From Methylocapsa palsarum (GTDB taxonomy: Bacteria > Pseudomonadota > Alphaproteobacteria > Rhizobiales > Beijerinckiaceae): 64,000 nt of DNA. Each line of letters starts with the position of its first letter. Within the stretch, counting starts at the first letter, position 1. The notes below the pieces were generated by a model. The model was not told the origin of the DNA. It did no database searches and saw nothing but the letters and a program-made list of their open reading frames with translations. The translations under genes and the position numbers were made by a program. Location: the NCBI RefSeq assembly GCF_900114285.1, contig NZ_FOSN01000018.1, positions 1 through 64,000 on the forward strand, in the 5' to 3' direction. Positions 1 to 64,000 of the stretch are shown here, one piece after another.

Positions 1-425
1 GCACCAACTGCAGGCCGCTTAACCTTTAATGTCGATGAGCCAGAACCTCCGTTCCGAATAACCTGAAACTGTCTCAAATCATCTGACGACGGACACTCCG
101 GATAAAATTTCCGTATCGCGCTTTCATCTTCGCCAAGAATTCCCGCAAGCGTTAATTCCAGGGCGGCGGTTTCGGAGTGATATTCCAATCCTAGTCCAAT
201 CCGAGCCCGCCCTTCGGATTGTTCCTCGCAGCTCTGTTGTTCTGTGATTGAAAGCTCCGCCAGAAAATCGCGACCTGCTTTCAGGATCAAAGCGTCACCG
301 TTCGAAAGCAAAGAAATGATTTCTCGCGCGTCTTCGCGTTCATGCTCCGCCGTGCTCGTAAATTGCGGCTTTCCGTAAGGCGCGAGTGCAGCCTGCAAAT
401 CTTCCAGCGAGAATAATGTTTCCAC
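1..425 (-). CDS. Hypothetical protein, 3' part cut by window edge
   Basis: An open frame runs from a GTG at 425-423 to the window edge with no stop, giving at least 141 residues. The GTG directly follows the TAA stop of the upstream gene at 428-426, so the two are almost certainly co-transcribed. The product is acidic and soluble-looking, with no signal peptide, membrane segment or motif I recognise. It is the last visible member of the five-gene minus-strand accessory operon that contains the RecD-like helicase. Function unknown. Confidence 0.6.
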   Translation of the reverse strand, partial: METLFSLEDLQAALAPYGKPQFTSTAEHEREDAREIISLLSNGDALILKAGRDFLAELSITEQQSCEEQSEGRARIGLGLEYHSETAALELTLAGILGEDESAIRKFYPECPSSDDLRQFQVIRNGGSGSSTLKVKRPAVG

Positions 426-983
426 TTAAATCACTCCGGCCGATTTGATTAAATCTGACAATCTCGGATCGTTAATCGCGCGCGCCAAATCGACCATTGC
501 ATGCCATTCGCCATCAGGAATGAATTCGCCCGCCAATTTCCGCTGGCGAGAGCCCATGAATGCCCCCTTGGTTTCGGAACCGATGACATATTTCCGCCCG
601 CTATGGTTCTCTGCTTTCTCTGTCTTTTTCAGCGCGGCTTTGATCCGGCGGGTTGACATCTGTTTTTGCGCACGCGCCCGCGTGTCGGCAGTCTTGTAGG
701 ATAATTCGCCCGTTGCGTGACGGTCCGCGACCTTCTCAATTGAAAGCTTTTCGCCAATAAATTCGGCGTTGCGCTTCGTTTGATATTGGCGTTTCGAAAT
801 GGACGCTGTTTTCGACGTGACGCGCTTTACCGTCGAAGGGACATATCGTTCGGACAACGGCGAGAAGCCCGCCTTAATCAGTTCCGATGGATCAAGCTTG
901 CGAAATTGTATCGACGTGGCGCGCTCTAGCCGCCGGGCAGTTCTTTCGCTGAATTGGCGGCGAAGCCATGACAGGAGACCCAT
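426..983 (-). CDS. Hypothetical protein of the accessory operon
   Basis: The frame encodes 185 residues from an ATG at 983, only 3 bp after the stop of the helicase gene, which indicates translation from the same mRNA. The protein is very rich in Lys and Arg over its first 130 residues, with a basic N-terminus and predicted helical character; the C-terminus is less charged. I recognise no family. A nucleic-acid-associated role would fit the basic composition and the helicase neighbour, but that is inference. Confidence 0.65.
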   Translation of the reverse strand: MGLLSWLRRQFSERTARRLERATSIQFRKLDPSELIKAGFSPLSERYVPSTVKRVTSKTASISKRQYQTKRNAEFIGEKLSIEKVADRHATGELSYKTADTRARAQKQMSTRRIKAALKKTEKAENHSGRKYVIGSETKGAFMGSRQRKLAGEFIPDGEWHAMVDLARAINDPRLSDLIKSAGVI

Positions 984-986
984 GGC

Positions 987-3386
987 TTAAACCTCTTTCT
1001 TGGTAATGAGATGCGGCAACGCCGACGTGCGCTTTGTATCGGCGCGTCCGGCGCATCGAAACAGTTCGGTCACATCTCCGACAATTGTCAGATGATCGAT
1101 GGCGCGAGAAACCGAAGTGTAGACACTTGATTTCGAGACGAACCGCGTCGGACGCGCCGTCACGAGGATCACCTGTGCAAATTGCGATCCTTGCGCCTTA
1201 TGAACCGTCATCGCGTAGCCGAAGGCAGTGTGTTCCGGCAATCCGGCTCCGACCTCCGCCCGCAGTAACCGGACGTGACGCTCGTCACGGCGACCTCGTG
1301 CGGCGAACAGCAGGTCTAGCGTGTCGGGACCGACTGCGGTCACAACGCCGCGTTCGCCGTTGAAGATTTCGCAGTCAGTTTGCTCGCCATCTTCTCCAGG
1401 CGTAAGAGACGCCGCCGCATAGTTATTTTTCGTGACGAGCAATAAGTCTCCGGGTTCGACACGAGGTCCAAAACCAAGCGTCTTGCGAATATCGATATTG
1501 AGAGACCTTGTGCCATCATCGCCAACGTTCGCAGGCGTCAAGACCACGATGTCGGCATTGTCGACACTGTGCTCGTTCAACTCGCGCCATAGGTCTCCGG
1601 CAATCCTTCCGCGTTCGCCGAAGCGCGCGGCGATATAGGAAACGCCTTTCTTGTAGGATGCGAGGGACCAGCCTAAATCATCGGCAAGCTCGTCCGGAGG
1701 CTCGCCTTCTTCGGCGAGGATGTCTGCGCAGAGCGTGCGAATACCTGAATTGTCGGTCCGATAATTGCCACTCAGCCTTGTAATCGGCAGAGCGTCTCCC
1801 TCAATCAAATCGGCAAACGGCTTGCCAGCGCCAATCGGCGGAAGCTGATTGACGTCGCCGACGAAGACATAATGTTTCGCGTGCGCGGCCTTGACGAGAT
1901 GCGCGGTAAGAAGCGAATTCGTCATGGAGCTTTCTTCGGATATGAACGCCCCGCACGAAATCTCTTTGCGTCCCGCAAGTTCTGAATTGTCATCGCCGCA
2001 CTCGGGGTCCATGCCAAATGCGCGATGAATTGTAGAGGCTTTGAACTCAATCACTTCGCCGTCGCCGGTAAAGACTTCGGCGGCGGATGATGCGATAGAC
2101 GCGGCGCGACCGGATAAGGCGACGCATCGGATATGATCCTCGTCGCCGGGGAACAGTAGTCGGGAGGCGGCGTTTGCGATGGCGAGGATCGCGGTTTTGC
2201 CAGAGCCAGGCGGGCCTGTAATGACGGAGACCTTGTGCTCGAAGATGCGACGCACTGCGGACGCTTGCTCCGGATCAAGTACAAAGCCGGGCCGGTTGAG
2301 AAGGTCCGCCGCGTTGGCGATACACCTATCAACAATCGCTTTGGATTTGCCTTTAAGAGCGGTTTTCGGGTTGTCGGCGATAAACGCGGCAATACGGCGC
2401 TCGGCTTGAATGATCGGCGCAAATCCGAAGAGGCGAACGTTATTGGTTCCAAACAAGTCTTTTTTCTCGAATGAAAAATCTTCGACAAAGCCAAGCGTTT
2501 TTAGCGCAGACAGCGCTTCAATCGTCGTCTCGCGTAATTGTTGAAAATTTGTCCATGCTGCTTCGCAAAGATCGTCAAGCGGTACAATGCTATCGCCTGG
2601 CATTTCGGCGCGACGGATTAGCGTATCGATGACGATGGCGCGAGAGCGTTCGCTTGCCAAACCTTTGGCGTCGAACGCAAACGCGAAACGATCTGCTTTG
2701 AGAAACGATTGTTTGCCAGAGTAGAGAAACTGGTAGACCGATGCGTCGCGATCATAAGCCTTCGCCAGGGCGCGGCTTTTCGAAAGGGTTTCGCCCGCGA
2801 AGCGGAGAGTGTTCACAACGCGAGACGAGAGCTTTCCGTCTCCCTTACGAGCGGCGACTTCGGCTGCGACTGCGGCGAGAATAATTTCGATTTTCGCGGT
2901 AGAATAGCGCGTGGTCTCTGACAAGAGAGAGGGCGCGGCGGTCAGAATGGAAACGAAGTCCGCGCCGAATTTCTTAAGCAGAGCCGCGCAGGTATCGGAA
3001 GGGAGACCGTCGATTTTGGCGCTAGAGGATTTTGGCGCGTAAGGGATTGCTTCGAGGGACGTCGCATCGAAAATTAGCGCGTTGGTTTTCCAAGGATGCG
3101 GACGTGTTTTTCCATCGATGATTTCAAGAATATCGGTAACTTCTAGCGGGCGCGCTGATATAGGCTGTTCGAATTGAATATCCGACACGACATTTTTGCC
3201 CGAACAATTGAGATACTTCGCAAAGGTTTTTTGTTGTGCTGTTGAAATAAGGATTTCATAGCGAATTGTTTCATCCGGTCCGAAAAGCCGTTTCGTGATA
3301 ATCGGGTTTGAGAGGCGAAATCCAAGGGAAGCATGATCTAGGGGCGCTTTGGATTTGGCGCTGCGAGGGCGCGTGGGCGCGTTCAT
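987..3386 (-). CDS. RecD-like superfamily 1 DNA helicase (AAA ATPase)
   Basis: This 799-residue protein carries the RecD/RecD2 motif series in its C-terminal half. Walker A (GPPGSGKT) is at about residue 391. Motif II reads EESSM, close to the DEASM of RecD-type enzymes. Motif III is GDVNQLPP, motif IV contains NYRTD, motif V is TVHKAQGSQF, and motif VI is YTSVSRA near the C-terminus. The N-terminal ~380 residues match no domain I know. An ATP-driven 5'-3' helicase activity is inferred from the family. The start overlaps the upstream stop (ATGA). No recB or recC, relaxase or integrase is visible, so this is more likely an element-borne helicase than part of RecBCD. Confidence 0.85.
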   Translation of the reverse strand: MNAPTRPRSAKSKAPLDHASLGFRLSNPIITKRLFGPDETIRYEILISTAQQKTFAKYLNCSGKNVVSDIQFEQPISARPLEVTDILEIIDGKTRPHPWKTNALIFDATSLEAIPYAPKSSSAKIDGLPSDTCAALLKKFGADFVSILTAAPSLLSETTRYSTAKIEIILAAVAAEVAARKGDGKLSSRVVNTLRFAGETLSKSRALAKAYDRDASVYQFLYSGKQSFLKADRFAFAFDAKGLASERSRAIVIDTLIRRAEMPGDSIVPLDDLCEAAWTNFQQLRETTIEALSALKTLGFVEDFSFEKKDLFGTNNVRLFGFAPIIQAERRIAAFIADNPKTALKGKSKAIVDRCIANAADLLNRPGFVLDPEQASAVRRIFEHKVSVITGPPGSGKTAILAIANAASRLLFPGDEDHIRCVALSGRAASIASSAAEVFTGDGEVIEFKASTIHRAFGMDPECGDDNSELAGRKEISCGAFISEESSMTNSLLTAHLVKAAHAKHYVFVGDVNQLPPIGAGKPFADLIEGDALPITRLSGNYRTDNSGIRTLCADILAEEGEPPDELADDLGWSLASYKKGVSYIAARFGERGRIAGDLWRELNEHSVDNADIVVLTPANVGDDGTRSLNIDIRKTLGFGPRVEPGDLLLVTKNNYAAASLTPGEDGEQTDCEIFNGERGVVTAVGPDTLDLLFAARGRRDERHVRLLRAEVGAGLPEHTAFGYAMTVHKAQGSQFAQVILVTARPTRFVSKSSVYTSVSRAIDHLTIVGDVTELFRCAGRADTKRTSALPHLITKKEV

Positions 3387-3778
3387 CGGGCGGCCCTTCC
3401 AACAATACGCGGACGAGGGGCGTCGCCACGTCGTGGGTGTCCCTCACCGTCGTCAGAGCCGCCTCCGTCACTGGCGCGTGCGTGGCGTTGCGCGGGTGAG
3501 CGGATTGCGCGGACAGTGCGGCGGGCGATGGGGCGGAGGATCAGGAAGGGACGGCGGACAATGCCTTCGAGACGGTCGAAGGCCATATCTACGCGCCGAC
3601 GCCAGATAAATCTATTCCATGCCTCAATGGCGATTTCAGGCTGTGTGGGGGCGGGCAATTCTTCGACGCGGACGAAATCGACAGGGTCTACAGCAATTAT
3701 GCCAAAGGGGATTTGAATATCGTCGGTTTCATTGTGAAGCGCTTGCTTTAATTGGGTGGAATTGTTATATCTCGCCAT
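3383..3778 (-). CDS. Hypothetical protein upstream of helicase
   Basis: The frame encodes 131 residues and overlaps the helicase start by 4 bp (ATGA), a strong sign of translational coupling. An AAAGGA lies about 11 bases before the ATG. The N-terminal 80 residues look like a folded acidic-to-mixed domain; the C-terminal 50 are Arg, Gly and Asp rich and probably disordered. I recognise no family. The GC-rich 3' third differs by eye from the AT-richer 5' part. Confidence 0.6.
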   Translation of the reverse strand: MARYNNSTQLKQALHNETDDIQIPFGIIAVDPVDFVRVEELPAPTQPEIAIEAWNRFIWRRRVDMAFDRLEGIVRRPFLILRPIARRTVRAIRSPAQRHARASDGGGSDDGEGHPRRGDAPRPRIVGRAAR

Positions 3779-3845
3779 GACGCAATAAATCCTTTTCGGG
3801 TGTTGCGTGATTGCCCTGCCACAGGCATTTTATTCGAAGACGGAG

Positions 3846-3882
3846 AACCCCCTTGCACGGCGAATGCGGGGGGTTTTTCTTT
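3846..3882 (+). terminator. GC-rich hairpin followed by T-run
   Basis: ACCCCC pairs with GGGGGT across an inner GCA/TGC step, and the plus strand continues with five T, C and three T. Read on the plus strand this has the form of an intrinsic terminator. It lies directly downstream of the ribbon-helix-helix-like gene, which is on the minus strand, where the U-tract is weak. It may act on antisense transcription or partially on both strands. Confidence 0.45.
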
Positions 3883-4081
3883 ATGCGCTCCGCTGTACGC
3901 CGAGCCGCTCAACCTTTTCCCGCAGCGCCTGTCGAGTTAGCTCCGCGCGAGTAGTGCCATGGGCCGCCGCGACCTCTCCCAACATGACGTATTCCGGCCA
4001 AGAGACAGACGTCGCGAGCGTGACGATGGCACGACCATCGCGCGTGGCTTTGCCGTTTTTAAGCTTGCGGTTGAGTTCCAT
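3881..4081 (-). CDS. Small ribbon-helix-helix-like protein
   Basis: This 66-residue basic protein has a polar N-terminal strand segment followed by a WPEYVMLGEVAAAHG helix, a turn, and a TRAELTRQALREKVERL helix. That layout resembles CopG/Arc-type ribbon-helix-helix DNA-binding proteins. GGAG lies about 10 bases upstream of the ATG. It is the first gene of the minus-strand operon and could autoregulate it from the adjacent AT-rich spacer. The family call comes from pattern only. Confidence 0.55.
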   Translation of the reverse strand: MELNRKLKNGKATRDGRAIVTLATSVSWPEYVMLGEVAAAHGTTRAELTRQALREKVERLGVQRSA

Positions 4082-4907
4082 CGAAAGGGGTCTCCAAACA
4101 TCGTCTCCAAGAAGGTAAGATAACTAAACGTAATTACAAGGGCAAAAGCGCCGTCAAAACACGATTTATACTGCCTCACCCGCCCATAGGCCTCGTCATA
4201 GACTTCAATCTAGGGGTATAAATCTGGAAAAACTGTAAATTTGCGTGGGAACGCGAATAACGCGATGCAAGGCAGAGATGTCGAGACTTCGGAGTATTTC
4301 GACGGGAAGCGGAAGAACCGCGAATAAGCGCTAGAAGTGAGAACTTTCCGAAACAAATGACGGAATAGGCAAAACCGGATCAAACTGGAGATAACAGAAA
4401 CATTCGTTCGTCAAAGCAAACAACACGCAGAATGCAAAGCAAACGCTAAAAGCGGGAGCAAACGTTAAAAGCCGAGAAATGCCGAAAGAAACGGAAAAAC
4501 GGCCCAAAGAAGCGCGTCATTCCGGCAATTAGGTAAAGTTGCCGAACACACTTAGGCCAACGCCAAGAACGCGGTCGAGGTCGAGGGTCCGGCCGTGCTC
4601 GCGGCAAGAACGAGGGCGACGGCCAGACCTCGGCGCAAGTCCGCGCTCTCGCGCGAGGGCGAGGCTTTGCACTAGGGATAGTGTGTAGCACAGATACAAC
4701 AGATGTGCGAAATGTCACACATACTAGATGTTGTCGCTACCGGACCCCCCGTTCCCCCCATTGACCGGATTGCGCGCCTCGAAAGCGCCCTTTCGCCGCA
4801 ACCGGGACAAGCGGCGAGCCACGAGTGGTGATCGGGGCGAAGCAGACGAAGGACTTGCGGGACGAAAGACCCGCCAGACGAAAGACCTGCCCAAAGCCGG
4901 CCCATAA
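4082..4907. other. Non-coding junction spacer with short repeats
   Basis: No convincing gene is present in these ~825 bases. The left part (to ~4530) is A-rich. It contains two adjacent 19-bp copies beginning AGCAAACG (4438-4456 and 4457-4475, two or three mismatches) and a third partial copy near 4415. From about 4550 the composition becomes GC-rich like the efflux genes. The stretch probably holds the accessory operon promoter and marks the boundary of an acquired segment. No integrase, tRNA or clear attachment site was found. Confidence 0.5.
4438..4475. repeat. Two adjacent 19-bp direct repeats (iteron-like)
   Basis: The copies share AGCAAACG, then C or T, then TAAAAGC. They lie upstream of the ribbon-helix-helix-like gene. 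Such repeats could bind a small DNA-binding protein or an initiator, but only two full copies are present. Confidence 0.4.
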
Positions 4908-7900
4908 TTATGCGGCGGTCGACTTCCTCGCCGGACCTTTGTCCCTGCGGCGCGCTTCTTCAAAACGCTGCATGATCACAAAAACCGATGGCGCGAAGAC
5001 GACGGTGAGGAGGGTCGAGCCGAGCATTCCGGTGAGGACCGCGATGCCGATCGACTTCTGCGCGTTCGCGCCGGCTCCCGAACTGAGGACAAGCGGCACG
5101 ACGCCAAGAATAAAAGCGAAGGAGGTCATCAGGATCGGCCGAAAACGCGCGCGCGCCGCTTCGATCGCGGCGCTGGCGATACCGCGCCCTTCCCTGATCC
5201 GAAGCTCGCGTGCGAACTCGACGATGAGAATGGCGTTTTTGCTCGACAGCGCGATCAGCAGGATCAAGCCGATCTGCGTGTAGAGGTTGCTCGCGACGTG
5301 CAGCGCCAGCAGTGCGAAAGCCGTTCCAAGCAGGGCGAGCGGCACCGAGGCGATCACGGTCAGAGGCGCGATCCAGCTTTCGTATTGGCCGGCGAGCACA
5401 AGATACACCAGCAGCAGACTCAACGCATAGATCCAGTAGATCTGATTGCCGACCTGCTTCTCCTGAAACGACATTTCCGTCCACTCGAAGCCGGCGCCGG
5501 CCGGCAAGGTGTCGGCCGCGATCTGCTCGAGAACCGACAGGCCCTGCCCCGAACTGTAGCCCGTCGCGGTCCCTGTGATGATCGTCGCGGCGGGATAGAG
5601 ATTGAACAGGCTGATGAGCGGCGGCCCGGCGACGGTCTTGATGTTGGCCAGCGTGCCGAAGGGAACCATGTCGCCGGAATTGTTGCGCACCTGCAGGGTT
5701 TTCAGCGATTCCTCGTTGACGCGCGCCGAGGCCTCGGCCTGCACATAAATCTGGAACACCCTGCCGAACCGGTTGAACTGCCCGACGTAACTGGAGCCCA
5801 TGTAGGAGCTCAAGGCGTCGAGGGCGCTGCCGAGCGGAACGCCGAGCGTTTCCGTTTTGACGCGATCGAAGGTCACGTCGAGCTGAGGCGCGCTCGCCGA
5901 GAAATAATTGCGGGCGAAAGCGAACATCGATTGCTGCGCCGCCCGACGGCTGATCGCGTTGGCCAGTTTCTGAAGTTCGGCGTAATCGAAGGAGCCGTTG
6001 CGCAGCTGCACCTTCATCGTCGAGCCGGCGGAATTGCCGACGCCCTGGATCGGCGGCGGCGGCACGACCAGGGCGACGCCGTCGGGCAGGACTTTCATCC
6101 GCTCCGACAACGCGGCGTAAAGCCCGCGCAAATCCTCTCCCTTGCCGCGCTCGCTCCAATCCTTGAGGATGACGTAGGCGACGCCCGCATTGGACAGGCT
6201 GGCGTTGTCGTTCAGCGCGGCGATTCCGGAGATCGCGACCACCTGTTCGACGCCCGGCTGCATCTTCGCGCGCCGTGTGACGTCATCCAATGCGCGCGTC
6301 GTGCGCTCCAGGGAGGCGCCGTCCGGGAGCTGCACCGCGACCACGAAATATCCTTGGTCCTCGATCGGCATGAAGGCTGTCGGAACAAGGCTGAGGGCAT
6401 AGACGGACAGAACGACGAGCGCCGCGACGACCGAGCTCATGAGCGCCGCCCGCTTCACCATGAAAGCGATCAGCCGGGCGTACCAGTTCTCCGCCGCGTT
6501 GTAGGCCCGATTGAAGCCGCGATAGAAAAAGTTCCTTTCCTCCGGCGGCGTCGACGGCCGCAGCCAAAGCGCGCATTGCGTCGGCTTCAGGGTGAGGGCG
6601 TTGACCGCGCTGATCAACGCCGTCGCCGCGATCACCATGGCGAATTGCCGGTACATCTGGCCGCTCAGGCCGGGCAGGAACGCCGCCGGCACGAAGACCG
6701 CCATCAGCACCAGCGTAATGCCGATGATCGGACCCAGAAGCTGGTCCATCGCCTTGATCGCCGCGTCATGCGGCGTCATTCCCTCGTCGATGAACTTCGC
6801 CGCGCCCTCGACGACGATGATGGCGTCGTCGACGACGATCCCGATCGCGAGAATGATCGCGAACAAAGTCGAGAGATTGATCGTGAAGCCGAAGGCCGCG
6901 ATGGCCGCGAAGGCGCCGATGATGGTGACGGGAACCGTCGTCGCCGGGACAAGCGTCGCGCGCCAGTCCTGAAGAAAAACCAGGATGACGATGAGGACAA
7001 GCAGCGCGGCCTCGATCAGGGTCTTGTAGACGTCATGAATCGCCACCGCGACGAACTTCGTCGTATTGAAGGGAATGGTCCATTTTATCCCCGGCGGAAA
7101 CGACGGCGCCAGCTCGCGCATTTTCGCCTCGACGCGTTTTGCGACGTCAAGCGCGTTCGCCTCCGGCAACTGGAAAACGGAGAGTCCCGCGGAGGGATGA
7201 CCGTCCAGCTTGAACGTCTGGCTGTATTGCTGCGCGCCGAGTTCTATCCGGGCGACGTCCTTCAGCCGGGTGATGCTGCCGCCGTTCGTCTGCTCGGCCT
7301 TGACGATGATGTTTTCGAACTCCGCGGCGTCGTCAAGATTGCTCGGCACGTTGATCGTGTATTGAAACGCCTGGCCTGGAGGAACCGGCGGAATGCCGAC
7401 CTGCCCCGCCACGGTCGAACGGCTTTGCAGATTAACCGCCTTGATCACGTCGCTCGGGGACAGCTTGCGGGCCTCGAGCTTTTGCGGATCGAGCCAGATC
7501 CGCATGGCGTACTGACCGGCTCCGAAAATCGACACGCTGCCGACGCCGTCGAGCCGGGAGATCTGGTCGAGAAGATTGATCGTCGCAAAATTGGAGAGGT
7601 ACAGCCCATCAAATTCGTCGCCAGGCGAGGACAAGGAGACGATTTCCAGGATCGACGTCGATTTCTTGTTTGTCTGCACCCCTTGCGTCTGCACCGCTTG
7701 CGGGAGAGTCGGAAGGGCGGTCGCGACCCTGTTCTGCACAAGGATCTGCGCCTTGTCCGCATCGGTTCCGATTTTGAACGTGACGGTCAGCGTGTATTGC
7801 CCGTCGCTGGTGCTCATCGACGACATGTAGATCATGCCTTCGACCCCGTTCACCTTCTGCTCGATCGGCAGGGCGACATCGCGGATGACCGTCGAGGGAC

Positions 7901-8060
7901 TGGCCCCCGGATAGCGCGTCGTCACCTGTACGGTCGGCGGCACGACGTTCGGATAATGGGCGACCGGAAGGTTGAGCAGCGAGACCAGCCCGAGGATCAC
8001 GATCAACAACGCGATGACGTTGGAAAGGACCGGGCGCTCGATAAAGAATTTTGCGATCAT
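4908..8060 (-). CDS. RND multidrug efflux transporter, inner-membrane subunit (HAE1 family)
   Basis: At 1050 residues the protein has the length and architecture of AcrB/MexB-type pumps. The first membrane helix begins MIAKFFIERPVLSNVIALL, a large periplasmic domain follows, helices 2-6 lie near residues 340-560, then come a second periplasmic domain and the C-terminal helix bundle. The proton-relay Asp pair sits in the fourth helix (VVDDAIIVVEG, about residues 411-412). It would export hydrophobic compounds using the proton gradient, with the adaptor encoded just upstream. The ATG overlaps the adaptor stop (ATGA). No outer-membrane factor or regulator gene is adjacent, so a shared TolC-like channel is inferred. 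Confidence 0.95.
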   Translation of the reverse strand: MIAKFFIERPVLSNVIALLIVILGLVSLLNLPVAHYPNVVPPTVQVTTRYPGASPSTVIRDVALPIEQKVNGVEGMIYMSSMSTSDGQYTLTVTFKIGTDADKAQILVQNRVATALPTLPQAVQTQGVQTNKKSTSILEIVSLSSPGDEFDGLYLSNFATINLLDQISRLDGVGSVSIFGAGQYAMRIWLDPQKLEARKLSPSDVIKAVNLQSRSTVAGQVGIPPVPPGQAFQYTINVPSNLDDAAEFENIIVKAEQTNGGSITRLKDVARIELGAQQYSQTFKLDGHPSAGLSVFQLPEANALDVAKRVEAKMRELAPSFPPGIKWTIPFNTTKFVAVAIHDVYKTLIEAALLVLIVILVFLQDWRATLVPATTVPVTIIGAFAAIAAFGFTINLSTLFAIILAIGIVVDDAIIVVEGAAKFIDEGMTPHDAAIKAMDQLLGPIIGITLVLMAVFVPAAFLPGLSGQMYRQFAMVIAATALISAVNALTLKPTQCALWLRPSTPPEERNFFYRGFNRAYNAAENWYARLIAFMVKRAALMSSVVAALVVLSVYALSLVPTAFMPIEDQGYFVVAVQLPDGASLERTTRALDDVTRRAKMQPGVEQVVAISGIAALNDNASLSNAGVAYVILKDWSERGKGEDLRGLYAALSERMKVLPDGVALVVPPPPIQGVGNSAGSTMKVQLRNGSFDYAELQKLANAISRRAAQQSMFAFARNYFSASAPQLDVTFDRVKTETLGVPLGSALDALSSYMGSSYVGQFNRFGRVFQIYVQAEASARVNEESLKTLQVRNNSGDMVPFGTLANIKTVAGPPLISLFNLYPAATIITGTATGYSSGQGLSVLEQIAADTLPAGAGFEWTEMSFQEKQVGNQIYWIYALSLLLVYLVLAGQYESWIAPLTVIASVPLALLGTAFALLALHVASNLYTQIGLILLIALSSKNAILIVEFARELRIREGRGIASAAIEAARARFRPILMTSFAFILGVVPLVLSSGAGANAQKSIGIAVLTGMLGSTLLTVVFAPSVFVIMQRFEEARRRDKGPARKSTAA

Positions 8061-9229
8061 GGCGCGCCCGGCGGCGGACTCGCGCCGCCTTGAACGGGAT
8101 GAACCTTATTGCCCGGCACCGCGAGTTCAAGGCCCCCGACGACGATCCGCTCTCCGGCCCGCAGGCCCGACTCGATGATTCTGAGGCCAGGGTCGACCTG
8201 CTCGCCGACGACGACCACCCGCTGCTCGACGATATTCTTGTCGTTGAGGACAAGCAGATAGCGGCCCTGCTGGCCCGTGGAGAGCGCGACCTCCGGAGCC
8301 AGCAAGGCCTCGGCGTTCCTTTCCACAGGCACGCGCACGCGCACGAAGAGGCCCGGCAACAGCCGCGTGTTCTTGTTGTCCAGAACGGCCCGCACCGTCA
8401 GGGTGCCCGTACTCGAATCGATTTGCGGCGCGACATAGTTGATCGCGCCCTCGTGAGGATAGCCGTCCTCGGTCTGGAGTCCGATCCCGACCGGGATGGG
8501 ACCGAGATCCTTCAGCGAGAGGCCCATGCTTTTCAGCCGCTGACGGATCTTGAGCACCTGCTGTTCGTCGATATTGAAATAGACATAGATTGGATCGGTC
8601 TGGACAATGGTCGCGAGCTTTGTCGGACCATTGGCTCCGACAAAGGCGCCGGGGTCCGCGAGCCGGGCCGAGACCGCGCCGTCGAACGGCGCCGCGATGG
8701 TCGTATAGTCAAGATTGCGGCTCGCCTGCGCCACCTGGCCCTTTGCCTGGGCGAGGGCCGCGAAGGTGGAATCGCGTTTGGCCTTGGCTTCGTCGAGGGA
8801 GGCGACGGAGGAGGCCTGACGCGCCACAAGCTCCTGTTTGCGTTTCAGATCTGCGTCAGCCTGAACGAGAAGCGCGGCCTGCTGGTCCTGCGCGGCGCGG
8901 GCGATGTCGAGCGCGATCTTGTAGTCGTAGGGCTGGATCTGAAACAGCAGATCGCCCTTTGCGACCCTCGCGCCGTCATTGTAGCCTACCTTTTCGATGA
9001 ATCCCTGGACGCGCGCGACAAGGTCCACCTTGTTCACGGCCGCGGTCGCGCCGGTCAGTTCGATGAACAACGTGACGCTTCGCTGTTCAGGCGTCACAAT
9101 CGTGACGTCGGGGGGCGGCGGCGGCTGATAAGTGTTCCGGTCGCCGCAAGCCGCAAGCATGACAAGCATGGGCAGGGCGCCGGCGGCGGCGATGACGCCC
9201 CTGCGCGGTTTGGCCGCGATCTCGATCAT
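8057..9229 (-). CDS. RND efflux periplasmic adaptor (membrane fusion protein), lipoprotein
   Basis: I place the start at the ATG at 9229 (390 residues) rather than at a more upstream in-frame codon. It has GGGAA six bases upstream and gives a normal lipoprotein signal ending in a LAAC lipobox with Cys at residue 28. The order is typical of AcrA/MexE adaptors: a lipoyl-like half (VDLVARVQGFIEKV), an alpha-hairpin of Ala/Gln/Lys-rich helices, the second lipoyl half (TIAAPFDGAVSARL), then beta-barrel and membrane-proximal domains. It links the RND pump to an outer-membrane channel. The spacer to the divergent PAP2 gene contains GTCAT-A-ATGAC at 9380-9390, a possible operator. Confidence 0.93.
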   Translation of the reverse strand: MIEIAAKPRRGVIAAAGALPMLVMLAACGDRNTYQPPPPPDVTIVTPEQRSVTLFIELTGATAAVNKVDLVARVQGFIEKVGYNDGARVAKGDLLFQIQPYDYKIALDIARAAQDQQAALLVQADADLKRKQELVARQASSVASLDEAKAKRDSTFAALAQAKGQVAQASRNLDYTTIAAPFDGAVSARLADPGAFVGANGPTKLATIVQTDPIYVYFNIDEQQVLKIRQRLKSMGLSLKDLGPIPVGIGLQTEDGYPHEGAINYVAPQIDSSTGTLTVRAVLDNKNTRLLPGLFVRVRVPVERNAEALLAPEVALSTGQQGRYLLVLNDKNIVEQRVVVVGEQVDPGLRIIESGLRAGERIVVGGLELAVPGNKVHPVQGGASPPPGAP

Positions 9230-9466
9230 GGCGTTCCCGATCAACCGTAAAAAATTCCGGTTTTGACTGTGAGTCCGTTTCAAACGCCCGGTTAAGCTGA
9301 CGCTCGCCGGGCGGAGAGCCAGGACTTTCCCGCTTTTGAGGTCGCTTGCCATAGGACCGGCATAGGGTCTACCTTTATCGTCATAATGACATTCAGAATC
9401 AGATTTTTCGTTGCGGAAATCCACGTGGAAATCCTAGCTTCGGTTTCTGGGAAGGCGTTTTGATGA

Positions 9467-10153
9467 ATGTTCGACGAGACTGACGCCACATCAAACGAGA
9501 GCAGGCGACAGCGTGACGGCCTCCCGGCCGCGTCCGCCAGCCCAAGCGAAGATCCGTCAAAAACCTTGCGCCAGGCGCGCAAGCCGTGGATGCGCGGTCT
9601 CTCGGCGTTGAGACATTGGTGGCGGCCTTGGAAAGATCGCCTTTTTAGCGCCGATCTCGCCGCGGTTCACTTTATCGCCCGGTCGGCGCGCACCGCCGCC
9701 GGACGCCAATCCGCGATCATCGTGAGCAAGCTGGGCGACGGTTGGCTTTATCCGTTGCTTGGCCTATTCGTGTTCGAATTCCTCGGGGATCAGGAAAGAA
9801 GGGTCATCCTGCTGGCGGGCGTCAACGTAGGGCTGCTGCATTGTCTCTATCCCCGGATCAAGCGCTTCGTGGGCCGGCCGCGCCCGTTCAATTCAGACCC
9901 GACCTTGTCGCCGCCGTTCAAGGCCATCGACGAGTTTTCGTTTCCGAGCGGGCACGCCATGACCCTCTCCGGCGCTCTCGTGCCCATCGTTCTTGCCTGT
10001 CCCGGCTTCTCCCTCTCGGCGGCCGCGCTGATGCTGACAATGGCGTGGGCGCGGATCGCGACGACTCACCATTATCCAAGCGATATTTTCGGCGGAATTC
10101 TGCTCAGTCTCGCCCTCGCCTATCCCCTTTCGGCCTGGGCTCTTGCGGAATGA
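9467..10153 (+). CDS. PAP2-family membrane phosphatase
   Basis: The 228-residue protein has the three phosphatase signatures of the PAP2 superfamily: KRFVGRPRP near residue 132, PSGH near residue 160, and an ARIATTHHYPSD block near residue 200 with catalytic His and conserved Asp. Hydrophobic segments flank these motifs, consistent with an integral membrane enzyme acting on a lipid phosphate such as phosphatidate or undecaprenyl pyrophosphate. Its first ~55 residues are polar and probably cytoplasmic. A glycosyltransferase gene follows after 52 bp, suggesting a joint role in membrane lipid modification; the substrate is not evident. Confidence 0.88.
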   Translation: MFDETDATSNESRRQRDGLPAASASPSEDPSKTLRQARKPWMRGLSALRHWWRPWKDRLFSADLAAVHFIARSARTAAGRQSAIIVSKLGDGWLYPLLGLFVFEFLGDQERRVILLAGVNVGLLHCLYPRIKRFVGRPRPFNSDPTLSPPFKAIDEFSFPSGHAMTLSGALVPIVLACPGFSLSAAALMLTMAWARIATTHHYPSDIFGGILLSLALAYPLSAWALAE

Positions 10154-10205
10154 CCCTCCCTCACGAAACGATCCGGGGCGAGGATGCGCAAGGATTCGGA
10201 GCAGA

Positions 10206-11237
10206 ATGAAGCGGATCCTCGTCGTCACCGATACATGGCGCCCTCAGGTCAATGGCGTCGTCCGGTCGCTTGAAGCGCTTTCGGCCGCCGCGCTCGAGCT
10301 CGGCGCCAGCGTTCAGTTCCTGTCGCCCCAGGGCTTCCGGTCGTTCCGCATGCCGACCTACCCGGAGCTTCGGCTCGCCTTGACGACCGCCGGGATCGTC
10401 GGACGGCGGATCGAAGCGCTTTCGGTGGACCATGTCCATATCGCCACGGAAGGCCCTCTTGGCTTCGCCGCCCGCCGGTACTGCCTGCGAAACGACATCT
10501 GCTTCACCACGAGTTACCATACGAAGTTTCCCGAATATGTCTCGGCCCGCGCCTTCGTCCCCAAAAGCCTCGTTTACCGCTGCCTGCGCTGGTTCCACAA
10601 TGCCGGGTCAGGCGTGTTCGTCTCGACGGACAGCCTCGCGGCCGATCTCGAAGCCAGGGGCTTCAAACAGTTGATGCACTGGTCGCGCGGCGTCGATCAC
10701 GATCGCTTCCGCATGCGGGAAACCTCCGTTCTCGATTTTCCCCGGCCGATCTTCCTGTCGGTCGGCCGGCTGGCGGTGGAGAAGAACCTGAAGGCCTTCC
10801 TGGACCTCGATCTTCCCGGCACGAAAGTCCTCGTCGGCGACGGGCCGGACCGGGCGAAACTTGAAGCCGCCTACCCGCAGGCCCGCTTTCTTGGCTCACG
10901 CAGCGGCGACGAACTCGCCGAGATCTATTCGAGCGCGGATGTGTTCGTTTTTCCCAGCATGACCGACACGTTCGGCATGGTCTTGCTGGAGGCGATGGCG
11001 AGCGGACTGCCTGTCGCCGCCTTTCCCGTTCCGGGGCCGCTCGACGTGGTCGGCGAAAGCGGCGCGGGCGTCCTCGACGAGGATTTGCGAAGCGCCTGCC
11101 TGAAGGCTTTATGGGTGCCGCCATGGAAAGCCCGCGCCCACGCCGAAACCTTCAGCTGGCAGGCGAGCGCGCGGCAATTTCTGGAAAATCTGTCGGCGGT
11201 AGACCCCTCTTTCACCATCGGGCTTGCGAACACCTGA
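10206..11237 (+). CDS. GT4-family glycosyltransferase
   Basis: The start is set at the ATG at 10206, preceded by GGAG, giving 343 residues. The N-terminal domain begins with a Rossmann strand (MKRILVVTDTWRPQVNGV) typical of acceptor domains in GT4 retaining enzymes. The C-terminal domain has a FLSVGRLAVEKNL strand and the SMTDTFGMVLLEAMASG block with the conserved Glu. The DTFG form resembles the GDP-mannose-dependent mannosyltransferase group (MgtA/PimB-like). Location after a PAP2 phosphatase suggests synthesis of a membrane glycolipid. Donor and acceptor are inferred only from family resemblance. Confidence 0.85.
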   Translation: MKRILVVTDTWRPQVNGVVRSLEALSAAALELGASVQFLSPQGFRSFRMPTYPELRLALTTAGIVGRRIEALSVDHVHIATEGPLGFAARRYCLRNDICFTTSYHTKFPEYVSARAFVPKSLVYRCLRWFHNAGSGVFVSTDSLAADLEARGFKQLMHWSRGVDHDRFRMRETSVLDFPRPIFLSVGRLAVEKNLKAFLDLDLPGTKVLVGDGPDRAKLEAAYPQARFLGSRSGDELAEIYSSADVFVFPSMTDTFGMVLLEAMASGLPVAAFPVPGPLDVVGESGAGVLDEDLRSACLKALWVPPWKARAHAETFSWQASARQFLENLSAVDPSFTIGLANT

Positions 11238-11436
11238 CCCTCAAATGTTCCGGCGCCGGGATTCACGCGCCGCCCCATGAAATTGCGGCGGTTCGCTCCG
11301 CGGCGCCCAACTCCAAAGCTTGCGATTCAGGGATCCGCGCCTTACCTCTCGGTCGTACGCCGAAGCCGGCGACCCGTCGAACCGGGCGCCGCTGGTGGTC
11401 GCCCAAGCCTAGGTCAACGCGTCAGGAGAGCCAGAA

Positions 11437-12714
11437 GTGCCCTTTCTCAGCATAGGCTTCATCATTGCGGCGAGCGTCTGGGCGGCTCTCTCCCTTTATC
11501 TGTCGATGCGTCAGGTCTCCTATGTGCTGGCTCGCCGCGACGCCGTCCCGGCGGATTTCGCCGGCGCGATTTCGCAGGAAGAACACCGGAAAGCCGCTGA
11601 CTACACAGTGGCGCGCGAACGGTTCAGCCGGTACGAGACTCTGATCGAACTCGCCCTTTCCGCGGCTTGGGTTTTCGGCGGGATCAACCTCCTTTACGGC
11701 TCCCTTGCATCGGTCCTTTCGCCGTCGCTTTGGCTCGGCGTCGCTTTCTTCATCGGAACGATGGCCGTCGGCGCCATCGTGTCCCTTCCCCTCGATCTCT
11801 ACAAAACCTTCGTCCTCGAGCAAAAGTTCGGCTTCAACCGGACGACGCTCCAGACTTTCGCAGCGGACCGCGTCAAGGGGGCCGTGATCTTCCTTGCCGT
11901 TGCGGTTCCGCTGCTGTTCGCGGCCCTCTTCGTCATGCGCGCCTTCGCCGGTCTGTGGTGGCTGTGGGTGTGGCTTGGCCTCGTCGTCCTGATGGTCGCC
12001 GCGCCGACCGTGTACGTCCGGCTGATCGCGCCTCGCTTCAACCAGTTCGCGCCGCTCGCCGACGAGGCGCTGCGGCTTCGCATCGAGCGGCTGCTGAACC
12101 GTTGCGGATTTCGCTCCTCGGGTCTCTTCACCATGGACGCGTCAAAGCGCTCCGCCCACGGAAACGCCTTTTTCATCGGCTTTGGCGCGGCGAAGCGGAT
12201 CGTGCTGTTCGACACGCTCCTGTCGCACAGCACCCCCGAGGAGGTCGAAGCCGTCGTCGCCCACGAACTCGGGCATTTCAAGCATCGGCATGTTCTCTAC
12301 TCGATTGTGCGCAGCGCGATCGTCACCTTCGCCGCGCTCGCAGCCTTCGGCTGGCTCGCAAAACAGCCCTGGCTGCTTCCGGCGTTCGGGATCGGCTACA
12401 AGGACGACGCGCTTGCGCTCTTTGTCTGCACGCTCCTCGCCTCCGTCGTCGGTCCGCTCGCCGCTCCCGTCGGCAACTGGATTTCGCGCCGCAACGAGTT
12501 TCAAGCCGACGATTATGCGCGCCAGAACGTCGGCGCGGGCCCCATGGTCAGCGCTCTGACCAAACTGGCGCGAGACAACGCCTCGACGCTGACGCCCGAC
12601 CCGGTTTACGCCCTGGTCAATTACTCGCATCCTCCAGTGCCGATCCGCATCCGGCATCTGCGTCGCGCGGAAACGCCCGGCTCCGGCAAGATGGCCGCCC
12701 CCATCTCGGCCTGA
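11437..12714 (+). CDS. M48-family (Ste24-like) membrane metalloprotease
   Basis: A GTG start follows AGGAGAG, giving 425 residues. The zinc motif HELGH is at about residues 276-280, and the third ligand Glu lies in NEFQADDYA near residue 355. Several hydrophobic helices in the first 200 residues and two after the zinc motif match the Ste24 layout, in which a helical barrel encloses the active site. Bacterial members act on membrane-associated proteins; the substrate here is unknown. The gene is monocistronic between the glycosyltransferase and the convergent nasA. Confidence 0.9.
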   Translation: MPFLSIGFIIAASVWAALSLYLSMRQVSYVLARRDAVPADFAGAISQEEHRKAADYTVARERFSRYETLIELALSAAWVFGGINLLYGSLASVLSPSLWLGVAFFIGTMAVGAIVSLPLDLYKTFVLEQKFGFNRTTLQTFAADRVKGAVIFLAVAVPLLFAALFVMRAFAGLWWLWVWLGLVVLMVAAPTVYVRLIAPRFNQFAPLADEALRLRIERLLNRCGFRSSGLFTMDASKRSAHGNAFFIGFGAAKRIVLFDTLLSHSTPEEVEAVVAHELGHFKHRHVLYSIVRSAIVTFAALAAFGWLAKQPWLLPAFGIGYKDDALALFVCTLLASVVGPLAAPVGNWISRRNEFQADDYARQNVGAGPMVSALTKLARDNASTLTPDPVYALVNYSHPPVPIRIRHLRRAETPGSGKMAAPISA

Positions 12715-12741
12715 CCGCGCGCCGTCCGGCTCACCCCGCCC

Positions 12742-15420
12742 TCAAGCCATCACGGGCCGGCGCAGCGCGAGCATCCGTTTCAGCTCCGGAATGCACGAGC
12801 CGCAATTGGAGCCTGCCTTGAGGCTCTTTCCGATGGAAGCGACATCGTTGCAGCCGGCCTCGATCGCGGCCTCGATCCGGCCGCGAGCGACGCCGAAACA
12901 GGCGCAGACGTTCGGCCCTTCGTCCGGCATTCCGCTTGCGCGTCTGCCGGACAGCAGGCTCCGCCGCGCGGCGGGATCGAGGCGTTCATCCGCAAAGGCC
13001 TCGCGCAGGACTGTCCAGTCTGACGGCGGCGTTTGCGCCGCGAGAAATGACGCCGCGACCAGGCGATCATTAAAGATGAGGCCCGAGCGAAAGACGCCCT
13101 GGCCCGTATCCCTGAGCGAGAGCGCAGACGCCTCGCGCGGCCCAAGCCCCCGCAGGGCGTCCACCCATTCCTCGTCCGGGGCGTCGGTCTCGACGCGGGC
13201 GGTAAAGCCGCCCTCGATCGCCTGCCACGCCCAATAGGATTGCGCGGGCAAAGCGGCGCGCCGCCGCGCGAGCACGAACCCGGCGCGGCGCATCTCGACC
13301 GGCGCCAAGGCGACCGGCGTCGCCTTCGCGTCGGGCTGTCCCGATTCCGGATCGACGCAGCGATGGACCAGCGCCCCGACGCACGAATCGCTGGAGGTTT
13401 CATGGCTCCAGTGGATCGGCGCGAACACCTCGCCGCGCTGCTGCGTCCCGGTTACCTGCACGCGAAAGATCGCGGCGCCCTCCGCGCTCGCGACGCGCGC
13501 CAGGTGGCCGTCCTTTAGCCCGGCCGAAGCCGCGTCGTCTGGATGAATCGAAAGGCAGGGTTCGGCGCTATGGCCGCCAAGGCGCGGCGAAAGGCCTGTG
13601 CGGGTCATGGTGTGCCATTGATCGCGCAGCCGGCCGGTATTGAGAAGGAACGGGAAGCGGTCCGACGTCGCTTCGGCGAGCCGGGGCGGGTCGATGGGGA
13701 TGAATCTCGCCTTGCCGGACGCCGTGTAGAACAAACCGTCGGAGAAAAGACGCCGCCGTCCCGAAGCCTCGCCGCGACGGACCGGCCATTGCGCCGGGGC
13801 GAGGCTGTCGTAGTCCCTCGGCTTCAGATCGGCGAGGCCGCTGATGTCGAAATCCCGTGCGCCGTCGTTTTCGAACCCAGAAAGAGCCGCGTGTTCGGCG
13901 AAAATCTCCGAGACGTTGTTGAATTCGAACCCGGCGAAGCCGAGGCGCCGCGCCGCCTGAGCCACGGCCCACCAATCGGGCCGCGCTTCGCCAGGGAGCG
14001 GCAGGAAAGGTCTCTGGCGCGAGATGCGGCGTTCCGAATTGGTGACGGTTCCGTCCTTTTCGCCCCAAGCCGCCGCCGGCAGGATCACATGCGCGCCCGC
14101 GCGCAAGGTGTCGTTGGAGCGGACGTTCTCGGACACGACAAAGAGTTCGAGCTTGCCCAACGCGGCCCGCACCCGGTTGACGTCCGGCAGGCTCACGGCG
14201 GGATTGGTGCCAATGACCCAGAGCGCCTTCACCTCACCCCTACCGATGGCCTCGAACAGATCGACGGCTTTGAGGCCCTCGCGGACCGCCATATTCGGCG
14301 CGTTCCAGAATCGCCGCACCCGGTCGATGTCGGCCGGCGAAAATCCCATATGCGCGGCCAATTGATTGGCGAGGCCGCCGACCTCGCGCCCGCCCATGGC
14401 GTTCGGCTGGCCCGTCAGCGAAAATGGTCCCATCCCTTCCCGGCCGATGCGTCCCGCCGCGAGATGGCAATTGAGGATGGCGGAGACCTTGTCGGCGCCC
14501 TGCGAGGACTGGTTGACGCCCTGACTGTAGAGCGTGACCACCCGTTCGGTCGAAATCCAGAGATCGAAAAATTCCTCGACGTCGCGCTCGCTGAGCCGCG
14601 CGGCCGCGGCCGTCGCGGCGATGGTCGGCGCGATCTGGCGCGCGCGCGCCAAGGCTTCAGTGAAGCCCTCGGTGTGCGAGTTGACGAACGTTTCGTCGAC
14701 ATGGCCGCGATCCGCGAGCTGGACCAGCAGGCCGGAAAACAACGTCCCGTCCCGTCCCGGCGCCACGGAAAGATGCAGGCTGGCGGCCTCCGACGTCGCG
14801 GTCCGGCGCGGATCGATGGTGACGAGGCGCGCGCCGCGCCGCTCCTGGGCCTTCGCCATCCGCTGAAACAGGACCGGATGGCACCAGGCCGCGTTGGACC
14901 CGGTGAGCACCAGGAGATCGGCCTCGTCGAGATCCTCGTAGCATCCAGGCACCGTATCCGACCCGAAGGCGCGCTTGTGCCCGGCGACCGACGAGGACAT
15001 GCAGAGCCGCGAATTGGTGTCGACATTGGCCGAACCGATGAAGCCCTTCATCAGCTTGTTGGCGACGTAATAATCTTCGGTGAGCAGCTGGCCGGAAAGG
15101 TAGAACGCGACCGCATCCGGTCCGTGCTCCGCGATGATGCGCCCGATGTTCGACGCGACATGATCGAGCGCCGCGTCCCACGTGGCGCGCGCGCCACGAA
15201 CAACCGGATAAAGCTGTCTCGTCTCCAGCCCGAGGGTCTCCCCGAGAGCCGAGCCTTTGGAGCACAGGCGGCCGAAATTCGACGGATGCGCTTCGTCGCC
15301 CTCGATCGCCGCGCCGCCGGCGCCGTCAGGGGAGGCGAGCACCCCGCACCCGACGCCGCAATAGGGACAGATCGTCCTGACCGCCGCGCGTCCGAGGCGC
15401 GTTTCCGCCAGCGTGTTCAC
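12742..15420 (-). CDS. nasA: Assimilatory nitrate reductase catalytic subunit with C-terminal BFD-like domain
   Basis: This 892-residue molybdopterin enzyme reduces nitrate to nitrite in the cytoplasm. The N-terminal [4Fe-4S] ligands are Cys18, Cys21, Cys25 and Cys53. The central part has molybdopterin-guanine-dinucleotide motifs (e.g. GVNQSSQG, TGQPNAMGGREVGGLANQLAAH), and the dinucleotide-binding domain lies around residues 590-700. The last ~55 residues form a BFD-like [2Fe-2S] module with Cys839, Cys841, Cys873 and Cys876, as in NasA of Klebsiella type. Translation starts at GTG overlapping the stop of the FAD oxidoreductase gene (GTGA), so the two are coupled. It is the last gene of the nrt-nas operon. 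Confidence 0.95.
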   Translation of the reverse strand: MNTLAETRLGRAAVRTICPYCGVGCGVLASPDGAGGAAIEGDEAHPSNFGRLCSKGSALGETLGLETRQLYPVVRGARATWDAALDHVASNIGRIIAEHGPDAVAFYLSGQLLTEDYYVANKLMKGFIGSANVDTNSRLCMSSSVAGHKRAFGSDTVPGCYEDLDEADLLVLTGSNAAWCHPVLFQRMAKAQERRGARLVTIDPRRTATSEAASLHLSVAPGRDGTLFSGLLVQLADRGHVDETFVNSHTEGFTEALARARQIAPTIAATAAAARLSERDVEEFFDLWISTERVVTLYSQGVNQSSQGADKVSAILNCHLAAGRIGREGMGPFSLTGQPNAMGGREVGGLANQLAAHMGFSPADIDRVRRFWNAPNMAVREGLKAVDLFEAIGRGEVKALWVIGTNPAVSLPDVNRVRAALGKLELFVVSENVRSNDTLRAGAHVILPAAAWGEKDGTVTNSERRISRQRPFLPLPGEARPDWWAVAQAARRLGFAGFEFNNVSEIFAEHAALSGFENDGARDFDISGLADLKPRDYDSLAPAQWPVRRGEASGRRRLFSDGLFYTASGKARFIPIDPPRLAEATSDRFPFLLNTGRLRDQWHTMTRTGLSPRLGGHSAEPCLSIHPDDAASAGLKDGHLARVASAEGAAIFRVQVTGTQQRGEVFAPIHWSHETSSDSCVGALVHRCVDPESGQPDAKATPVALAPVEMRRAGFVLARRRAALPAQSYWAWQAIEGGFTARVETDAPDEEWVDALRGLGPREASALSLRDTGQGVFRSGLIFNDRLVAASFLAAQTPPSDWTVLREAFADERLDPAARRSLLSGRRASGMPDEGPNVCACFGVARGRIEAAIEAGCNDVASIGKSLKAGSNCGSCIPELKRMLALRRPVMA

Positions 15421-16634
15421 GCGGCCTCGCTCAATGACGACGCCGCCTGTCCGAATGCAAGGGTGTCCCGTATCGATTCAATCGACGCTCCGGAGCGGAT
15501 CAGATCCTGATACCAGAGCCCGTCCACTGCGTCGCCGAACAGCACCGCGCCGACGAGGCGGCCGGCCTCGATCACCAGCTTCTTGTAGACGCCGGCGGCG
15601 GGATCCTCGAAGACGATCGCCTCGCGTCCCGCATCATTAAAATCGCCAGCTGAAAACAGTGCGACCCCCGCGATCTTGAGATTGGTGGCGAGCGTGGAGC
15701 CCGCGAAGGCCGCGCGGGAATCGCCGGTAAGACGCCGGGCGAGAACCTTCGCCTGTTCATACGCCGGCTCGACGAGGCCATAGGCGACGCCGCGATGTTC
15801 CGCGCATTCCCCGAGCGCGAAAATGTCGGCGTCGCTCGTCGCCATTGCGTCGTCGACGACAATCCCACGGTTGACGGCAAGTCCCGCCGCGCGCGCGAGG
15901 TCCGCGTTCGGCCGCACGCCCACCGCGCAGACGACGAGGTCCGCCTCGATCTGAATCCCGTTCTTGAGCGCGACGCCCTCGGCGCGATCCGTCCCGACGA
16001 TGAAATCGGTTTCTGCTTCGAGCATCACCTCGACGCCCTTGGTCCTCATCGCCTCGGCGAGGAGCCGCGCGGCGGACGCGTCGAGTTGGCGCTCCATCAG
16101 GCGGTCCACGACATGGATCAGCGTCACCTTCACGCCGGCTTTCGCAAGACCATAGGCGGCTTCAAGACCAAGAAGGCCGCCGCCGATCACGGCGGCGCGG
16201 CGACCCAGCGCCGCTTCGCGAAGCATCGCGTCCACATCGCCCATGGTCCGAAACGTCATGACCCCTTGCAGGTCCATGCCAGGCCGCGGCAGCCGGATCG
16301 GATGCGAGCCGGTGGCGAACACGAGCTTCGAATAGGGAAGCTCCAGCCCGCTCTCAAGACGAACCGTCTTCGCGTTCCTGTCGACGCCGGCGACCGGGGA
16401 GCCATAAAGATTGGTGACGCCGCGGCCTTCCCACCATTGCGAGGGTTTCAGTTCGATGTCGGCGGCGGCGATCTCACCCGCAAGGACCGACGACAAAAGG
16501 ACGCGGTTATAGGCGCGGAAGGGTTCCGCCCCGATCACGACGATCGCATACCGGCCGAGGGCCCGCGCCGACAGTTCATCGGCGAGGCGGGCCGCCGCCA
16601 TCCCCTGCCCCACGATCACCAGTGGCTCGCTCAT
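15417..16634 (-). CDS. FAD/NAD(P)H oxidoreductase, electron-transfer partner of nitrate reductase (NasC/NirB-N-like)
   Basis: The start is the ATG at 16634 (405 residues), because the conserved dinucleotide-binding strand MSEPLVIVGQGMAAARLAD begins there. Two Rossmann signatures are present: GQGMAA at residue 9 for FAD, and GGGLLGLEAA near residue 150 for NAD(P)H. The protein matches the N-terminal flavin module of NirB and the NADH-oxidising subunit NasC, but it has no siroheme or Fe-S nitrite reductase domain. It most likely passes NAD(P)H electrons to NasA. It overlaps nasA by 4 bp. Nitrite reduction must be done by an enzyme encoded elsewhere. Confidence 0.88.
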   Translation of the reverse strand: MSEPLVIVGQGMAAARLADELSARALGRYAIVVIGAEPFRAYNRVLLSSVLAGEIAAADIELKPSQWWEGRGVTNLYGSPVAGVDRNAKTVRLESGLELPYSKLVFATGSHPIRLPRPGMDLQGVMTFRTMGDVDAMLREAALGRRAAVIGGGLLGLEAAYGLAKAGVKVTLIHVVDRLMERQLDASAARLLAEAMRTKGVEVMLEAETDFIVGTDRAEGVALKNGIQIEADLVVCAVGVRPNADLARAAGLAVNRGIVVDDAMATSDADIFALGECAEHRGVAYGLVEPAYEQAKVLARRLTGDSRAAFAGSTLATNLKIAGVALFSAGDFNDAGREAIVFEDPAAGVYKKLVIEAGRLVGAVLFGDAVDGLWYQDLIRSGASIESIRDTLAFGQAASSLSEAA

Positions 16635-16674
16635 CGCAGCTCCGCTTCGCCGTGAGGACGGCGCTCTGGCGCTC

Positions 16675-17472
16675 TCACGCCGCCTCCACGAAATGCTGAC
16701 GCTCGTAGAGAAATCTGAGAACGGATTCGCGCGCGCCGATGTAGGCGGGGTCGGCGGCCAGTTCGAGCCGCTCGCGGGGTCGTGGAAGCGGAACGGACAG
16801 AACCTCGCCGATGGTCGCCGCGGGGCCATTGGTCATCATCACGATCTGGTCGGACAGCAACACAGCCTCATCGACGTCGTGCGTTATCATGAGGACCGTA
16901 TTGCCGAGCGAGCCGTGAATGCGCATGAGCGAATCCTGCAGATGCGCCCTCGTCAGCGCGTCGAGCGCGCCGAACGGCTCGTCGAGCAAGAGAACCTTCG
17001 GCTCCATCGCGAGTGCCCGGGCGATGCCGACGCGCTGTTTCATTCCGCCCGAGATTTCCGATGGACGCTTGTCCCTGGCATGGACCATCTGAACGAGCTC
17101 AAGATTGTGCATTGTCCAGTCGTGGCGCTGCGCCCGCGTCTTGGCGCCGCTGAACACTTTGTCGACGGCGAGGCGGACATTCGCGTAGACGCTGAGCCAG
17201 GGCAGAAGCGAGTGGTTCTGGAACACGACGGCGCGGTCCGGGCCGGGACTGTTGACCTCCCGGTTATCGAGAATGACGCCGCCAGTCGTCGCCTGCGTCA
17301 ACCCCGCGACGAGATTGAGCATGGTCGACTTGCCGCAGCCCGAATGGCCGATGATCGAGACGAACTGGCCTTTCTCGACGCCAAGGTTGATGTCCCGCAG
17401 CACTTCGCTCTCAACGCCGCGGCGGGAAAAGGTCTTTCCGACCTGATCGATTTTAAGGTAGGGCTGGCTCAT
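16675..17472 (-). CDS. nrtD: Nitrate ABC transporter ATP-binding protein
   Basis: The true product is 265 residues from the ATG at 17472 (MSQPYLKIDQVGKTF). The longer in-frame extension upstream is out-of-frame nrtB sequence. Walker A (GHSGCGKST) is near residue 40, the signature ISGGMKQRVGIARA near residue 145, Walker B (KVLLLDEPFGALD) near residue 170, and the switch His in MITHDVDEA. It energises nitrate import through NrtB. Only 11 bp separate it from nrtB, and 40 bp from the downstream oxidoreductase gene. Confidence 0.94.
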   Translation of the reverse strand: MSQPYLKIDQVGKTFSRRGVESEVLRDINLGVEKGQFVSIIGHSGCGKSTMLNLVAGLTQATTGGVILDNREVNSPGPDRAVVFQNHSLLPWLSVYANVRLAVDKVFSGAKTRAQRHDWTMHNLELVQMVHARDKRPSEISGGMKQRVGIARALAMEPKVLLLDEPFGALDALTRAHLQDSLMRIHGSLGNTVLMITHDVDEAVLLSDQIVMMTNGPAATIGEVLSVPLPRPRERLELAADPAYIGARESVLRFLYERQHFVEAA

Positions 17473-17483
17473 AGTCCTCTCGC

Positions 17484-18395
17484 TTAATTCTGTGTTGTGC
17501 TGCGCGCGACGATCGCGCCCAGTCCGCCGACGATGCGGTCGAGCGCGAACCCGACGAGGCCGATATAGGCCAGCGCCACGACGATGTCGGAGAGGCGCGA
17601 CGAGTTCCAGGCGTCCCAGATGAAAAAGCCGATCCCGACGCCGCCGGTCAGCATTTCCGCGGCGACGATGGCGAGCCAGGAAAGTCCGATTCCGATCCGC
17701 AAGCCGGTGAAGATATAAGGCGCCGCCGACGGCAGCATGATCTTCCAGAAGAATTCGAGATGGTTCAGCCGCAGCACCGCGGCGACGTTGCGGTAGTCCT
17801 GCGGAATGTTGCGGATTCCGACCGAGGTGTTGATGAGAATCGGCCAGATGCTGGTGATGAAGATCACGAAGATCGCCGACGGCCGGCTGTCCCGGAACGC
17901 GGCGAGCGCGATCGGCAGCCAGGCCAGCGGCGGAACCGTGCGCAGGACCTGGAACACCGGATCGAGGCCGCGCATCGCGAGATCCGACTGGCCGATGAGC
18001 GTGCCAACGAGCACGCCGGCGACGGCGGCGAGGCCGAATCCATACATGACCCGCTGCAGCGAGACCAGCACCCGCCAGCCAAGACCGATGTCCTGGGTTC
18101 CGTAATCGAAGAACGGATGCACGATCAGATCGCGCGAATCTTTCCAGATTTGCGAGGGCGACGGCAGGGCGGAGCCGGGCCTGCCGCAGGCGATCTGCCA
18201 GACGATCAGAAGAAGGATAAGAGTGACGAGAGGCGGCAGCAGATAGGTGACGATCCATTGCCCGACGGGCGGCATGTTCGACAACGCACTGGGGGCGGGC
18301 CCGTTGTATTCGTGAGCCTTTTTCGCAGCAGGCGGCCGCGCGGGCGCCTCGTGGCCGGCCTCGGATTGAGGATCTTTGGAAATCGCCAAATCCAT
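17484..18395 (-). CDS. nrtB: Nitrate ABC transporter permease
   Basis: The start is set at the ATG at 18395, with AAGGAAGGGA just upstream, giving 303 residues. About six membrane helices follow a ~50-residue polar N-terminus. The EAA-type loop region (AAVLRLNHLEFFWKIMLPSAAPYIF) contacts the ATPase. It is the translocation channel for nitrate together with NrtA and NrtD. Gene order nrtA-nrtB-nrtD with short gaps supports a single transporter. Confidence 0.94.
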   Translation of the reverse strand: MDLAISKDPQSEAGHEAPARPPAAKKAHEYNGPAPSALSNMPPVGQWIVTYLLPPLVTLILLLIVWQIACGRPGSALPSPSQIWKDSRDLIVHPFFDYGTQDIGLGWRVLVSLQRVMYGFGLAAVAGVLVGTLIGQSDLAMRGLDPVFQVLRTVPPLAWLPIALAAFRDSRPSAIFVIFITSIWPILINTSVGIRNIPQDYRNVAAVLRLNHLEFFWKIMLPSAAPYIFTGLRIGIGLSWLAIVAAEMLTGGVGIGFFIWDAWNSSRLSDIVVALAYIGLVGFALDRIVGGLGAIVARSTTQN

Positions 18396-18455
18396 GATCG
18401 TCCCTTCCTTTCGAAACAAAATGTCGGTTCTGGCGGCCTGCGACTCGCCGTTCAT

Positions 18456-19790
18456 TCAAGCGACGCGCTTGATCGCAAGGCTTGCGAGATAGGCGGATGG
18501 ATTGGCGGGGTCGAAAACCTTGCCGTCGAAGAAGGTTTCCTTGCCTCTCGAGGACGTGGCGGGGACGTCCTTGCCCGCGACGCCAAGGGTCTTCGCGGCC
18601 TCGCGCCACAGATCCTCGCGGTTCACCTTGTCGACCATCGCCTTGATGTCGGTCGAAGGCGCATATTTGCCCCAGCGGATGTCCTCGGCGACGAACCAGG
18701 AATCGTGGCTCTTGAACGGATAGGAGACGCCGCCAGCCCAGAATTTCATCTGCAGACCGGTGTTTTTGGCGACCCGGCCATTGCCGTAATTGATGTCGCC
18801 CTTGAGACGGCCGAGGACGTCGGCGGGCGGCACATTGAACCATTGGCGGCGGCCCAGAATGTCAGCCATTTCCGCCTTGTTCTCCATCTTGTCGCACCAT
18901 TGCTGGCCTTCCATCACGGCCATCAAAACGGCTTTGGCGGCCTTCGGGTATTTGTCGACCCAGGCGGCGCGCAGGCCGAGCGCTTTCTCGGGATGGTTTT
19001 TCCAAATTTCGCTGGTCGTGCACGCCGTGAAGCCGATTCCCTGATTGACGAGCTGCTCGTTCCAAGGCTCGCCGACGCAGAACGCGTCCATGTTGCCGAC
19101 CTTCATGTTCGCCACCATCTGCGGCGGCGGCACGACGATGGTCGATACATCCGTATCGGGATCGATGCCGCCGGCCGCGAGCCAGTACCGGAGCCAGAGA
19201 TCGTGGGTTCCGCCGGGGAAAGTCATCGCGACCTTCACCTCCTTGCCGGCGGCTTTTTTCGCGGCGAACGCGGCTTTCAGCGGAGCCGAATTGAGGCCGA
19301 CCTTGATGTCTTTATATTCGTTGGCGACGGAGATCGCCTGACTGTCGTAGTTGAGCCGCGCCAATATATACATCGGCGTCGGCTGGTTGTTCTGGGTGAC
19401 CTTGCCCGCCGAGATGAGATAAGGCATCGGCGACAGGATATGCGCCCCGTCGATTCCATTCGCCTCCGACCCGAGGACGATGTTGTCGCGGGTCGCGCCC
19501 CAGGACGCCTGCTTCGCGACCTCGGCGTCCTTCAGACCGAATTTTTCAAAAAACCCTTTTTCCTTGGCGATGATCAGCGGCGCGGAATCGGTGAGCGCGA
19601 TATAGCCGAGAACAACCTTGCTGATTTCGGGGCCGTCGGCGGCCGCGAAGACGCCGCCCGGAAACGCGCTTTGCGCCGAATAGACAGCAAGTCCCGCCAT
19701 CGCTTTGGCGGCGGAGCCGAGGGCGGCTCGCCGCGTCGCCTGCGCGGTCAACGGCGAGGACGCCTTCTGATCTGCGGCCTTGTCTGACAT
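18456..19790 (-). CDS. nrtA: Nitrate-binding periplasmic protein with Tat signal
   Basis: This 444-residue protein begins with a twin-arginine signal (TRRAALGSAAKAMAG, Arg20-Arg21) for folded export. The mature part belongs to the NrtA/CmpA solute-binding family (GYIALTDSAPLIIAKEKGFF, MTFPGGTHDLWLRYWLAAGGIDPD, FCVGEPWNEQLVNQGIGF). It delivers nitrate to NrtB/NrtD. It is the first gene of the operon, and its start lies 16 bp after the T-run of an attenuator in the leader. Confidence 0.95.
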   Translation of the reverse strand: MSDKAADQKASSPLTAQATRRAALGSAAKAMAGLAVYSAQSAFPGGVFAAADGPEISKVVLGYIALTDSAPLIIAKEKGFFEKFGLKDAEVAKQASWGATRDNIVLGSEANGIDGAHILSPMPYLISAGKVTQNNQPTPMYILARLNYDSQAISVANEYKDIKVGLNSAPLKAAFAAKKAAGKEVKVAMTFPGGTHDLWLRYWLAAGGIDPDTDVSTIVVPPPQMVANMKVGNMDAFCVGEPWNEQLVNQGIGFTACTTSEIWKNHPEKALGLRAAWVDKYPKAAKAVLMAVMEGQQWCDKMENKAEMADILGRRQWFNVPPADVLGRLKGDINYGNGRVAKNTGLQMKFWAGGVSYPFKSHDSWFVAEDIRWGKYAPSTDIKAMVDKVNREDLWREAAKTLGVAGKDVPATSSRGKETFFDGKVFDPANPSAYLASLAIKRVA

Positions 19791-19805
19791 TCTGGAGCTC
19801 CGCTC

Positions 19806-19857
19806 AAAAAAAAGCCGCTGACCGCCGACGCTCGGTCAAGCGCGGGTGGACAGCGGC
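19806..19857 (-). terminator. Intrinsic terminator (attenuator) in nas operon leader
   Basis: On the minus strand GCCGCTG (19857-19851) pairs with CAGCGGC (19820-19814), followed directly by eight T (19813-19806). A nested GCGCT/AGCGT stem lies inside. It sits between the promoter and nrtA, so it must be read through for the operon to be expressed. This is the position used by NasR/NasT-controlled attenuators in other nitrate operons. Confidence 0.75.
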
Positions 19858-19869
19858 GTTGCTGATCAC

Positions 19870-19887
19870 GGGCCCTTCATTGGACCC
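19870..19887 (-). promoter_or_regulatory. ANTAR-type hairpin with A1/G4 hexaloop
   Basis: On the minus strand GGGTCC-AATGAA-GGGCCC forms a 6-bp stem (one G-U pair) with a six-base loop. The loop has A at position 1 and G at position 4, the pattern described for RNA targets of ANTAR-domain antiterminators such as NasT and NasR. It lies 13 bases before the terminator. A segment CAGCGGC at 19917-19911 repeats the 3' arm of the terminator and can pair with its 5' arm, giving an antiterminator. I could not identify a canonical first hairpin. Confidence 0.6.
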
Positions 19888-20002
19888 ATATCACTCAAAG
19901 CGAATTTTATGCCGCTGGCGAACCAAGGGCCCGAAGAAGGCTGAATCCGCCCACGCGCGCCACGTCCGAGCTCCGTACAGGAACGCGCCCAAAACGCGCC
20001 CA

Positions 20003-20020
20003 AGCTGCCGGATTATAGCG
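20003..20020 (-). promoter_or_regulatory. Probable -10 box for nas operon leader
   Basis: The minus strand carries a perfect TATAAT at 20017-20012, in the 265-bp gap between the nasS remnant and nrtA. Transcription from about 20005 would give a leader of roughly 215 bases containing the hairpins above. The -35 region is not clear. Confidence 0.35.
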
Positions 20021-20055
20021 AGAGACGACGGCGCGGCCTCGCGGACGACGCGAAG

Positions 20056-20787
20056 TCAGGGGCCGGGAGAAAGGTCAAGATCCAAGGGGAGGACGCTCGG
20101 CCCAGCGGGCGCGTCTCCAAGGTCAGGACGGTACACTGAAAGGGCAATTGCTTCGTTTTCGGGTAAACTGACTACCTGGTGGGCATCGACCATTTGCCGG
20201 AACAGCCAACGCGCGTGGTCGCGATTCGCCCGCGTCGCCTCCCGGTCGAGCCGCAGCGTCGCCAGCGGCGAAGCGCCGGACCGTGGCGCCAGGATATCCC
20301 GCAGCAGCGCGGCGGAAATGCGCGCCCATTCTTGCTGGGTGATTGCGGCCTTGACGAGAAGCTCGACCAGCGCATCGAGATGCGCGGGGTCGGCGCTCCA
20401 GTCAGCGGCCTCGCGGATCGCGGCTGAAAGGGCGCTGACGCATGGCCGGTTGGCGAGGGCGAAACCGGCCCGGAGCGCCAGCACCTTCTCGGGACAATTT
20501 GCGACGATCTCGCGGGAGGCGTGAAGGATTCGTCCGGCCCCCGCCTGCGCCGCGACAGAATTCCAGGGAGCGCCGACGCAAAACCCGTCGATCGACCCGT
20601 TCGCGAGGCTCGCCGCCATGAAAGGCGGCGGCGTCACCATCAGCCGCAAATCCGCGTCGGGATCGATGCCGCCCGCCGCGAGCCACAGCCGCAATTGATA
20701 ATGGTGGCTCGAAAACGGAAACACATGCGCGAGCGTGAGGGGCGGACCGGGTTTTTGTCGACGACCGCAATGAGAAAGCCGGAGTTC
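20056..20787 (-). pseudogene. 5'-truncated NasS-like nitrate sensor
   Basis: The frame encodes the C-terminal ~230 residues of a NasS/NrtA-family protein: GPPLTLAHVFPFSSHHYQL, then WLAAGGIDPD, then FMAASLANGSIDGFCVGAPWNSV. Homology continues about 20 residues upstream of the only in-frame start (GTG at 20724). Further upstream the frame is open to a TGA at 20862-20860 but reads as unrelated sequence. The N-terminal ~160 residues of a normal NasS are missing, and no NasT (ANTAR) gene is adjacent. NasS normally holds NasT inactive until nitrate binds. This copy is probably non-functional. Confidence 0.75.
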
Positions 20788-20936
20788 ATTCGCTAATCGG
20801 CGTTTCGGCGCCGCCGTTCCTTCGAGATTAGACGTCCAACTCTCACGCGGCGAACGCCCTCATCGGCGTCGCCCCGGGCAGCGGAACCAAACGCATTTTC
20901 TTGAATTCATCGACACATCGGAACGCCAATTGCTCA

Positions 20937-21077
20937 TCAGATCTCTGAAACAGGTCGGGCGTTGAGGATGCCGATTGCGCATCCAGCATAGAGGATCGAT
21001 TTTTCGACGCAAACGGGAGTTTCAGCGCTGCTTTCGGCCAGGAGACTGGCGTCCTTGCAAGGAGAGGTAATGAACAT
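20937..21077 (-). CDS. Possible 46-residue Cys-containing small protein
   Basis: A frame starts at ATG 21077 with AGGAG six bases upstream and encodes 46 residues with three Cys. It has no recognisable family. It overlaps the start of a small frame on the opposite strand, so at most one is likely real. Confidence 0.25.
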   Translation of the reverse strand: MFITSPCKDASLLAESSAETPVCVEKSILYAGCAIGILNARPVSEI

Positions 21078-21141
21078 GATTGCTCCTGGCCTCTTGGCGG
21101 CCGTCGCCATCGTCGCCATCTCTTCTCTCGTCGGGCGATGA
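21070..21141 (+). CDS. Possible 23-residue hydrophobic peptide
   Basis: ATG at 21070 is preceded by AAGGAGAGG at ideal spacing. The predicted peptide is almost entirely hydrophobic between MNMIAPG and SSLVGR, as in single-helix membrane peptides. Its length makes chance occurrence possible, and no conservation could be checked. Confidence 0.3.
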   Translation: MNMIAPGLLAAVAIVAISSLVGR

Positions 21142-21302
21142 CGCGCCGGCCTCCGATGGCAGTGGCGATCTCCGTCATGGACGGACTTTTCTCGATCTGA
21201 TCCAGACTGTCGCGGCGATTCGAACTCTTTCGCGTCACGGCGAAGTCTTTGACCTACGACCGAGCACCTCTCGACTAACCATCCGCCTCAAGGGGCACGA
21301 AT

Positions 21303-22178
21303 ATGGATAGTCTTCATCACGCAAAGCAAGTCCCAGGCAGGGGCTTTCCTCCCGGCGGGGATGCTTCGTACAGGAACGCGGACTGGACCGTCCCTCAGCG
21401 CTTTGACGCGTATTCCGACGTCGAGCATCAGACCTGGACAACTCTTTACGAGCGCCAGGCTGATCTTCTCCCCGGACGCGCTTGCGACGAATTTTTGCGC
21501 GGCCTCGACGCGCTTGACCTTCACGGAGCCGGAATTCCTGATTTCGAGCGATTGAACGCGCGCCTCGCCGCCCTGACGGGCTGGCGCGTCGCCGCTGTCC
21601 CCGGTCTCGTTCCTGACGAGGTTTTTTTCGAACATCTGGCCAACCGGCGCTTTCCGGCGAGCACCTTCATCCGCGGCGCCGATCAACTCGATTATCTCCA
21701 GGAGCCGGATGTCTTTCACGATGTCTTCGGGCACGTTCCCCTCCTCGCCGACCCCGTATTCGCCGATTACCTCCAGGCTTACGGGAAAGGCGGCCTTCGC
21801 GCCGCAAGGATGCGGCGGCTGCACAACTTGGCGCGGCTTTACTGGTACACCGTTGAATTCGGGCTTGTCCAAACGCCATCGGGCCTGCGCGTCTATGGCG
21901 CGGGCATCCTGTCTTCAAAGGCCGAAACGATCTACGCGATCGAGTCGCCGGCGCCCCATCGCATCGGCTTCGAGCTCGAGCGGGTCATGCGCACGCCTTA
22001 CCGGATCGACGACCTCCAGCAGGTCTATTTCGTGATTTCCTCGCTGCGCAGCCTGCTTGAGTCCACTCTCAATACCGATTTTCTGCCCTTATACGAGCGC
22101 CTGGCCGGGCTCTCGGATATAGAGATTCAGGCGATCGAACCCGGCGACGCGCTGTTTGGCCCGCGCTGCGCCGATTGA
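21303..22178 (+). CDS. phhA: Phenylalanine 4-hydroxylase
   Basis: This 291-residue protein is a bacterial pterin-dependent aromatic amino acid hydroxylase converting phenylalanine to tyrosine. The iron site is evident: His139 and His144 in FHDVFGHVPLL and Glu185 in YWYTVEFGL. The length fits the compact bacterial enzymes, which lack the regulatory ACT domain. AAGGGG sits 7 bases before the ATG. The gene stands alone; the pterin carbinolamine dehydratase partner is not in the window, though folE (pterin synthesis) is 7 kb downstream. Confidence 0.95.
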   Translation: MDSLHHAKQVPGRGFPPGGDASYRNADWTVPQRFDAYSDVEHQTWTTLYERQADLLPGRACDEFLRGLDALDLHGAGIPDFERLNARLAALTGWRVAAVPGLVPDEVFFEHLANRRFPASTFIRGADQLDYLQEPDVFHDVFGHVPLLADPVFADYLQAYGKGGLRAARMRRLHNLARLYWYTVEFGLVQTPSGLRVYGAGILSSKAETIYAIESPAPHRIGFELERVMRTPYRIDDLQQVYFVISSLRSLLESTLNTDFLPLYERLAGLSDIEIQAIEPGDALFGPRCAD

Positions 22179-22271
22179 ACACGCCCCCAACCGAAGCTTG
22201 AGCCGATCCGCTTGCTCCTTTCCCTCGTTCGTGGCATAAATCCACGATTAGGCTGTCATCGGAGATCGGTC

Positions 22272-22523
22272 ATGATCCCAGGAAAAATTATCGCTGGGCT
22301 TCTTGGGGCCTTTGCGGGAGCGCTTTGTTTCGCCTCTGCGGCGAGCGCTAACTCGCTGGGGAGCGTGGAAGGAATGCCGTTTTTTGGCCGCCCCTATCCA
22401 TATGGCTTTGTTTATCACCGAGCTCCGTCCGAATGTTACGAGATTCGTCCGGTGGATACGCCCGACGGTCCCAAACTGATGGAGACCTGGATTTGCGATG
22501 CGCCGGTGAGCGCGCGTTATTGA
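22272..22523 (+). CDS. Small exported hypothetical protein
   Basis: The start is set at ATG 22272, with GGAG at 22261. The 83-residue product has a clear signal peptide (KIIAGLLGAFAGALCFASAASA) and a ~55-residue mature part with two Cys that could form a disulfide. I recognise no family. It lies alone downstream of phhA. Confidence 0.6.
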   Translation: MIPGKIIAGLLGAFAGALCFASAASANSLGSVEGMPFFGRPYPYGFVYHRAPSECYEIRPVDTPDGPKLMETWICDAPVSARY

Positions 22524-23321
22524 CGGCGGCCGTCGCTTCTTCCGAGCGTCCGGGACGAAGTCGACCTTGTATTCGAATCGCCGGATTCGAATCGGTCCAG
22601 ATGGCTGTTTTGATTCGCGCGGACGCTAGCCTCACTCAAGTATAATTGGCCCTTAAAGTATAGATGCGTTCCCGCGCGTTCGCTCTGAACGCGGAATCGC
22701 CCCAGATTCATAAGCTTGAGTCCTATTCAGATCGGTCAGAACGAACCCGCCTGATCGAAATTTACTCTAGCGTTTTCCTTCGGCGAAAAATGGATCGAAG
22801 CGAAAACCTTGCAAAAAATTAAGTTGCTCACATCGCGAAAAGCGACAATTTTACCCTGGAGCATATTCCGATCGGATTGAATCAATCCCATCGACAAGAC
22901 TATGCTCGAGCTTTTGACTCTGGAGCGATTTCTGATCGATCGCATGACTTCATGCGATCGAAAGCGCTCTAGCGCAAGCCAAAGTGATCATAGCATTTTA
23001 GCGAGAAGATTCGGGTGTTGTTATTGGCGTCAAAGAAATAAAGACTGTTTCTATTCATCATAATTGTCTTTTTCGCCATAATCTGCTAATTGGAAATCCG
23101 GTGCGTTCGATTTGACGCAGTCCGCCTTTTGCGATGCCTCTTTAAGTTTGCGCGTTTTGAGCTTCGGCGGGAACATCAGCCTTTATCCCGGCAAGAACCG
23201 GCCTCCTTAAGCGAACCGAGGTCAAGGGCGCCAAGCATTTGGACCGGGAAACAGGTGAATTCCTTTTCCGAATATGTTATTGCAACGCAACATCAGATTT
23301 TACGACTGAGAGTGAACAAAG
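22524..23321. other. Long spacer with one copy of a structured repeat
   Basis: About 800 bases without a convincing gene separate the small exported protein from the polysaccharide gene. The middle holds one inverted copy of the ~115-bp dispersed repeat. The rest is AT-richer than the neighbourhood and presumably holds the promoter of the downstream gene. Confidence 0.55.
22859..22972 (-). repeat. Dispersed ~115-bp structured repeat, copy A
   Basis: This copy is the reverse complement of the copies at 36063 and 38377. It keeps the perfect palindrome CGATCGCATG-AAGT-CATGCGATCG and a second, weaker hairpin near its other end. It begins and ends with GAGCATAT and AGCGCTCTA-type termini. Confidence 0.8.
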
Positions 23322-25628
23322 ATGCTGCAAATCAATAAGCGACCGCCGCTCTCGAACCCCAATTCCGGAAAGATGGCGGCGCCGCTTTTTGAGGGCGTCA
23401 ACTTCGCCATTAAAACGCTTCGGCGGCAGCTCCCGATCGTCTCGGTCATCATGCTGTGCAGCCTGGCTCTCGCCCTGCTCTATCTCTTCAATACGCCGCC
23501 CATGTTCACCGCGGAAGGAGCAATGGTGATCGATACGCGCAAGGTGCAGATTCTGCAAATGGGCGCGCAGAATCAATCAGTTCTTGGCGACCTCCAGATC
23601 GACGCGTCAACCGTTCAAACGCAGGTCGAGGTGTTGAAGTCGGACAACATCGGCCTTGCGGTCATCCGCAAACTCAAGCTGACCGAGGATCCGGAATTCG
23701 TGGGTCCGGGCAAAGGGATTATAAGCCGAATCTTGCGATTTGTCCTCGGCGCCGGCGCCCCACCGACCGAGTTTGATCTCGAACAGTCTGCGCTGCAATA
23801 TTTCAACGGCCAGCGAACGGTCACCCGCGAGGGTTTGACTTATGTCATCGAGATCGGATTCACCTCGCAAAACCCTGAAACGGCGGCGAAAGTCGTTAAT
23901 GCGATCGTCGCCGCCTATGTCGACGATCAATTCGACTCAAAATATCAGGCCGCGCGGCGCGCCGGCGACTGGTTGATGGAGCGCGTCACCGAACTGCGCG
24001 GACAGGCTTCCGCAGCCGAACGCGCCGTAGCGGATTTCAAAGAAAAACATAACCTCGTCAGCGTCGATCCCAGCGGCAGGCTGATCAACGACCAGCAGCT
24101 CGGCGAGGTCAGCAGCCAGCTCATCATCGCAAGGGCCGCAACCGCAGAGGCGAAGGCGCGGCTGGACCGGATCCTCGCCGTGATGAGCCAGGAGGTGCCA
24201 GACGCTTCGGTGGCCGATGCGCTCAAGAGCGAAGTCATTATCAAGTTGCGTCAGCAATACCTTGAACTCGCCCAGCGCGAATCGATTTTTTCGCAGCGCT
24301 ATGGCCCAAACCATCTGGCGACCATCAATCTGCGCACCCAGATGCAGGAGTTGCGACGCAGCATCAGCGATGAGATGCGCAAGATCGCCGGCAGTTTCAA
24401 GAGCGATTATGAGATCGCGCTGACGCGGGAGAACAGTCTGAAGGGCAGCCTCGCGAATGTCGTGACCGACGCCAACACCTCCGGTCAGGCGCAGATTCAG
24501 CTGCGCGAGCTCAAAAGCAGCGCGGACACGGCGCGCACGCTCTACGACAATTTTCTGGCCCGCTACATGGAGACCGTTCAGCAGCAGGATTCGGCTCCGA
24601 TCTCCGAAACGAGATTGATCAGCCCCGCAGTCCCGCCGGACAGGAAGAGTTCGCCCAAAACGATGACGACATTGCTGATGGCGATTTTCGGGGGCGGCGC
24701 GCTGGGTTTTGCGGTCGCCTATCTGCGCGAGGCGTCTGACGGCGTCCTGCGAACCTCAGACCAGGTCGAAGACATCCTGCATGTGAATTGTCTCGCGATG
24801 GCTCCGTCCCTGAAGCCGCCGAAGGGAGCGTTCGCCTCAGCTTCGCCGCAACTCGCAGGATCAGGGGCAGGATCAGGAAACGAGTTTGACGGCGATTTTG
24901 ATCAGGGCGTCGCGCCGTTCGACTATTACAACCATGTGGTGACGGCACCGTTTTCCCGTTACGCCGAGGCCGTGCGCTCGATCAAGATCGCGGCGGACCT
25001 GAACGGCGCCCTGAAATCCCACAAGGTCATCGGGTTGACGTCGACGTTGCCGAACGAAGGAAAATCAACGCTCGCCAGCAATCTGGCGCATTTGATCGCG
25101 GATGCGGGCGGCAGCGTCGTTCTTGTCGACGCGGACCTGCGCAGCCCGTCTTTATCGAAATATTTCAGTCCAGACGCCGCCGGGCTGATAGAGGTCGTGA
25201 TTGGCAATATTCCGCTGGACGCGGCCATCGCCAAAGTTTCCGGCGGCAAGCTTGATTTTCTTCCGGCCGGCGCAACCTCAAGGTTGCCGCATACGAATGA
25301 GATCCTTGCTTCCGCCGCGATGAAGAAGCTGATCGACGCCCTGCGCGCCCGGTACGATTATATCATCGTCGATCTGTCTCCGGTGGCGCCGATCGTCGAC
25401 GTGCGGACGACAGGACATATCATCGACACTTATGTTTATGTCGTCGAATGGGGCAAAACAAAAGTCGACGTCATCGAGCGCGGGCTTTCCGAGGCCCAGA
25501 GCGTGTACGACCGCTTGCTCGGCGTCGTGCTGAACAAGGTGGATATGTCCGCTCAGAGCCGTTACGAGCGCTACCACGGCAATCATTATTACCGGAAATA
25601 TTACTCCAAATACGGCTATGTCGAATAG
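23322..25628 (+). CDS. Polysaccharide co-polymerase with BY-type tyrosine kinase domain (Wzc/ExoP-like)
   Basis: The 768-residue protein combines a Wzz chain-length domain with a bacterial tyrosine kinase domain. Membrane helices lie near residues 38-58 and 446-466, with a long periplasmic coiled region between them. The kinase part has Walker A (PNEGKST, ~577), Walker A' (VVLVDADLR, ~600) and Walker B (YIIVDLSPV, ~681). The last 22 residues contain eight Tyr, the expected autophosphorylation cluster. It would control chain length and export of an exopolysaccharide. No polymerase, flippase, Wza or glycosyltransferase genes are adjacent. A strong terminator follows. Confidence 0.9.
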   Translation: MLQINKRPPLSNPNSGKMAAPLFEGVNFAIKTLRRQLPIVSVIMLCSLALALLYLFNTPPMFTAEGAMVIDTRKVQILQMGAQNQSVLGDLQIDASTVQTQVEVLKSDNIGLAVIRKLKLTEDPEFVGPGKGIISRILRFVLGAGAPPTEFDLEQSALQYFNGQRTVTREGLTYVIEIGFTSQNPETAAKVVNAIVAAYVDDQFDSKYQAARRAGDWLMERVTELRGQASAAERAVADFKEKHNLVSVDPSGRLINDQQLGEVSSQLIIARAATAEAKARLDRILAVMSQEVPDASVADALKSEVIIKLRQQYLELAQRESIFSQRYGPNHLATINLRTQMQELRRSISDEMRKIAGSFKSDYEIALTRENSLKGSLANVVTDANTSGQAQIQLRELKSSADTARTLYDNFLARYMETVQQQDSAPISETRLISPAVPPDRKSSPKTMTTLLMAIFGGGALGFAVAYLREASDGVLRTSDQVEDILHVNCLAMAPSLKPPKGAFASASPQLAGSGAGSGNEFDGDFDQGVAPFDYYNHVVTAPFSRYAEAVRSIKIAADLNGALKSHKVIGLTSTLPNEGKSTLASNLAHLIADAGGSVVLVDADLRSPSLSKYFSPDAAGLIEVVIGNIPLDAAIAKVSGGKLDFLPAGATSRLPHTNEILASAAMKKLIDALRARYDYIIVDLSPVAPIVDVRTTGHIIDTYVYVVEWGKTKVDVIERGLSEAQSVYDRLLGVVLNKVDMSAQSRYERYHGNHYYRKYYSKYGYVE

Positions 25629-25634
25629 GCTGAG

Positions 25635-25685
25635 CCGCTGTTTTGTTCAGGACGGCCTTTGAAAAAAGGCGGTCCTTTTCAGCGG
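25635..25685 (+). terminator. Intrinsic terminator after the polysaccharide kinase gene
   Basis: GGAC-G-GCCTTT pairs with AAAGGC-G-GTCC (one G-G mismatch) around a GAA loop, followed by TTTTC. An outer CCGCTG/CAGCGG pair (25635 and 25680) extends the structure. It lies 22 bases after the stop. Confidence 0.75.
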
Positions 25686-25793
25686 CGGAATCCGGGTCGC
25701 GGCAAGCCTGGGTTGGATTTGTCTCGCTCGAACCTTGCCTTGCCCGAACATGGACATTCCAGGGCGTCTGATCGAAACTCGATCGGGAAGCAT

Positions 25794-25878
25794 TGGTGGG
25801 GGAGGTAGGACTCGAACCTACGAAGGCTTAGCCAGCGGATTTACAGTCCGCCCCCTTTGCCGCTCGGGACACTCCCCC
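25794..25878 (-). tRNA. tRNA-Tyr (anticodon GTA)
   Basis: The minus strand folds as an 85-base tRNA with a long variable arm. Acceptor GGGGGAG (25878-25872) pairs with CTCCCCC, the anticodon loop contains CTGTAAA with GTA at 25844-25842, and the T arm GTAGG-TTCGAGT-CCTAC is intact. The terminal CCA (25796-25794) is encoded. Confidence 0.97.
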
Positions 25879-26130
25879 AAAGCCCCTTGAAAGAGGCGAT
25901 CGTGGTAGCGCTTATGCGAACCGGACCTTCCCATGTCAACCGGAAATCTCCGCAAGGGGGTACAAGGGACGCGTCAGCGCTGCGGGAGCGCGAATTCCTG
26001 ATTGCGAACCGGAGCGTCATCCGCCGCGCTTCCAGCGGAGCAGCTTCTTTTGTCTCGCTATAAATCGGGCGGCTCACGCCGAAAACCGGGTGACGGCGTC
26101 TCCCGTCGCGCCCCGCTCCAGAAGGACGGA

Positions 26131-26940
26131 GTGAAAGCCCCGGGGACCCGCGTCGCGCCGGACAACGCCTCTTTCACGCCGGCCGCAAACGCCTCTGCTT
26201 CCGTCACGACGTTCCGGCGCGCGGGGGCCGGCCTCGCCGTGCTGTTTGGTTTTCACGCCGTGCGCGAGGTCTTGCGACGCAATCGTCGCGAGATTTTCGA
26301 TCTCTACGCCACCCCTGCCGCGGCTGAACGGCTTGGCCCGGAAATCGCGGCGAGGGCGCTCAAGCCCAAACTCGTGGAGGCCGAGACTCTGTCCCGACGA
26401 TTGGGCGCCAACGCCGTCCATCAGGGCGTCATGATCGAAGTCCGCCCCCTTCCTGATCTCGACATCTCGGAAATCGCGTCAAACAGCGGCCTGATCCTCG
26501 TTCTCGATCAGATCACCGATCCGCATAATGTCGGCGCGATTTTGCGCACCGCAGCGGCCTTCGCCGTGGACGCCCTCGTGACCACCGACCGCCACGCGCC
26601 GGAAATGACGGGAGTCCTGGCGAAGGCGGCGTCAGGGGGGCTGGAACATGTCTCGATCGTCAGCGTCGTCAATCTGGCCAGAACGCTCAAAAAGCTGGGC
26701 GAAATGGGCTATTGCCGCATTGGACTCGACTCGTCCGGCCCTGTAGCCCTCACCGAGGCTCAGATCGCCCGCCCTGTCGCGCTCGTGTTGGGCGGCGAAG
26801 GCAAAGGGATCAGGCGTCTCACCCGCGAAAATTGCGACCTTGTCGTGCGCCTGGACATGCCGGGCGCGATCAAAAGTCTCAATGTGTCGAACGCCTGTGC
26901 TGTCGCGCTGGCGATGCTGCAGACGCGTCCGCCGCAATAG
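26131..26940 (+). CDS. rlmB: 23S rRNA 2'-O-methyltransferase of the TrmH/SpoU family (RlmB-like)
   Basis: The C-terminal ~150 residues carry the SPOUT motifs: VLDQITDPHNVGAILRTAAAF, then LVLGGEGKGIRRL, then MPGAIKSLNVSNACAVAL. An N-terminal substrate-binding domain (FGFHAVREVLRRN) precedes them. This arrangement matches RlmB, which methylates G2251 of 23S rRNA. I chose GTG 26131, behind AAGGACGGA (269 residues); an in-frame TTG at 26002 would add 43 low-complexity residues. It may instead be another TrmH-type enzyme. Confidence 0.88.
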   Translation: MKAPGTRVAPDNASFTPAANASASVTTFRRAGAGLAVLFGFHAVREVLRRNRREIFDLYATPAAAERLGPEIAARALKPKLVEAETLSRRLGANAVHQGVMIEVRPLPDLDISEIASNSGLILVLDQITDPHNVGAILRTAAAFAVDALVTTDRHAPEMTGVLAKAASGGLEHVSIVSVVNLARTLKKLGEMGYCRIGLDSSGPVALTEAQIARPVALVLGGEGKGIRRLTRENCDLVVRLDMPGAIKSLNVSNACAVALAMLQTRPPQ

Positions 26941-26991
26941 ACCGCAAGCCTCGAGACGACTTATTTCTTCCCAGACTCATTCCTTCCAAAC

Positions 26992-27315
26992 TCACTCCTT
27001 CTCGTCAAAACCTCGATCCGCAGGCGACGATCCTCGATCTTTAGCAGGCAAGGCCTCCGGAACCGGGTCATACCCGGACGTTCCCCATGGATGGCAGCGG
27101 CAGACGCGCTTCAGCCCAAGAACGCCGCCCGTCCAAAGTCCATGCCGGCCGATCGCCTCGTCCATATAGGCCGAACAGGTCGGCAAATGCCGGCAATAGG
27201 ACCCGACGAGCGATGAGAACGTCAGCTGGTAGGTCCGGATCGCCAGATGCGCCATCGTGCGGCCGAGGCTGGAAAGTCGAATCATCCTTAACAAGCGGTT
27301 TTCCCGTCTGGCCAT
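26992..27315 (-). CDS. yidD: YidD family membrane protein insertion efficiency factor
   Basis: The 107-residue frame from ATG 27315 contains the YidD block: an amphipathic N-terminal helix, YQLTFSSLVGSYCRHLPTCS, YMDEAI, and GVLGLKRVCRCHPWGTSGYDPVP with conserved Cys residues. It assists YidC in inserting membrane proteins and lies at the inner membrane. It is usually found between rnpA and yidC, so this separate location is worth noting. A longer start at 27408 is possible but adds no conserved sequence. Confidence 0.9.
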   Translation of the reverse strand: MARRENRLLRMIRLSSLGRTMAHLAIRTYQLTFSSLVGSYCRHLPTCSAYMDEAIGRHGLWTGGVLGLKRVCRCHPWGTSGYDPVPEALPAKDRGSSPADRGFDEKE

Positions 27316-27428
27316 TGCGCGATTTCGACCGGGAGCAATCGTTGCGGCGAAGCGATCGTCATCGGGTGTTGCATGTATGCACTGGCAGGATCGAAAACAG
27401 AGGGTCATAGTCCGGACGCTGATTTGTC

Positions 27429-28280
27429 TTGAACGCTCCAGGTGCCGCTTTGTCCTTGATCAAAAGCTTGGCTGTCGCAAATTTTCTCGCAATGTCCGCC
27501 GTTGCGGCCAACGCGGCTGATGTCGCCCCTTCTCCTGCGCCTGTCGAGGGCTGGACGGTGACGCTGGGGCTTGGCCCCCAGGTCGTGACGTCATTTCCGG
27601 GAGCGCAGACGGTCAGGGTCTGGCCGACGGGCAATTTTGCGTATCGTAAACCCAATGAACCGGCGCCTTTTGTCGCTCCGGACGACGGATTCGGCATCGC
27701 GCTCCTGGATTTTGGCTGGATCAAGGCGGGACCGGTCGGCCGCATCATGTCAAATCGCGGCCTCAGCGACGGCAACGGAAATTTCTACGGGCTGCGAAAC
27801 GTCAACTGGACGCTGGAGCTCGGCGGCTTCCTTGATGTTTACCTTTCGGAACATCTGCGGACCCATCTGGAACTGCGTCAGGGCGTCAATGGCCACGATG
27901 GTCTTGTCGGCAATGTCGCGATCGACGCGATCCAGAAATTCGACGCCTTCACCTTCTCGATCGGCCCGCGTCTGGCACTTGGCAATAGCCAGTTCATGCA
28001 GTCCTATTTTTCGGTCTCGCCCTCCGAGGCTCTCGCGAATGGCAAGGTCTATCCCTACCAGGCCTATGGCGGCGTGACCTCGTTCGGCGGCCTCGCGACA
28101 GTCAAATACGATTTCGATCCGTCCTGGAGCGCCACTCTTTTTGGCGGCTACGACCGGCTGATGAACAGCGCGGCCGCCAGCCCCATCCCGAACAGGCTTG
28201 GTTCGCTCAACGAATACACGGGCGGCGTGATAATCGCTTATTCGTTCAATTTCAAAGGGATCGGCATCCTCGGATTTTAG
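27429..28280 (+). CDS. MipA/OmpV-like outer-membrane protein
   Basis: The 283-residue product has a signal peptide ending near ANA-ADVAP and a mature part of alternating hydrophobic/polar beta strands ending in a C-terminal Phe, as outer-membrane barrels do. The pattern WTVTLGLGPQVVTSFPGA near the start and FGGYDRLMNSAAASPI near the end are typical of the MipA/OmpV family. Some members scaffold peptidoglycan enzymes; the role here is unknown. The TTG start is uncertain, with a second in-frame TTG at 27450. Confidence 0.75.
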   Translation: MNAPGAALSLIKSLAVANFLAMSAVAANAADVAPSPAPVEGWTVTLGLGPQVVTSFPGAQTVRVWPTGNFAYRKPNEPAPFVAPDDGFGIALLDFGWIKAGPVGRIMSNRGLSDGNGNFYGLRNVNWTLELGGFLDVYLSEHLRTHLELRQGVNGHDGLVGNVAIDAIQKFDAFTFSIGPRLALGNSQFMQSYFSVSPSEALANGKVYPYQAYGGVTSFGGLATVKYDFDPSWSATLFGGYDRLMNSAAASPIPNRLGSLNEYTGGVIIAYSFNFKGIGILGF

Positions 28281-28300
28281 GGGCGCCAATTCGGCCGGGA

Positions 28301-28747
28301 TTATCTCGCTCCGGCGCGCTCCATGAGTTCGATCTGGTTCACGCAATCAACCGTGGCCTCGAACGTCAACAGGGTTGACGCGTGACGGGACTTGAAATCA
28401 CGGACCGGCTCGAGCGCGCCAACCTCCGCCCATTTTCCATCTGGCGGCGGCCCGTTGTCTTTCAACATCGCCCGCACCTCCTCGCAAAGCTCCCGCAATT
28501 CAGCGGCGCTGGCCCCGATCACATTGCGCGCCATGATCGACGCGGCGGCTTGACCGAGGGCGCAGGCCTTCACGTCATGCGCGAAATCGGTCACTTTGCC
28601 GTCCTGCATCACGAGATCGACGATCACCGTCGATCCGCATAATTTCGAATGCGCCTTCGCGCTCGCCCCTGGCTCCGCCAGCCGTCCCTGCCGCGGAATG
28701 TTTCCTGCAAGCTCCAAGATGCGGCGATTGTAGACGTCAGTCAGCAT
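28301..28747 (-). CDS. Iron-sulfur cluster assembly scaffold protein (IscU/NifU-N-like)
   Basis: I use ATG 28747 (148 residues), where conserved sequence begins (MLTDVYNRRILELAGNIP). The scaffold fold is indicated by HSKLCGSTV (first Cys) and VKACALGQAAASIMA (second Cys). The third cluster-ligand position of IscU falls in SRHASTLLTFEA, where no Cys is present, as in a divergent group of short NifU-like proteins. It is divergent from folE with a ~180-bp gap. No isc or suf genes are adjacent. Confidence 0.82.
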   Translation of the reverse strand: MLTDVYNRRILELAGNIPRQGRLAEPGASAKAHSKLCGSTVIVDLVMQDGKVTDFAHDVKACALGQAAASIMARNVIGASAAELRELCEEVRAMLKDNGPPPDGKWAEVGALEPVRDFKSRHASTLLTFEATVDCVNQIELMERAGAR

Positions 28748-28924
28748 TGGCTCGCTCGAAAATAAATGTTCAGGTGAAGGCGCACGCACACTATATAGGT
28801 TTCGAGGCCCGTCCGATCAAATCAGGCCGAGCTTCATATCGTTTGGTCCGGACAAACGTCCGTCCGGCGCTCTCCCTCCGGGAGCATGGCCAGGGACGCT
28901 CATTCAAACTCCAGGAGGCGCCAC

Positions 28925-29563
28925 ATGGATGACGTGGTTAAGTCCTTGTTCGAACGTCCTCAGCCCCAGTTAGATCAATCGCCTCCGCCGCGGCCAAGCC
29001 GCGAGGAAGCGGAGGCCGCCGTCGAGGTGCTGTTGCGCTGGACCGGCGACAATACCTCCCGCGAGGGTCTGCGCGATACGCCGAAGCGCGTGGTCAAGGC
29101 CTTCGAGGAATTCTTCTCAGGGTATCATGAAGACGCGGCGAGCGTCCTCGAGCGGATGTTCGAGGAAGTTCATGGCTACGACGACATTGTCCTCGTGCGC
29201 GACATTCCCTTCACGTCGCATTGCGAACATCACGTCGTGCCGTTTTTCGGCGTCGCTCATATCGCCTATTACCCGTCCGAACAGGGCGTCGTCGGACTGT
29301 CCAAACTCGCCAGGCTGGTCGATGTTTTCGCGAAAAGACTGCAGACCCAGGAGGCGTTGACCGCCCAGATCATCGGCGCGATCGATCTGCACCTGCGGCC
29401 GCGAGGCTGCGCGGTCATGCTCGAAGCCGAGCATATGTGTATGTCCATGCGCGGAGTCCGCAAGCAGGGTGCCGAGACGATCACCTCGCAATTCACCGGC
29501 GTCTTCCGTGACGACCCGGCCGAACAGGTCAGATTCCTGTCCATGCTGCGTCGCGGAAAGTGA
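28925..29563 (+). CDS. folE: GTP cyclohydrolase I
   Basis: The 212-residue enzyme makes dihydroneopterin triphosphate, the first step of tetrahydrofolate and pterin synthesis. Zinc ligands are visible in [13 protein letters not shown] and [17 protein letters not shown], and the substrate-binding [10 protein letters not shown] block is near residue 45. AGGAGG lies 7 bases before ATG 28925. hisI follows after 19 bp, so the two are probably co-transcribed. The pterin product could also feed the phenylalanine hydroxylase upstream. Confidence 0.96.
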
Positions 29564-29582
29564 ACGGACGACAGAAACAAAG

Positions 29583-29969
29583 ATGAGCGAGAACCACGCA
29601 TTGGAGGAAGGCGCGGATTTCACGCCGCGATTCGACGAAAACGGCCTTATCACGTGCATTACCAGGGCGTCCGGCGACGGAGAGGTGCTGATGCTGGCCT
29701 ATATGAACGCTGAAGCGTTGCGGCTGACCCTTGAAACCGGCGTCGCGCATTATTGGTCCCGTTCACGTAAAAGTCTCTGGCGCAAGGGCGACACGTCGGG
29801 GCAAATTCAGACCGTCAAGGAAATCAGGACCGATTGCGATCAGGATGCTCTCCTTCTGACCGTCGAGGCGGCCGGAGACGGAGGCGCGTGCCATACCGGA
29901 CGCCGCTCGTGCTTTTACCGCAAGGTCATCGCTGACGGCCCGAATGTTCGCTTGATGATCGAGGCCTGA
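29583..29969 (+). CDS. hisI: Phosphoribosyl-AMP cyclohydrolase
   Basis: The 128-residue single-domain enzyme opens the adenine ring of phosphoribosyl-AMP in histidine biosynthesis. It has [35 protein letters not shown] and the metal-binding CDQDALLL and [12 protein letters not shown] motifs. It is not fused to HisE, as is usual in Alphaproteobacteria. It follows folE closely and precedes a 31-codon membrane-peptide frame. Confidence 0.96.
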
Positions 29970-30015
29970 TCGCAATTTTGTTCGCCGCCTCGCGGCTCGC
30001 GGAAGGAGCGATTTC

Positions 30016-30111
30016 ATGAAAAAAGTCTATCTGGCGTACCTGCTTCTGTTCGTCATCGTCGCCATGCTTCTCGTGGCGGCGCTCATGCCGGCGGGCGCCG
30101 GGTCGATGTGA
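30016..30111 (+). CDS. Putative 31-residue membrane miniprotein
   Basis: An ATG at 30016 is preceded by GGAAGGAG. The peptide begins MKKVYLAYLL, has one continuous hydrophobic stretch of about 22 residues (positions 5-26) and ends in a short Gly/Ala tail. The start signal, lysine pair before the helix, position 46 bp after hisI and the terminator downstream all favour a real gene. Function unknown. Confidence 0.6.
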   Translation: MKKVYLAYLLLFVIVAMLLVAALMPAGAGSM

Positions 30112-30407
30112 CGCGCCCAAGCGGCGCGCTGAGCTGAGCGGTCCTTGATTCCACCAAAATTTAATCCATTTCTATGGGTACGGATCTGGTTGATTTGGGA
30201 CGCGCCAGTTTGAGACGCGCCAGAACGCGAAACGGCGGCGGGCCAAGGGGCGGCGGGCGTCACACTCGAAGGCATGAAGACGCCGCCTTTTAATGTTTGA
30301 TTGAGATCGCCGATTCTATCACGGCCGCCGCGAATTTATTTTCGTGAACGCGAGAGTTCTTGAAGAATTGTCAACGCAGGAGGGGAGACAGTCTGGAGGT
30401 GTAGGAC
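30112..30407. other. Spacer with tandem duplication and terminator
   Basis: It holds a 15-bp tandem duplication (30195-30209 and 30210-30224, two mismatches) and the terminator at 30252-30291. The ribosome-binding site GGAGG of the patatin gene lies at its right end. No gene is seen. Confidence 0.6.
30252..30291 (+). terminator. Intrinsic terminator after folE-hisI cluster
   Basis: GGC-G-GGCGTC pairs with GACGCC-GCC (nine pairs, one bulged G) around a 17-base loop, followed by TTTT. Confidence 0.7.
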
Positions 30408-31604
30408 GTGTTCAAGAAAGCGAAGGATTTCGGTCCGGACGCGCAGAAGGTCGTTCGTATCCGCCGTGGCTCTCACCTGAAAGTCGGGGACTTGCATTCA
30501 AAGAACGAAGATCTGCATCCCGCGTTCGACCCCAGGTCGGAAGAACGACGCCCGAGGGTTGAGGAGTTGCACCCGGCGAGTTCTCGGACGTCGCACCATG
30601 ACTCGAGCGATCTCCACCGCCACCGCGCGAAAGCTCATTCGGTTCTTCGCACCGGAAACTTAAAGATCGGAATCGCCCTCGGGGCCGGCGCGGCGCGCGG
30701 CTGGTCTCACATCGGCGTCTTGCGTGAACTCGCCGATCACGGGATTCATCCCAACGTCGTCGTGGGCACCTCTATCGGCGCCGTGGTGGGCGGCTGCTAC
30801 GCTGCTGGCGGCCTCGACGATGTCGCGAATTTCGCGCTTGGCCTGACCAAGCAGCGGGTCGTCGGAATGATGGACGTGTCTTTTTCCGGCGTCGGCCTTC
30901 TCGGAGGAGGCAAGCTCCGGCATCGCCTTGAGCAGGTGCTGGCGGGACGCCGCATCGAAGACCTTGACCGGCGTTTTGGCGCCGTGGCGACAGAGGTCGG
31001 CACCGGTCATGAAATCTGGCTGACAAAAGGTGACGCGGCGACCGCGATCCGCGCCTCCTATGCCTTGCCGGGCATTTTCGAACCGGTTCAGATCAATGGC
31101 CGCTGGCTGTTCGACGGCGCCCTCGTCAATCCCGTTCCCGTCACGGTTTGCCGGGCGCTCGGCGCAGAACTGGTCATCGGCATCAACCTGATCGGCGACA
31201 ATTCATTTCGCGGGTCGGTCATCGACGATCGCCTTTCAATCGAGCCGGCGCTGGAACATCTTTCCGAAAAGCCCTCGAACCCGCTCACCCTGAAGGCGCG
31301 GCTTTTCGGTGGAATGCGGGGCAATTTTCGGCGGCTTTTTGGACGTCGCGAGGATGGCGCGCCGGGCATCGCCAGCGCCATGATGGACGCGTTCAATATC
31401 GCGCAGGGCAGGATATCGCGCTCGCGCCTCGCGGGCGATCCGCCGGACGTGATCGTCAACACGCGCCTCAGCAAGATCGGCCTGTTCGATTTTCACCGGG
31501 CCGACGAACTGATCGAACTGGGACGCGAGGCGACTCGCCGCGCGATCCCCGAGATCGCCGATCAGATCGCGATGACGCCTTTGAGCGAAGCCGAAGCGTC
31601 GTAG
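30408..31604 (+). CDS. Patatin-like phospholipase (RssA-like)
   Basis: The 398-residue protein starts at GTG behind GGAGG. The patatin domain begins at about residue 85: glycine-rich oxyanion loop (GIALGAGAARGWSHIG), nucleophile elbow GTSIG near residue 121, and the catalytic Asp in DGALVNPVPV near residue 236. These form a Ser-Asp dyad lipid acyl hydrolase. The N-terminal ~80 residues are basic, His/Glu-rich and probably disordered, unlike most RssA homologues. No signal peptide was found, so it is cytoplasmic or peripheral. The stop TAG is followed by AGCATATT, resembling one end of the dispersed repeat. Confidence 0.88.
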   Translation: MFKKAKDFGPDAQKVVRIRRGSHLKVGDLHSKNEDLHPAFDPRSEERRPRVEELHPASSRTSHHDSSDLHRHRAKAHSVLRTGNLKIGIALGAGAARGWSHIGVLRELADHGIHPNVVVGTSIGAVVGGCYAAGGLDDVANFALGLTKQRVVGMMDVSFSGVGLLGGGKLRHRLEQVLAGRRIEDLDRRFGAVATEVGTGHEIWLTKGDAATAIRASYALPGIFEPVQINGRWLFDGALVNPVPVTVCRALGAELVIGINLIGDNSFRGSVIDDRLSIEPALEHLSEKPSNPLTLKARLFGGMRGNFRRLFGRREDGAPGIASAMMDAFNIAQGRISRSRLAGDPPDVIVNTRLSKIGLFDFHRADELIELGREATRRAIPEIADQIAMTPLSEAEAS

Positions 31605-31619
31605 AGCATATTTTGGGCC

Positions 31620-32051
31620 TCAAGCCGTCGCGATATATTCGCGCAAAGCCTGATGCTCGTGCTCCATTTCCTCGAGACGATATTTGACGATGTCGCCAAT
31701 CGAGACGAGACCCACGAGCCGGCCGTCCCGGAGAACCGGAAGATGCCGGAAACGGTCCTTGGTCATCCGCTCGACGGAGGCGCGCACGCATTCGCCTTCG
31801 TGAGTGGTGTAGACGTTTTTGGTCATGTGCGCGGCGATCGGATCATTCAGCGCGCTGGCGCCGTGGTCGCTGATCGCGCGAATGATGTCGCGCTCGGAAA
31901 GAATGCCAACGACGCCGCCGCGCGCATCCGTGACGACGACAGCGCCGATTTTGTGGAACCTCAGTTTCTCGGCGGCCTGGACCAAGGTCGCGCTTGGTTG
32001 AGTGGTGATGATCTCCCGGCCTTTGGATGCAAGAATACGCGCAATCGTCAT
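31620..32051 (-). CDS. Tandem CBS-domain protein
   Basis: The 143-residue protein consists of two CBS motifs (GAVVVTDARGGVVGILSERDI and RHLPVLRDGRLVGLVSIGDI) in a Bateman module, with no attached catalytic domain. Such stand-alone pairs bind adenine nucleotides or related ligands and regulate other proteins. The partner is unknown. It converges on the patatin gene with a 15-bp gap. Confidence 0.9.
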   Translation of the reverse strand: MTIARILASKGREIITTQPSATLVQAAEKLRFHKIGAVVVTDARGGVVGILSERDIIRAISDHGASALNDPIAAHMTKNVYTTHEGECVRASVERMTKDRFRHLPVLRDGRLVGLVSIGDIVKYRLEEMEHEHQALREYIATA

Positions 32052-32222
32052 GCGTTCCTCCGTAAAAAAGCGGGCGCCGGCTTTAGCAGGCTTATTGTTC
32101 GCCGTGCTGGGACGGCGGTCTTGAACCGCGGAAGAATGCGCCCGTTCCAGCGTCTTCGCAAGCGAGACCGCCGCCAGTCAAATCGATGCGGACAAATCGA
32201 TACTGTCAGAACGTAAAGGGGT

Positions 32223-32939
32223 CTAGAATCGCGGCTCGGCGAAAGCGTCGCCATGCGCCTTGGCTGAGACGGCTTCAAAACGCCCGTTCGCCTCGTCGAG
32301 GGCCAGCAGCTTGCCTTCAGCTATGCTGAAATAGGCGCCGTGAAGGCTAAGATCGCCTTGTTTCTCGCGCGCGGCGATCGCCGGAAAACTCCGCAGATTT
32401 TCCAGCCCCTGCACAATCGACGCAAGCGCGAGCCGTTCGCAATAATCATCGAGGGGCAGGCTCGTGGGCCCGATCTTCTCGGCGGCCGCGCCGATGAGGC
32501 TGATCCACTTGCCGATGAAATCGCCCGAAGACAGCGGCCTTTTGGTCGGATCGAGCGCGTTTTCCGCGAAGGCGCGCACGCCGCCGCAACTGGCGTGCCC
32601 GAACACCACGACATGCTCGACCCCAAGGCCAAGCACGGCATATTCGAGGGCCGCGGATGTGCCATGGAGATCATCATTGGGCGCATAGGGGGGAACCAGA
32701 TTGGCGACATTCCTCACAACGAAAATCTCGCCCGGGCCCGCGTCGAAGATGACTTCGGGGGACACGCGCGAATCGCAGCACCCGATCAGCATGATGCTCG
32801 GGTTCTGCCCTTTCGCGGCCAGCTGGTGAAAACGGCTTTGTTCGCGCGCAAACCGGCCCGTCAAAAAGGATTCGTAACCAATGACCAGCCGCTCCGGCAG
32901 GTGCAGATCGATCGAGGTGTTTGCTGAGGGCGCCGGCAT
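32223..32939 (-). CDS. Beta-class carbonic anhydrase
   Basis: The 238-residue enzyme interconverts CO2 and bicarbonate. The zinc site is evident: CDSR in IGCCDSRVSPEV near residue 55, and HASC in VVFGHASCGGVRAF near residue 115, giving the Cys-His-Cys ligands and the Asp-Arg dyad. VRNVANLVPPY is also conserved. It has no signal peptide and is cytoplasmic. It is probably monocistronic. Confidence 0.95.
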   Translation of the reverse strand: MPAPSANTSIDLHLPERLVIGYESFLTGRFAREQSRFHQLAAKGQNPSIMLIGCCDSRVSPEVIFDAGPGEIFVVRNVANLVPPYAPNDDLHGTSAALEYAVLGLGVEHVVVFGHASCGGVRAFAENALDPTKRPLSSGDFIGKWISLIGAAAEKIGPTSLPLDDYCERLALASIVQGLENLRSFPAIAAREKQGDLSLHGAYFSIAEGKLLALDEANGRFEAVSAKAHGDAFAEPRF

Positions 32940-33240
32940 GTCTAGGTTGAGACCCCTTTAAACGGCGAAGGCGCCGGAACTGGCTATAGAACACAGGGCG
33001 TCACAGCCGGTCAATTCGCGGGATTTTTGTTCAAAAATTGCGAGTGGTTAAACCGTGACGATTCCATTTGTGGCGAAAAGCTCGAATCGCCGCTCTCTGA
33101 TCTGGCGGATCAATTTTGATCCGCAGTCCATCAAACATGAGCGCGCGGTTCCGCAAGGACGCCTCAAGCACGTTTGATCCGCTCGCGCCAGTTGTGGGGC
33201 GAAAGCATTTCACCATATAACTTTTCCATAAGGAAAGCCG
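32940..33240. other. Spacer without a recognised gene
   Basis: About 300 bases between divergent carbonic anhydrase and glutaredoxin genes. It must contain both promoters. A weak AAGGAAAG ribosome-binding site precedes grxC. Nothing else was recognised. Confidence 0.5.
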
Positions 33241-33510
33241 ATGCCAAAGATCACGATCTATACGACAGCCGCCTGTCCATATTGCCTTAGCGCCAAGGAT
33301 CTCTTGCGCCGCAAGCGCCTCGATTTCACCGAGATTCCCGTTGACGGCGATCCCGCGGACCGACGGAAGATGAGCGAACGGGCGGGCGGAAGCACGACAG
33401 TCCCGCAAATCTTCCTTGGCGACCGCCACATTGGCGGCTGTGACGAACTCTATGAACTGGAACGGCTCGGCAAACTGGATGTGCTGCTCGTCGGCGCGGA
33501 CCATGATTAA
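33241..33510 (+). CDS. grxC: Glutaredoxin 3 (dithiol)
   Basis: The 89-residue thioredoxin-fold protein has the CPYC active site at residues 12-15, the cis-Pro motif TVPQIF, and the GG-C-DEL glutathione-binding end. It reduces disulfides and mixed disulfides with glutathione. Its 3' end overlaps the start of the DUF1178 gene by 8 bases, a pairing I associate with Alphaproteobacteria. Confidence 0.96.
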   Translation: MPKITIYTTAACPYCLSAKDLLRRKRLDFTEIPVDGDPADRRKMSERAGGSTTVPQIFLGDRHIGGCDELYELERLGKLDVLLVGADHD

Positions 33511-33958
33511 GTTCTCGCTGGTCTGCGCCAAGGGACACGAGTTTATCAGCTGGTTCCGCAATGGAGCGGCCTATGAGTCCCAGACTAAAGCTGGGCTTAT
33601 CTCCTGTCCGGAATGCCAGGAGACAATCGTCAGGAAAGCGATCATGGCGCCGGCCATCGCCGTCACGCGCCCCGGTGAGATCAAGGATCCGTCGGCTTCG
33701 TCCGAATCAACGCCTGGGCCGCTGCTCGGCGAGGACGATCGAACCCTCCGGGCGGCCGTCGAGGAACTGCGGTCGAGGATCCTCGAACATTCCGATGACG
33801 TCGGCGCGGACTTCCCAAGGGAAGCGCGAAAAATCCACGACGGCCTCGTCAGCGAACGCGCGATTCATGGAAGAGCAAGTTACGAAGAAGCTCGCGCCTT
33901 GATCGAGGATGGAATTCGGATTCTCCCGCTTCCTACTCTCCCCGAGGATTTTCATTAG
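33503..33958 (+). CDS. DUF1178 family protein
   Basis: The start is ATG 33503 inside the end of grxC (151 residues). The N-terminus has the DUF1178 pattern FSLVCAKGHEFISWFRNG followed by CPECQETIVRKAIMAPAIA, with Cys pairs that probably bind zinc. The central region is acidic and variable. Function is unknown; overlap with grxC suggests a redox or metal-related role. Its stop codon lies inside a 12-bp tandem duplication. Confidence 0.9.
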   Translation: MIKFSLVCAKGHEFISWFRNGAAYESQTKAGLISCPECQETIVRKAIMAPAIAVTRPGEIKDPSASSESTPGPLLGEDDRTLRAAVEELRSRILEHSDDVGADFPREARKIHDGLVSERAIHGRASYEEARALIEDGIRILPLPTLPEDFH

Positions 33959-34131
33959 TCTTTGCGCCAGTCTTTGCGATGGAAGCGCTTTTCAACAGAC
34001 CCTCAGGCGGCATGCCCGAAAGCACTTGTGTTTCCGCAACATCATGATCCGGGACATCTTTATAATCGGCCCTGGGCAATCCCCGCCGGGCGTCGGTCGA
34101 ACACGCTCTCTCTTTCGTTTAAATAACGATC

Positions 34132-34533
34132 TCAAGCAGCGAATTTTCTCGTCTCATAGGCGGCGTAACGAACCTCGGAATCCGTAAGGACCGAGGTGAT
34201 GACCAGATGGATCAGCTTGATCACGTCCTCGCGGCAGGTCGCGACGTTATCATTCCAGCGCGTATAGGTATAAGGATAGTTATACTTTTCGAGAAGCACT
34301 TCAGAGATCTTTTTCTCGAAGTACGGAAAGTAAAATTCCTCATTCCCCGGATCGATTGTGCGCCAGGCTTTCACGAGAGCGCCGGACAGGCAATAGCAAG
34401 CCGCGTCCTGACTGTCAGGGCTGCACAGATGGCCCTTGGTGTCCCGGGCCATCGTATATTTGTTCCACCCTTTGCCTTCGAGAAGCCGGCGGGTTTCCAT
34501 CAGTACTCTAATAATGTTCTCGTTGTTGGTCAT
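34132..34533 (-). CDS. DUF6197-like hypothetical protein
   Basis: I prefer ATG 34533 behind AGAGG (133 residues) over a TTG at 34578. The sequence has LLEGKGWNKYTMARDTKGHL, ACYCLSGALVKAW and a Tyr-rich middle, which match small proteins grouped as DUF6197. Function unknown. The gene sits beside an AT-rich spacer and uses more AT-rich codons than its neighbours, suggesting transfer. Confidence 0.7.
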   Translation of the reverse strand: MTNNENIIRVLMETRRLLEGKGWNKYTMARDTKGHLCSPDSQDAACYCLSGALVKAWRTIDPGNEEFYFPYFEKKISEVLLEKYNYPYTYTRWNDNVATCREDVIKLIHLVITSVLTDSEVRYAAYETRKFAA

Positions 34534-35115
34534 CTCAGCCTCTGTAGAAAACGAGCCGTCAGGGCGATAAATTGCCAAAGCCTGGACCAGAGAAGCTGAC
34601 CGCTTTCTGATTCATGATAACTTTTCATAAATAATATTTTTCAGTATAAATCTATCAGGGATAGTTTTAATCAGATGCTCGCGAACATGTTTTATTCGTT
34701 ATCGCCCCCCTGATCTACCTTTAGACTGATCCGACAAAAAGACCCATTTGCGGAGTCAAAGCGCCGAACTTTCACAACACTTTTATTTTTAACTTAGGAA
34801 GCGCGATGAACTTCCGATCTGTCGTTGTCGTACAGATAGGAGGCGGTCAAGTTCAGCAAAATCAACTTTTAGTGTACGCAATTTCTCGCTTTTGACAGCG
34901 GCTTTGCGTGATTCAACTGTAACGTGCAAGGTTCGCCGACGGTAAAGCCTTCTCGTGACGGCCTTCGCCTGGGCGCTTTTTTGTTGGGCTGTGTGTATTC
35001 ACACGACCAGGACCAAGATGTGCGTTGACGCACACAGCCCTTTCCCAGCCGCCGGGACGACGCGGTCGAGACAGGGATCGCGCAAGAGATTGAGAGACGA
35101 TGATCGTTCCAAGGC
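34534..35115. other. AT-rich spacer
   Basis: About 580 bases, noticeably AT-rich between 34610 and 34900 compared with the surrounding sequence. A possible 29-codon frame lies at 34806-34895. The right end returns to normal composition. No mobile-element gene was recognised. Confidence 0.5.
34806..34895 (+). CDS. Possible 29-residue small protein
   Basis: ATG at 34806 is preceded by AGGAAG at good spacing. The peptide (MNFRSVVVVQIGGG, then a Gln-rich stretch, then VYAISRF) has no recognised family. Confidence 0.25.
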   Translation: MNFRSVVVVQIGGGQVQQNQLLVYAISRF

Positions 35116-36039
35116 TTGACGAACGCATGTGCATGTTTCAATGAAACGAGTCTGATCCAGAGCGTCCAAGTCCGCCAGCGCGCAGAGGCGCCGCTGGCCG
35201 CGGACGCTGAAACAGGCGTGCCGCCCAATGCTCTGCCGATTGGTGAAGGCGCAAGGAACAGCGCAGGAAGTCGGCACCCGGTTGTCGCCTTGATCTGGAA
35301 ACCGCGCCTCCCCGGCGTCTCTCACGAGCTGACGCGCCCCTTCATTCCAAAAGGCGTAAGGGTTTACGCGATCGGCGATATCCACGGCAGGGCTGATCTG
35401 CTCGCCGAGATGTTCGAGCGGATTGACGCGGACCTCGCCGAAAACCCGATCGCCGATCCCATTCATATTTTTCTGGGCGATTATATCGATCGCGGGCCGG
35501 AGTCCGCGGCGGTTCTCGACCTGCTGATCAAGCGGGGCCTCGCCTATCCGACGAAGTGCCTGAAAGGGAACCACGAACTCTATTTGATGGAGTTTTTTGA
35601 AAATCCCGAGATTCTCAGGATTTGGGGACAATACGGCGGCCTGACGACGCTCCTCTCCTATGGACTCCAGCCGAGCATGAACGCGAGGCCGCAGGAGCAG
35701 GAGGATCTTTCGTTAGCGCTCAGGCGCGCCATGCCTAAAGCTCATCTCAAGTTCTTGTCGGACCTACCGCTGTCCGTGACGTGCGGCGATTTCTTTTTCG
35801 TCCATGCCGGGGTCCGCCCGGGATCGGCGTTGTCGCGCCAGCGGGAGGAAGATATGCTGTGGATCAGAGATGATTTTCTGGAAAGCGACGAAATTTTTGA
35901 AAAAGTCATCGTGCATGGACACACGCCGGTGATGGAGCCTCAGGTGCGAAAAAACCGCATCAATATCGACACCGGCGCCTACGCGACAGGCCGCCTGACC
36001 TGTTTGAGGCTGGAGAGGGACCAAATCACCTTCCTCTAG
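35116..36039 (+). CDS. Metallophosphoesterase (serine/threonine protein phosphatase-like)
   Basis: The calcineurin-like phosphatase core is complete: GDIHGRAD, GDYIDRGPES, LKGNHELYL, HAGVRPG and VIHGHTPVMEP, which supply the di-metal ligands. Family members hydrolyse phosphoproteins or diadenosine polyphosphates. The core begins about 80 residues after the TTG at 35116; the N-terminal part is poorly conserved in appearance, so a later start such as 35290 is possible. The stop codon is followed by a 13-bp tandem repeat and copy B of the dispersed repeat. Confidence 0.85.
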   Translation: MTNACACFNETSLIQSVQVRQRAEAPLAADAETGVPPNALPIGEGARNSAGSRHPVVALIWKPRLPGVSHELTRPFIPKGVRVYAIGDIHGRADLLAEMFERIDADLAENPIADPIHIFLGDYIDRGPESAAVLDLLIKRGLAYPTKCLKGNHELYLMEFFENPEILRIWGQYGGLTTLLSYGLQPSMNARPQEQEDLSLALRRAMPKAHLKFLSDLPLSVTCGDFFFVHAGVRPGSALSRQREEDMLWIRDDFLESDEIFEKVIVHGHTPVMEPQVRKNRINIDTGAYATGRLTCLRLERDQITFL

Positions 36040-36062
36040 AGATGGCCTCTAAAGCTGGCCTC

Positions 36063-36179
36063 TAGAGCGCTTTCCGATCGCATGACGTCATGCAATCGAT
36101 CAGAAATCGCTCCAGAGTCAAAAGCTTGAGCATAGTCTTGTCGATGGGATGGATTCACTCCCATCGGAATATGCTCTAG
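36063..36179 (+). repeat. Dispersed ~115-bp structured repeat, copy B
   Basis: The copy has perfect 8-bp terminal inverted repeats (TCTAGAGC at 36061-36068 and GCTCTAGA at 36173-36180). Two internal hairpins are present: one around CGATCGCATGACGTCATGC, and one of the form CGATGGGA/TCCCATCG. In the latter a G-C pair replaces the T-G pair of copy C. Confidence 0.85.
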
Positions 36180-36312
36180 ATCTGGCCTGTTTATTGTTTT
36201 GGTCCATCGGATCAAGGCTCGACGCGGCGTCATGCGGTTCATTCAGGGACACGGCAATAGAATGCGGTCATCCATTCCTGTTCAGGGCGCAAGTTTCCAT
36301 TCCCCCGACGCC

Positions 36313-37017
36313 ATGCCGGGACTCATGGCTCCCCCCAAGAACCTCCGCGCCGCGCTGTTCGCTTTCGGGGTCCTGCTCGCACTGGGCGGGGGCTGGAATC
36401 TCGTTCCGCAAATCCTGAGCCCGAGAGACATCGGACTTGCGTCCGATCGAGAAGCCGCCATGGCTCTGGAGTCTGACTTCCCCCGAGCTCTTTGGGCGGC
36501 CCGCACCGCGCAGATCCGCGGCGATCTGTGGGCAAGCGCCGCCTTTGCGGAGTCCAGCCTGCTTTGGCTCGATCGATCGGCCCCTTTGAGCGGCGCGGCG
36601 CTGGAACGGGTTCAAAGGGCGCGGGCCAATGCCGAAGCCGCGCTCGCGCTCGCGCCGATCAATGGCGGGGCCTGGCTTTTTCTCTCCGCCCTGCCCTCTG
36701 GATCCGCCGACCCGAATGACGCGGCGCGCGTCGCCACCTTGCTCGAAATGTCCTATTTCACGGCGCCCTCGGATGTGGACATTGCGCCCCGCCGCCTGGA
36801 GCGCGCAGCCGCATCCGGCGCGCTTTCGGATCCCGATCTTCGCGAGTTCGTCAAAGGCGACATCCGCGTCTTGCTCGCGGGCAGGCCGCCGTTGACACGG
36901 CCGATCATCGCCGCTTATCGAAACGCGTCGCCGCAGAATCAGCCGATCTTCGGATCTCTCGTGATGGACGTCGATCCCGTTTTTGGTCAATCGCTGCGCT
37001 CCGGATCAACGAAATGA
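36313..37017 (+). CDS. Membrane-anchored hypothetical protein
   Basis: From ATG 36313 the product has 234 residues. An N-terminal hydrophobic segment (LRAALFAFGVLLALGGGWNLVP) is followed by an Ala-rich helical domain resembling TPR-like solenoids, probably periplasmic. Upstream starts at 36232 or 36199 would add basic residues. I recognise no family, though exopolysaccharide loci often encode similar proteins. Confidence 0.6.
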   Translation: MPGLMAPPKNLRAALFAFGVLLALGGGWNLVPQILSPRDIGLASDREAAMALESDFPRALWAARTAQIRGDLWASAAFAESSLLWLDRSAPLSGAALERVQRARANAEAALALAPINGGAWLFLSALPSGSADPNDAARVATLLEMSYFTAPSDVDIAPRRLERAAASGALSDPDLREFVKGDIRVLLAGRPPLTRPIIAAYRNASPQNQPIFGSLVMDVDPVFGQSLRSGSTK

Positions 37018-37137
37018 ACCTGACCGTTCTGCGATAGGGGTCGGCGTCGTAGGCGGTTTCCGGGCCACTCAAGGCTAGGCCGCCGACGCGCGCGAATCCG
37101 CAACCGCTTCCATTGAATTCAAAAAGGGGCCGTCACG

Positions 37138-38355
37138 ATGAATAAAATCAAAGTCGCCAATCCGATCGTCGAACTCGATGGCGACGAGATGACCCGAATC
37201 ATCTGGCACCACATCCGCGAGAAACTCGTCAAAGCCTATGTCGACGTCGATCTCGAATATTACGACCTTTCCATCGAAAATCGCGACGCGACCAAGGACC
37301 AGGTCACTTTCGACGCCGCCTACGCGATCAAACGGCACGGGGTCGGCGTGAAATGCGCGACGATCACGCCGGACGAACAGCGGGTCGAAGAATTCAAACT
37401 GAAGCAGATGTGGAAGTCTCCGAACGGCACGATCCGGAACATTCTCGGCGGCGTCATCTTCCGCGAACCGATCATTTGCCAGAACGTGCCCCGCCTTGTT
37501 CCGGGCTGGACCAACCCGATCGTCATCGGCAGGCATGCGTTCGGCGATCAATACGCCGCGACGGACTTCAAGGTTCCCGGCAAGGGACGGCTGACGATCA
37601 AATTCACCGGGGAAGACGGCGCTATCATCGAGAAGGAAATTTTCTCGTACCCCGGCGCCGGCGTCGCCCTCGCCATGTACAATCTCGACGAATCGATTCG
37701 GGATTTCGCCCGCGCATCGATGAACTACGGCCTGATGAACAAATATCCGGTCTATCTGTCGACCAAGAACACGATTCTCAAGGCCTACGACGGACGCTTC
37801 AAGGACATCTTCCAGGAAGTTTACGAAACGGAATTCAAGGCCGCGTTCGGCGCCGCCGGCATCACCTACCAGCACCGCCTGATCGACGACATGGTGGCCT
37901 CCTCCCTGAAATGGTCGGGCGGTTATGTCTGGGCCTGCAAGAACTATGACGGCGACGTTCAGTCGGATACGGTCGCGCAAGGGTTCGGGTCGCTCGGGCT
38001 CATGACTTCGGTTCTGATGACGCCCGACGGCAAGACCGTCGAAGCCGAGGCCGCGCACGGCACGGTCACTCGCCATTATCGCGAATATCAGCAGGGCAAG
38101 GAAACCTCGACCAATTCCATCGCCTCCATTTTCGCCTGGACCCGTGGACTGACCCATCGCGCCAAGCTCGACGACAATCTGGAGCTCGCCAAATTCGCCC
38201 AGACCCTCGAGCGCGTTTGCGTCGCGACTGTCGAATCGGGCTCCATGACCAAGGATCTCGCCCTTCTCGTGGGCGCGGATCAAAAGTGGTTGTCGACGAC
38301 CGGATTTCTGGACGCGGTGGACGCTAACCTGCAAAAGGCGATGGCGGCTCAATAA
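37138..38355 (+). CDS. icd: NADP-dependent isocitrate dehydrogenase
   Basis: The 405-residue enzyme oxidises isocitrate to 2-oxoglutarate in the TCA cycle. It belongs to the homodimeric type also found in eukaryotes: [20 protein letters not shown], then [10 protein letters not shown], then [19 protein letters not shown] with the substrate Ser and Arg residues, and [23 protein letters not shown] for NADP. Copy C of the dispersed repeat begins 22 bp after its stop. Confidence 0.97.
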
Positions 38356-38376
38356 CGCGGAGGCCCATCCACCCAT

Positions 38377-38492
38377 TAGAGCGCTTTCCGATCGCATGAA
38401 GCCATGCGATCGGTCGGAAATCGCTCCAGAGTCAAAAGCTTGAGCTTAATCTTGTCGATTGGATTGATTCACTCCGATCGGAATATGCTCTA
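38377..38492 (+). repeat. Dispersed ~115-bp structured repeat, copy C
   Basis: Bounded by TAGAGC and GCTCTA. The left hairpin is CGATCGCATG-AAGC-CATGCGATCG (perfect 10-bp stem). The right hairpin is CGATTGGA/TCCGATCG with one T-G pair. It lies just after icd and may act as its transcript end or processing site. Confidence 0.85.
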
Positions 38493-38641
38493 AAGACGCC
38501 CGCCTTCGAGGCGAGGCGGCCGCGGATATGTGGCCGCCGCTGACCGCCTTTCGCTCAAACCGTGGATTACATCCCGGTCGCAATTGTCTATCGGTGAGGC
38601 AATCGGTATAAGGGCGTCGATTTGGTTTTGGGGAGACGCAT

Positions 38642-39061
38642 GTGCCTGCCGAACTGATCGAAGACTCTTACCGGCCATCGGAAGATGAGCCTTTTATGAA
38701 CGATCGCCAGCGAGATTACTTCCGGCGTAAACTCATAGCCTGGAAAGAGGACATTCTGCGGGAAAGCCGCGAAACGCTGGTGATCCTGCAAAGTGAAAAC
38801 GAGAATCATCCAGACCATGCGGATCGCGCCTCATCGGAGACCGACCGGGCCATCGAATTGCGCGCGCGAGACCGGCAGCGCAAGTTGATTTCAAAGATCG
38901 ACGCCGCGCTCGGGCGGCTTGATGACGGCGTCTACGGCTATTGCGAAGAGACGGGCGAACCGATCTCCCTCAAGCGCCTCGACGCGCGACCGATCGCAAC
39001 CCTGTCCGTCGAAGCGCAGGAGCGCCACGAAAAACGTGAGCGTGTGTACCGCGACAATTGA
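38642..39061 (+). CDS. dksA: DksA-type RNA polymerase-binding transcription factor
   Basis: The 139-residue protein has the DksA coiled coil (FRRKLIAWKEDILRESRETL to about residue 85), with the DxxDxA-type tip (HPDHADRAS). It ends in the zinc-finger-like GYCEETGEPISLKRLDARPIATLSVEAQERHE region. Only one of the four canonical zinc cysteines is present, as in cysteine-poor DksA variants that work without tight zinc binding. It acts with ppGpp at RNA polymerase in the stringent response. The start is GTG 38642; an internal ATG at 38696 is less likely. Confidence 0.93.
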   Translation: MPAELIEDSYRPSEDEPFMNDRQRDYFRRKLIAWKEDILRESRETLVILQSENENHPDHADRASSETDRAIELRARDRQRKLISKIDAALGRLDDGVYGYCEETGEPISLKRLDARPIATLSVEAQERHEKRERVYRDN

Positions 39062-39225
39062 AGCGCCCCTTGATCATGGCCGGGCCTCGCGGCCGGGCGG
39101 AAAGGGAACGCTGAGCCGTACACGATTTTCGCAATGAATATTTTTGCGATAAGTATTTTTGCGATTGTCTGAAGCAGCGTCGCATCGACCCCCTGCCGGG
39201 CGCCTTTTCCAGAACAGCGCCGCCT

Positions 39226-40242
39226 CTATTTGCTCGGGCCGCGACCCAGAAGCTTCGCCATCTCCTGCTCGAGCGTATCGACGGGATTTGAGCCCGCCGG
39301 CGACTTGAACGGGTCGGGAGACGATTTGAAAATCTCGGCGAAGGATGGCCCGTCCAGGCTCTCAGGAAAAGAGGACGCCGCGACAGCCGGCGGCGGCGTG
39401 TCGGCGGCCGGCGGCGGCTCCAGCGCCGCGGAACTCTCCGCCATCCCATGAGGAGCGCCTGTCTCGACCGGAAGATCGCCGGAACGCGGCGAGGCGTCGC
39501 TTGCGGCGGCGCCAGAGGCCGGCGGTTGCTTCGCCGTATCCTGAGCAACGCGCGGCGGCGGCCGCAAAAAGGGAGTCGCGAGAGGCGCGCGCGGCGGCGG
39601 CGGAGCGCTGGATCCTGAACCCGGTTCGCCTTTTTGACTCAAGTCGGAGCGCGAGACGGAGTCCCGCTGAGGCCTCTGGGCGTAGGGCGTGAACGTCGGG
39701 GTGCGTCGCGGCGGCAACGGAAACGTCGGGCGTTGCGGCGCGGGGGGCGGACTCGGCTCCTCGGGAACCAGCGGAGGCGCCGGTTCGGCCACAAGGTCGG
39801 CGGCGACGGGCGCCGGCTTCCTTTCGGGCGCGACCGGACGGGCAGGCATGCGGGCCGGCTCCGCTTCGGGCGGCCAGTTCACACCGGCCTGGATCGCCTC
39901 GCGCGGCTCCTTTTCCCTCGGCTCCTTTTCGCGCAATCTGACGTCGCGCCCTTCAACTCTAATGATTTCCGCCTCGATGACGAGATCGTTCGGTCCCCCG
40001 ATCATCAGGAGATGCTCGACATTATCCCTGCGCACGATGACGAGCTGGCGGTTACGGTCGAGATCGAAGGCATCGACGATTCCAAGCCGCGGCATCCGGG
40101 TTCTGGCGTTGGACGCCATTCGCAACCGCCGTCCGAAGATCAGACGAAAGATCAACAAAATCAAAACCGCGGCGACAAGCAGGCCCAGCGCGCTTGCGGC
40201 AAACACCATCGTCTTGTTTTGAAAAAGGGTTTCTGCCCACAT
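39226..40242 (-). CDS. fliO: FliO-like protein with proline-rich C-terminal extension
   Basis: The 338-residue product has one N-terminal membrane helix (ASALGLLVAAVLILLIFRLIF, about residues 15-36). A FliO-type cytoplasmic domain follows (RLGIVDAFDLDRNRQLVIVRRDNVEHLLMIGGPNDLVIE). After about residue 110 it is Pro/Ala/Arg-rich and disordered, ending in a short conserved acidic helix (DTLEQEMAKLLG). FliO assists assembly of the flagellar export gate. No other flagellar gene is in the window, so a non-flagellar role for this homologue is possible. Confidence 0.72.
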   Translation of the reverse strand: MWAETLFQNKTMVFAASALGLLVAAVLILLIFRLIFGRRLRMASNARTRMPRLGIVDAFDLDRNRQLVIVRRDNVEHLLMIGGPNDLVIEAEIIRVEGRDVRLREKEPREKEPREAIQAGVNWPPEAEPARMPARPVAPERKPAPVAADLVAEPAPPLVPEEPSPPPAPQRPTFPLPPRRTPTFTPYAQRPQRDSVSRSDLSQKGEPGSGSSAPPPPRAPLATPFLRPPPRVAQDTAKQPPASGAAASDASPRSGDLPVETGAPHGMAESSAALEPPPAADTPPPAVAASSFPESLDGPSFAEIFKSSPDPFKSPAGSNPVDTLEQEMAKLLGRGPSK

Positions 40243-40511
40243 CCTGACGGCTCATTCAATGGAACGCGCAATGGAACGCGTAATGGACGCAGCGGATCGT
40301 CGATCCAGGGACCTTAGAGCTTTTTCCGTTCGCGCGGAATTGGAAAACAGCCCAGACTTTTTGTTTCGCGTTACATTCTTAACGCGATCAAATACTTGGG
40401 CGCGCGATCCCTGTCCGGTCCGCAGAAAGTCCGCTTTCGGTCAGAGCCAGCGCCCACAAAGGCCCCGCGGGCGACGATCCCGCCACGTTGTGCGGAGCGT
40501 TGCGGAAGTTT

Positions 40512-40790
40512 TTACCTACCGAACGTGGAATTGCCCGGCCCCTCGGGACGCATCGGGTCGGCCCCGAGCCCCATGCGGCCGCGCGTCCCGGAATAATCAT
40601 AGCGATAGCGGTCCCAGCCGGCGACGGAGCGGCCTTCCTCCAGCCATTGCCGAGGCGGATTCACGGGCGGCGGCGAGCCGTAATAGCCCTGCGGCGGATC
40701 GTAATAACGGCCCCCGGATTGCGCCATCGCGCCCCCCGAGAAGGCGGCGCCGGCGGCGGCGAGACAAAGGATCTTTACGGACGTTCTCAT
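40512..40790 (-). CDS. Small exported hypothetical protein
   Basis: ATG 40790 lies 7 bases after AAGGAGA and gives 92 residues with a signal peptide (TSVKILCLAAAGAAFSGGAMA). The mature part is Gly, Pro, Tyr and Arg rich and low in complexity (GGRYYDPPQGYYGSPPPVN), probably disordered in the periplasm. No family recognised. Confidence 0.6.
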   Translation of the reverse strand: MRTSVKILCLAAAGAAFSGGAMAQSGGRYYDPPQGYYGSPPPVNPPRQWLEEGRSVAGWDRYRYDYSGTRGRMGLGADPMRPEGPGNSTFGR

Positions 40791-41010
40791 GCGCATTCTC
40801 CTTGGCGGAACATAAAGCATTTTCCGGCAAAGTGGAAACCCGCCGCTCGCCTCTCAAGAGAGCTTGAACCCTGGCCTTCGCCGCGCGAGTCTCGCTCCTG
40901 ACGTAGGTTTAGGAAAGGAGATCGGCCTATGATGACGGCGTGCGGCGATTCGAGTCCTCGTTCAGAACCCGGCGCCGAACGTTCATTCTGCACATTCCGC
41001 GTGGAAGAAC

Positions 41011-43518
41011 ATGACAGAACAAGACATTTCCGCACGAGACTCCACGATCGGCCGCCCCTGGACCCCGCGGGCCGGAGGCAATCCCTTCCTCGTGCTGGCG
41101 TTGGCCTTGGCGACGGCGGCCATCGCGGCGGCGTTCTCATTCTTGCCGAAAGAACTGGCCGCGCACCTCGCCGCCGGCGCGTTGGGCGTTCTTGCGGTCA
41201 TCGGAGTTTGCGCGCTCTTCGCCTTCGCATTGGGCCTCGCCGGCTTCGCCTCACAAAGCCCTGACGGCGAATTTGCCCGGCTTGCGAGCGACGGCGCCCC
41301 CGAAGGATTGGTCGCGACCGACAGCGCCGGCGCGCTCCTCTACGCCAACGCCGCCTACCGCAATTATTGCGGGGCCGCGGCTGTTCGCCCGGTGGAGCAG
41401 CTCTTTTCCGGCGCGCCGGAGGTTTCCGAAGCGATCTACCGGCTGGCTCAAGCCTCGCGGCGGAACCGGCGGGGCGAAGAAGAATTGCGTCTGTCCCGGG
41501 CCCTCGAAGGCGGGGGGCAGGCTGGCTGGTACAAGATCAGCGTCAGGCCGATCGAGACGGCGGACGGCGCGCGCGTCAGCCTCTGGAGCGTCGTCGACGT
41601 CACGCACGAGCGAAAACGGCAAGAAGACGCTTTTCAGGATCTGCGCCGCGCTATCGATTTTCTCGACGACGCTCCAGCCGGCTTTTTTTCCTCGAACGCC
41701 CATGGAAGCGTCTCCTATATGAACGCGACGCTTGCGGCCTGGCTCGGCTATGACGTCGCCCACGCCGCTGGGGGCGGTCTTCGCCTCGGCGAATTTCTGG
41801 CCGGCGACGGCGTCTCGCTGCTAGCGTCGGTCGCGGGCGGCCCCGGCGAAGTCCGCACCGAACAATTCGACATCGACCTCAAGCGCGCGGGTGGAGAAAT
41901 CCTCCCCGCCCGCCTGCTCCACCGCGTCGCCTTCGACGAGGAAGGCAGGCCGGGCCCGTCACGCACGCTCGTGCTCAACCGTGAGTCCGGAGTGGAGCCG
42001 GCGGAAGACTTGCGCGCGGCGGAGGTCCGTTTCGCCCGCGTCTTCAACGCGACGCCTGTCGCGATCGCGCTTCTCGACGGCGAAGGCCGGATCAAGCGCT
42101 CGAACGCCGCTTTCGCCCGGCTCATGCCTCGGGCGCTGAAAGCCGCCGAGCCGATCTATTCGGCCATCGCCGAGCCGGACCGCAACGCCCTCAAAACGGC
42201 CCTCGCCGCAGCCTTGAGATCGAAGACCGACATCGCTCCGCTGGACGCGGCCCTTGAAGGCGACGGCGAGCGCTCGGCGCGCCTGTTCGTTTCCCCCTCG
42301 GACGACCGCGACGGCCGGGGCGCGACCATCTACGCGCTCGACACCACCGAACAGCAGGCCCTGCGGACGAATTTCGAGCAATCGCAAAAGATGCAGGCGA
42401 TTGGACAGCTCGCCGGCGGCGTCGCGCATGATTTCAACAATGTCCTCACCGCCATCATCGGCTTTTCCGATCTGCTTCTCGCGAACCACCGTCCGACGGA
42501 CCCCTCGTTCCACGACATCATGCAGATCAAGCAGAACGCCAACCGCGCAGCCGGCCTCGTGCGGCAATTGCTAGCGTTCTCCCGCCGTCAGACGATGCGG
42601 CCGCAGATTCTGCAGCTCGGCGACGTTCTCGCCGACCTTCAGATCCTCATGCGCCGGCTCGTCGGCGAAAAGATCGATCTCGACCTGCGGCACGGCCGCG
42701 ATCTCTGGCTCGTGAAAGCGGACGTCAACCAATTCGAACAGGTGATCGTCAACCTGATCGTGAACGCCCGCGACGCCATGCCGGAGGGCGGCAAAATCCT
42801 GCTTCGGACCCGCAATGTCGCCGCGGCGGATTGCGGCGAATTCGACGAGCCCTCCCTCACTCCGGCGGATTATGTCGCGATCGAGGTCGTGGACGCCGGG
42901 CACGGCATCGCACCCGAAGTCAGAGACAAGATCTTCGAGCCCTTCTTCACGACCAAGGAGATCGGCAAGGGAACCGGCCTCGGACTGTCAATGGTCTATG
43001 GCATCGTCAAACAGACCGGCGGCTTCGTCGTTTGCGCCAGCACGGTCGGCAAGGGTTCGACATTTTCCATCCTTCTGCCTCGCCATGTCGCCAGCGAGAG
43101 CGACGCTCCGCCCGCGGCCGAAGCGGCGAAGGCTCCGGCGAAGGATCTGACCGGTCACGGCACCATTCTCCTTGTCGAGGACGAGGAGGCGGTCCGCGCC
43201 TTCGGGGCGCGAGCGCTTGCCTCGCGGGGCTACACCGTGCTCCAGGCTGCCTCCGGCCTTGAGGCGCTCGAAGTCGTCGAGCAGAACGAGGGCAAAATCG
43301 ATCTTGTCGTCTCCGACGTCGTCATGCCGGAAATGGACGGGCCGACGATGTTCGGCGAATTACGCAAGCGCGGCGTCAAGGCGAAGGTGATTTTTGTGTC
43401 CGGCTACGCCGAGGATGCGTTCCAGAAAAACCTGCCCGAGGGCGAAGTTTTCAGTTTTTTGCCCAAGCCTTTTTCCCTGAAGCAGCTGATCGAGGCGGTG
43501 AAGGGAGCCAAGGACTGA
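41011..43518 (+). CDS. cckA: Hybrid histidine kinase CckA, cell-cycle regulator
   Basis: The 835-residue protein has two N-terminal membrane helices (about residues 27-46 and 50-75), PAS-like domains to about residue 440, and a HisKA domain with phospho-acceptor His473 in [22 protein letters not shown]. The HATPase domain follows ([38 protein letters not shown]), and a C-terminal receiver carries Asp769 in [13 protein letters not shown]. This is the CckA order, which feeds phosphate through ChpT to CtrA and CpdR to control the alphaproteobacterial cell cycle. The gene is monocistronic. Confidence 0.94.
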
Positions 43519-43585
43519 CTCGGCGCCAGATTGCGCAGCGCCCTCATCTGAGCGATGAGTCGCTCCATCGCCGCAACCCCGGAGG

Positions 43586-43627
43586 CAAGCCGTGCTCAAT
43601 ATTGGACAAGCCATGCTCAATATTGGA
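43586..43627 (+). repeat. 21-bp tandem duplication spanning a start codon
   Basis: Two adjacent units of CAAGCC-R-TGCTCAATATTGGA lie across the start of the exported protein gene. They differ at one base, making the start GTG in the first and ATG in the second. Confidence 0.85.
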
Positions 43628-43957
43628 AAAGCGCTGTCGCTCCTCGCCGCGGGCGCGATTTGCGCCGCCGGAGCCGCCGCGGCGGACCTGGCCGAAAGCG
43701 CGCCTTCAAACGTCTATCTGTTCCGGGTGAACTGCCCGATGGAGCGCTATGTCGCGCAATGGGCGCCCGGCTCCGCCGATCGCGGCCAGACCTATTTCCG
43801 AATCGCGACGGGGAACGCAAATCTCGACTGCTCGATCTATGATTACAACGCCGCGACAGACGCCGCCCTGCCCCGTCGCGACTGCGGCGATCCCGGCGGG
43901 ATCATCCAGGGTTTTCCTGGATTTTTGGCCCTTCTCGGAGCGACCCATTGCCAATGA
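43592..43957 (+). CDS. Small exported hypothetical protein with duplicated start region
   Basis: A GTG start with GGAGG upstream gives 121 residues. The first 14 residues are a perfect-looking duplication (MLNIGQA MLNIGKA) from a 21-bp tandem repeat that also copies the start codon as GTG then ATG. A signal peptide (LSLLAAGAICAAGAAAA) follows, then a ~90-residue mature domain with four Cys in two likely disulfides. No family recognised. Confidence 0.65.
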   Translation: MLNIGQAMLNIGKALSLLAAGAICAAGAAAADLAESAPSNVYLFRVNCPMERYVAQWAPGSADRGQTYFRIATGNANLDCSIYDYNAATDAALPRRDCGDPGGIIQGFPGFLALLGATHCQ

Positions 43958-44072
43958 GCTCGCGCCTCGGTCGGTAAGCGCTTGCTCGAGGTCGGTAAGA
44001 TTTTGTCTTGGCCGGCGGCGCTCTTGGTCGACAGCGCTAGTCTTGACGATTCATCCCGCTTGCGGGATCGCT

Positions 44073-44148
44073 TGGTGGAGCTGAGCGGAATCGAACCGCT
44101 GGCCTCTGCAGTGCGATTGCAGCGCTCTCCCATCTGAGCTACAGCCCC
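44073..44148 (-). tRNA. tRNA-Ala (anticodon CGC)
   Basis: The minus strand folds as a 76-base tRNA. Acceptor GGGGCTG (44148-44142) pairs with CAGCTCC, the D arm contains AGCTCAGATGGGAGAGC, the anticodon stem CTGCA/TGCAG encloses ATCGCAC with CGC at 44115-44113, and the T arm has GGTTCGATTCC. CCA is encoded at 44075-44073. Confidence 0.95.
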
Positions 44149-44392
44149 TGTCGCAGGGGTTCTACGCGAGCATCGCGGCCCGCGCAAGACCGCTTTTCAA
44201 GTCAGCTTTCCTGGCGGAGTTCAGAAATCCCGCCCGACCCGGTCCCTGTCGCCACAGACTTGCCAGCCCGGCTCAAGCCGGGTAAACGATTCTGCCGCTT
44301 GAGCCGGATGGCTTTGGTTCAAAGCAGGAAAGCGCCGGACATACGGCCACCCTTTCCAGGGCTCCTGCTTAAGACGGCGCCAGGGAGCACAA

Positions 44393-44683
44393 ATGCGCGC
44401 GATTCTCGATCTCATCGTCGTTGTTCTGCATCTTTACACCTATGTGATCATCATCTCGGCGGTTCTGTCCTGGCTCGTCGCATTCAACATCGTCAACCTG
44501 CACAACGATCTCGTGCGCTCGCTCTGGAACGGGCTGAACGCCCTGACCGAACCTGTCCTGCGCCCCATCCGGAGGCAAATCCCGGATCTGGGCGGCATCG
44601 ATATTTCGCCGGTGATTGTGCTTTTGCTGCTCTATTTCATCGAGCAGGTCATTTTTCTCTATATTTACCCCTTCGTCTTCTGA
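44393..44683 (+). CDS. YggT family membrane protein
   Basis: The 96-residue protein has two hydrophobic helices (ILDLIVVVLHLYTYVIIISAV and the C-terminal VIVLLLLYFIEQVIFLYIY) and the YggT motif LNALTEPVLRPIRRQIPDLGG between them. GGGAG precedes the ATG. YggT proteins are linked to osmotic and division phenotypes. The DUF167 gene follows after 32 bp, a conserved pairing. Confidence 0.93.
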   Translation: MRAILDLIVVVLHLYTYVIIISAVLSWLVAFNIVNLHNDLVRSLWNGLNALTEPVLRPIRRQIPDLGGIDISPVIVLLLLYFIEQVIFLYIYPFVF

Positions 44684-44715
44684 ACCGGCGTCCGGAGCCT
44701 TCCGGCTGATGTCCT

Positions 44716-45033
44716 TTGGCTGAGTTTCCCTGGCGGACGCACGGCGCCGAAGTGCTGCTTAAAGTTCGCCTGACGCCGAAAAGCAGCCGCGACGAAATCG
44801 AGGGACCGGGACAGGATTCCAACGGCGGACAATTCCTGAAAGTCCGGGTCCGCGCCGTTCCGCAGGACGGCGAGGCGAACGCCGCCTTGATTCGCCTTGT
44901 CGCCAAGGCGCTTCGCCTTCCATCCTCGTCGGTGCGGATCGCCTCCGGCGGCGCCAGCCGGGTCAAGACGCTGGCCCTCAACGGCGACCCGGCCGCAATC
45001 TCTCAGGCGTTGACGCAATTATGCGGAGCCTGA
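44716..45033 (+). CDS. DUF167 (YggU) family protein
   Basis: The 105-residue protein starts at TTG and has the YggU fold signature: VRLTPKSSRDEIEG, VRVRAVPQDGEANAALIRLVAKAL and SVRIASGGASRVKTLAL. Function is unknown across the family. It is downstream of YggT and probably co-transcribed with it. Confidence 0.92.
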   Translation: MAEFPWRTHGAEVLLKVRLTPKSSRDEIEGPGQDSNGGQFLKVRVRAVPQDGEANAALIRLVAKALRLPSSSVRIASGGASRVKTLALNGDPAAISQALTQLCGA

Positions 45034-45132
45034 TTCCTCCCGTTCGGCAAGGTTCGGCCTTGCCGCAACAACACGTGATCCAAATCAAAACTTGACCCAA
45101 ATCTCGGCCCAAAGTCTCGGGCCTGATTTCTG

Positions 45133-45206
45133 GGTTCTTATTCCTTGGTCTTATGCTTTATTCTCGGTCTTATTCTTGGTCTTATTGTTGGCCTTATTCT
45201 TGGGCC
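45133..45206. repeat. Degenerate 12-bp tandem array overlapping a stop codon
   Basis: Three clean units of GGTCTTATTCTT type lie at 45166-45201, preceded by two diverged units with small insertions. The TAA stop of the minus-strand hydrolase gene (45196-45194) lies inside the array. Confidence 0.85.
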
Positions 45207-46141
45207 TCACGAAAAAAATCCCAGATCAGTTTGGCGCTCTCGATGTCGTTATTGCGCGCCGCCGGTCCGGATTCAGGATCGCCGGGATTCCAGTGGCCGG
45301 GAATCGAATGGCCGCCGCCTTCGATCCGGACGAGCGCGACCGGAACCTTGCATCCCGTCAGCTTGTCGAGATAGGCCCGGCTGCCGTCGCGGGGATTACG
45401 GTCGGGGAAAGCCATGCTCGTCCGCCCCTCACCACACCCTGCGGCCTTGCCGAAAATACCGAGAGTTGCGTCGACCGCGAGAAATTCGCTCTTGTTGTCC
45501 GGCAAATTGGCCTTGCCGCCGGTGAAGGGCACCTGGGTGTCCGCCGTCCCCGCGATGATGAGGAACGGTAGCGGACGGGACGGCGCGCAGGTTGCGCCGA
45601 GATCGGCCGGCATGCTGGAAATGACCACGGCGACCCCGGCAAAAAGGGCGGAATTTTCACAGGCGAGACGCAGGGCCAGGGCGCCGCCGCTCGAAATTCC
45701 GATCAGGAACACCTTTCGGCGGTCAGCGAGACCATCGGACACGAGCTTTCCAATCAGATCCCGGACGAACCCGGTGTCGCGGTTCATTTCGGGACCGGGG
45801 GATTCGGCCCAATGCCCTTGCGGATCAGGATAGACGAGGATCGGTCCCGAGCCGCGCGCCATGTCTTCGAGGCCGAAGATACGCCGCTGGTGGGAGGCCT
45901 TGTCGCGGCCGCCACGCAGAACGACGACGACCGGACGCCTCGCTTGCTTGAGCCTGCGGTGCTGGACGAGCAAGGCGGTGCGCGCGCTGCCTCCGGACTC
46001 GATCGTAACGCGGCCCGCCGCGGCGAAAGCCGTCGCGGAAGCCCCGGCGATCGCCAGGACGGCCAAACCAGCGGCCATGACCGAGCGCAAGACCAGACGC
46101 CCCAGACTCGTCCCGACGCTCCTGCCGACCGCCATTTCGCA
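45194..46141 (-). CDS. Exported alpha/beta hydrolase, PHB depolymerase/LpqC-like esterase
   Basis: The product has a positively charged N-terminus and a signal peptide (VLRSVMAAGLAVLAIAGASATAFA). The nucleophile elbow is GISSGG near the middle, an Asp lies in IAGTADTQVPF, and the catalytic His in GGGHSIPGHW, as in the esterase/PHB depolymerase family. The start is uncertain: in-frame ATGs exist at 46189, 46153 and 46135 with no decisive ribosome-binding site. The substrate (polyester, feruloyl or acetyl ester) cannot be read from the sequence. Confidence 0.85.
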   Translation of the reverse strand, partial: CEMAVGRSVGTSLGRLVLRSVMAAGLAVLAIAGASATAFAAAGRVTIESGGSARTALLVQHRRLKQARRPVVVVLRGGRDKASHQRRIFGLEDMARGSGPILVYPDPQGHWAESPGPEMNRDTGFVRDLIGKLVSDGLADRRKVFLIGISSGGALALRLACENSALFAGVAVVISSMPADLGATCAPSRPLPFLIIAGTADTQVPFTGGKANLPDNKSEFLAVDATLGIFGKAAGCGEGRTSMAFPDRNPRDGSRAYLDKLTGCKVPVALVRIEGGGHSIPGHWNPGDPESGPAARNNDIESAKLIWDFFREAQE

Positions 46142-46423
46142 CAACCCCGCCATGCGTTCTCGCTTCTCATGGTTGCGGCCAACAGCCATGATTTCACGGC
46201 TTTAGCCCGGATTTTTCCGCCAGCACAGCTTCGATACGCAAAAAACAGTCGCGGCGAAAGGCCCACAACGCAAATCTCGAACCAATGTGCGCAACCGATG
46301 CCGTCTCATGCGCGGGACTGCGGCTTCGCGCCGTCACGTGTTTCCCGGCAGAAGCGTTGCTCCGCCCATCGGTTTAGTTTAATGGAGCAAAGTCGCATTA
46401 TTACAAGGATCGGGTTCGAATCG

Positions 46424-46837
46424 ATGGCGGAAGTGGAGTTAGGTCGGGGCAGCCCTGAAAGCCGGCGTCCGCTGTCCCCCCATTTGCAAATTTATACGCC
46501 AATGCTGACGATGATGATGTCGATCGCCCATCGCATCACCGGTGTTGCGCTGTATGGCGGCACATTGCTTCTCGCCTGGTTTTTGATCGCCGCCGCCTCG
46601 GGCCCCGAATCCTTCGCCGTCGCCGCCTCGTTCTTCAATTCGATCATCGGCAAATTGATCCTGTTCGGACTGACATGGGCTTTGTTCCATCATTTTCTAG
46701 GCGGCGTCCGCCACGCGATCTGGGACGCCGGATTTGGTATGGATCATCCGCAGCGGGAATGGCTGGCCCAAGGCACCTTGGTCGGCGGGGCGGTCCTGAC
46801 GCTCGCGGTCTGGATCTTCGCTTTTTTCGCGCGTTAG
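46424..46837 (+). CDS. sdhC: Succinate dehydrogenase cytochrome b556 subunit
   Basis: ATG 46424 gives 137 residues starting MAEVELGRG before the conserved RPLSPHLQIYTPMLTMMMSIAHRITG, which contains the heme-ligand His and quinone-site residues. Three membrane helices follow. It anchors SdhAB in the inner membrane. An in-frame ATG at 46382 would add 14 unconserved residues. First gene of sdhCDAB. Confidence 0.95.
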   Translation: MAEVELGRGSPESRRPLSPHLQIYTPMLTMMMSIAHRITGVALYGGTLLLAWFLIAAASGPESFAVAASFFNSIIGKLILFGLTWALFHHFLGGVRHAIWDAGFGMDHPQREWLAQGTLVGGAVLTLAVWIFAFFAR

Positions 46838-46897
46838 GCGCGTCTGAACCGGACGCCGCTCCAGGATCTGGCCGGCGCAACGAAGGAACCAATATCA

Positions 46898-47290
46898 ATG
46901 GCGCATGATTCCACCTCGACCCGAACCGCGGCGAGCCGGGTGCGATATCTTGGCTCCGCCAAGTCGGGCGCCGCCGAGAACTGGGCCATGCGGGTCACGG
47001 CGACGGCGCTGTTTCCGCTCTCGATCGGATTCGTTTGCATCATCGCCTCGCTTGCGGGCAAGGACTATGCGGCGGCGCGCGCGGAACTCAGCCACCCTTT
47101 CGCGGCTCTGACGCTGCTTTTGTTCATCCTGGCCGGCGTCTACCACATGAAGCTCGGAATGCAGACGATCATCGACGATTACGTTCACGACGCGCATTGG
47201 AAAGACTGGTCGCTGATCGCCAATCTTTTCTTCTGCCTCGGCGTCGGCCTGGCGTGCGTCTATGCCGCCCTCAAGCTGAGTTTCGTCTGA
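46898..47290 (+). CDS. sdhD: Succinate dehydrogenase hydrophobic anchor subunit
   Basis: The 130-residue protein has three membrane helices. The conserved heme-binding segment is ILAGVYHMKLGMQTIIDDYVHD. The polar N-terminus (RVRYLGSAKSGAAENWAMRV) is typical of alphaproteobacterial SdhD. It lies 60 bp after sdhC. A 14-bp tandem duplication follows its stop. Confidence 0.95.
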   Translation: MAHDSTSTRTAASRVRYLGSAKSGAAENWAMRVTATALFPLSIGFVCIIASLAGKDYAAARAELSHPFAALTLLLFILAGVYHMKLGMQTIIDDYVHDAHWKDWSLIANLFFCLGVGLACVYAALKLSFV

Positions 47291-47384
47291 CGGCTCTTTT
47301 GATTCAATAAAGCTGATTCAATAAACACGGTACGGGCGGAAGCGCGAAAAGCGCGGCCGCGGCGATTTTCGAAAGGCGACATCT

Positions 47385-49223
47385 ATGGCCATCAATGGCT
47401 CAACGAGCGGCATCGCGGCGCCCGCCAGGAATGGCTCCGCCTATCCGGTCACCGACCACACGTTTGACGTTGTCGTGGTCGGCGCCGGTGGCGCGGGATT
47501 GCGGGCGACGGTCGGCTGTTCGCAGGCCGGACTGCGCACCGCCTGCATCAGCAAGGTTTTTCCGACCCGCTCCCACACCGTGGCCGCCCAAGGAGGAGTC
47601 GCCGCCTCGCTCGCCAATATGGGTCCCGATAACTGGAAATGGCACATGTACGACACCGTCAAGGGGTCGGACTGGCTTGGCGATCAGGATTCCATCGAAT
47701 ATCTCTGCCGGAATGCGCCGGCGGCCGTCTATGAACTGGAGCATTGGGGCGTGCCGTTCTCGCGGACGGAGGACGGCCGGATTTATCAGCGCCCGTTCGG
47801 CGGCATGACCACCGAATTCGGCAAGGGCCCGCCCGCGCAACGCACCTGCGCCGCCGCCGACCGCACCGGCCACGCGATGCTGCACACTTTGTATGGCCAG
47901 GCGCTGCGCTACAACACCGAATTCTTCATCGAATATTTCGCCATCGACCTCATCATGGAGGACGGCGCCTGCCGCGGGGTCGTCTGCATCAAGCTCGACG
48001 ACGGCACCATCCACCGCTTCCGCTCGCAACTCGTCATGCTGGCGACCGGCGGCTACGGCCGGGCGTATTTTTCCGCGACGTCGGCGCATACCTGCACCGG
48101 CGACGGCAACGCCATGCTGCTGCGCGCCGGCCTGCCGCTGCAGGACATGGAGTTCGTGCAGTTCCATCCCACCGGCATCTACGGCGCCGGCTGCCTCATC
48201 ACGGAAGGCGCACGCGGCGAGGGCGGATACCTCACCAATTCGCAAGGCGAGCGCTTCATGGAGCGCTATGCGCCGTCGGTGAAGGACCTCGCCCCGCGCG
48301 ACATCGTCTCGCGTTCGATGACCGTCGAAATCCGCGAAGGGCGCGGCGTCGGCAAGGGCGCGGACCACATTCATCTGCACCTCGAACATCTCGACCCGGC
48401 CGTGCTGCATGAGCGCCTCCCCGGCATTTCGGAAAGCGCCCGCATTTTCTGCGGCGTCGACGTCACCAAGGAGCCGATTCCGGTTCTCCCGACCGTCCAT
48501 TACAACATGGGCGGCATCCCGACCAATTTCCATGGCGAGGTCGTCACCAAGAAGGACGGCGATCCGGACAGGATCGTGCCCGGCCTGATGGCCATCGGCG
48601 AAGCCGCCTGCGTCTCGGTCCACGGCGCGAACCGGCTCGGCTCGAACTCGCTGATCGATCTTGTCGTGTTCGGGCGCGCCGCGGGCCTGCGCGCCGCCGA
48701 ACTCGTGACCAAGGGCGCGAAACAGCCCGAGCTCGCCCCCGATTCGGCCGACCTCGCGCTCTCGCGGCTCGATCATTTCCGCCACGCCAAGGGCGGGCTG
48801 CCGACCGCAGAATTACGCTTGCGGATGCAGAAGGTGATGCAGAATAATTGCGCCGTCTACCGCACCGGCGCGACGCTCGACGAAGGCTGCCGGCTGATCC
48901 GCGAAGTGTGGGACGCCAAGGACCAGATTTCGGTCACCGACCGTTCGCTGATCTGGAACTCTGACCTCATCGAGACGCTCGAATTCGACAATCTCATCGT
49001 TCAGGCCGTCGTCACCATGGCGGGCGCGGCCAACCGCACCGAATCGCGCGGCGCCCATGCGCGCGAGGACTATACCGAACGCGACGACAAGAACTGGATG
49101 AAACACACGCTGGCGACGGTCGACGCCGAGGCGCACGCGGTCAAGATCGACTACCGCCCGGTGCACAGCCAGACCATGACCAACGAGATGCATTCGATCG
49201 AGCCGATGAAGCGGGTGTATTGA
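47385..49223 (+). CDS. sdhA: Succinate dehydrogenase flavoprotein subunit
   Basis: The 612-residue subunit oxidises succinate to fumarate. The FAD-binding [15 protein letters not shown] is near residue 30, the flavinylation His lies in [18 protein letters not shown] near residue 65, and the active-site region contains [21 protein letters not shown]. The C-terminus [18 protein letters not shown] is conserved. AAAGG precedes the ATG. It is part of respiratory complex II. Confidence 0.98.
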
Positions 49224-49301
49224 GAGCGTCGACTATTTACAGACAAGCTGATCGCCACATACGCTCGCCGAGATGAGCGTCTGCCGCCAGGACGATAAAC
49301 T

Positions 49302-50081
49302 ATGGTTGAATTCAATCTCCCCAAAAAATCCCGTCCCGTCGCCGGCAAGGTCTGGCCGAAGCCAGAAGGCGCAAAGCGCCTCACCGAGTTCAAGATCTAC
49401 CGCTACAATCCGGACGACGATCAGAACCCGCGCATCGACGCCTATTACGTCGATCGCGATGATTGCGCGCCGATGGTTCTCGACGCGCTGATCTGGATCA
49501 AGACCAACATCGATCCGACCCTGACCTTCCGGCGCTCGTGCCGCGAAGGGATCTGCGGCTCCTGCGCGATGAACATCGGCGGGACCAACACGCTCGCCTG
49601 CACCAAGGGCATCGACGAAGTGAAGGGCGCGGTGACTATCTATCCCCTGCCGCATATGGCGGTGGTGAAGGATCTCGTGCCCGACCTCACCCAGTTCTAC
49701 GCCCAGCACGCCTCGATCGAACCCTGGCTGCAGACGTCGACGCCCGCGCCCGAAAAGGAATGGCGGCAGTCGCCGGGCGAGCGCCGCAAACTCGACGGCC
49801 TCTACGAGTGCATCCTGTGCGCGTGCTGCTCCACCTCCTGCCCGAGCTATTGGTGGAACGGCGACCGCTATCTCGGCCCCGCCGCCTTGCTGCAGGCCTA
49901 CCGCTGGCTGATCGATTCGCGCGACGAGTCGACCGGGGACCGGCTCGACAACGTCGAAGACCCGTTCCGCCTCTATCGCTGCCATACGATCATGAATTGC
50001 GCCAAGGCCTGCCCCAAGGGGTTGAACCCGGCGAAAGCCATCGCCGAAATCAAGAACATGATGCTGGCGCGCCAGCTTTAG
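49302..50081 (+). CDS. sdhB: Succinate dehydrogenase iron-sulfur subunit
   Basis: The 259-residue protein has the three cluster motifs of complex II: [2Fe-2S] in [13 protein letters not shown], [4Fe-4S] in [17 protein letters not shown], and the [3Fe-4S] ligands in [17 protein letters not shown]. It passes electrons from SdhA to ubiquinone at SdhCD. It ends the sdhCDAB operon. Confidence 0.98.
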
Positions 50082-50352
50082 ACGGACGCCTTTTCGCTGG
50101 CCTGCACGCCCCGAACTTCTTAATAGCCGGGCCGCCAGGCGCGCGGGAAAAAGTCCTGCCCCAAAGTGACGGTCGGCGGGGGCGTTCAACGGGAGCGCCT
50201 CGCGCCTCCAAGGGAAACCGTTAACCCTTCCGGCAAGCCCGCCCGGACTGTGGCTTTCCCGCAACGGGTCCGAAGTCCTTCACCAGCCTCAGCTGTGCCG
50301 CCTTTTTGCCGCCACGATCCGCCCGGACAAACAAGGCGTGGAGGCAAAGCTC

Positions 50353-50907
50353 ATGTTGCGCATTTCGTCACTCGCCCTCGCGGCGCTCGTTCCCACTTCC
50401 TTGGCGTTCGCCGCCGAGCGGCCGACCAACAAGTTCGACGATGAAATCGCGCGCCACGCCGCGGCCCATGGCGTTCCGGAAAAGCTGATCCATCGCGTCA
50501 TCATGCGCGAGAGCCGTTATCAGCCTCGGCTCGTCCACAACGCCTGCTACGGGATGATGCAGATCAAATATTCGACCGCGCATAGCATGGGATATTCGGG
50601 TCCTGTGAACGGCCTGCTCGACCCCCATGTCAACCTCACCTACGCCATTCCCTATCTCGCCAACGCTTACCGCATCGCCGGCGGCGACGAAGACCGGGCC
50701 GTCGTCCTTTATTCGGCCGGTTATTATTTCACAGCGAAACAAAAGCACATGCTGGGAGACCTGCGGACGGCGTCCTCCGAGCCTGTGAAACCCATCCCCG
50801 ACGCCGCGGCGGTCGCGGCGGCGTCCGCGCCGCAGCAAGCCCCGGGCTTCAGCTTCGCCTCGCTCTTCTCCCCGCCAGACCAGGCGGCGCAGCCGGCGGG
50901 TCAATAA
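50353..50907 (+). CDS. Lytic transglycosylase (SLT domain)
   Basis: ATG 50353 is preceded by GGAGG and gives 184 residues with a signal peptide ending AFAAERP. The SLT domain has the catalytic Glu53 in HRVIMRESRYQP, then ACYGMMQIKYSTAHSMGY and NLTYAIPYLANAYRI. It cleaves peptidoglycan to form anhydro-muropeptides in the periplasm. The C-terminal 45 residues are Ala/Pro-rich. A second transglycosylase follows after 24 bp. Confidence 0.93.
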   Translation: MLRISSLALAALVPTSLAFAAERPTNKFDDEIARHAAAHGVPEKLIHRVIMRESRYQPRLVHNACYGMMQIKYSTAHSMGYSGPVNGLLDPHVNLTYAIPYLANAYRIAGGDEDRAVVLYSAGYYFTAKQKHMLGDLRTASSEPVKPIPDAAAVAAASAPQQAPGFSFASLFSPPDQAAQPAGQ

Positions 50908-50931
50908 ATTCCGGAGCATATCAGCGCTCCG

Positions 50932-52191
50932 ATGCGCCGGATCGCCCGGTCCCGCAATTTACTCCTCGGCTCGGCTCTCGCACTTTTTGTGTGGGGAGGA
51001 ACGGAGGCGGCCCCGGCGCTCGAAAAAGCGCAGCCCTCCCCCGCCGCCGCGCCCGCCGACTCCGGGTTTCGCCAGTTCCTGCAGACCGCATGGCCGCTCG
51101 CGCAAGCCAAAGGCGTCCGGCGCGCGACCTTCGACGCGGCGTTCGAGGGGATGGAGCCCGACCCCGCCGCGCCCAGCGCCGCAAGTCCGCAGGCAGAATT
51201 CGACAAGCCGCTGAAATCCTACCTCACTGATGCGGCGTCGCCGCAGCGAATCAGCCGCGGCGGCGACGTGCTGACGAAATGGAAAGCCGACCTTGCGCAA
51301 ATCGAAGAGCGTTTCGGCGTGCCGGGCGAAATCGTCGTCGCCGCCTACGGAGTCGAAACGGACTTCGGCCGGGCGATGGGCGGCAAGGACATCGTGCGCT
51401 CCCTGGCGAGCCTCGCCTACCGGCGGCAGGACCGCGCCCTCTTCCTTGACGAATTGATCGCGGCGCTCGTCATCCTCGACAAGGGCGACGTGGACCGCGC
51501 CAAAATGCGCGGCTCCTGGGCCGGGGCGATGGGCGGCCCGCAATTCATGCCGTCGGCCTATCTCAAATACGCCCTCAGCTACGATGGATCGGGCCCGCCC
51601 GACATCTGGGACCGCCCGCAGGATATTCTGGCCTCGATCGCTCATTTCCTGCGTCAATCGGGCTGGCGCCCCGGCCTTCCCTGGGGGATGGAGGTCGTGC
51701 TCCCGGCAGGCTTCGATTTTTCCTCCCTGCATCGCGGTTTTCCGGCCTTCGCCGCCCTTGGAGTCGTGAGCGCGGACGGCCGTCCGCTTCCGGCGGCGGG
51801 CGAGGCGACGCTTTTTCTTCCGTCCGGCGCGGCCGGCCCCGCCTTTCTGCTGTCGGAGAATTACTGGGTTCTCAAGGCCTACAACAATTCAGATTCGTAC
51901 GCGCTCTCGCTGGCCCTCCTGGGAAATCGCATCCTTGGCCGGCCGGGTCTTCAGGGGCGCTGGCCCGCCGGCGAAATCGCGATGAGCCGCGCCCAAAAAT
52001 CCGAGATTCAGACGCTGCTGCGCACGGCGGGCTTTTATCGGGGCGACATCGACGGACGGTTCGGTCAGGCCTCGCGCGACGCCATCCACGCGTTTCAGGT
52101 CAGCGCCAGGATCGATCCCGCCGACGGCTTTGGGTCGCCGGACGTTCTGAAAAAATTGAAAGAGCAGGCCGCCGCTCCGCCGGGGCGCTGA
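50932..52191 (+). CDS. Lytic murein transglycosylase (MltB-like) with C-terminal peptidoglycan-binding domain
   Basis: The 419-residue protein has an N-terminal signal or membrane segment, then a family-3 lytic transglycosylase domain (SLT_2) with catalytic Glu142 in VVAAYGVETDFGRAMGG and MRGSWAGAMGGPQFMPSAYLKYA. The last ~70 residues form a PG_binding_1 domain (EIQTLLRTAGFYRGDIDGRFGQASRDAIHAFQ). It remodels the cell wall. Co-transcription with the upstream SLT gene is likely. Confidence 0.94.
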   Translation: MRRIARSRNLLLGSALALFVWGGTEAAPALEKAQPSPAAAPADSGFRQFLQTAWPLAQAKGVRRATFDAAFEGMEPDPAAPSAASPQAEFDKPLKSYLTDAASPQRISRGGDVLTKWKADLAQIEERFGVPGEIVVAAYGVETDFGRAMGGKDIVRSLASLAYRRQDRALFLDELIAALVILDKGDVDRAKMRGSWAGAMGGPQFMPSAYLKYALSYDGSGPPDIWDRPQDILASIAHFLRQSGWRPGLPWGMEVVLPAGFDFSSLHRGFPAFAALGVVSADGRPLPAAGEATLFLPSGAAGPAFLLSENYWVLKAYNNSDSYALSLALLGNRILGRPGLQGRWPAGEIAMSRAQKSEIQTLLRTAGFYRGDIDGRFGQASRDAIHAFQVSARIDPADGFGSPDVLKKLKEQAAAPPGR

Positions 52192-52200
52192 TTGTGATCA

Positions 52201-53343
52201 TCAGGAAGGCTTTGGCTGGCCTTCGCCTTCGCCGAGCGCCCAATCCTCCTTGGTCCGGGCGCAAAAATCCGCGTAGTCTCCGGCCGCGATGGCCCGCCGC
52301 GCCGCCTCCATCAGATCTTCGTAATAGGCGAGATTGATTTCGGTCAGCAGCATCATGCCGAGGATTTCACCCGATTTCACGAGGTGATGCAGATAGGCCC
52401 GCGAATAGGTCCGCGCCGCGGCGCTGGCGGACAGCGGATCGACGGGCGCCGGGTCGCCCGCATGGCGGGCGTTGCGCAGATTGAGGCGGCCCCTCCGCGT
52501 ATAGGCGAGCCCATGGCGCCCCGCCCGCGTCGGCATCACGCAGTCGAACATATCGATTCCGCGCCTGACGCTTTCCAGAAGATCGTCGGGGGCGCCGACG
52601 CCCATCAGATAGCGGGGCTTTCCGGCCGGAAGAAGCGGCAGCGCCGTCTCGATCATCGCCAGCATGATCTCCTGCGGTTCGCCGACGGCGAGACCCCCGA
52701 GGGCGTAGCCGTGAAAGTCCATGCCGGTCAGCGCCGTCGCGCTTTCGATCCGAAGAGCCGGCGACGCGCCGCCCTGAACGATGCCGAACAAAGCCCGCCC
52801 CGGCGCAGGCGTAAACGCGGCCCTGGAGCGTTCCGCCCAGCGCAGCGAAAGCAGCATCGCGCGCCGCGCCTCGTCCTCTTCGCAGGGCAGCCGCACGCAT
52901 TCGTCGAACTGCATCTGGATGTCGGAGCCGAGAAGGGCCTGAATTTCCATCGCGCGTTCCGGCGTCAGACGATGCCGGGCGCCGTCGATGTGGGACTGGA
53001 AGGTCACGCCGTCCTCGTCGAGCTTCCGCAACTTGGCGAGCGACATGACCTGGAACCCGCCGGAATCGGTCAGGATCGGCCACGGCCAGTTCATAAATCG
53101 ATGCAGCCCGCCGAGTTCGGCGACGCGCTCCGCCCCCGGCCGCAGCATGAGATGGTAGGTGTTGGCGAGTACGATGTCGGCGCCAAGGGCCTTCACCGCC
53201 TCGGGATGCATGGCCTTCACGGTCGCCGCCGTCCCCACCGGCATGAAGGCCGGCGTGCGAATCTCGCCGCGCGCCGTCGCGATCACGCCCGTTCGAGCCT
53301 GGCCGTCCGTCCGGGTCACATTGAAACGAAAGCCGCCGGTCAT
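52201..53343 (-). CDS. tgt: tRNA-guanine (queuine) transglycosylase lacking zinc cysteines
   Basis: ATG 53343 overlaps the queA stop (ATGA), giving 380 residues. The enzyme exchanges G34 for preQ1 in tRNA. Catalytic regions are intact: [12 protein letters not shown] with the general base Asp, and [12 protein letters not shown] with the nucleophile Asp. The usual zinc site CxCxxC reads SASAAA at the aligned positions ([21 protein letters not shown]), so the cysteines are Ser, Ser and Ala, while the His region remains. Longer upstream frames are queA shadows. Confidence 0.95.
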
Positions 53344-54407
53344 GCTGATTGCGCCGGGAAAAGCAGGCATGCGTCGCCATAGCTGTAGAAGCGATAGTCC
53401 GACGCGATCGCATGAGAATAGGCGGCCTGCATCGTCTCCAGCCCGCAGAAGGCCGAAACCAGCATGAAGAGCGTCGATCGCGGCAGATGGAAATTCGTGA
53501 GCAGCGCGCCGACCGCCTTGAACACATATCCCGGCGTGATGAAAATCGACGTATCGTCCGCAAAAGGGGCGATGACGCCGTCGTCGCCCGCCGCCGACTC
53601 GAGGATTCGCAAACTGGTCGTGCCGACGGCTACGATCCGCCCGCCGGAAGCCCGCGCGCGGTTGAGGGCGTCCGCCGTCGCCGCGCTCACCTCGCCCCAT
53701 TCGGCGTGCATCTTATGATCTCCGGTCTCGTCCGCCTTGACTGGCAGGAACGTGCCCGCGCCGACATGCAGCGTGACGGTCTGGATCAGAAGTCCGCGCG
53801 CCTTGAGGGCGGCGACGAGTCCGGGCGTAAAGTGGAGGCCGGCCGTCGGCGCCGCCACCGCCCCCGCGCGTTGCGCGAACAGGGTTTGATAGTCCAGCGC
53901 ATCCCGGCCGTCGGCGGGCCGTCGCGCGGCGATATAGGGAGGGAGCGGCATTTGTCCGATCCGCTCGATCGCCGCATCAAGCGCCGCGCCGGAGAGATCG
54001 AAAGCAAGGAGAACCTCGCCCGCCTCGCCTTTTTCGGCGACCGCCGCCGCCAGGCCCGGCGCGTCGGAAAAACGGACGATCTCACCCTGTTTCAGCTTCT
54101 TGGCCGGGCGCACGAAGGCTCGCCAGCGCGCCTCTCCCTCGCGCTTGTGCAAGGTCGCCTCGATCCGCGCTCGGTCGGCTCCTCTCGTGCGAACGCCTTG
54201 AAGCCGGGCCGGAATGACGCGCGTGTCGTTGACGACAAGAACGTCGCCGGGCCTCAGCAACCCCGGCAGGTCGAGAATGGCGCCATCGTCGAATGGATCG
54301 GATTCCCCGGGCCGGACGACGAGCAGCCTCGCATGGTCGCGCGGCTCCGCCGGACGAACCGCGATGCGATCCGCCGGGAGATCGAAATCAAAAAGATCGA
54401 CGCGCAT
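53340..54407 (-). CDS. queA: S-adenosylmethionine:tRNA ribosyltransferase-isomerase
   Basis: The 355-residue enzyme transfers the ribosyl part of SAM to preQ1-tRNA to form epoxyqueuosine. Conserved blocks are [66 protein letters not shown] and [17 protein letters not shown]. It is upstream of and coupled to tgt, the preceding step in the pathway. Confidence 0.97.
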
Positions 54408-54498
54408 GAAAGGCTAAAACGGCTGGGACGATGGAATGGCTTCGCCGCCGGAATCTTCAGAATCATGAGAGACCGGATGCTTCAGATTCCCGGGTGCT

Positions 54499-54717
54499 TC
54501 AAATTCCGAAGAGATAGCGCATGCGGACAACGACCCGGCCGAACAGAAAAAGCGCCGCGAAGGCGATCATGAAGAAGATCATGACGCTGATCTTGTCCGG
54601 AAAGGTCTCATTCCACCCCTCCACAAACCGATTCCATTGCGTCTTTGGCCCAGCGGGAGCGCCGGTCTCCTGGGGAGATTCCGAAGGTTGTGGGGTGTTG
54701 TCTTGCAATTTTGACAT
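54499..54717 (-). CDS. Small single-helix membrane protein
   Basis: The 72-residue product has a polar Pro/Gln-rich N-terminus, the segment RFVEGWNETFPDKIS, and one membrane helix (VMIFFMIAFAALFLFG) near the C-terminus. It lies between ppiB and queA on the same strand. No family recognised; the position and charge pattern support a real gene. Confidence 0.55.
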   Translation of the reverse strand: MSKLQDNTPQPSESPQETGAPAGPKTQWNRFVEGWNETFPDKISVMIFFMIAFAALFLFGRVVVRMRYLFGI

Positions 54718-54825
54718 GGGCGCGTCTCCGGCGGGCTTGGGCGCTTCTCTTTTCGCGAACGGCCACGATGAACCACCCGCTCAAGGCTTGCAAGCCGAAG
54801 CCTACGTTCCGCGCCCCACTGGCGC

Positions 54826-55281
54826 TCAGCTGATTGTCGCCGACACGATTTTATCGGGATCCTTGACCGGCTCGCCGCGCTTGATCTGGTCGACGTTTTC
54901 CATGCCCGAAATCACCTGACCCCAGACCGTATATTGCCGGTCAAGGAAGCGGGCGTCGGTAAAGCAGATGAAAAACTGCGAGTTCGCGGAGTTCGGATCC
55001 TGCGCCCGCGCCATCGAGCACGTGCCGCGAACATGCGGCTCGGCGTTGAACTCGGCCTTGATGTTAGGATATTTCGAGCCGCCCGTGCCGGAGCCGTGCG
55101 GACACCCCGTCTGCGCCATGAAGTCGTTGATCACGCGGTGGAAGACGATTCCATCGTAGAACTTTTCTTCGACGAGCTTCTTGATATGAGCGACGTGGCC
55201 CGGCGCGAGATCGGGCCGCATCTGGATCACGACAGGGCCCTTCGTCGTCTCCAACGTCAGCGTGTTTCCCGCTTCCGGCAT
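54826..55281 (-). CDS. ppiB: Cytoplasmic cyclophilin-type peptidyl-prolyl isomerase
   Basis: The 151-residue protein has no signal peptide and has the cyclophilin motifs FYDGIVFHRVINDFMAQTG (catalytic Arg), GTCSMARAQDPNSANSQFFI and YTVWGQVISGMENV. It catalyses proline isomerisation in protein folding. A signal-peptide-bearing paralogue lies just upstream on the same strand. Confidence 0.95.
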   Translation of the reverse strand: MPEAGNTLTLETTKGPVVIQMRPDLAPGHVAHIKKLVEEKFYDGIVFHRVINDFMAQTGCPHGSGTGGSKYPNIKAEFNAEPHVRGTCSMARAQDPNSANSQFFICFTDARFLDRQYTVWGQVISGMENVDQIKRGEPVKDPDKIVSATIS

Positions 55282-55318
55282 CTCAGCACTCCCATTTTAA
55301 ACGGCGATTGTCTTTGTA

Positions 55319-55380
55319 AATCCTGGGCCCTTTGATCCTGAGCCCAGTAAATCCTGGGCCCTGTGAATCCCGGGCCTGTT
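55319..55380. repeat. Four degenerate ~16-bp tandem units upstream of ppiB
   Basis: Units begin at 55319, 55335, 55350 and 55366 and share AATCCTGGGCCCT-type sequence. Each unit is partly self-complementary around GGGCCC. Confidence 0.8.
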
Positions 55381-55471
55381 CGTCATCCAGGACGCCCGGC
55401 GGCGCGCTTTCGCTGCACCGCCATATCCGATCGGCCGGCCGAGGTAAATGGCGCGTCCGCAATCTATTTGG

Positions 55472-56068
55472 CTATTTGGCCTTGGCGGCGGCCGGGGCCG
55501 GAACGGCGTCGGCGGCGATCTGCATCTTGATGATCTTGTCGGGGGCCGTCACGCTTCCGTTGTTTTCTTTTGCGCCCTTCTTGATCTTGTCGACGACATC
55601 CATTCCCGAGACGACCTGACCGACCACCGTGTATTTATTGTTGAGGAACGACGCGTCGCCAAAAGTAATGAAGAACTGCGAATTGGCGGAATCGGGATCC
55701 TGGGAGCGGGCCATTCCGACCGTGCCGCGTTTGAACGGCTCGGACGAGAACTCGGCGGGAATGTTCGGCAGGTCGGATTTGCCCATTCCGGTGCCGGTCG
55801 GATCGCCTGTCTGAGCCATGAAGCCGTCAATGACGCGATGGAAAACGATTCCATCGTAAAAGCCCCGCTTGGTCAGCGCCTCGATCTGGGCGACATGCTT
55901 TGGCGCTAGGTCCGGACGCAGCGCGATGACGATCCGGCCGTCCTTGGTGTCGAGGTAGATCGTATTCTTCGGGTCCTGCGCCGGAGCCGAAGACCCCGTG
56001 CCCACCGCCAGCGCGGAAAAAAGAACAAGCGCCGAAGCGAGGCCAAAAATCGACCGGAGGAGCGTCAT
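55472..56068 (-). CDS. ppiA: Periplasmic cyclophilin-type peptidyl-prolyl isomerase
   Basis: ATG 56068 lies 8 bases after GAAGGA, giving 198 residues. A signal peptide (LLRSIFGLASALVLFSALAVG) precedes the cyclophilin domain: FYDGIVFHRVIDGFMAQTG, VGMARSQDPDSANSQFFI and YTVVGQVVSGMDV. An Ala-rich tail closes it. It probably assists folding of exported proteins. Arrangement coaD-ppiA-ppiB on one strand. Confidence 0.94.
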   Translation of the reverse strand: MTLLRSIFGLASALVLFSALAVGTGSSAPAQDPKNTIYLDTKDGRIVIALRPDLAPKHVAQIEALTKRGFYDGIVFHRVIDGFMAQTGDPTGTGMGKSDLPNIPAEFSSEPFKRGTVGMARSQDPDSANSQFFITFGDASFLNNKYTVVGQVVSGMDVVDKIKKGAKENNGSVTAPDKIIKMQIAADAVPAPAAAKAK

Positions 56069-56107
56069 CTCGTAAAATCCTTCCCTGTGGTTTCTTGTCA
56101 TGCGGGT

Positions 56108-56605
56108 TTAACCGACGCGTTTGGCCGCCAGCGCCCGGACGACGGGCTCTGGCACGAATCGCGACACGTCGCCGCCCATGCCCGCGATCTGCCGCACCAA
56201 TGTCGCCGTAATATGACGAACGGCGGGCGAGGCCGCGAGAAACACCGTCTGGATGTCCGGCGCCATCGCCATGTTCATTCCGGCCATCTGCATTTCGTAG
56301 TCGAAATCGCCGCCGTCCCGAAGTCCGCGCACGATGATGTTCGCGCCCGCCTCGCGCGCCGCCGTCACCGCGAGCCCCGCGAAGGGCCGCACCGAAAGTC
56401 TGCAGGATTTCAGCGCGGCGAGAGCGCCACAGGAGCGTTCGATCAAGTCCCGCCGCTCATCGAGGCTGAACAAGGGGGTTTTCCCCGGATGCGCCCCGAT
56501 CGCGACGATGAGTTCGTCGCACAGTTTCGCCGCGCCGGCGATGACGTCGATATGACCATTGGTCAGGGGATCGAAGGAGCCCGGATAGAGCGCGATCCGC
56601 GTCAT
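56108..56605 (-). CDS. coaD: Phosphopantetheine adenylyltransferase
   Basis: The 165-residue enzyme joins ATP and 4'-phosphopantetheine to form dephospho-CoA. The nucleotidyltransferase motif TNGHIDVI is near residue 15, and VVRGLRD-type ([15 protein letters not shown]) near residue 90. The C-terminal substrate region is also typical. Length matches the family. It is upstream of ppiA. Confidence 0.97.
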
Positions 56606-56642
56606 CCTCGCGGCTCCGCGCGAATTCTGGTCGAGCCCTGAC

Positions 56643-57803
<1,161 letters not shown>

Positions 57804-57926
57804 TTACGGCTTGCGCAACTAAAACTCTTGCGCAACAAAAACTATGGAAGACGGTAATTCTTTCGCCCCCGCCTCCGGAAGCTCCCGGATCGCGCATCGC
57901 CGGCGCGGCAAGGTTTCGACGACGCC

Positions 57927-58247
57927 CTAACCCTGCCGGTCAGGCGTGCTGACGATCAGTCCGTCCAGTTCGGGCGTCACTTTGATCTGGCAGCACAAAC
58001 GCGAGTTCGGCTGAACCTTGTAGGCGAAATCCAGCATGTCCTCTTCCTGATCCGAAGCCTTGCCCGTCTTCTCGACCCAGGCTTCATCGACATAGACATG
58101 GCAGGTCGCGCAGGCGCAGCCGCCGCCGCATTCGGCGGAGATTTCCGGAATCGCGTTCCGGATCGCGATTTCCATAACGGTCGCGCCGTCCTCGCCATCG
58201 ACGGCGCGGGCTTCGCCAAAAGAATCGATAAAGGTGATTTTGGTCAT
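57927..58247 (-). CDS. [2Fe-2S] ferredoxin (adrenodoxin/FdxB-like)
   Basis: ATG 58247 gives 106 residues. Cluster ligands are in [16 protein letters not shown] (three Cys) and RLCCQIKV (fourth). [17 protein letters not shown] is typical of the vertebrate-type/bacterial ferredoxins used in Fe-S assembly and oxygenase systems. It may accept electrons from the TrxR-like FNR encoded downstream. A longer upstream frame would read through a 24-bp tandem repeat and is rejected. Confidence 0.94.
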
Positions 58248-58330
58248 GGATCTCGCTTCAGACGTCTTTTCGCGGTTGCAGAATTCCGCGGTTGCATAAA
58301 ACGACGCCGCCCGCGAACGGGCGGCGCTTT

Positions 58331-58378
58331 CAAAACCGGCGCACACATGGCCGACAAAACTGGCACACACATGGCCGA
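58331..58378. repeat. 24-bp tandem duplication
   Basis: Units 58331-58354 and 58355-58378 differ at two positions. They lie ~85 bp upstream of the ferredoxin start. Confidence 0.85.
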
Positions 58379-58698
58379 AGTTCACAAATCCCGCAAGGCG
58401 ATAATATTTCGCCCCCGGCGCGGACCAGAGCCGGGCTCCGTTTCCGGCCTCGGGCGAGCGTTCAGGTTCGCCAACCGCCCCGCCCCCTGCCGAACCCCCT
58501 CCCCTTCGGGTTCTCGGCCGTTCGGGCGCCGAACATTGATCCCGGCGATACGGGTATAATGAACATATAAGAAACAGACCGCGCCGAAAAATGAACTAAA
58601 GACGCAGCTTCGGGTCTGCGCCGGGGAATAGAGTGAGGCGCGCCCGAAAAACAAATCCGGTAAGAGAGCGCTCGCGGCGGCCGAAAGCCGAGCAGGCG

Positions 58699-58749
58699 CC
58701 ACGACCCCATGAGCATGGACGGTACCACGACCCCATGAGCATGGACGGA
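58699..58749. repeat. 26-bp tandem duplication
   Basis: Units 58699-58724 and 58725-58749 share CCACGACCCCATGAGCATGG, followed by a shortened third CCCATGAGC copy. Confidence 0.85.
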
Positions 58750-58986
58750 CCCATGAGCCATGAGCCCGGGGCGGCCGTCGCAGGCTAGGAATCGGCGGAA
58801 TTTCACTCCAAGGCCTCCAATCGCGGCCGCGTTAACGATGTTTTGACATCGTGGCGCAGTGCGGGTTTGAATCCTTCCATTCCAGCTGTAAAGTAATGTT
58901 TGGTTAACAGTTTCCGCTTTCGGCGGCGGCGATGATTATTAGCGCCGAGCTTCGGATCGCCGGCGAGAGACGTTCGAGAGGCACCG

Positions 58987-61900
58987 ATGGCGAGTTCGAA
59001 AAAGACTCAAGATCCCGCGGCGGCGGCGCTATTGGCCATCGAGGAGGCGTTAAACCTCAGAGGTGAAAATCCTACGGACGCCCAAGCCGGCGCGGATCAA
59101 TCGCCGCGCTCGCCTGCCCCCGCCGGGGGGACATCGGCCAACGGCGGAAGAAAATCGCGGGACTCGGGGCTCGCGCAAAGCTCCCGCCTGCCGTCGTTCG
59201 ACGAGGATCATCTGTCCGGCGCGCGGACTGGCGCGTCGGGACCAGACCCGCGGGTCGGCGAACGTTCGGCCATTGCCCCCGCCAACGACGACCGGCATTC
59301 GGTCGGCGAGCTTCTCCGCGCGTTCCAGATCCGCCCGAGCCGGGCGCCGACGCTCCTGGCGGCGGCCTGTTCGATTCTCTGGGTCGCCACGACATCGGGC
59401 TACGTCTTCGCCAATCGGGAAGCGCTTTTCGGCCTGCCCGCGGCGGCTCTGGCCCCGCCGTTAACGCTCTATATCCTGACCATCGCCGGTCCGGTCGTCC
59501 TCTTCTTCGTGACGGCGATGATGGTTCGGCGCGCGCAGGAAATGCGCGTCACCGCGCGCTCCATGACCGAAGTCGCCATCCGCCTCGCCGAACCGGAAAC
59601 GATCGCCACCGAACAGATCGTGACATTGTCCCAGGCGATCCGGCGCGAGGTCGCGTCGATGGGCGACGGCATCGAACGCGCGCTCGCCCGCGCCGGCGAA
59701 CTTGAGACATTGGTCCGCTCCGAAGTGTCCAACCTGGAGCGCTCCTACACCGACAATGAGCGCCGGGTCCGCTCCCTGATCGATGAACTGGCGTCCGAAC
59801 GTGAATCGGTCCTCGCCAACGCCGACCGCGTGCGCGGCGCGATTTCCCAGGCCCAGGACGCGGTCGCCCGCGATCTCGAATCCGTGTCGTCCCGCTTCGC
59901 CGAAAGCGTCGGAGAAGCCGCCGGCCGGGTCACGGCGTCGATCAATTCCAAAGGCGACGAGATCAAGACCTCGCTCATTCGAGGTCAGGATTCCCTGATC
60001 GAACAATTGTCGTCGCATGGGAATGACCTTCTGCTCCGCCTGACCCAGACCGGACAGGAGGCGACGGTCAGCCTCGCCTCGGCCAGCGAAGGCATGGTGA
60101 AGACGCTCGACGATCGCCTGACGGAGATGGACGACCGGCTGCGGAACGCCAGGGAAGTCCTCGACGCCAATCTTGGCGCGAGGGGCGACGCCCTCGCCGA
60201 GCGCATCGAGGCGACCGGCGCGCAGATCGCGGAGACGATTTCCTCGCGCGGCGACAGCCTCGCGATCCGTCTGGCGGAGACGAGCGATCGCCTGCATGGC
60301 GTCGTGGCGGTCCAGGGCGACGCCTTGCATCACGCTCTTGCCGACATCACCGAACGCGGCGCCGCCCTCATCGCCGAGCGCTCCGCCGCGGCGCGCGCCG
60401 CATTCGAGGATTCGACAGTCGGCATCGCCGCCGTATTCGAAGACAGCCACGCCAAAATGCAGGCGCAATTCGACGCCCAGGGCGCCTCGCTGCACGAGCG
60501 TTTCACCGAGACCGCGGAACAGACGGTCGCCGCTCTCGCAAGCCATACGGAAGCCTTGCATGGCAAGGTCGCGTCGACCGTGAACGAAACCCTGCAGACC
60601 TTAACCGCCGGGTCCGACGCGCTCCACGCTCATTTGAACGCCGCCGCGGCCGAGTCGGCGGCGCATATCACAAGCGTGACGGACGCGCTCAATCAAAACG
60701 TCGCCGCCTCCCTCGGGGAGACGGTTTCATCCCTGTCCGATCTCGCCGATCGAATCAGCGAACGGCTGGAAGACACCGCGCAGCGTTCGGCCTCCCTGTT
60801 CACGAATACCGCCGAGACGCTGCACCAACGGCTCGATTCGACCGTCGGAGACACCCTTGGCGTCCTGACCGATCATTCGAAGGACATGAGCGAGCGTCTG
60901 GAAGACATGGCGCAGCATTCCGTCGCTGTTTTCTCGGGCCACGCCGAAGCTTTGCACGAGCGCCTCAACGCCGCCGTCGGCGAAACCCTCGGCGCGCTCA
61001 ACGACCATACCGAGCATATGAGCGAACGCCTCGAGCAGACCGCGCAGCGCTCCGTCGACGCCGTCGCCGGACGAACGGAGGCTTTGCGGGAACGACTCGA
61101 ATCGACGCTCGGGGCGCTCGACGCCCATGCCAATACCATGAGCGAGCGGCTGGAGAGCGTCGCCGCGCAGTCCGTCGACGCCTTCGCCGGACAGGCCGAC
61201 GCGCTGCATGAGCGCCTCAACGCCACCGTCGGCGAAACCCTCGGCGCGCTTAACGACCACGCCAGCGAAATGAGCGAGCGCCTGGAACATGTCGCGCAGC
61301 GCTCCGTCGACGCCGTCGCCGGACGAACGGAGGCTTTGCGGGAACGACTCGAATCGACGCTCGGGGCGCTCGACGCTCATGCCAATACCATGAGCGAGCG
61401 GCTGGAGAGCGTCGCCGCGCAATCCGTCGACGCCTTCGCCGGACAGGCCGACGCGCTGCATGAGCGCCTCAACGCCACCGTCGGCGAAACCCTTGGCGCG
61501 CTCAACGACCACGCCAGCGAAATGAGCGAGCGCCTGGAACATGTCGCGCAGCGCTCCGTCGACGCCGTCGCCGGACGAACGGAGGCTTTGCGGGAACGAC
61601 TCGAGTCGACGCTCGGGACGCTCGACGCCCACGCCAATACCATGAGCGAGCGGCTGGAGAGCGTCGCCGCGCATTCTGTCGACGCCTTCGCCGGACAGGC
61701 CGACGCGCTGCATGAGCGCCTCAACGCCACCGTCGGCGAAACTCTCGGCGCCCTCAACGATCACGCCAGCGAAATGAGCGAGCGCCTGGAACATGTCGCG
61801 ACCCATTCCGTCGAAGCCTTCACCGGCCACGCCGAGACGCTGCACGAGCGCCTCAACGCCGCCATCGGCGAAACCCTCGGCGCGCTCAACGACCACGCCA

Positions 61901-64000
61901 GCGAAATGAGCGAGCGCCTGGAACAGACGACGCTCCGCTCCGCCAACGCCTTCGCCAGCCGCGCCGAAGAATTGCGCGGACGCCTCGAATCGACGCTCCT
62001 CGCCCTCGACGATCATGCAAGCAACATGAGCGAGCGCCTGGAGAATTCCTCGGCGCGGTCGGTCGAAGCCTTGACCGGACATACCGAGGCGCTGAACGAA
62101 CGCCTTGACAGAACCGTCGGCGAAACGCTCGGCGCGCTCTCGCGCCATGCCGATGACCTGAGCCTCCGGCTCGAAGCGGTGACGCAGCACTCCCTCACGG
62201 CTTTCACCGGGCGGACGCAAACTCTCGAAACCCGACTCGCCTCGACGCTTGGAGAGACCTTCGGCGCGCTCGACACTCACGCGGAGCGGCTGACCGGCCG
62301 CTTCGAAGACACAGTCAGGCGTTCGGCGGAGGCGTTGAGCGATAATGCCGAAGCGGTGAACGAACGGCTGAATTCGACCGTCGGCGAGACCCTTGGCGCG
62401 CTCACCAGCCATGCGGCGCAAATGAGCGAGCGCCTCGAGGCGGCGACGCGGCAATCCGCCGCCGCCCTGACGCAAAACACGCAAGCGCTCGAAGCTCGCG
62501 TCGCCGCGGCTCTCAGCGCGCTCGACGAGACCGCCGAACACTTCGCCGAGGCGTTTACCGGACATGCGGAAGCCCTGCGCGAGCGCCTGCGGGCGACGGT
62601 TGGGGAAACCCTCGACGCATTGGCGCAACATTCCGATCATGTGAGCGAACGCCTGCAGGCGACCGCCCAGCATGCTCTCGTCGCGTTCACCGACCATACC
62701 GAAACCCTGCAGTCGCGCCTGGCGTCGACCCTCGGCGAAACCATCGGGGTCCTGTCCGGCTACTCCGAACAATTGAGCGAACGGCTGAAGACGACAGGCC
62801 GCGATTCCGTCGCCGCCCTCTCGACTCAGACCGAGGCGCTTCACGAGCAGCTCGCGCAGACGCTTGGCGAAACCTTGAACGCGCTCGCCGCACAAACGAG
62901 CGAGATCGGCGGCCAGCTGGCGGCGAACGCGCAAGAAGCGGCTTCGGCGTTCGCGGGCCATACGCAAGCGCTCCAGGAGACCTTCGACAGCAGCGCGCAA
63001 CAGGCGATCGCGGCCATCGGCTATCATGCGAACGATCTCAACGACCGCTTCGTGGAAACGGCCAACGAGGCGATCAACGCCATCGCAACGCACAGCGACA
63101 GGGTCAACGAGGCGCTGGCGGACCGGCTCGCGATGTTCGAGGAAACGTTCGCCGGGCATGGCGGCGCGGTCGTGGGCGGCATCGGCGAGCAGGCGGAACG
63201 CTTCACCGCGACGCTCGCGGATCGTTTCGGCGCCATCGAGAACACCCTGACCGTGCAGGGCGGCGCTCTCAACGAAAAGCTCGCAGCGCGGGCGCGGGAG
63301 GCGTCGGAGGCTCTGGAGGCCCAGATCGACGCTCTGGAGGCCCGCACCTCCGTCAAAGCCGAAGAGATCGTCCACGCGCTCGGCGGACTGATCGAACGCA
63401 TGGACGAGAGCCTTGGCTCCCACGCAAGCGCGATCGACTCCAATCTCGGCGGCCGCGCCGCCGAGATTGCGCGGGTCATGGGCGATGGCGGACGCGGCAT
63501 GCTCCAGTCGCTTGACGAGAAGGCCGCTGAAATCAACGCGCTTTTCGCCACGCGGTCGGCCGCGATGGCCGCCGCTCTGGCCGGAAAAGTGGACGAGATC
63601 AACGCTCTTCTTGGCGGTCAGGCGGCCGCGATAACGGAGGCGCTCGACGGCCGCATTGCCTCGTTCGAGGATCACGTCCTTGGCCGTCTCGACGCCGTCT
63701 CGGGCGAACTCGAATCCAAAGGCAGGACGCTTGCCGACGGCATCGCAGCCCGCACCAGCGAAATCGACCGGACGCTTGGAGCCCACGCCGGCGCCATCAA
63801 CGCGGCGCTCGACCGAGAGAGCGGCGAACTCGGGCGCCTGCTCAGCGGACGCGCGGACGAGATCAAGGGCGTCGTGTCCCAGGCGACGGAAGATCTCGAC
63901 ACGACGCTCGCGCTTCGGGCCGACCAGATCGGCGAGACCCTCGCCGAGCGGGTCAACCAGATCAGCATCGCCCTCGCGAGCCGCCTCGCCGAACTCGAAG
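58987..64000 (+). CDS. Growth pole ring (GPR)-like giant membrane-anchored apolipoprotein-domain protein, 3' end outside window
   Basis: The frame from ATG 58987 stays open to the window end (1671 codons). A ~110-residue disordered N-terminus is followed by HSVGELLRAFQIRPSRAP and two membrane helices (59340-59430 and 59455-59545). Over 1450 residues of predicted amphipathic helix with apolipoprotein A1/E-like periodicity come next. This matches the GPR protein of Agrobacterium, a >2000-residue apolipoprotein-like protein that forms a ring at the growth pole. Three 252-bp near-identical repeats lie at 61060-61815. The long open frame on the opposite strand is a shadow of the repeats. Confidence 0.85.
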   Translation, partial: MASSKKTQDPAAAALLAIEEALNLRGENPTDAQAGADQSPRSPAPAGGTSANGGRKSRDSGLAQSSRLPSFDEDHLSGARTGASGPDPRVGERSAIAPANDDRHSVGELLRAFQIRPSRAPTLLAAACSILWVATTSGYVFANREALFGLPAAALAPPLTLYILTIAGPVVLFFVTAMMVRRAQEMRVTARSMTEVAIRLAEPETIATEQIVTLSQAIRREVASMGDGIERALARAGELETLVRSEVSNLERSYTDNERRVRSLIDELASERESVLANADRVRGAISQAQDAVARDLESVSSRFAESVGEAAGRVTASINSKGDEIKTSLIRGQDSLIEQLSSHGNDLLLRLTQTGQEATVSLASASEGMVKTLDDRLTEMDDRLRNAREVLDANLGARGDALAERIEATGAQIAETISSRGDSLAIRLAETSDRLHGVVAVQGDALHHALADITERGAALIAERSAAARAAFEDSTVGIAAVFEDSHAKMQAQFDAQGASLHERFTETAEQTVAALASHTEALHGKVASTVNETLQTLTAGSDALHAHLNAAAAESAAHITSVTDALNQNVAASLGETVSSLSDLADRISERLEDTAQRSASLFTNTAETLHQRLDSTVGDTLGVLTDHSKDMSERLEDMAQHSVAVFSGHAEALHERLNAAVGETLGALNDHTEHMSERLEQTAQRSVDAVAGRTEALRERLESTLGALDAHANTMSERLESVAAQSVDAFAGQADALHERLNATVGETLGALNDHASEMSERLEHVAQRSVDAVAGRTEALRERLESTLGALDAHANTMSERLESVAAQSVDAFAGQADALHERLNATVGETLGALNDHASEMSERLEHVAQRSVDAVAGRTEALRERLESTLGTLDAHANTMSERLESVAAHSVDAFAGQADALHERLNATVGETLGALNDHASEMSERLEHVATHSVEAFTGHAETLHERLNAAIGETLGALNDHASEMSERLEQTTLRSANAFASRAEELRGRLESTLLALDDHASNMSERLENSSARSVEALTGHTEALNERLDRTVGETLGALSRHADDLSLRLEAVTQHSLTAFTGRTQTLETRLASTLGETFGALDTHAERLTGRFEDTVRRSAEALSDNAEAVNERLNSTVGETLGALTSHAAQMSERLEAATRQSAAALTQNTQALEARVAAALSALDETAEHFAEAFTGHAEALRERLRATVGETLDALAQHSDHVSERLQATAQHALVAFTDHTETLQSRLASTLGETIGVLSGYSEQLSERLKTTGRDSVAALSTQTEALHEQLAQTLGETLNALAAQTSEIGGQLAANAQEAASAFAGHTQALQETFDSSAQQAIAAIGYHANDLNDRFVETANEAINAIATHSDRVNEALADRLAMFEETFAGHGGAVVGGIGEQAERFTATLADRFGAIENTLTVQGGALNEKLAARAREASEALEAQIDALEARTSVKAEEIVHALGGLIERMDESLGSHASAIDSNLGGRAAEIARVMGDGGRGMLQSLDEKAAEINALFATRSAAMAAALAGKVDEINALLGGQAAAITEALDGRIASFEDHVLGRLDAVSGELESKGRTLADGIAARTSEIDRTLGAHAGAINAALDRESGELGRLLSGRADEIKGVVSQATEDLDTTLALRADQIGETLAERVNQISIALASRLAELE
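61060..61815 (+). repeat. Three in-frame 252-bp repeats inside the GPR-like gene
   Basis: The segment beginning GCCGTCGCCGGACGAACGG recurs at 61060, 61312 and 61564. The period is 252 bp (84 residues), and copies are nearly identical at the DNA level. Each unit contains a 44-residue module and a 40-residue module that differs by loss of four residues. Diverged modules extend on both sides (about 60780-62500). Confidence 0.9.

Follow-up and report, generated by a model that had tools for sequence, protein, structure and literature searches.

The nitrate operon in the window, i.e. the whole 64,000-nt stretch of Methylocapsa palsarum DNA analysed here (positions 1 to 64,000 of RefSeq contig NZ_FOSN01000018.1), was found to be preceded by a leader that is probably a canonical attenuation leader of the NasS-NasT type, with the dual hexaloop of ANTAR targets, orphaned by deletion of its regulator genes, so that the operon would now be silent or leaky. 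The operon includes nrtA, nrtB, an nrtC-like gene and the genes for a FAD/NAD(P)H reductase and a molybdopterin oxidoreductase, and is open throughout (Table 1). A methane/ammonia monooxygenase A gene present in the genome suggests that the organism is a methanotroph.

Table 1 Leader, upstream remnants and nitrate operon genes, in order of transcription. Positions are those of the window.
Feature	Position	Strand	Basis or remarks
nasT remnant, first 16 codons only (MNSGFLIAVVDKNPVR)	20742..20789	-	aligned with nasT starts of five congeners
nasS remnant, second half only	20056..20745	-	frame differs from that of the nasT start; usual final residues lacking too
Isolated TATAAT box, no accepted -35	20012..20017	-	sequence scan
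Possible decayed sigma54-type promoter TTGGTTCGCCAGCGGCAT	19909..19926	-	score 10; contains the CAGCGGC segment of the preliminary description
Whole NasT/ANTAR-type leader	19808..19890	-	match to covariance model R1, window excluded from model
P1 hexaloop hairpin GGGTCC-AATGAA-GGGCCC	19870..19887	-	loop with A1 and G4; 9 bp in predicted fold
P2 hexaloop hairpin CAGC-AACGCC-GCTG (CAGCAACGCCGCTG)	19851..19864	-	loop with A1 and G4; 5' base of terminator
Intrinsic terminator GCCGCTG...CAGCGGC with T8	19806..19857	-	5' arm overlaps P2
nrtA-like nitrate-binding protein, 444 aa, first operon gene	18456..19790	-	81-83% identity to four congeners
nrtB nitrate ABC permease, 323 aa	17484..18455	-	TIGR01183, 310 bits, above cut-off
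nrtC-like ABC ATPase, 265 aa, open	16675..17472	-	assigned by operon position and sequence
FAD/NAD(P)H reductase, 405 aa from likely ATG	15417..16634	-	nitrite-reductase-like N-terminal half; matches only positions 1-400 of the 794 in the NirB model
Molybdopterin oxidoreductase with BFD-like domain, 892 aa	12742..15420	-	assimilatory nitrate reductase by context; scores below NasC cut-off

The terminator has the arms GCCGCTG (19857-19851) and CAGCGGC (19820-19814) on the minus strand, followed by eight T (19813-19806). These arms form the 7-bp base of a longer hairpin with imperfect pairing. Between the end of the T-run and the nrtA ATG at 19790 lie 15 bases, not 16 as given in a preliminary description of the region, which had correctly recorded the stem with its T-run, the TATAAT box (20017-20012) and the hairpin with the AATGAA loop carrying A1 and G4 (19887-19870). 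The same description held that the canonical first hairpin was missing and that the architecture might be a variant. The hairpin recorded is itself P1, and what had been overlooked was the second hexaloop, P2 (19864-19851), together with the deleted nasT and nasS genes upstream. Both hexaloops are present, and P2 shares sequence with the terminator's 5' arm, in agreement with the published model; according to the portion of PMC3369931 devoted to ANTAR targets, these are pairs of mini-hairpins whose six-base loops bear A1 and G4, and it is the sequence at the terminator's 5' base that folds into the second. The leader is a canonical ANTAR dual-hexaloop leader of the ordinary NasT type and not a variant, while binding of NasT and nitrate-dependent read-through are putative here. 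An assignment of the GGCTCCCTA-loop hairpin of some congeners as P1 and of the GGGTCC hairpin as P2 was dropped once the A1/G4 loop in CAGCAACGCCGCTG was recognised, and the same portion of PMC3369931 agrees.

As the 5' arm of the terminator overlaps P2, the two structures are mutually exclusive. The 85-nt leader had a predicted folding energy of -44.5 kcal/mol (z = -5.1), equalled by none of 200 shuffled sequences. In the predicted folds, a transcript ending at 19849 contained P1 and P2, and the full leader P1 and the terminator. The predicted energy was -30.4 kcal/mol for the terminator hairpin against -4.4 kcal/mol for P2 alone, and a bound protein would therefore be needed to hold P2. The loop-to-loop distance was 21 nt, the range of the relatives spanning 20-23 nt in five congeners. 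The dual-hexaloop motif, defined for the search as two A1/G4 hexaloop hairpins with stems of 6 bp or more (P1) and 4 bp or more (P2), followed by a run of six or more T, occurred once in the 64 kb on both strands and in none of 60 random sequences having the dinucleotide frequencies of the window. Searching the window with Rfam at gathering thresholds gave only two tRNAs and no leader match.

Comparison with related leaders, which the preliminary description had suggested, found the hairpins conserved. A covariance model, R1, was built from 16 of the 25 relatives in which the motif occurs, the nine that differ in P2 form or in spacing being omitted and the window excluded; it matched the window leader with 63.5 bits (E 7.6e-18), the next-best match in the genome reaching 20.8 bits, so that a single strong leader was found. 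In 17 aligned leaders (window and 16 relatives) 94.7% of the P1 and P2 pairs were standard, against at most 49.4% when the partners were slid, a comparison biased in favour of the structure in that it came from the same 17 sequences. Changes on both sides were present in three of the six P1 pairs, a number reached by 16 of 500 shuffles, with a covariation score reached by none of the 500. All 68 P2 cells were paired; covariation is absent from P2 and the terminator base because these hardly vary. At each of the 25 alignment columns without variation among the 16 relatives, A1 and G4 of the two loops among them, the window has the conserved base.

This type of leader is not universal at nrtA loci. 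Among 96 such loci, the one in the window included and two of them (L036 and L072) being a single contig, the P2 sequence was present with at most one mismatch in 27 and with two or three in 15, and was absent from 54, many of them in Rhizobium, Agrobacterium and Bradyrhizobium. The P1 loops of congener leaders (L127, L128, L129 and others) read AATGAA, AATGAT, AACGAT, AACGAC or AATGGC, with A1 and G4 fixed and positions 2, 3, 5 and 6 variable. Some leaders (L127 at about 2652-2669, L130, L134) have an extra hairpin between promoter and P1, GACCG-GCTCCCTA-CGGTC in G001 and G005 and GATCG-GCTCCCTA-CGATC in G010, i.e. a paired stem change with the loop kept; none was seen in the window or in G013.

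The order nasT, nasS, leader was found in the five congeners compared (G001, G004, G005, G010 and G013), and relative to each of them 926 bp are missing from the window. The deletion joins codon 16 of nasT to the middle of nasS, out of frame. No complete nasS lies at the locus, its first 131 residues being absent in comparison with the five congeners; the remnant is an open frame of 222 aa covering positions 130-251 of 252 of the NMT1_2 profile, which is the C-terminal half. Beyond the nasT remnant there is a plus-strand gene (21303-22178) that we take to be phenylalanine-hydroxylase-like. A search of the whole genome with the ANTAR profile PF03861 gave no match. Among 14 congeners the profile matched in 11, and among 60 relatives in 30; these genomes serve as the positive control because none of the 14 named control genomes matched. 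Two NasT queries against the genome returned only receiver-like matches that end before the ANTAR region or barely enter it. In this one assembly of 78 contigs, nasT is deleted and a complete nasT with an ANTAR domain was not found. Relaxed selection on the nasS remnant was considered and set aside: pairwise dN was higher for the window genome (G000) than among other congeners, but branch lengths displayed no clear acceleration, the ratio of nasS fragment to nrtA being 6.3 for G000 and 1.9 to 9.8 for the others. No date is claimed for the deletion.

A leader at E 1e-6 or better was present in 37 of 199 genomes of the family and 55 of 297 of the order, together 88 different genomes. An ANTAR gene anywhere in the genome accompanied it in 86 of the 88 (raw genome counts, relatedness ignored), the exceptions being the window genome and G006. 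The latter, with a leader of 73.1 bits and no ANTAR match, was rejected as a second orphan because a NasT query matched a gene fragment (nasT residues 2-53) that is cut off by the end of contig G006:C48. In two surveys, the window genome is the only one of the 88 with a strong leader and nothing of an ANTAR gene. The G006 leader itself (L190, G006:C79, 3373-3457, minus strand) is near-perfect and is followed by a short frame that starts like nrtA and then stops; positions 1-14000 of G006:C79 gave no match to nasT, nasS, nrtA and five other queries, and the leader is what remains of an operon that was lost or has moved. Weak leader matches in G106 and G120 looked on reading like plain terminators and were discarded.

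Scored against what we take to be the sigma54 consensus, a sigma54-like site before the leader reached 11-13 in 25 of 26 relatives; the best site in the window scored 10, a value that 215 of 2000 random segments of 130 nt also attained, and the promoter of the relatives does not appear to be recognisable here. A scan for sigma70-type promoters between 19600 and 21400 gave no site that passed.

It is conceivable, and in our estimate unlikely, that the leader still works as a nitrate switch, the organism having kept nasT, with misassembly of nasTS as the cause of its absence here, or having another ANTAR protein that escaped detection. The assembly is fragmented, the contig break in G006 demonstrates how an ANTAR gene can be hidden, and the window leader keeps every invariant position, all of which would suit this reading. 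Against it, the junction is a clean gene-to-gene join with offset reading frames inside a 70-kb contig, not at a contig end, the estimated completeness of the genome is 100%, the ANTAR profile and both NasT queries found no gene, and the sigma54-like promoter appears unrecognisable as well.

Less probable still is a rewired operon, in which transcription would start upstream at the TATAAT box and a further CAGCGGC (19917-19911, minus strand), lying inside the degenerate sigma54-like site, would pair with GCCGCTG and act as an antiterminator that needs no protein, so that read-through would be partial and constitutive. The preliminary description had seen that this segment is identical to the 3' arm of the terminator, which is correct, and had given it the antiterminator role, which found no backing among the relatives: a complement of at least 7 nt to the P2 region lay upstream in none of the 21 testable of 26, the longest being 6 nt. 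The pairing would consequently be a new local feature, and it does occur in the predicted folds of RNAs running from 19935 or 19918 to 19849, as a 7-bp CAGCGGC:GCCGCTG helix around P1. The TATAAT box also has some weight, a box of this sequence having a chance of about 0.8% in 150 nt on a single strand, though the window contains seven on both strands against 2.75 expected and no -35 was recognised for this one. In the predicted fold of the full leader, however, the terminator wins, an RNA beginning at 19990 adopts another fold, with an energy no better than that of shuffled sequences (z -0.41), and CAGCGGC is a common word, with 33 sites in the window against 23.7 expected. That the lineage, after the loss of NasT, turned a protein-dependent antiterminator into a protein-free one by means of a new upstream start and the newly arisen CAGCGGC segment, with constant expression of the operon, is given very little credence. 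The 14-mer GGTTCGCCAGCGGC (window 19911-19924, minus strand) is identical to the 3' arm of the G004 terminator, as if the arm had been copied upstream; the identity may be due to chance or to a copied arm, the two being indistinguishable.

Least credible of all is a plain constitutive terminator beside hairpins of no regulatory meaning, for while the terminator alone is unremarkable (2 sites in the region against 1.8 expected), both hairpins together with their loop bases have been conserved beside nasT-nasS in relatives, P1 covaries, and strong leaders track ANTAR genes across the surveyed genomes.

The orphaned NasT-type leader is the preferred reading, and the family mechanism, which presumably operated in the ancestor, can be outlined for the relatives. 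Nitrate would release NasT from NasS, and free NasT would stabilise P1 and P2; with the terminator's 5' arm taken up by P2, polymerase would then enter the nitrate operon. In the window genome nothing would hold P2 open, since only 16 codons of nasT and the second half of nasS are left and the searches detected no further ANTAR protein. The terminator would form by default, and the nitrate operon would be silent or expressed only by leakage. The switch was apparently left in its default off position after the regulator deletion; most likely the terminator is unopposed and the apparently intact operon silent or leaky. The preliminary proposal of a nitrate-responsive attenuator holds as regards an attenuator leader of the ANTAR (NasT) type, and fails as regards a response to nitrate in this genome, in which nasT and nasS are truncated and no ANTAR domain was found.

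A Paracoccus nasT mutant had no nas transcript and no growth on nitrate, according to those parts of PMC3795266 and PMC5424462 that deal with it, and the same nitrate growth defect is reported for a nasT mutant in the corresponding part of a study of Pseudomonas putida (PMC7261876). As nasT mutants elsewhere lose growth on nitrate, the window strain should, by analogy, be unable to induce its nitrate operon. Some observations count against the explanation. In Bradyrhizobium, deletion of nasT raised and did not silence narK-bjgb-flp despite predicted hairpins, as stated in the section of PMC6759348 on that mutant; and a silent operon would not keep its genes open for long, which speaks against the off state. 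Since the genes are open and the branch lengths of the nasS remnant are without clear excess, it follows that the loss is recent or that expression has some other driver, and the open operon genes fit a recent deletion or residual expression of other cause, the branch lengths not deciding between the two.

The value of the locus is that of a natural regulator deletion with an intact RNA target, which allows asking how an attenuated operon fares after loss of its antiterminator. Literature searches in an open-licence library, on nasT in Methylocystis or methanotrophs and on ANTAR regulator loss, listed no report of a natural loss of nasT. An ANTAR-type leader can be found without any ANTAR protein, so the presence of the leader alone is no predictor of a nitrate response.

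With the antiterminators EutV/eutP, NasR/nasF and AmiR/amiE, as far as they are described in the pertinent sections of PMC3369931 and PMC8934654, the window shares a pair of A1/G4 hexaloop hairpins, the second of which occupies the terminator's 5' base; unlike those systems, it stands in a host in which no ANTAR protein was found, and the eut linkers are of 5-12 nt whereas P1 and P2 of the window are 2 nt apart with the full 9-bp P1, or 5 nt on counting only 6 bp for P1. Another close likeness, drawn from the description in the relevant passages of PMC3795266 and PMC5424462, is to the NasS-NasT nas leader of Paracoccus denitrificans, which also belongs to a nitrate assimilation operon, has its hairpins in the non-coding region between nasS and the first structural gene, and undergoes intrinsic termination by default. 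There nasT and nasS lie upstream, as they do in the congeners of the window, whereas in the window both are deletion remnants, and for this reason its switch is without a partner. Bradyrhizobium diazoefficiens, a relative at the level of the order, has NasT-interaction hairpins in the leaders of nitrogen-oxide genes, and its NasT controls several operons, in the account given in that part of PMC6759348, whereas the window genome has a single strong leader. Set beside these systems, the leader is standard, and the locus is a natural loss of the antiterminator with its RNA target preserved.
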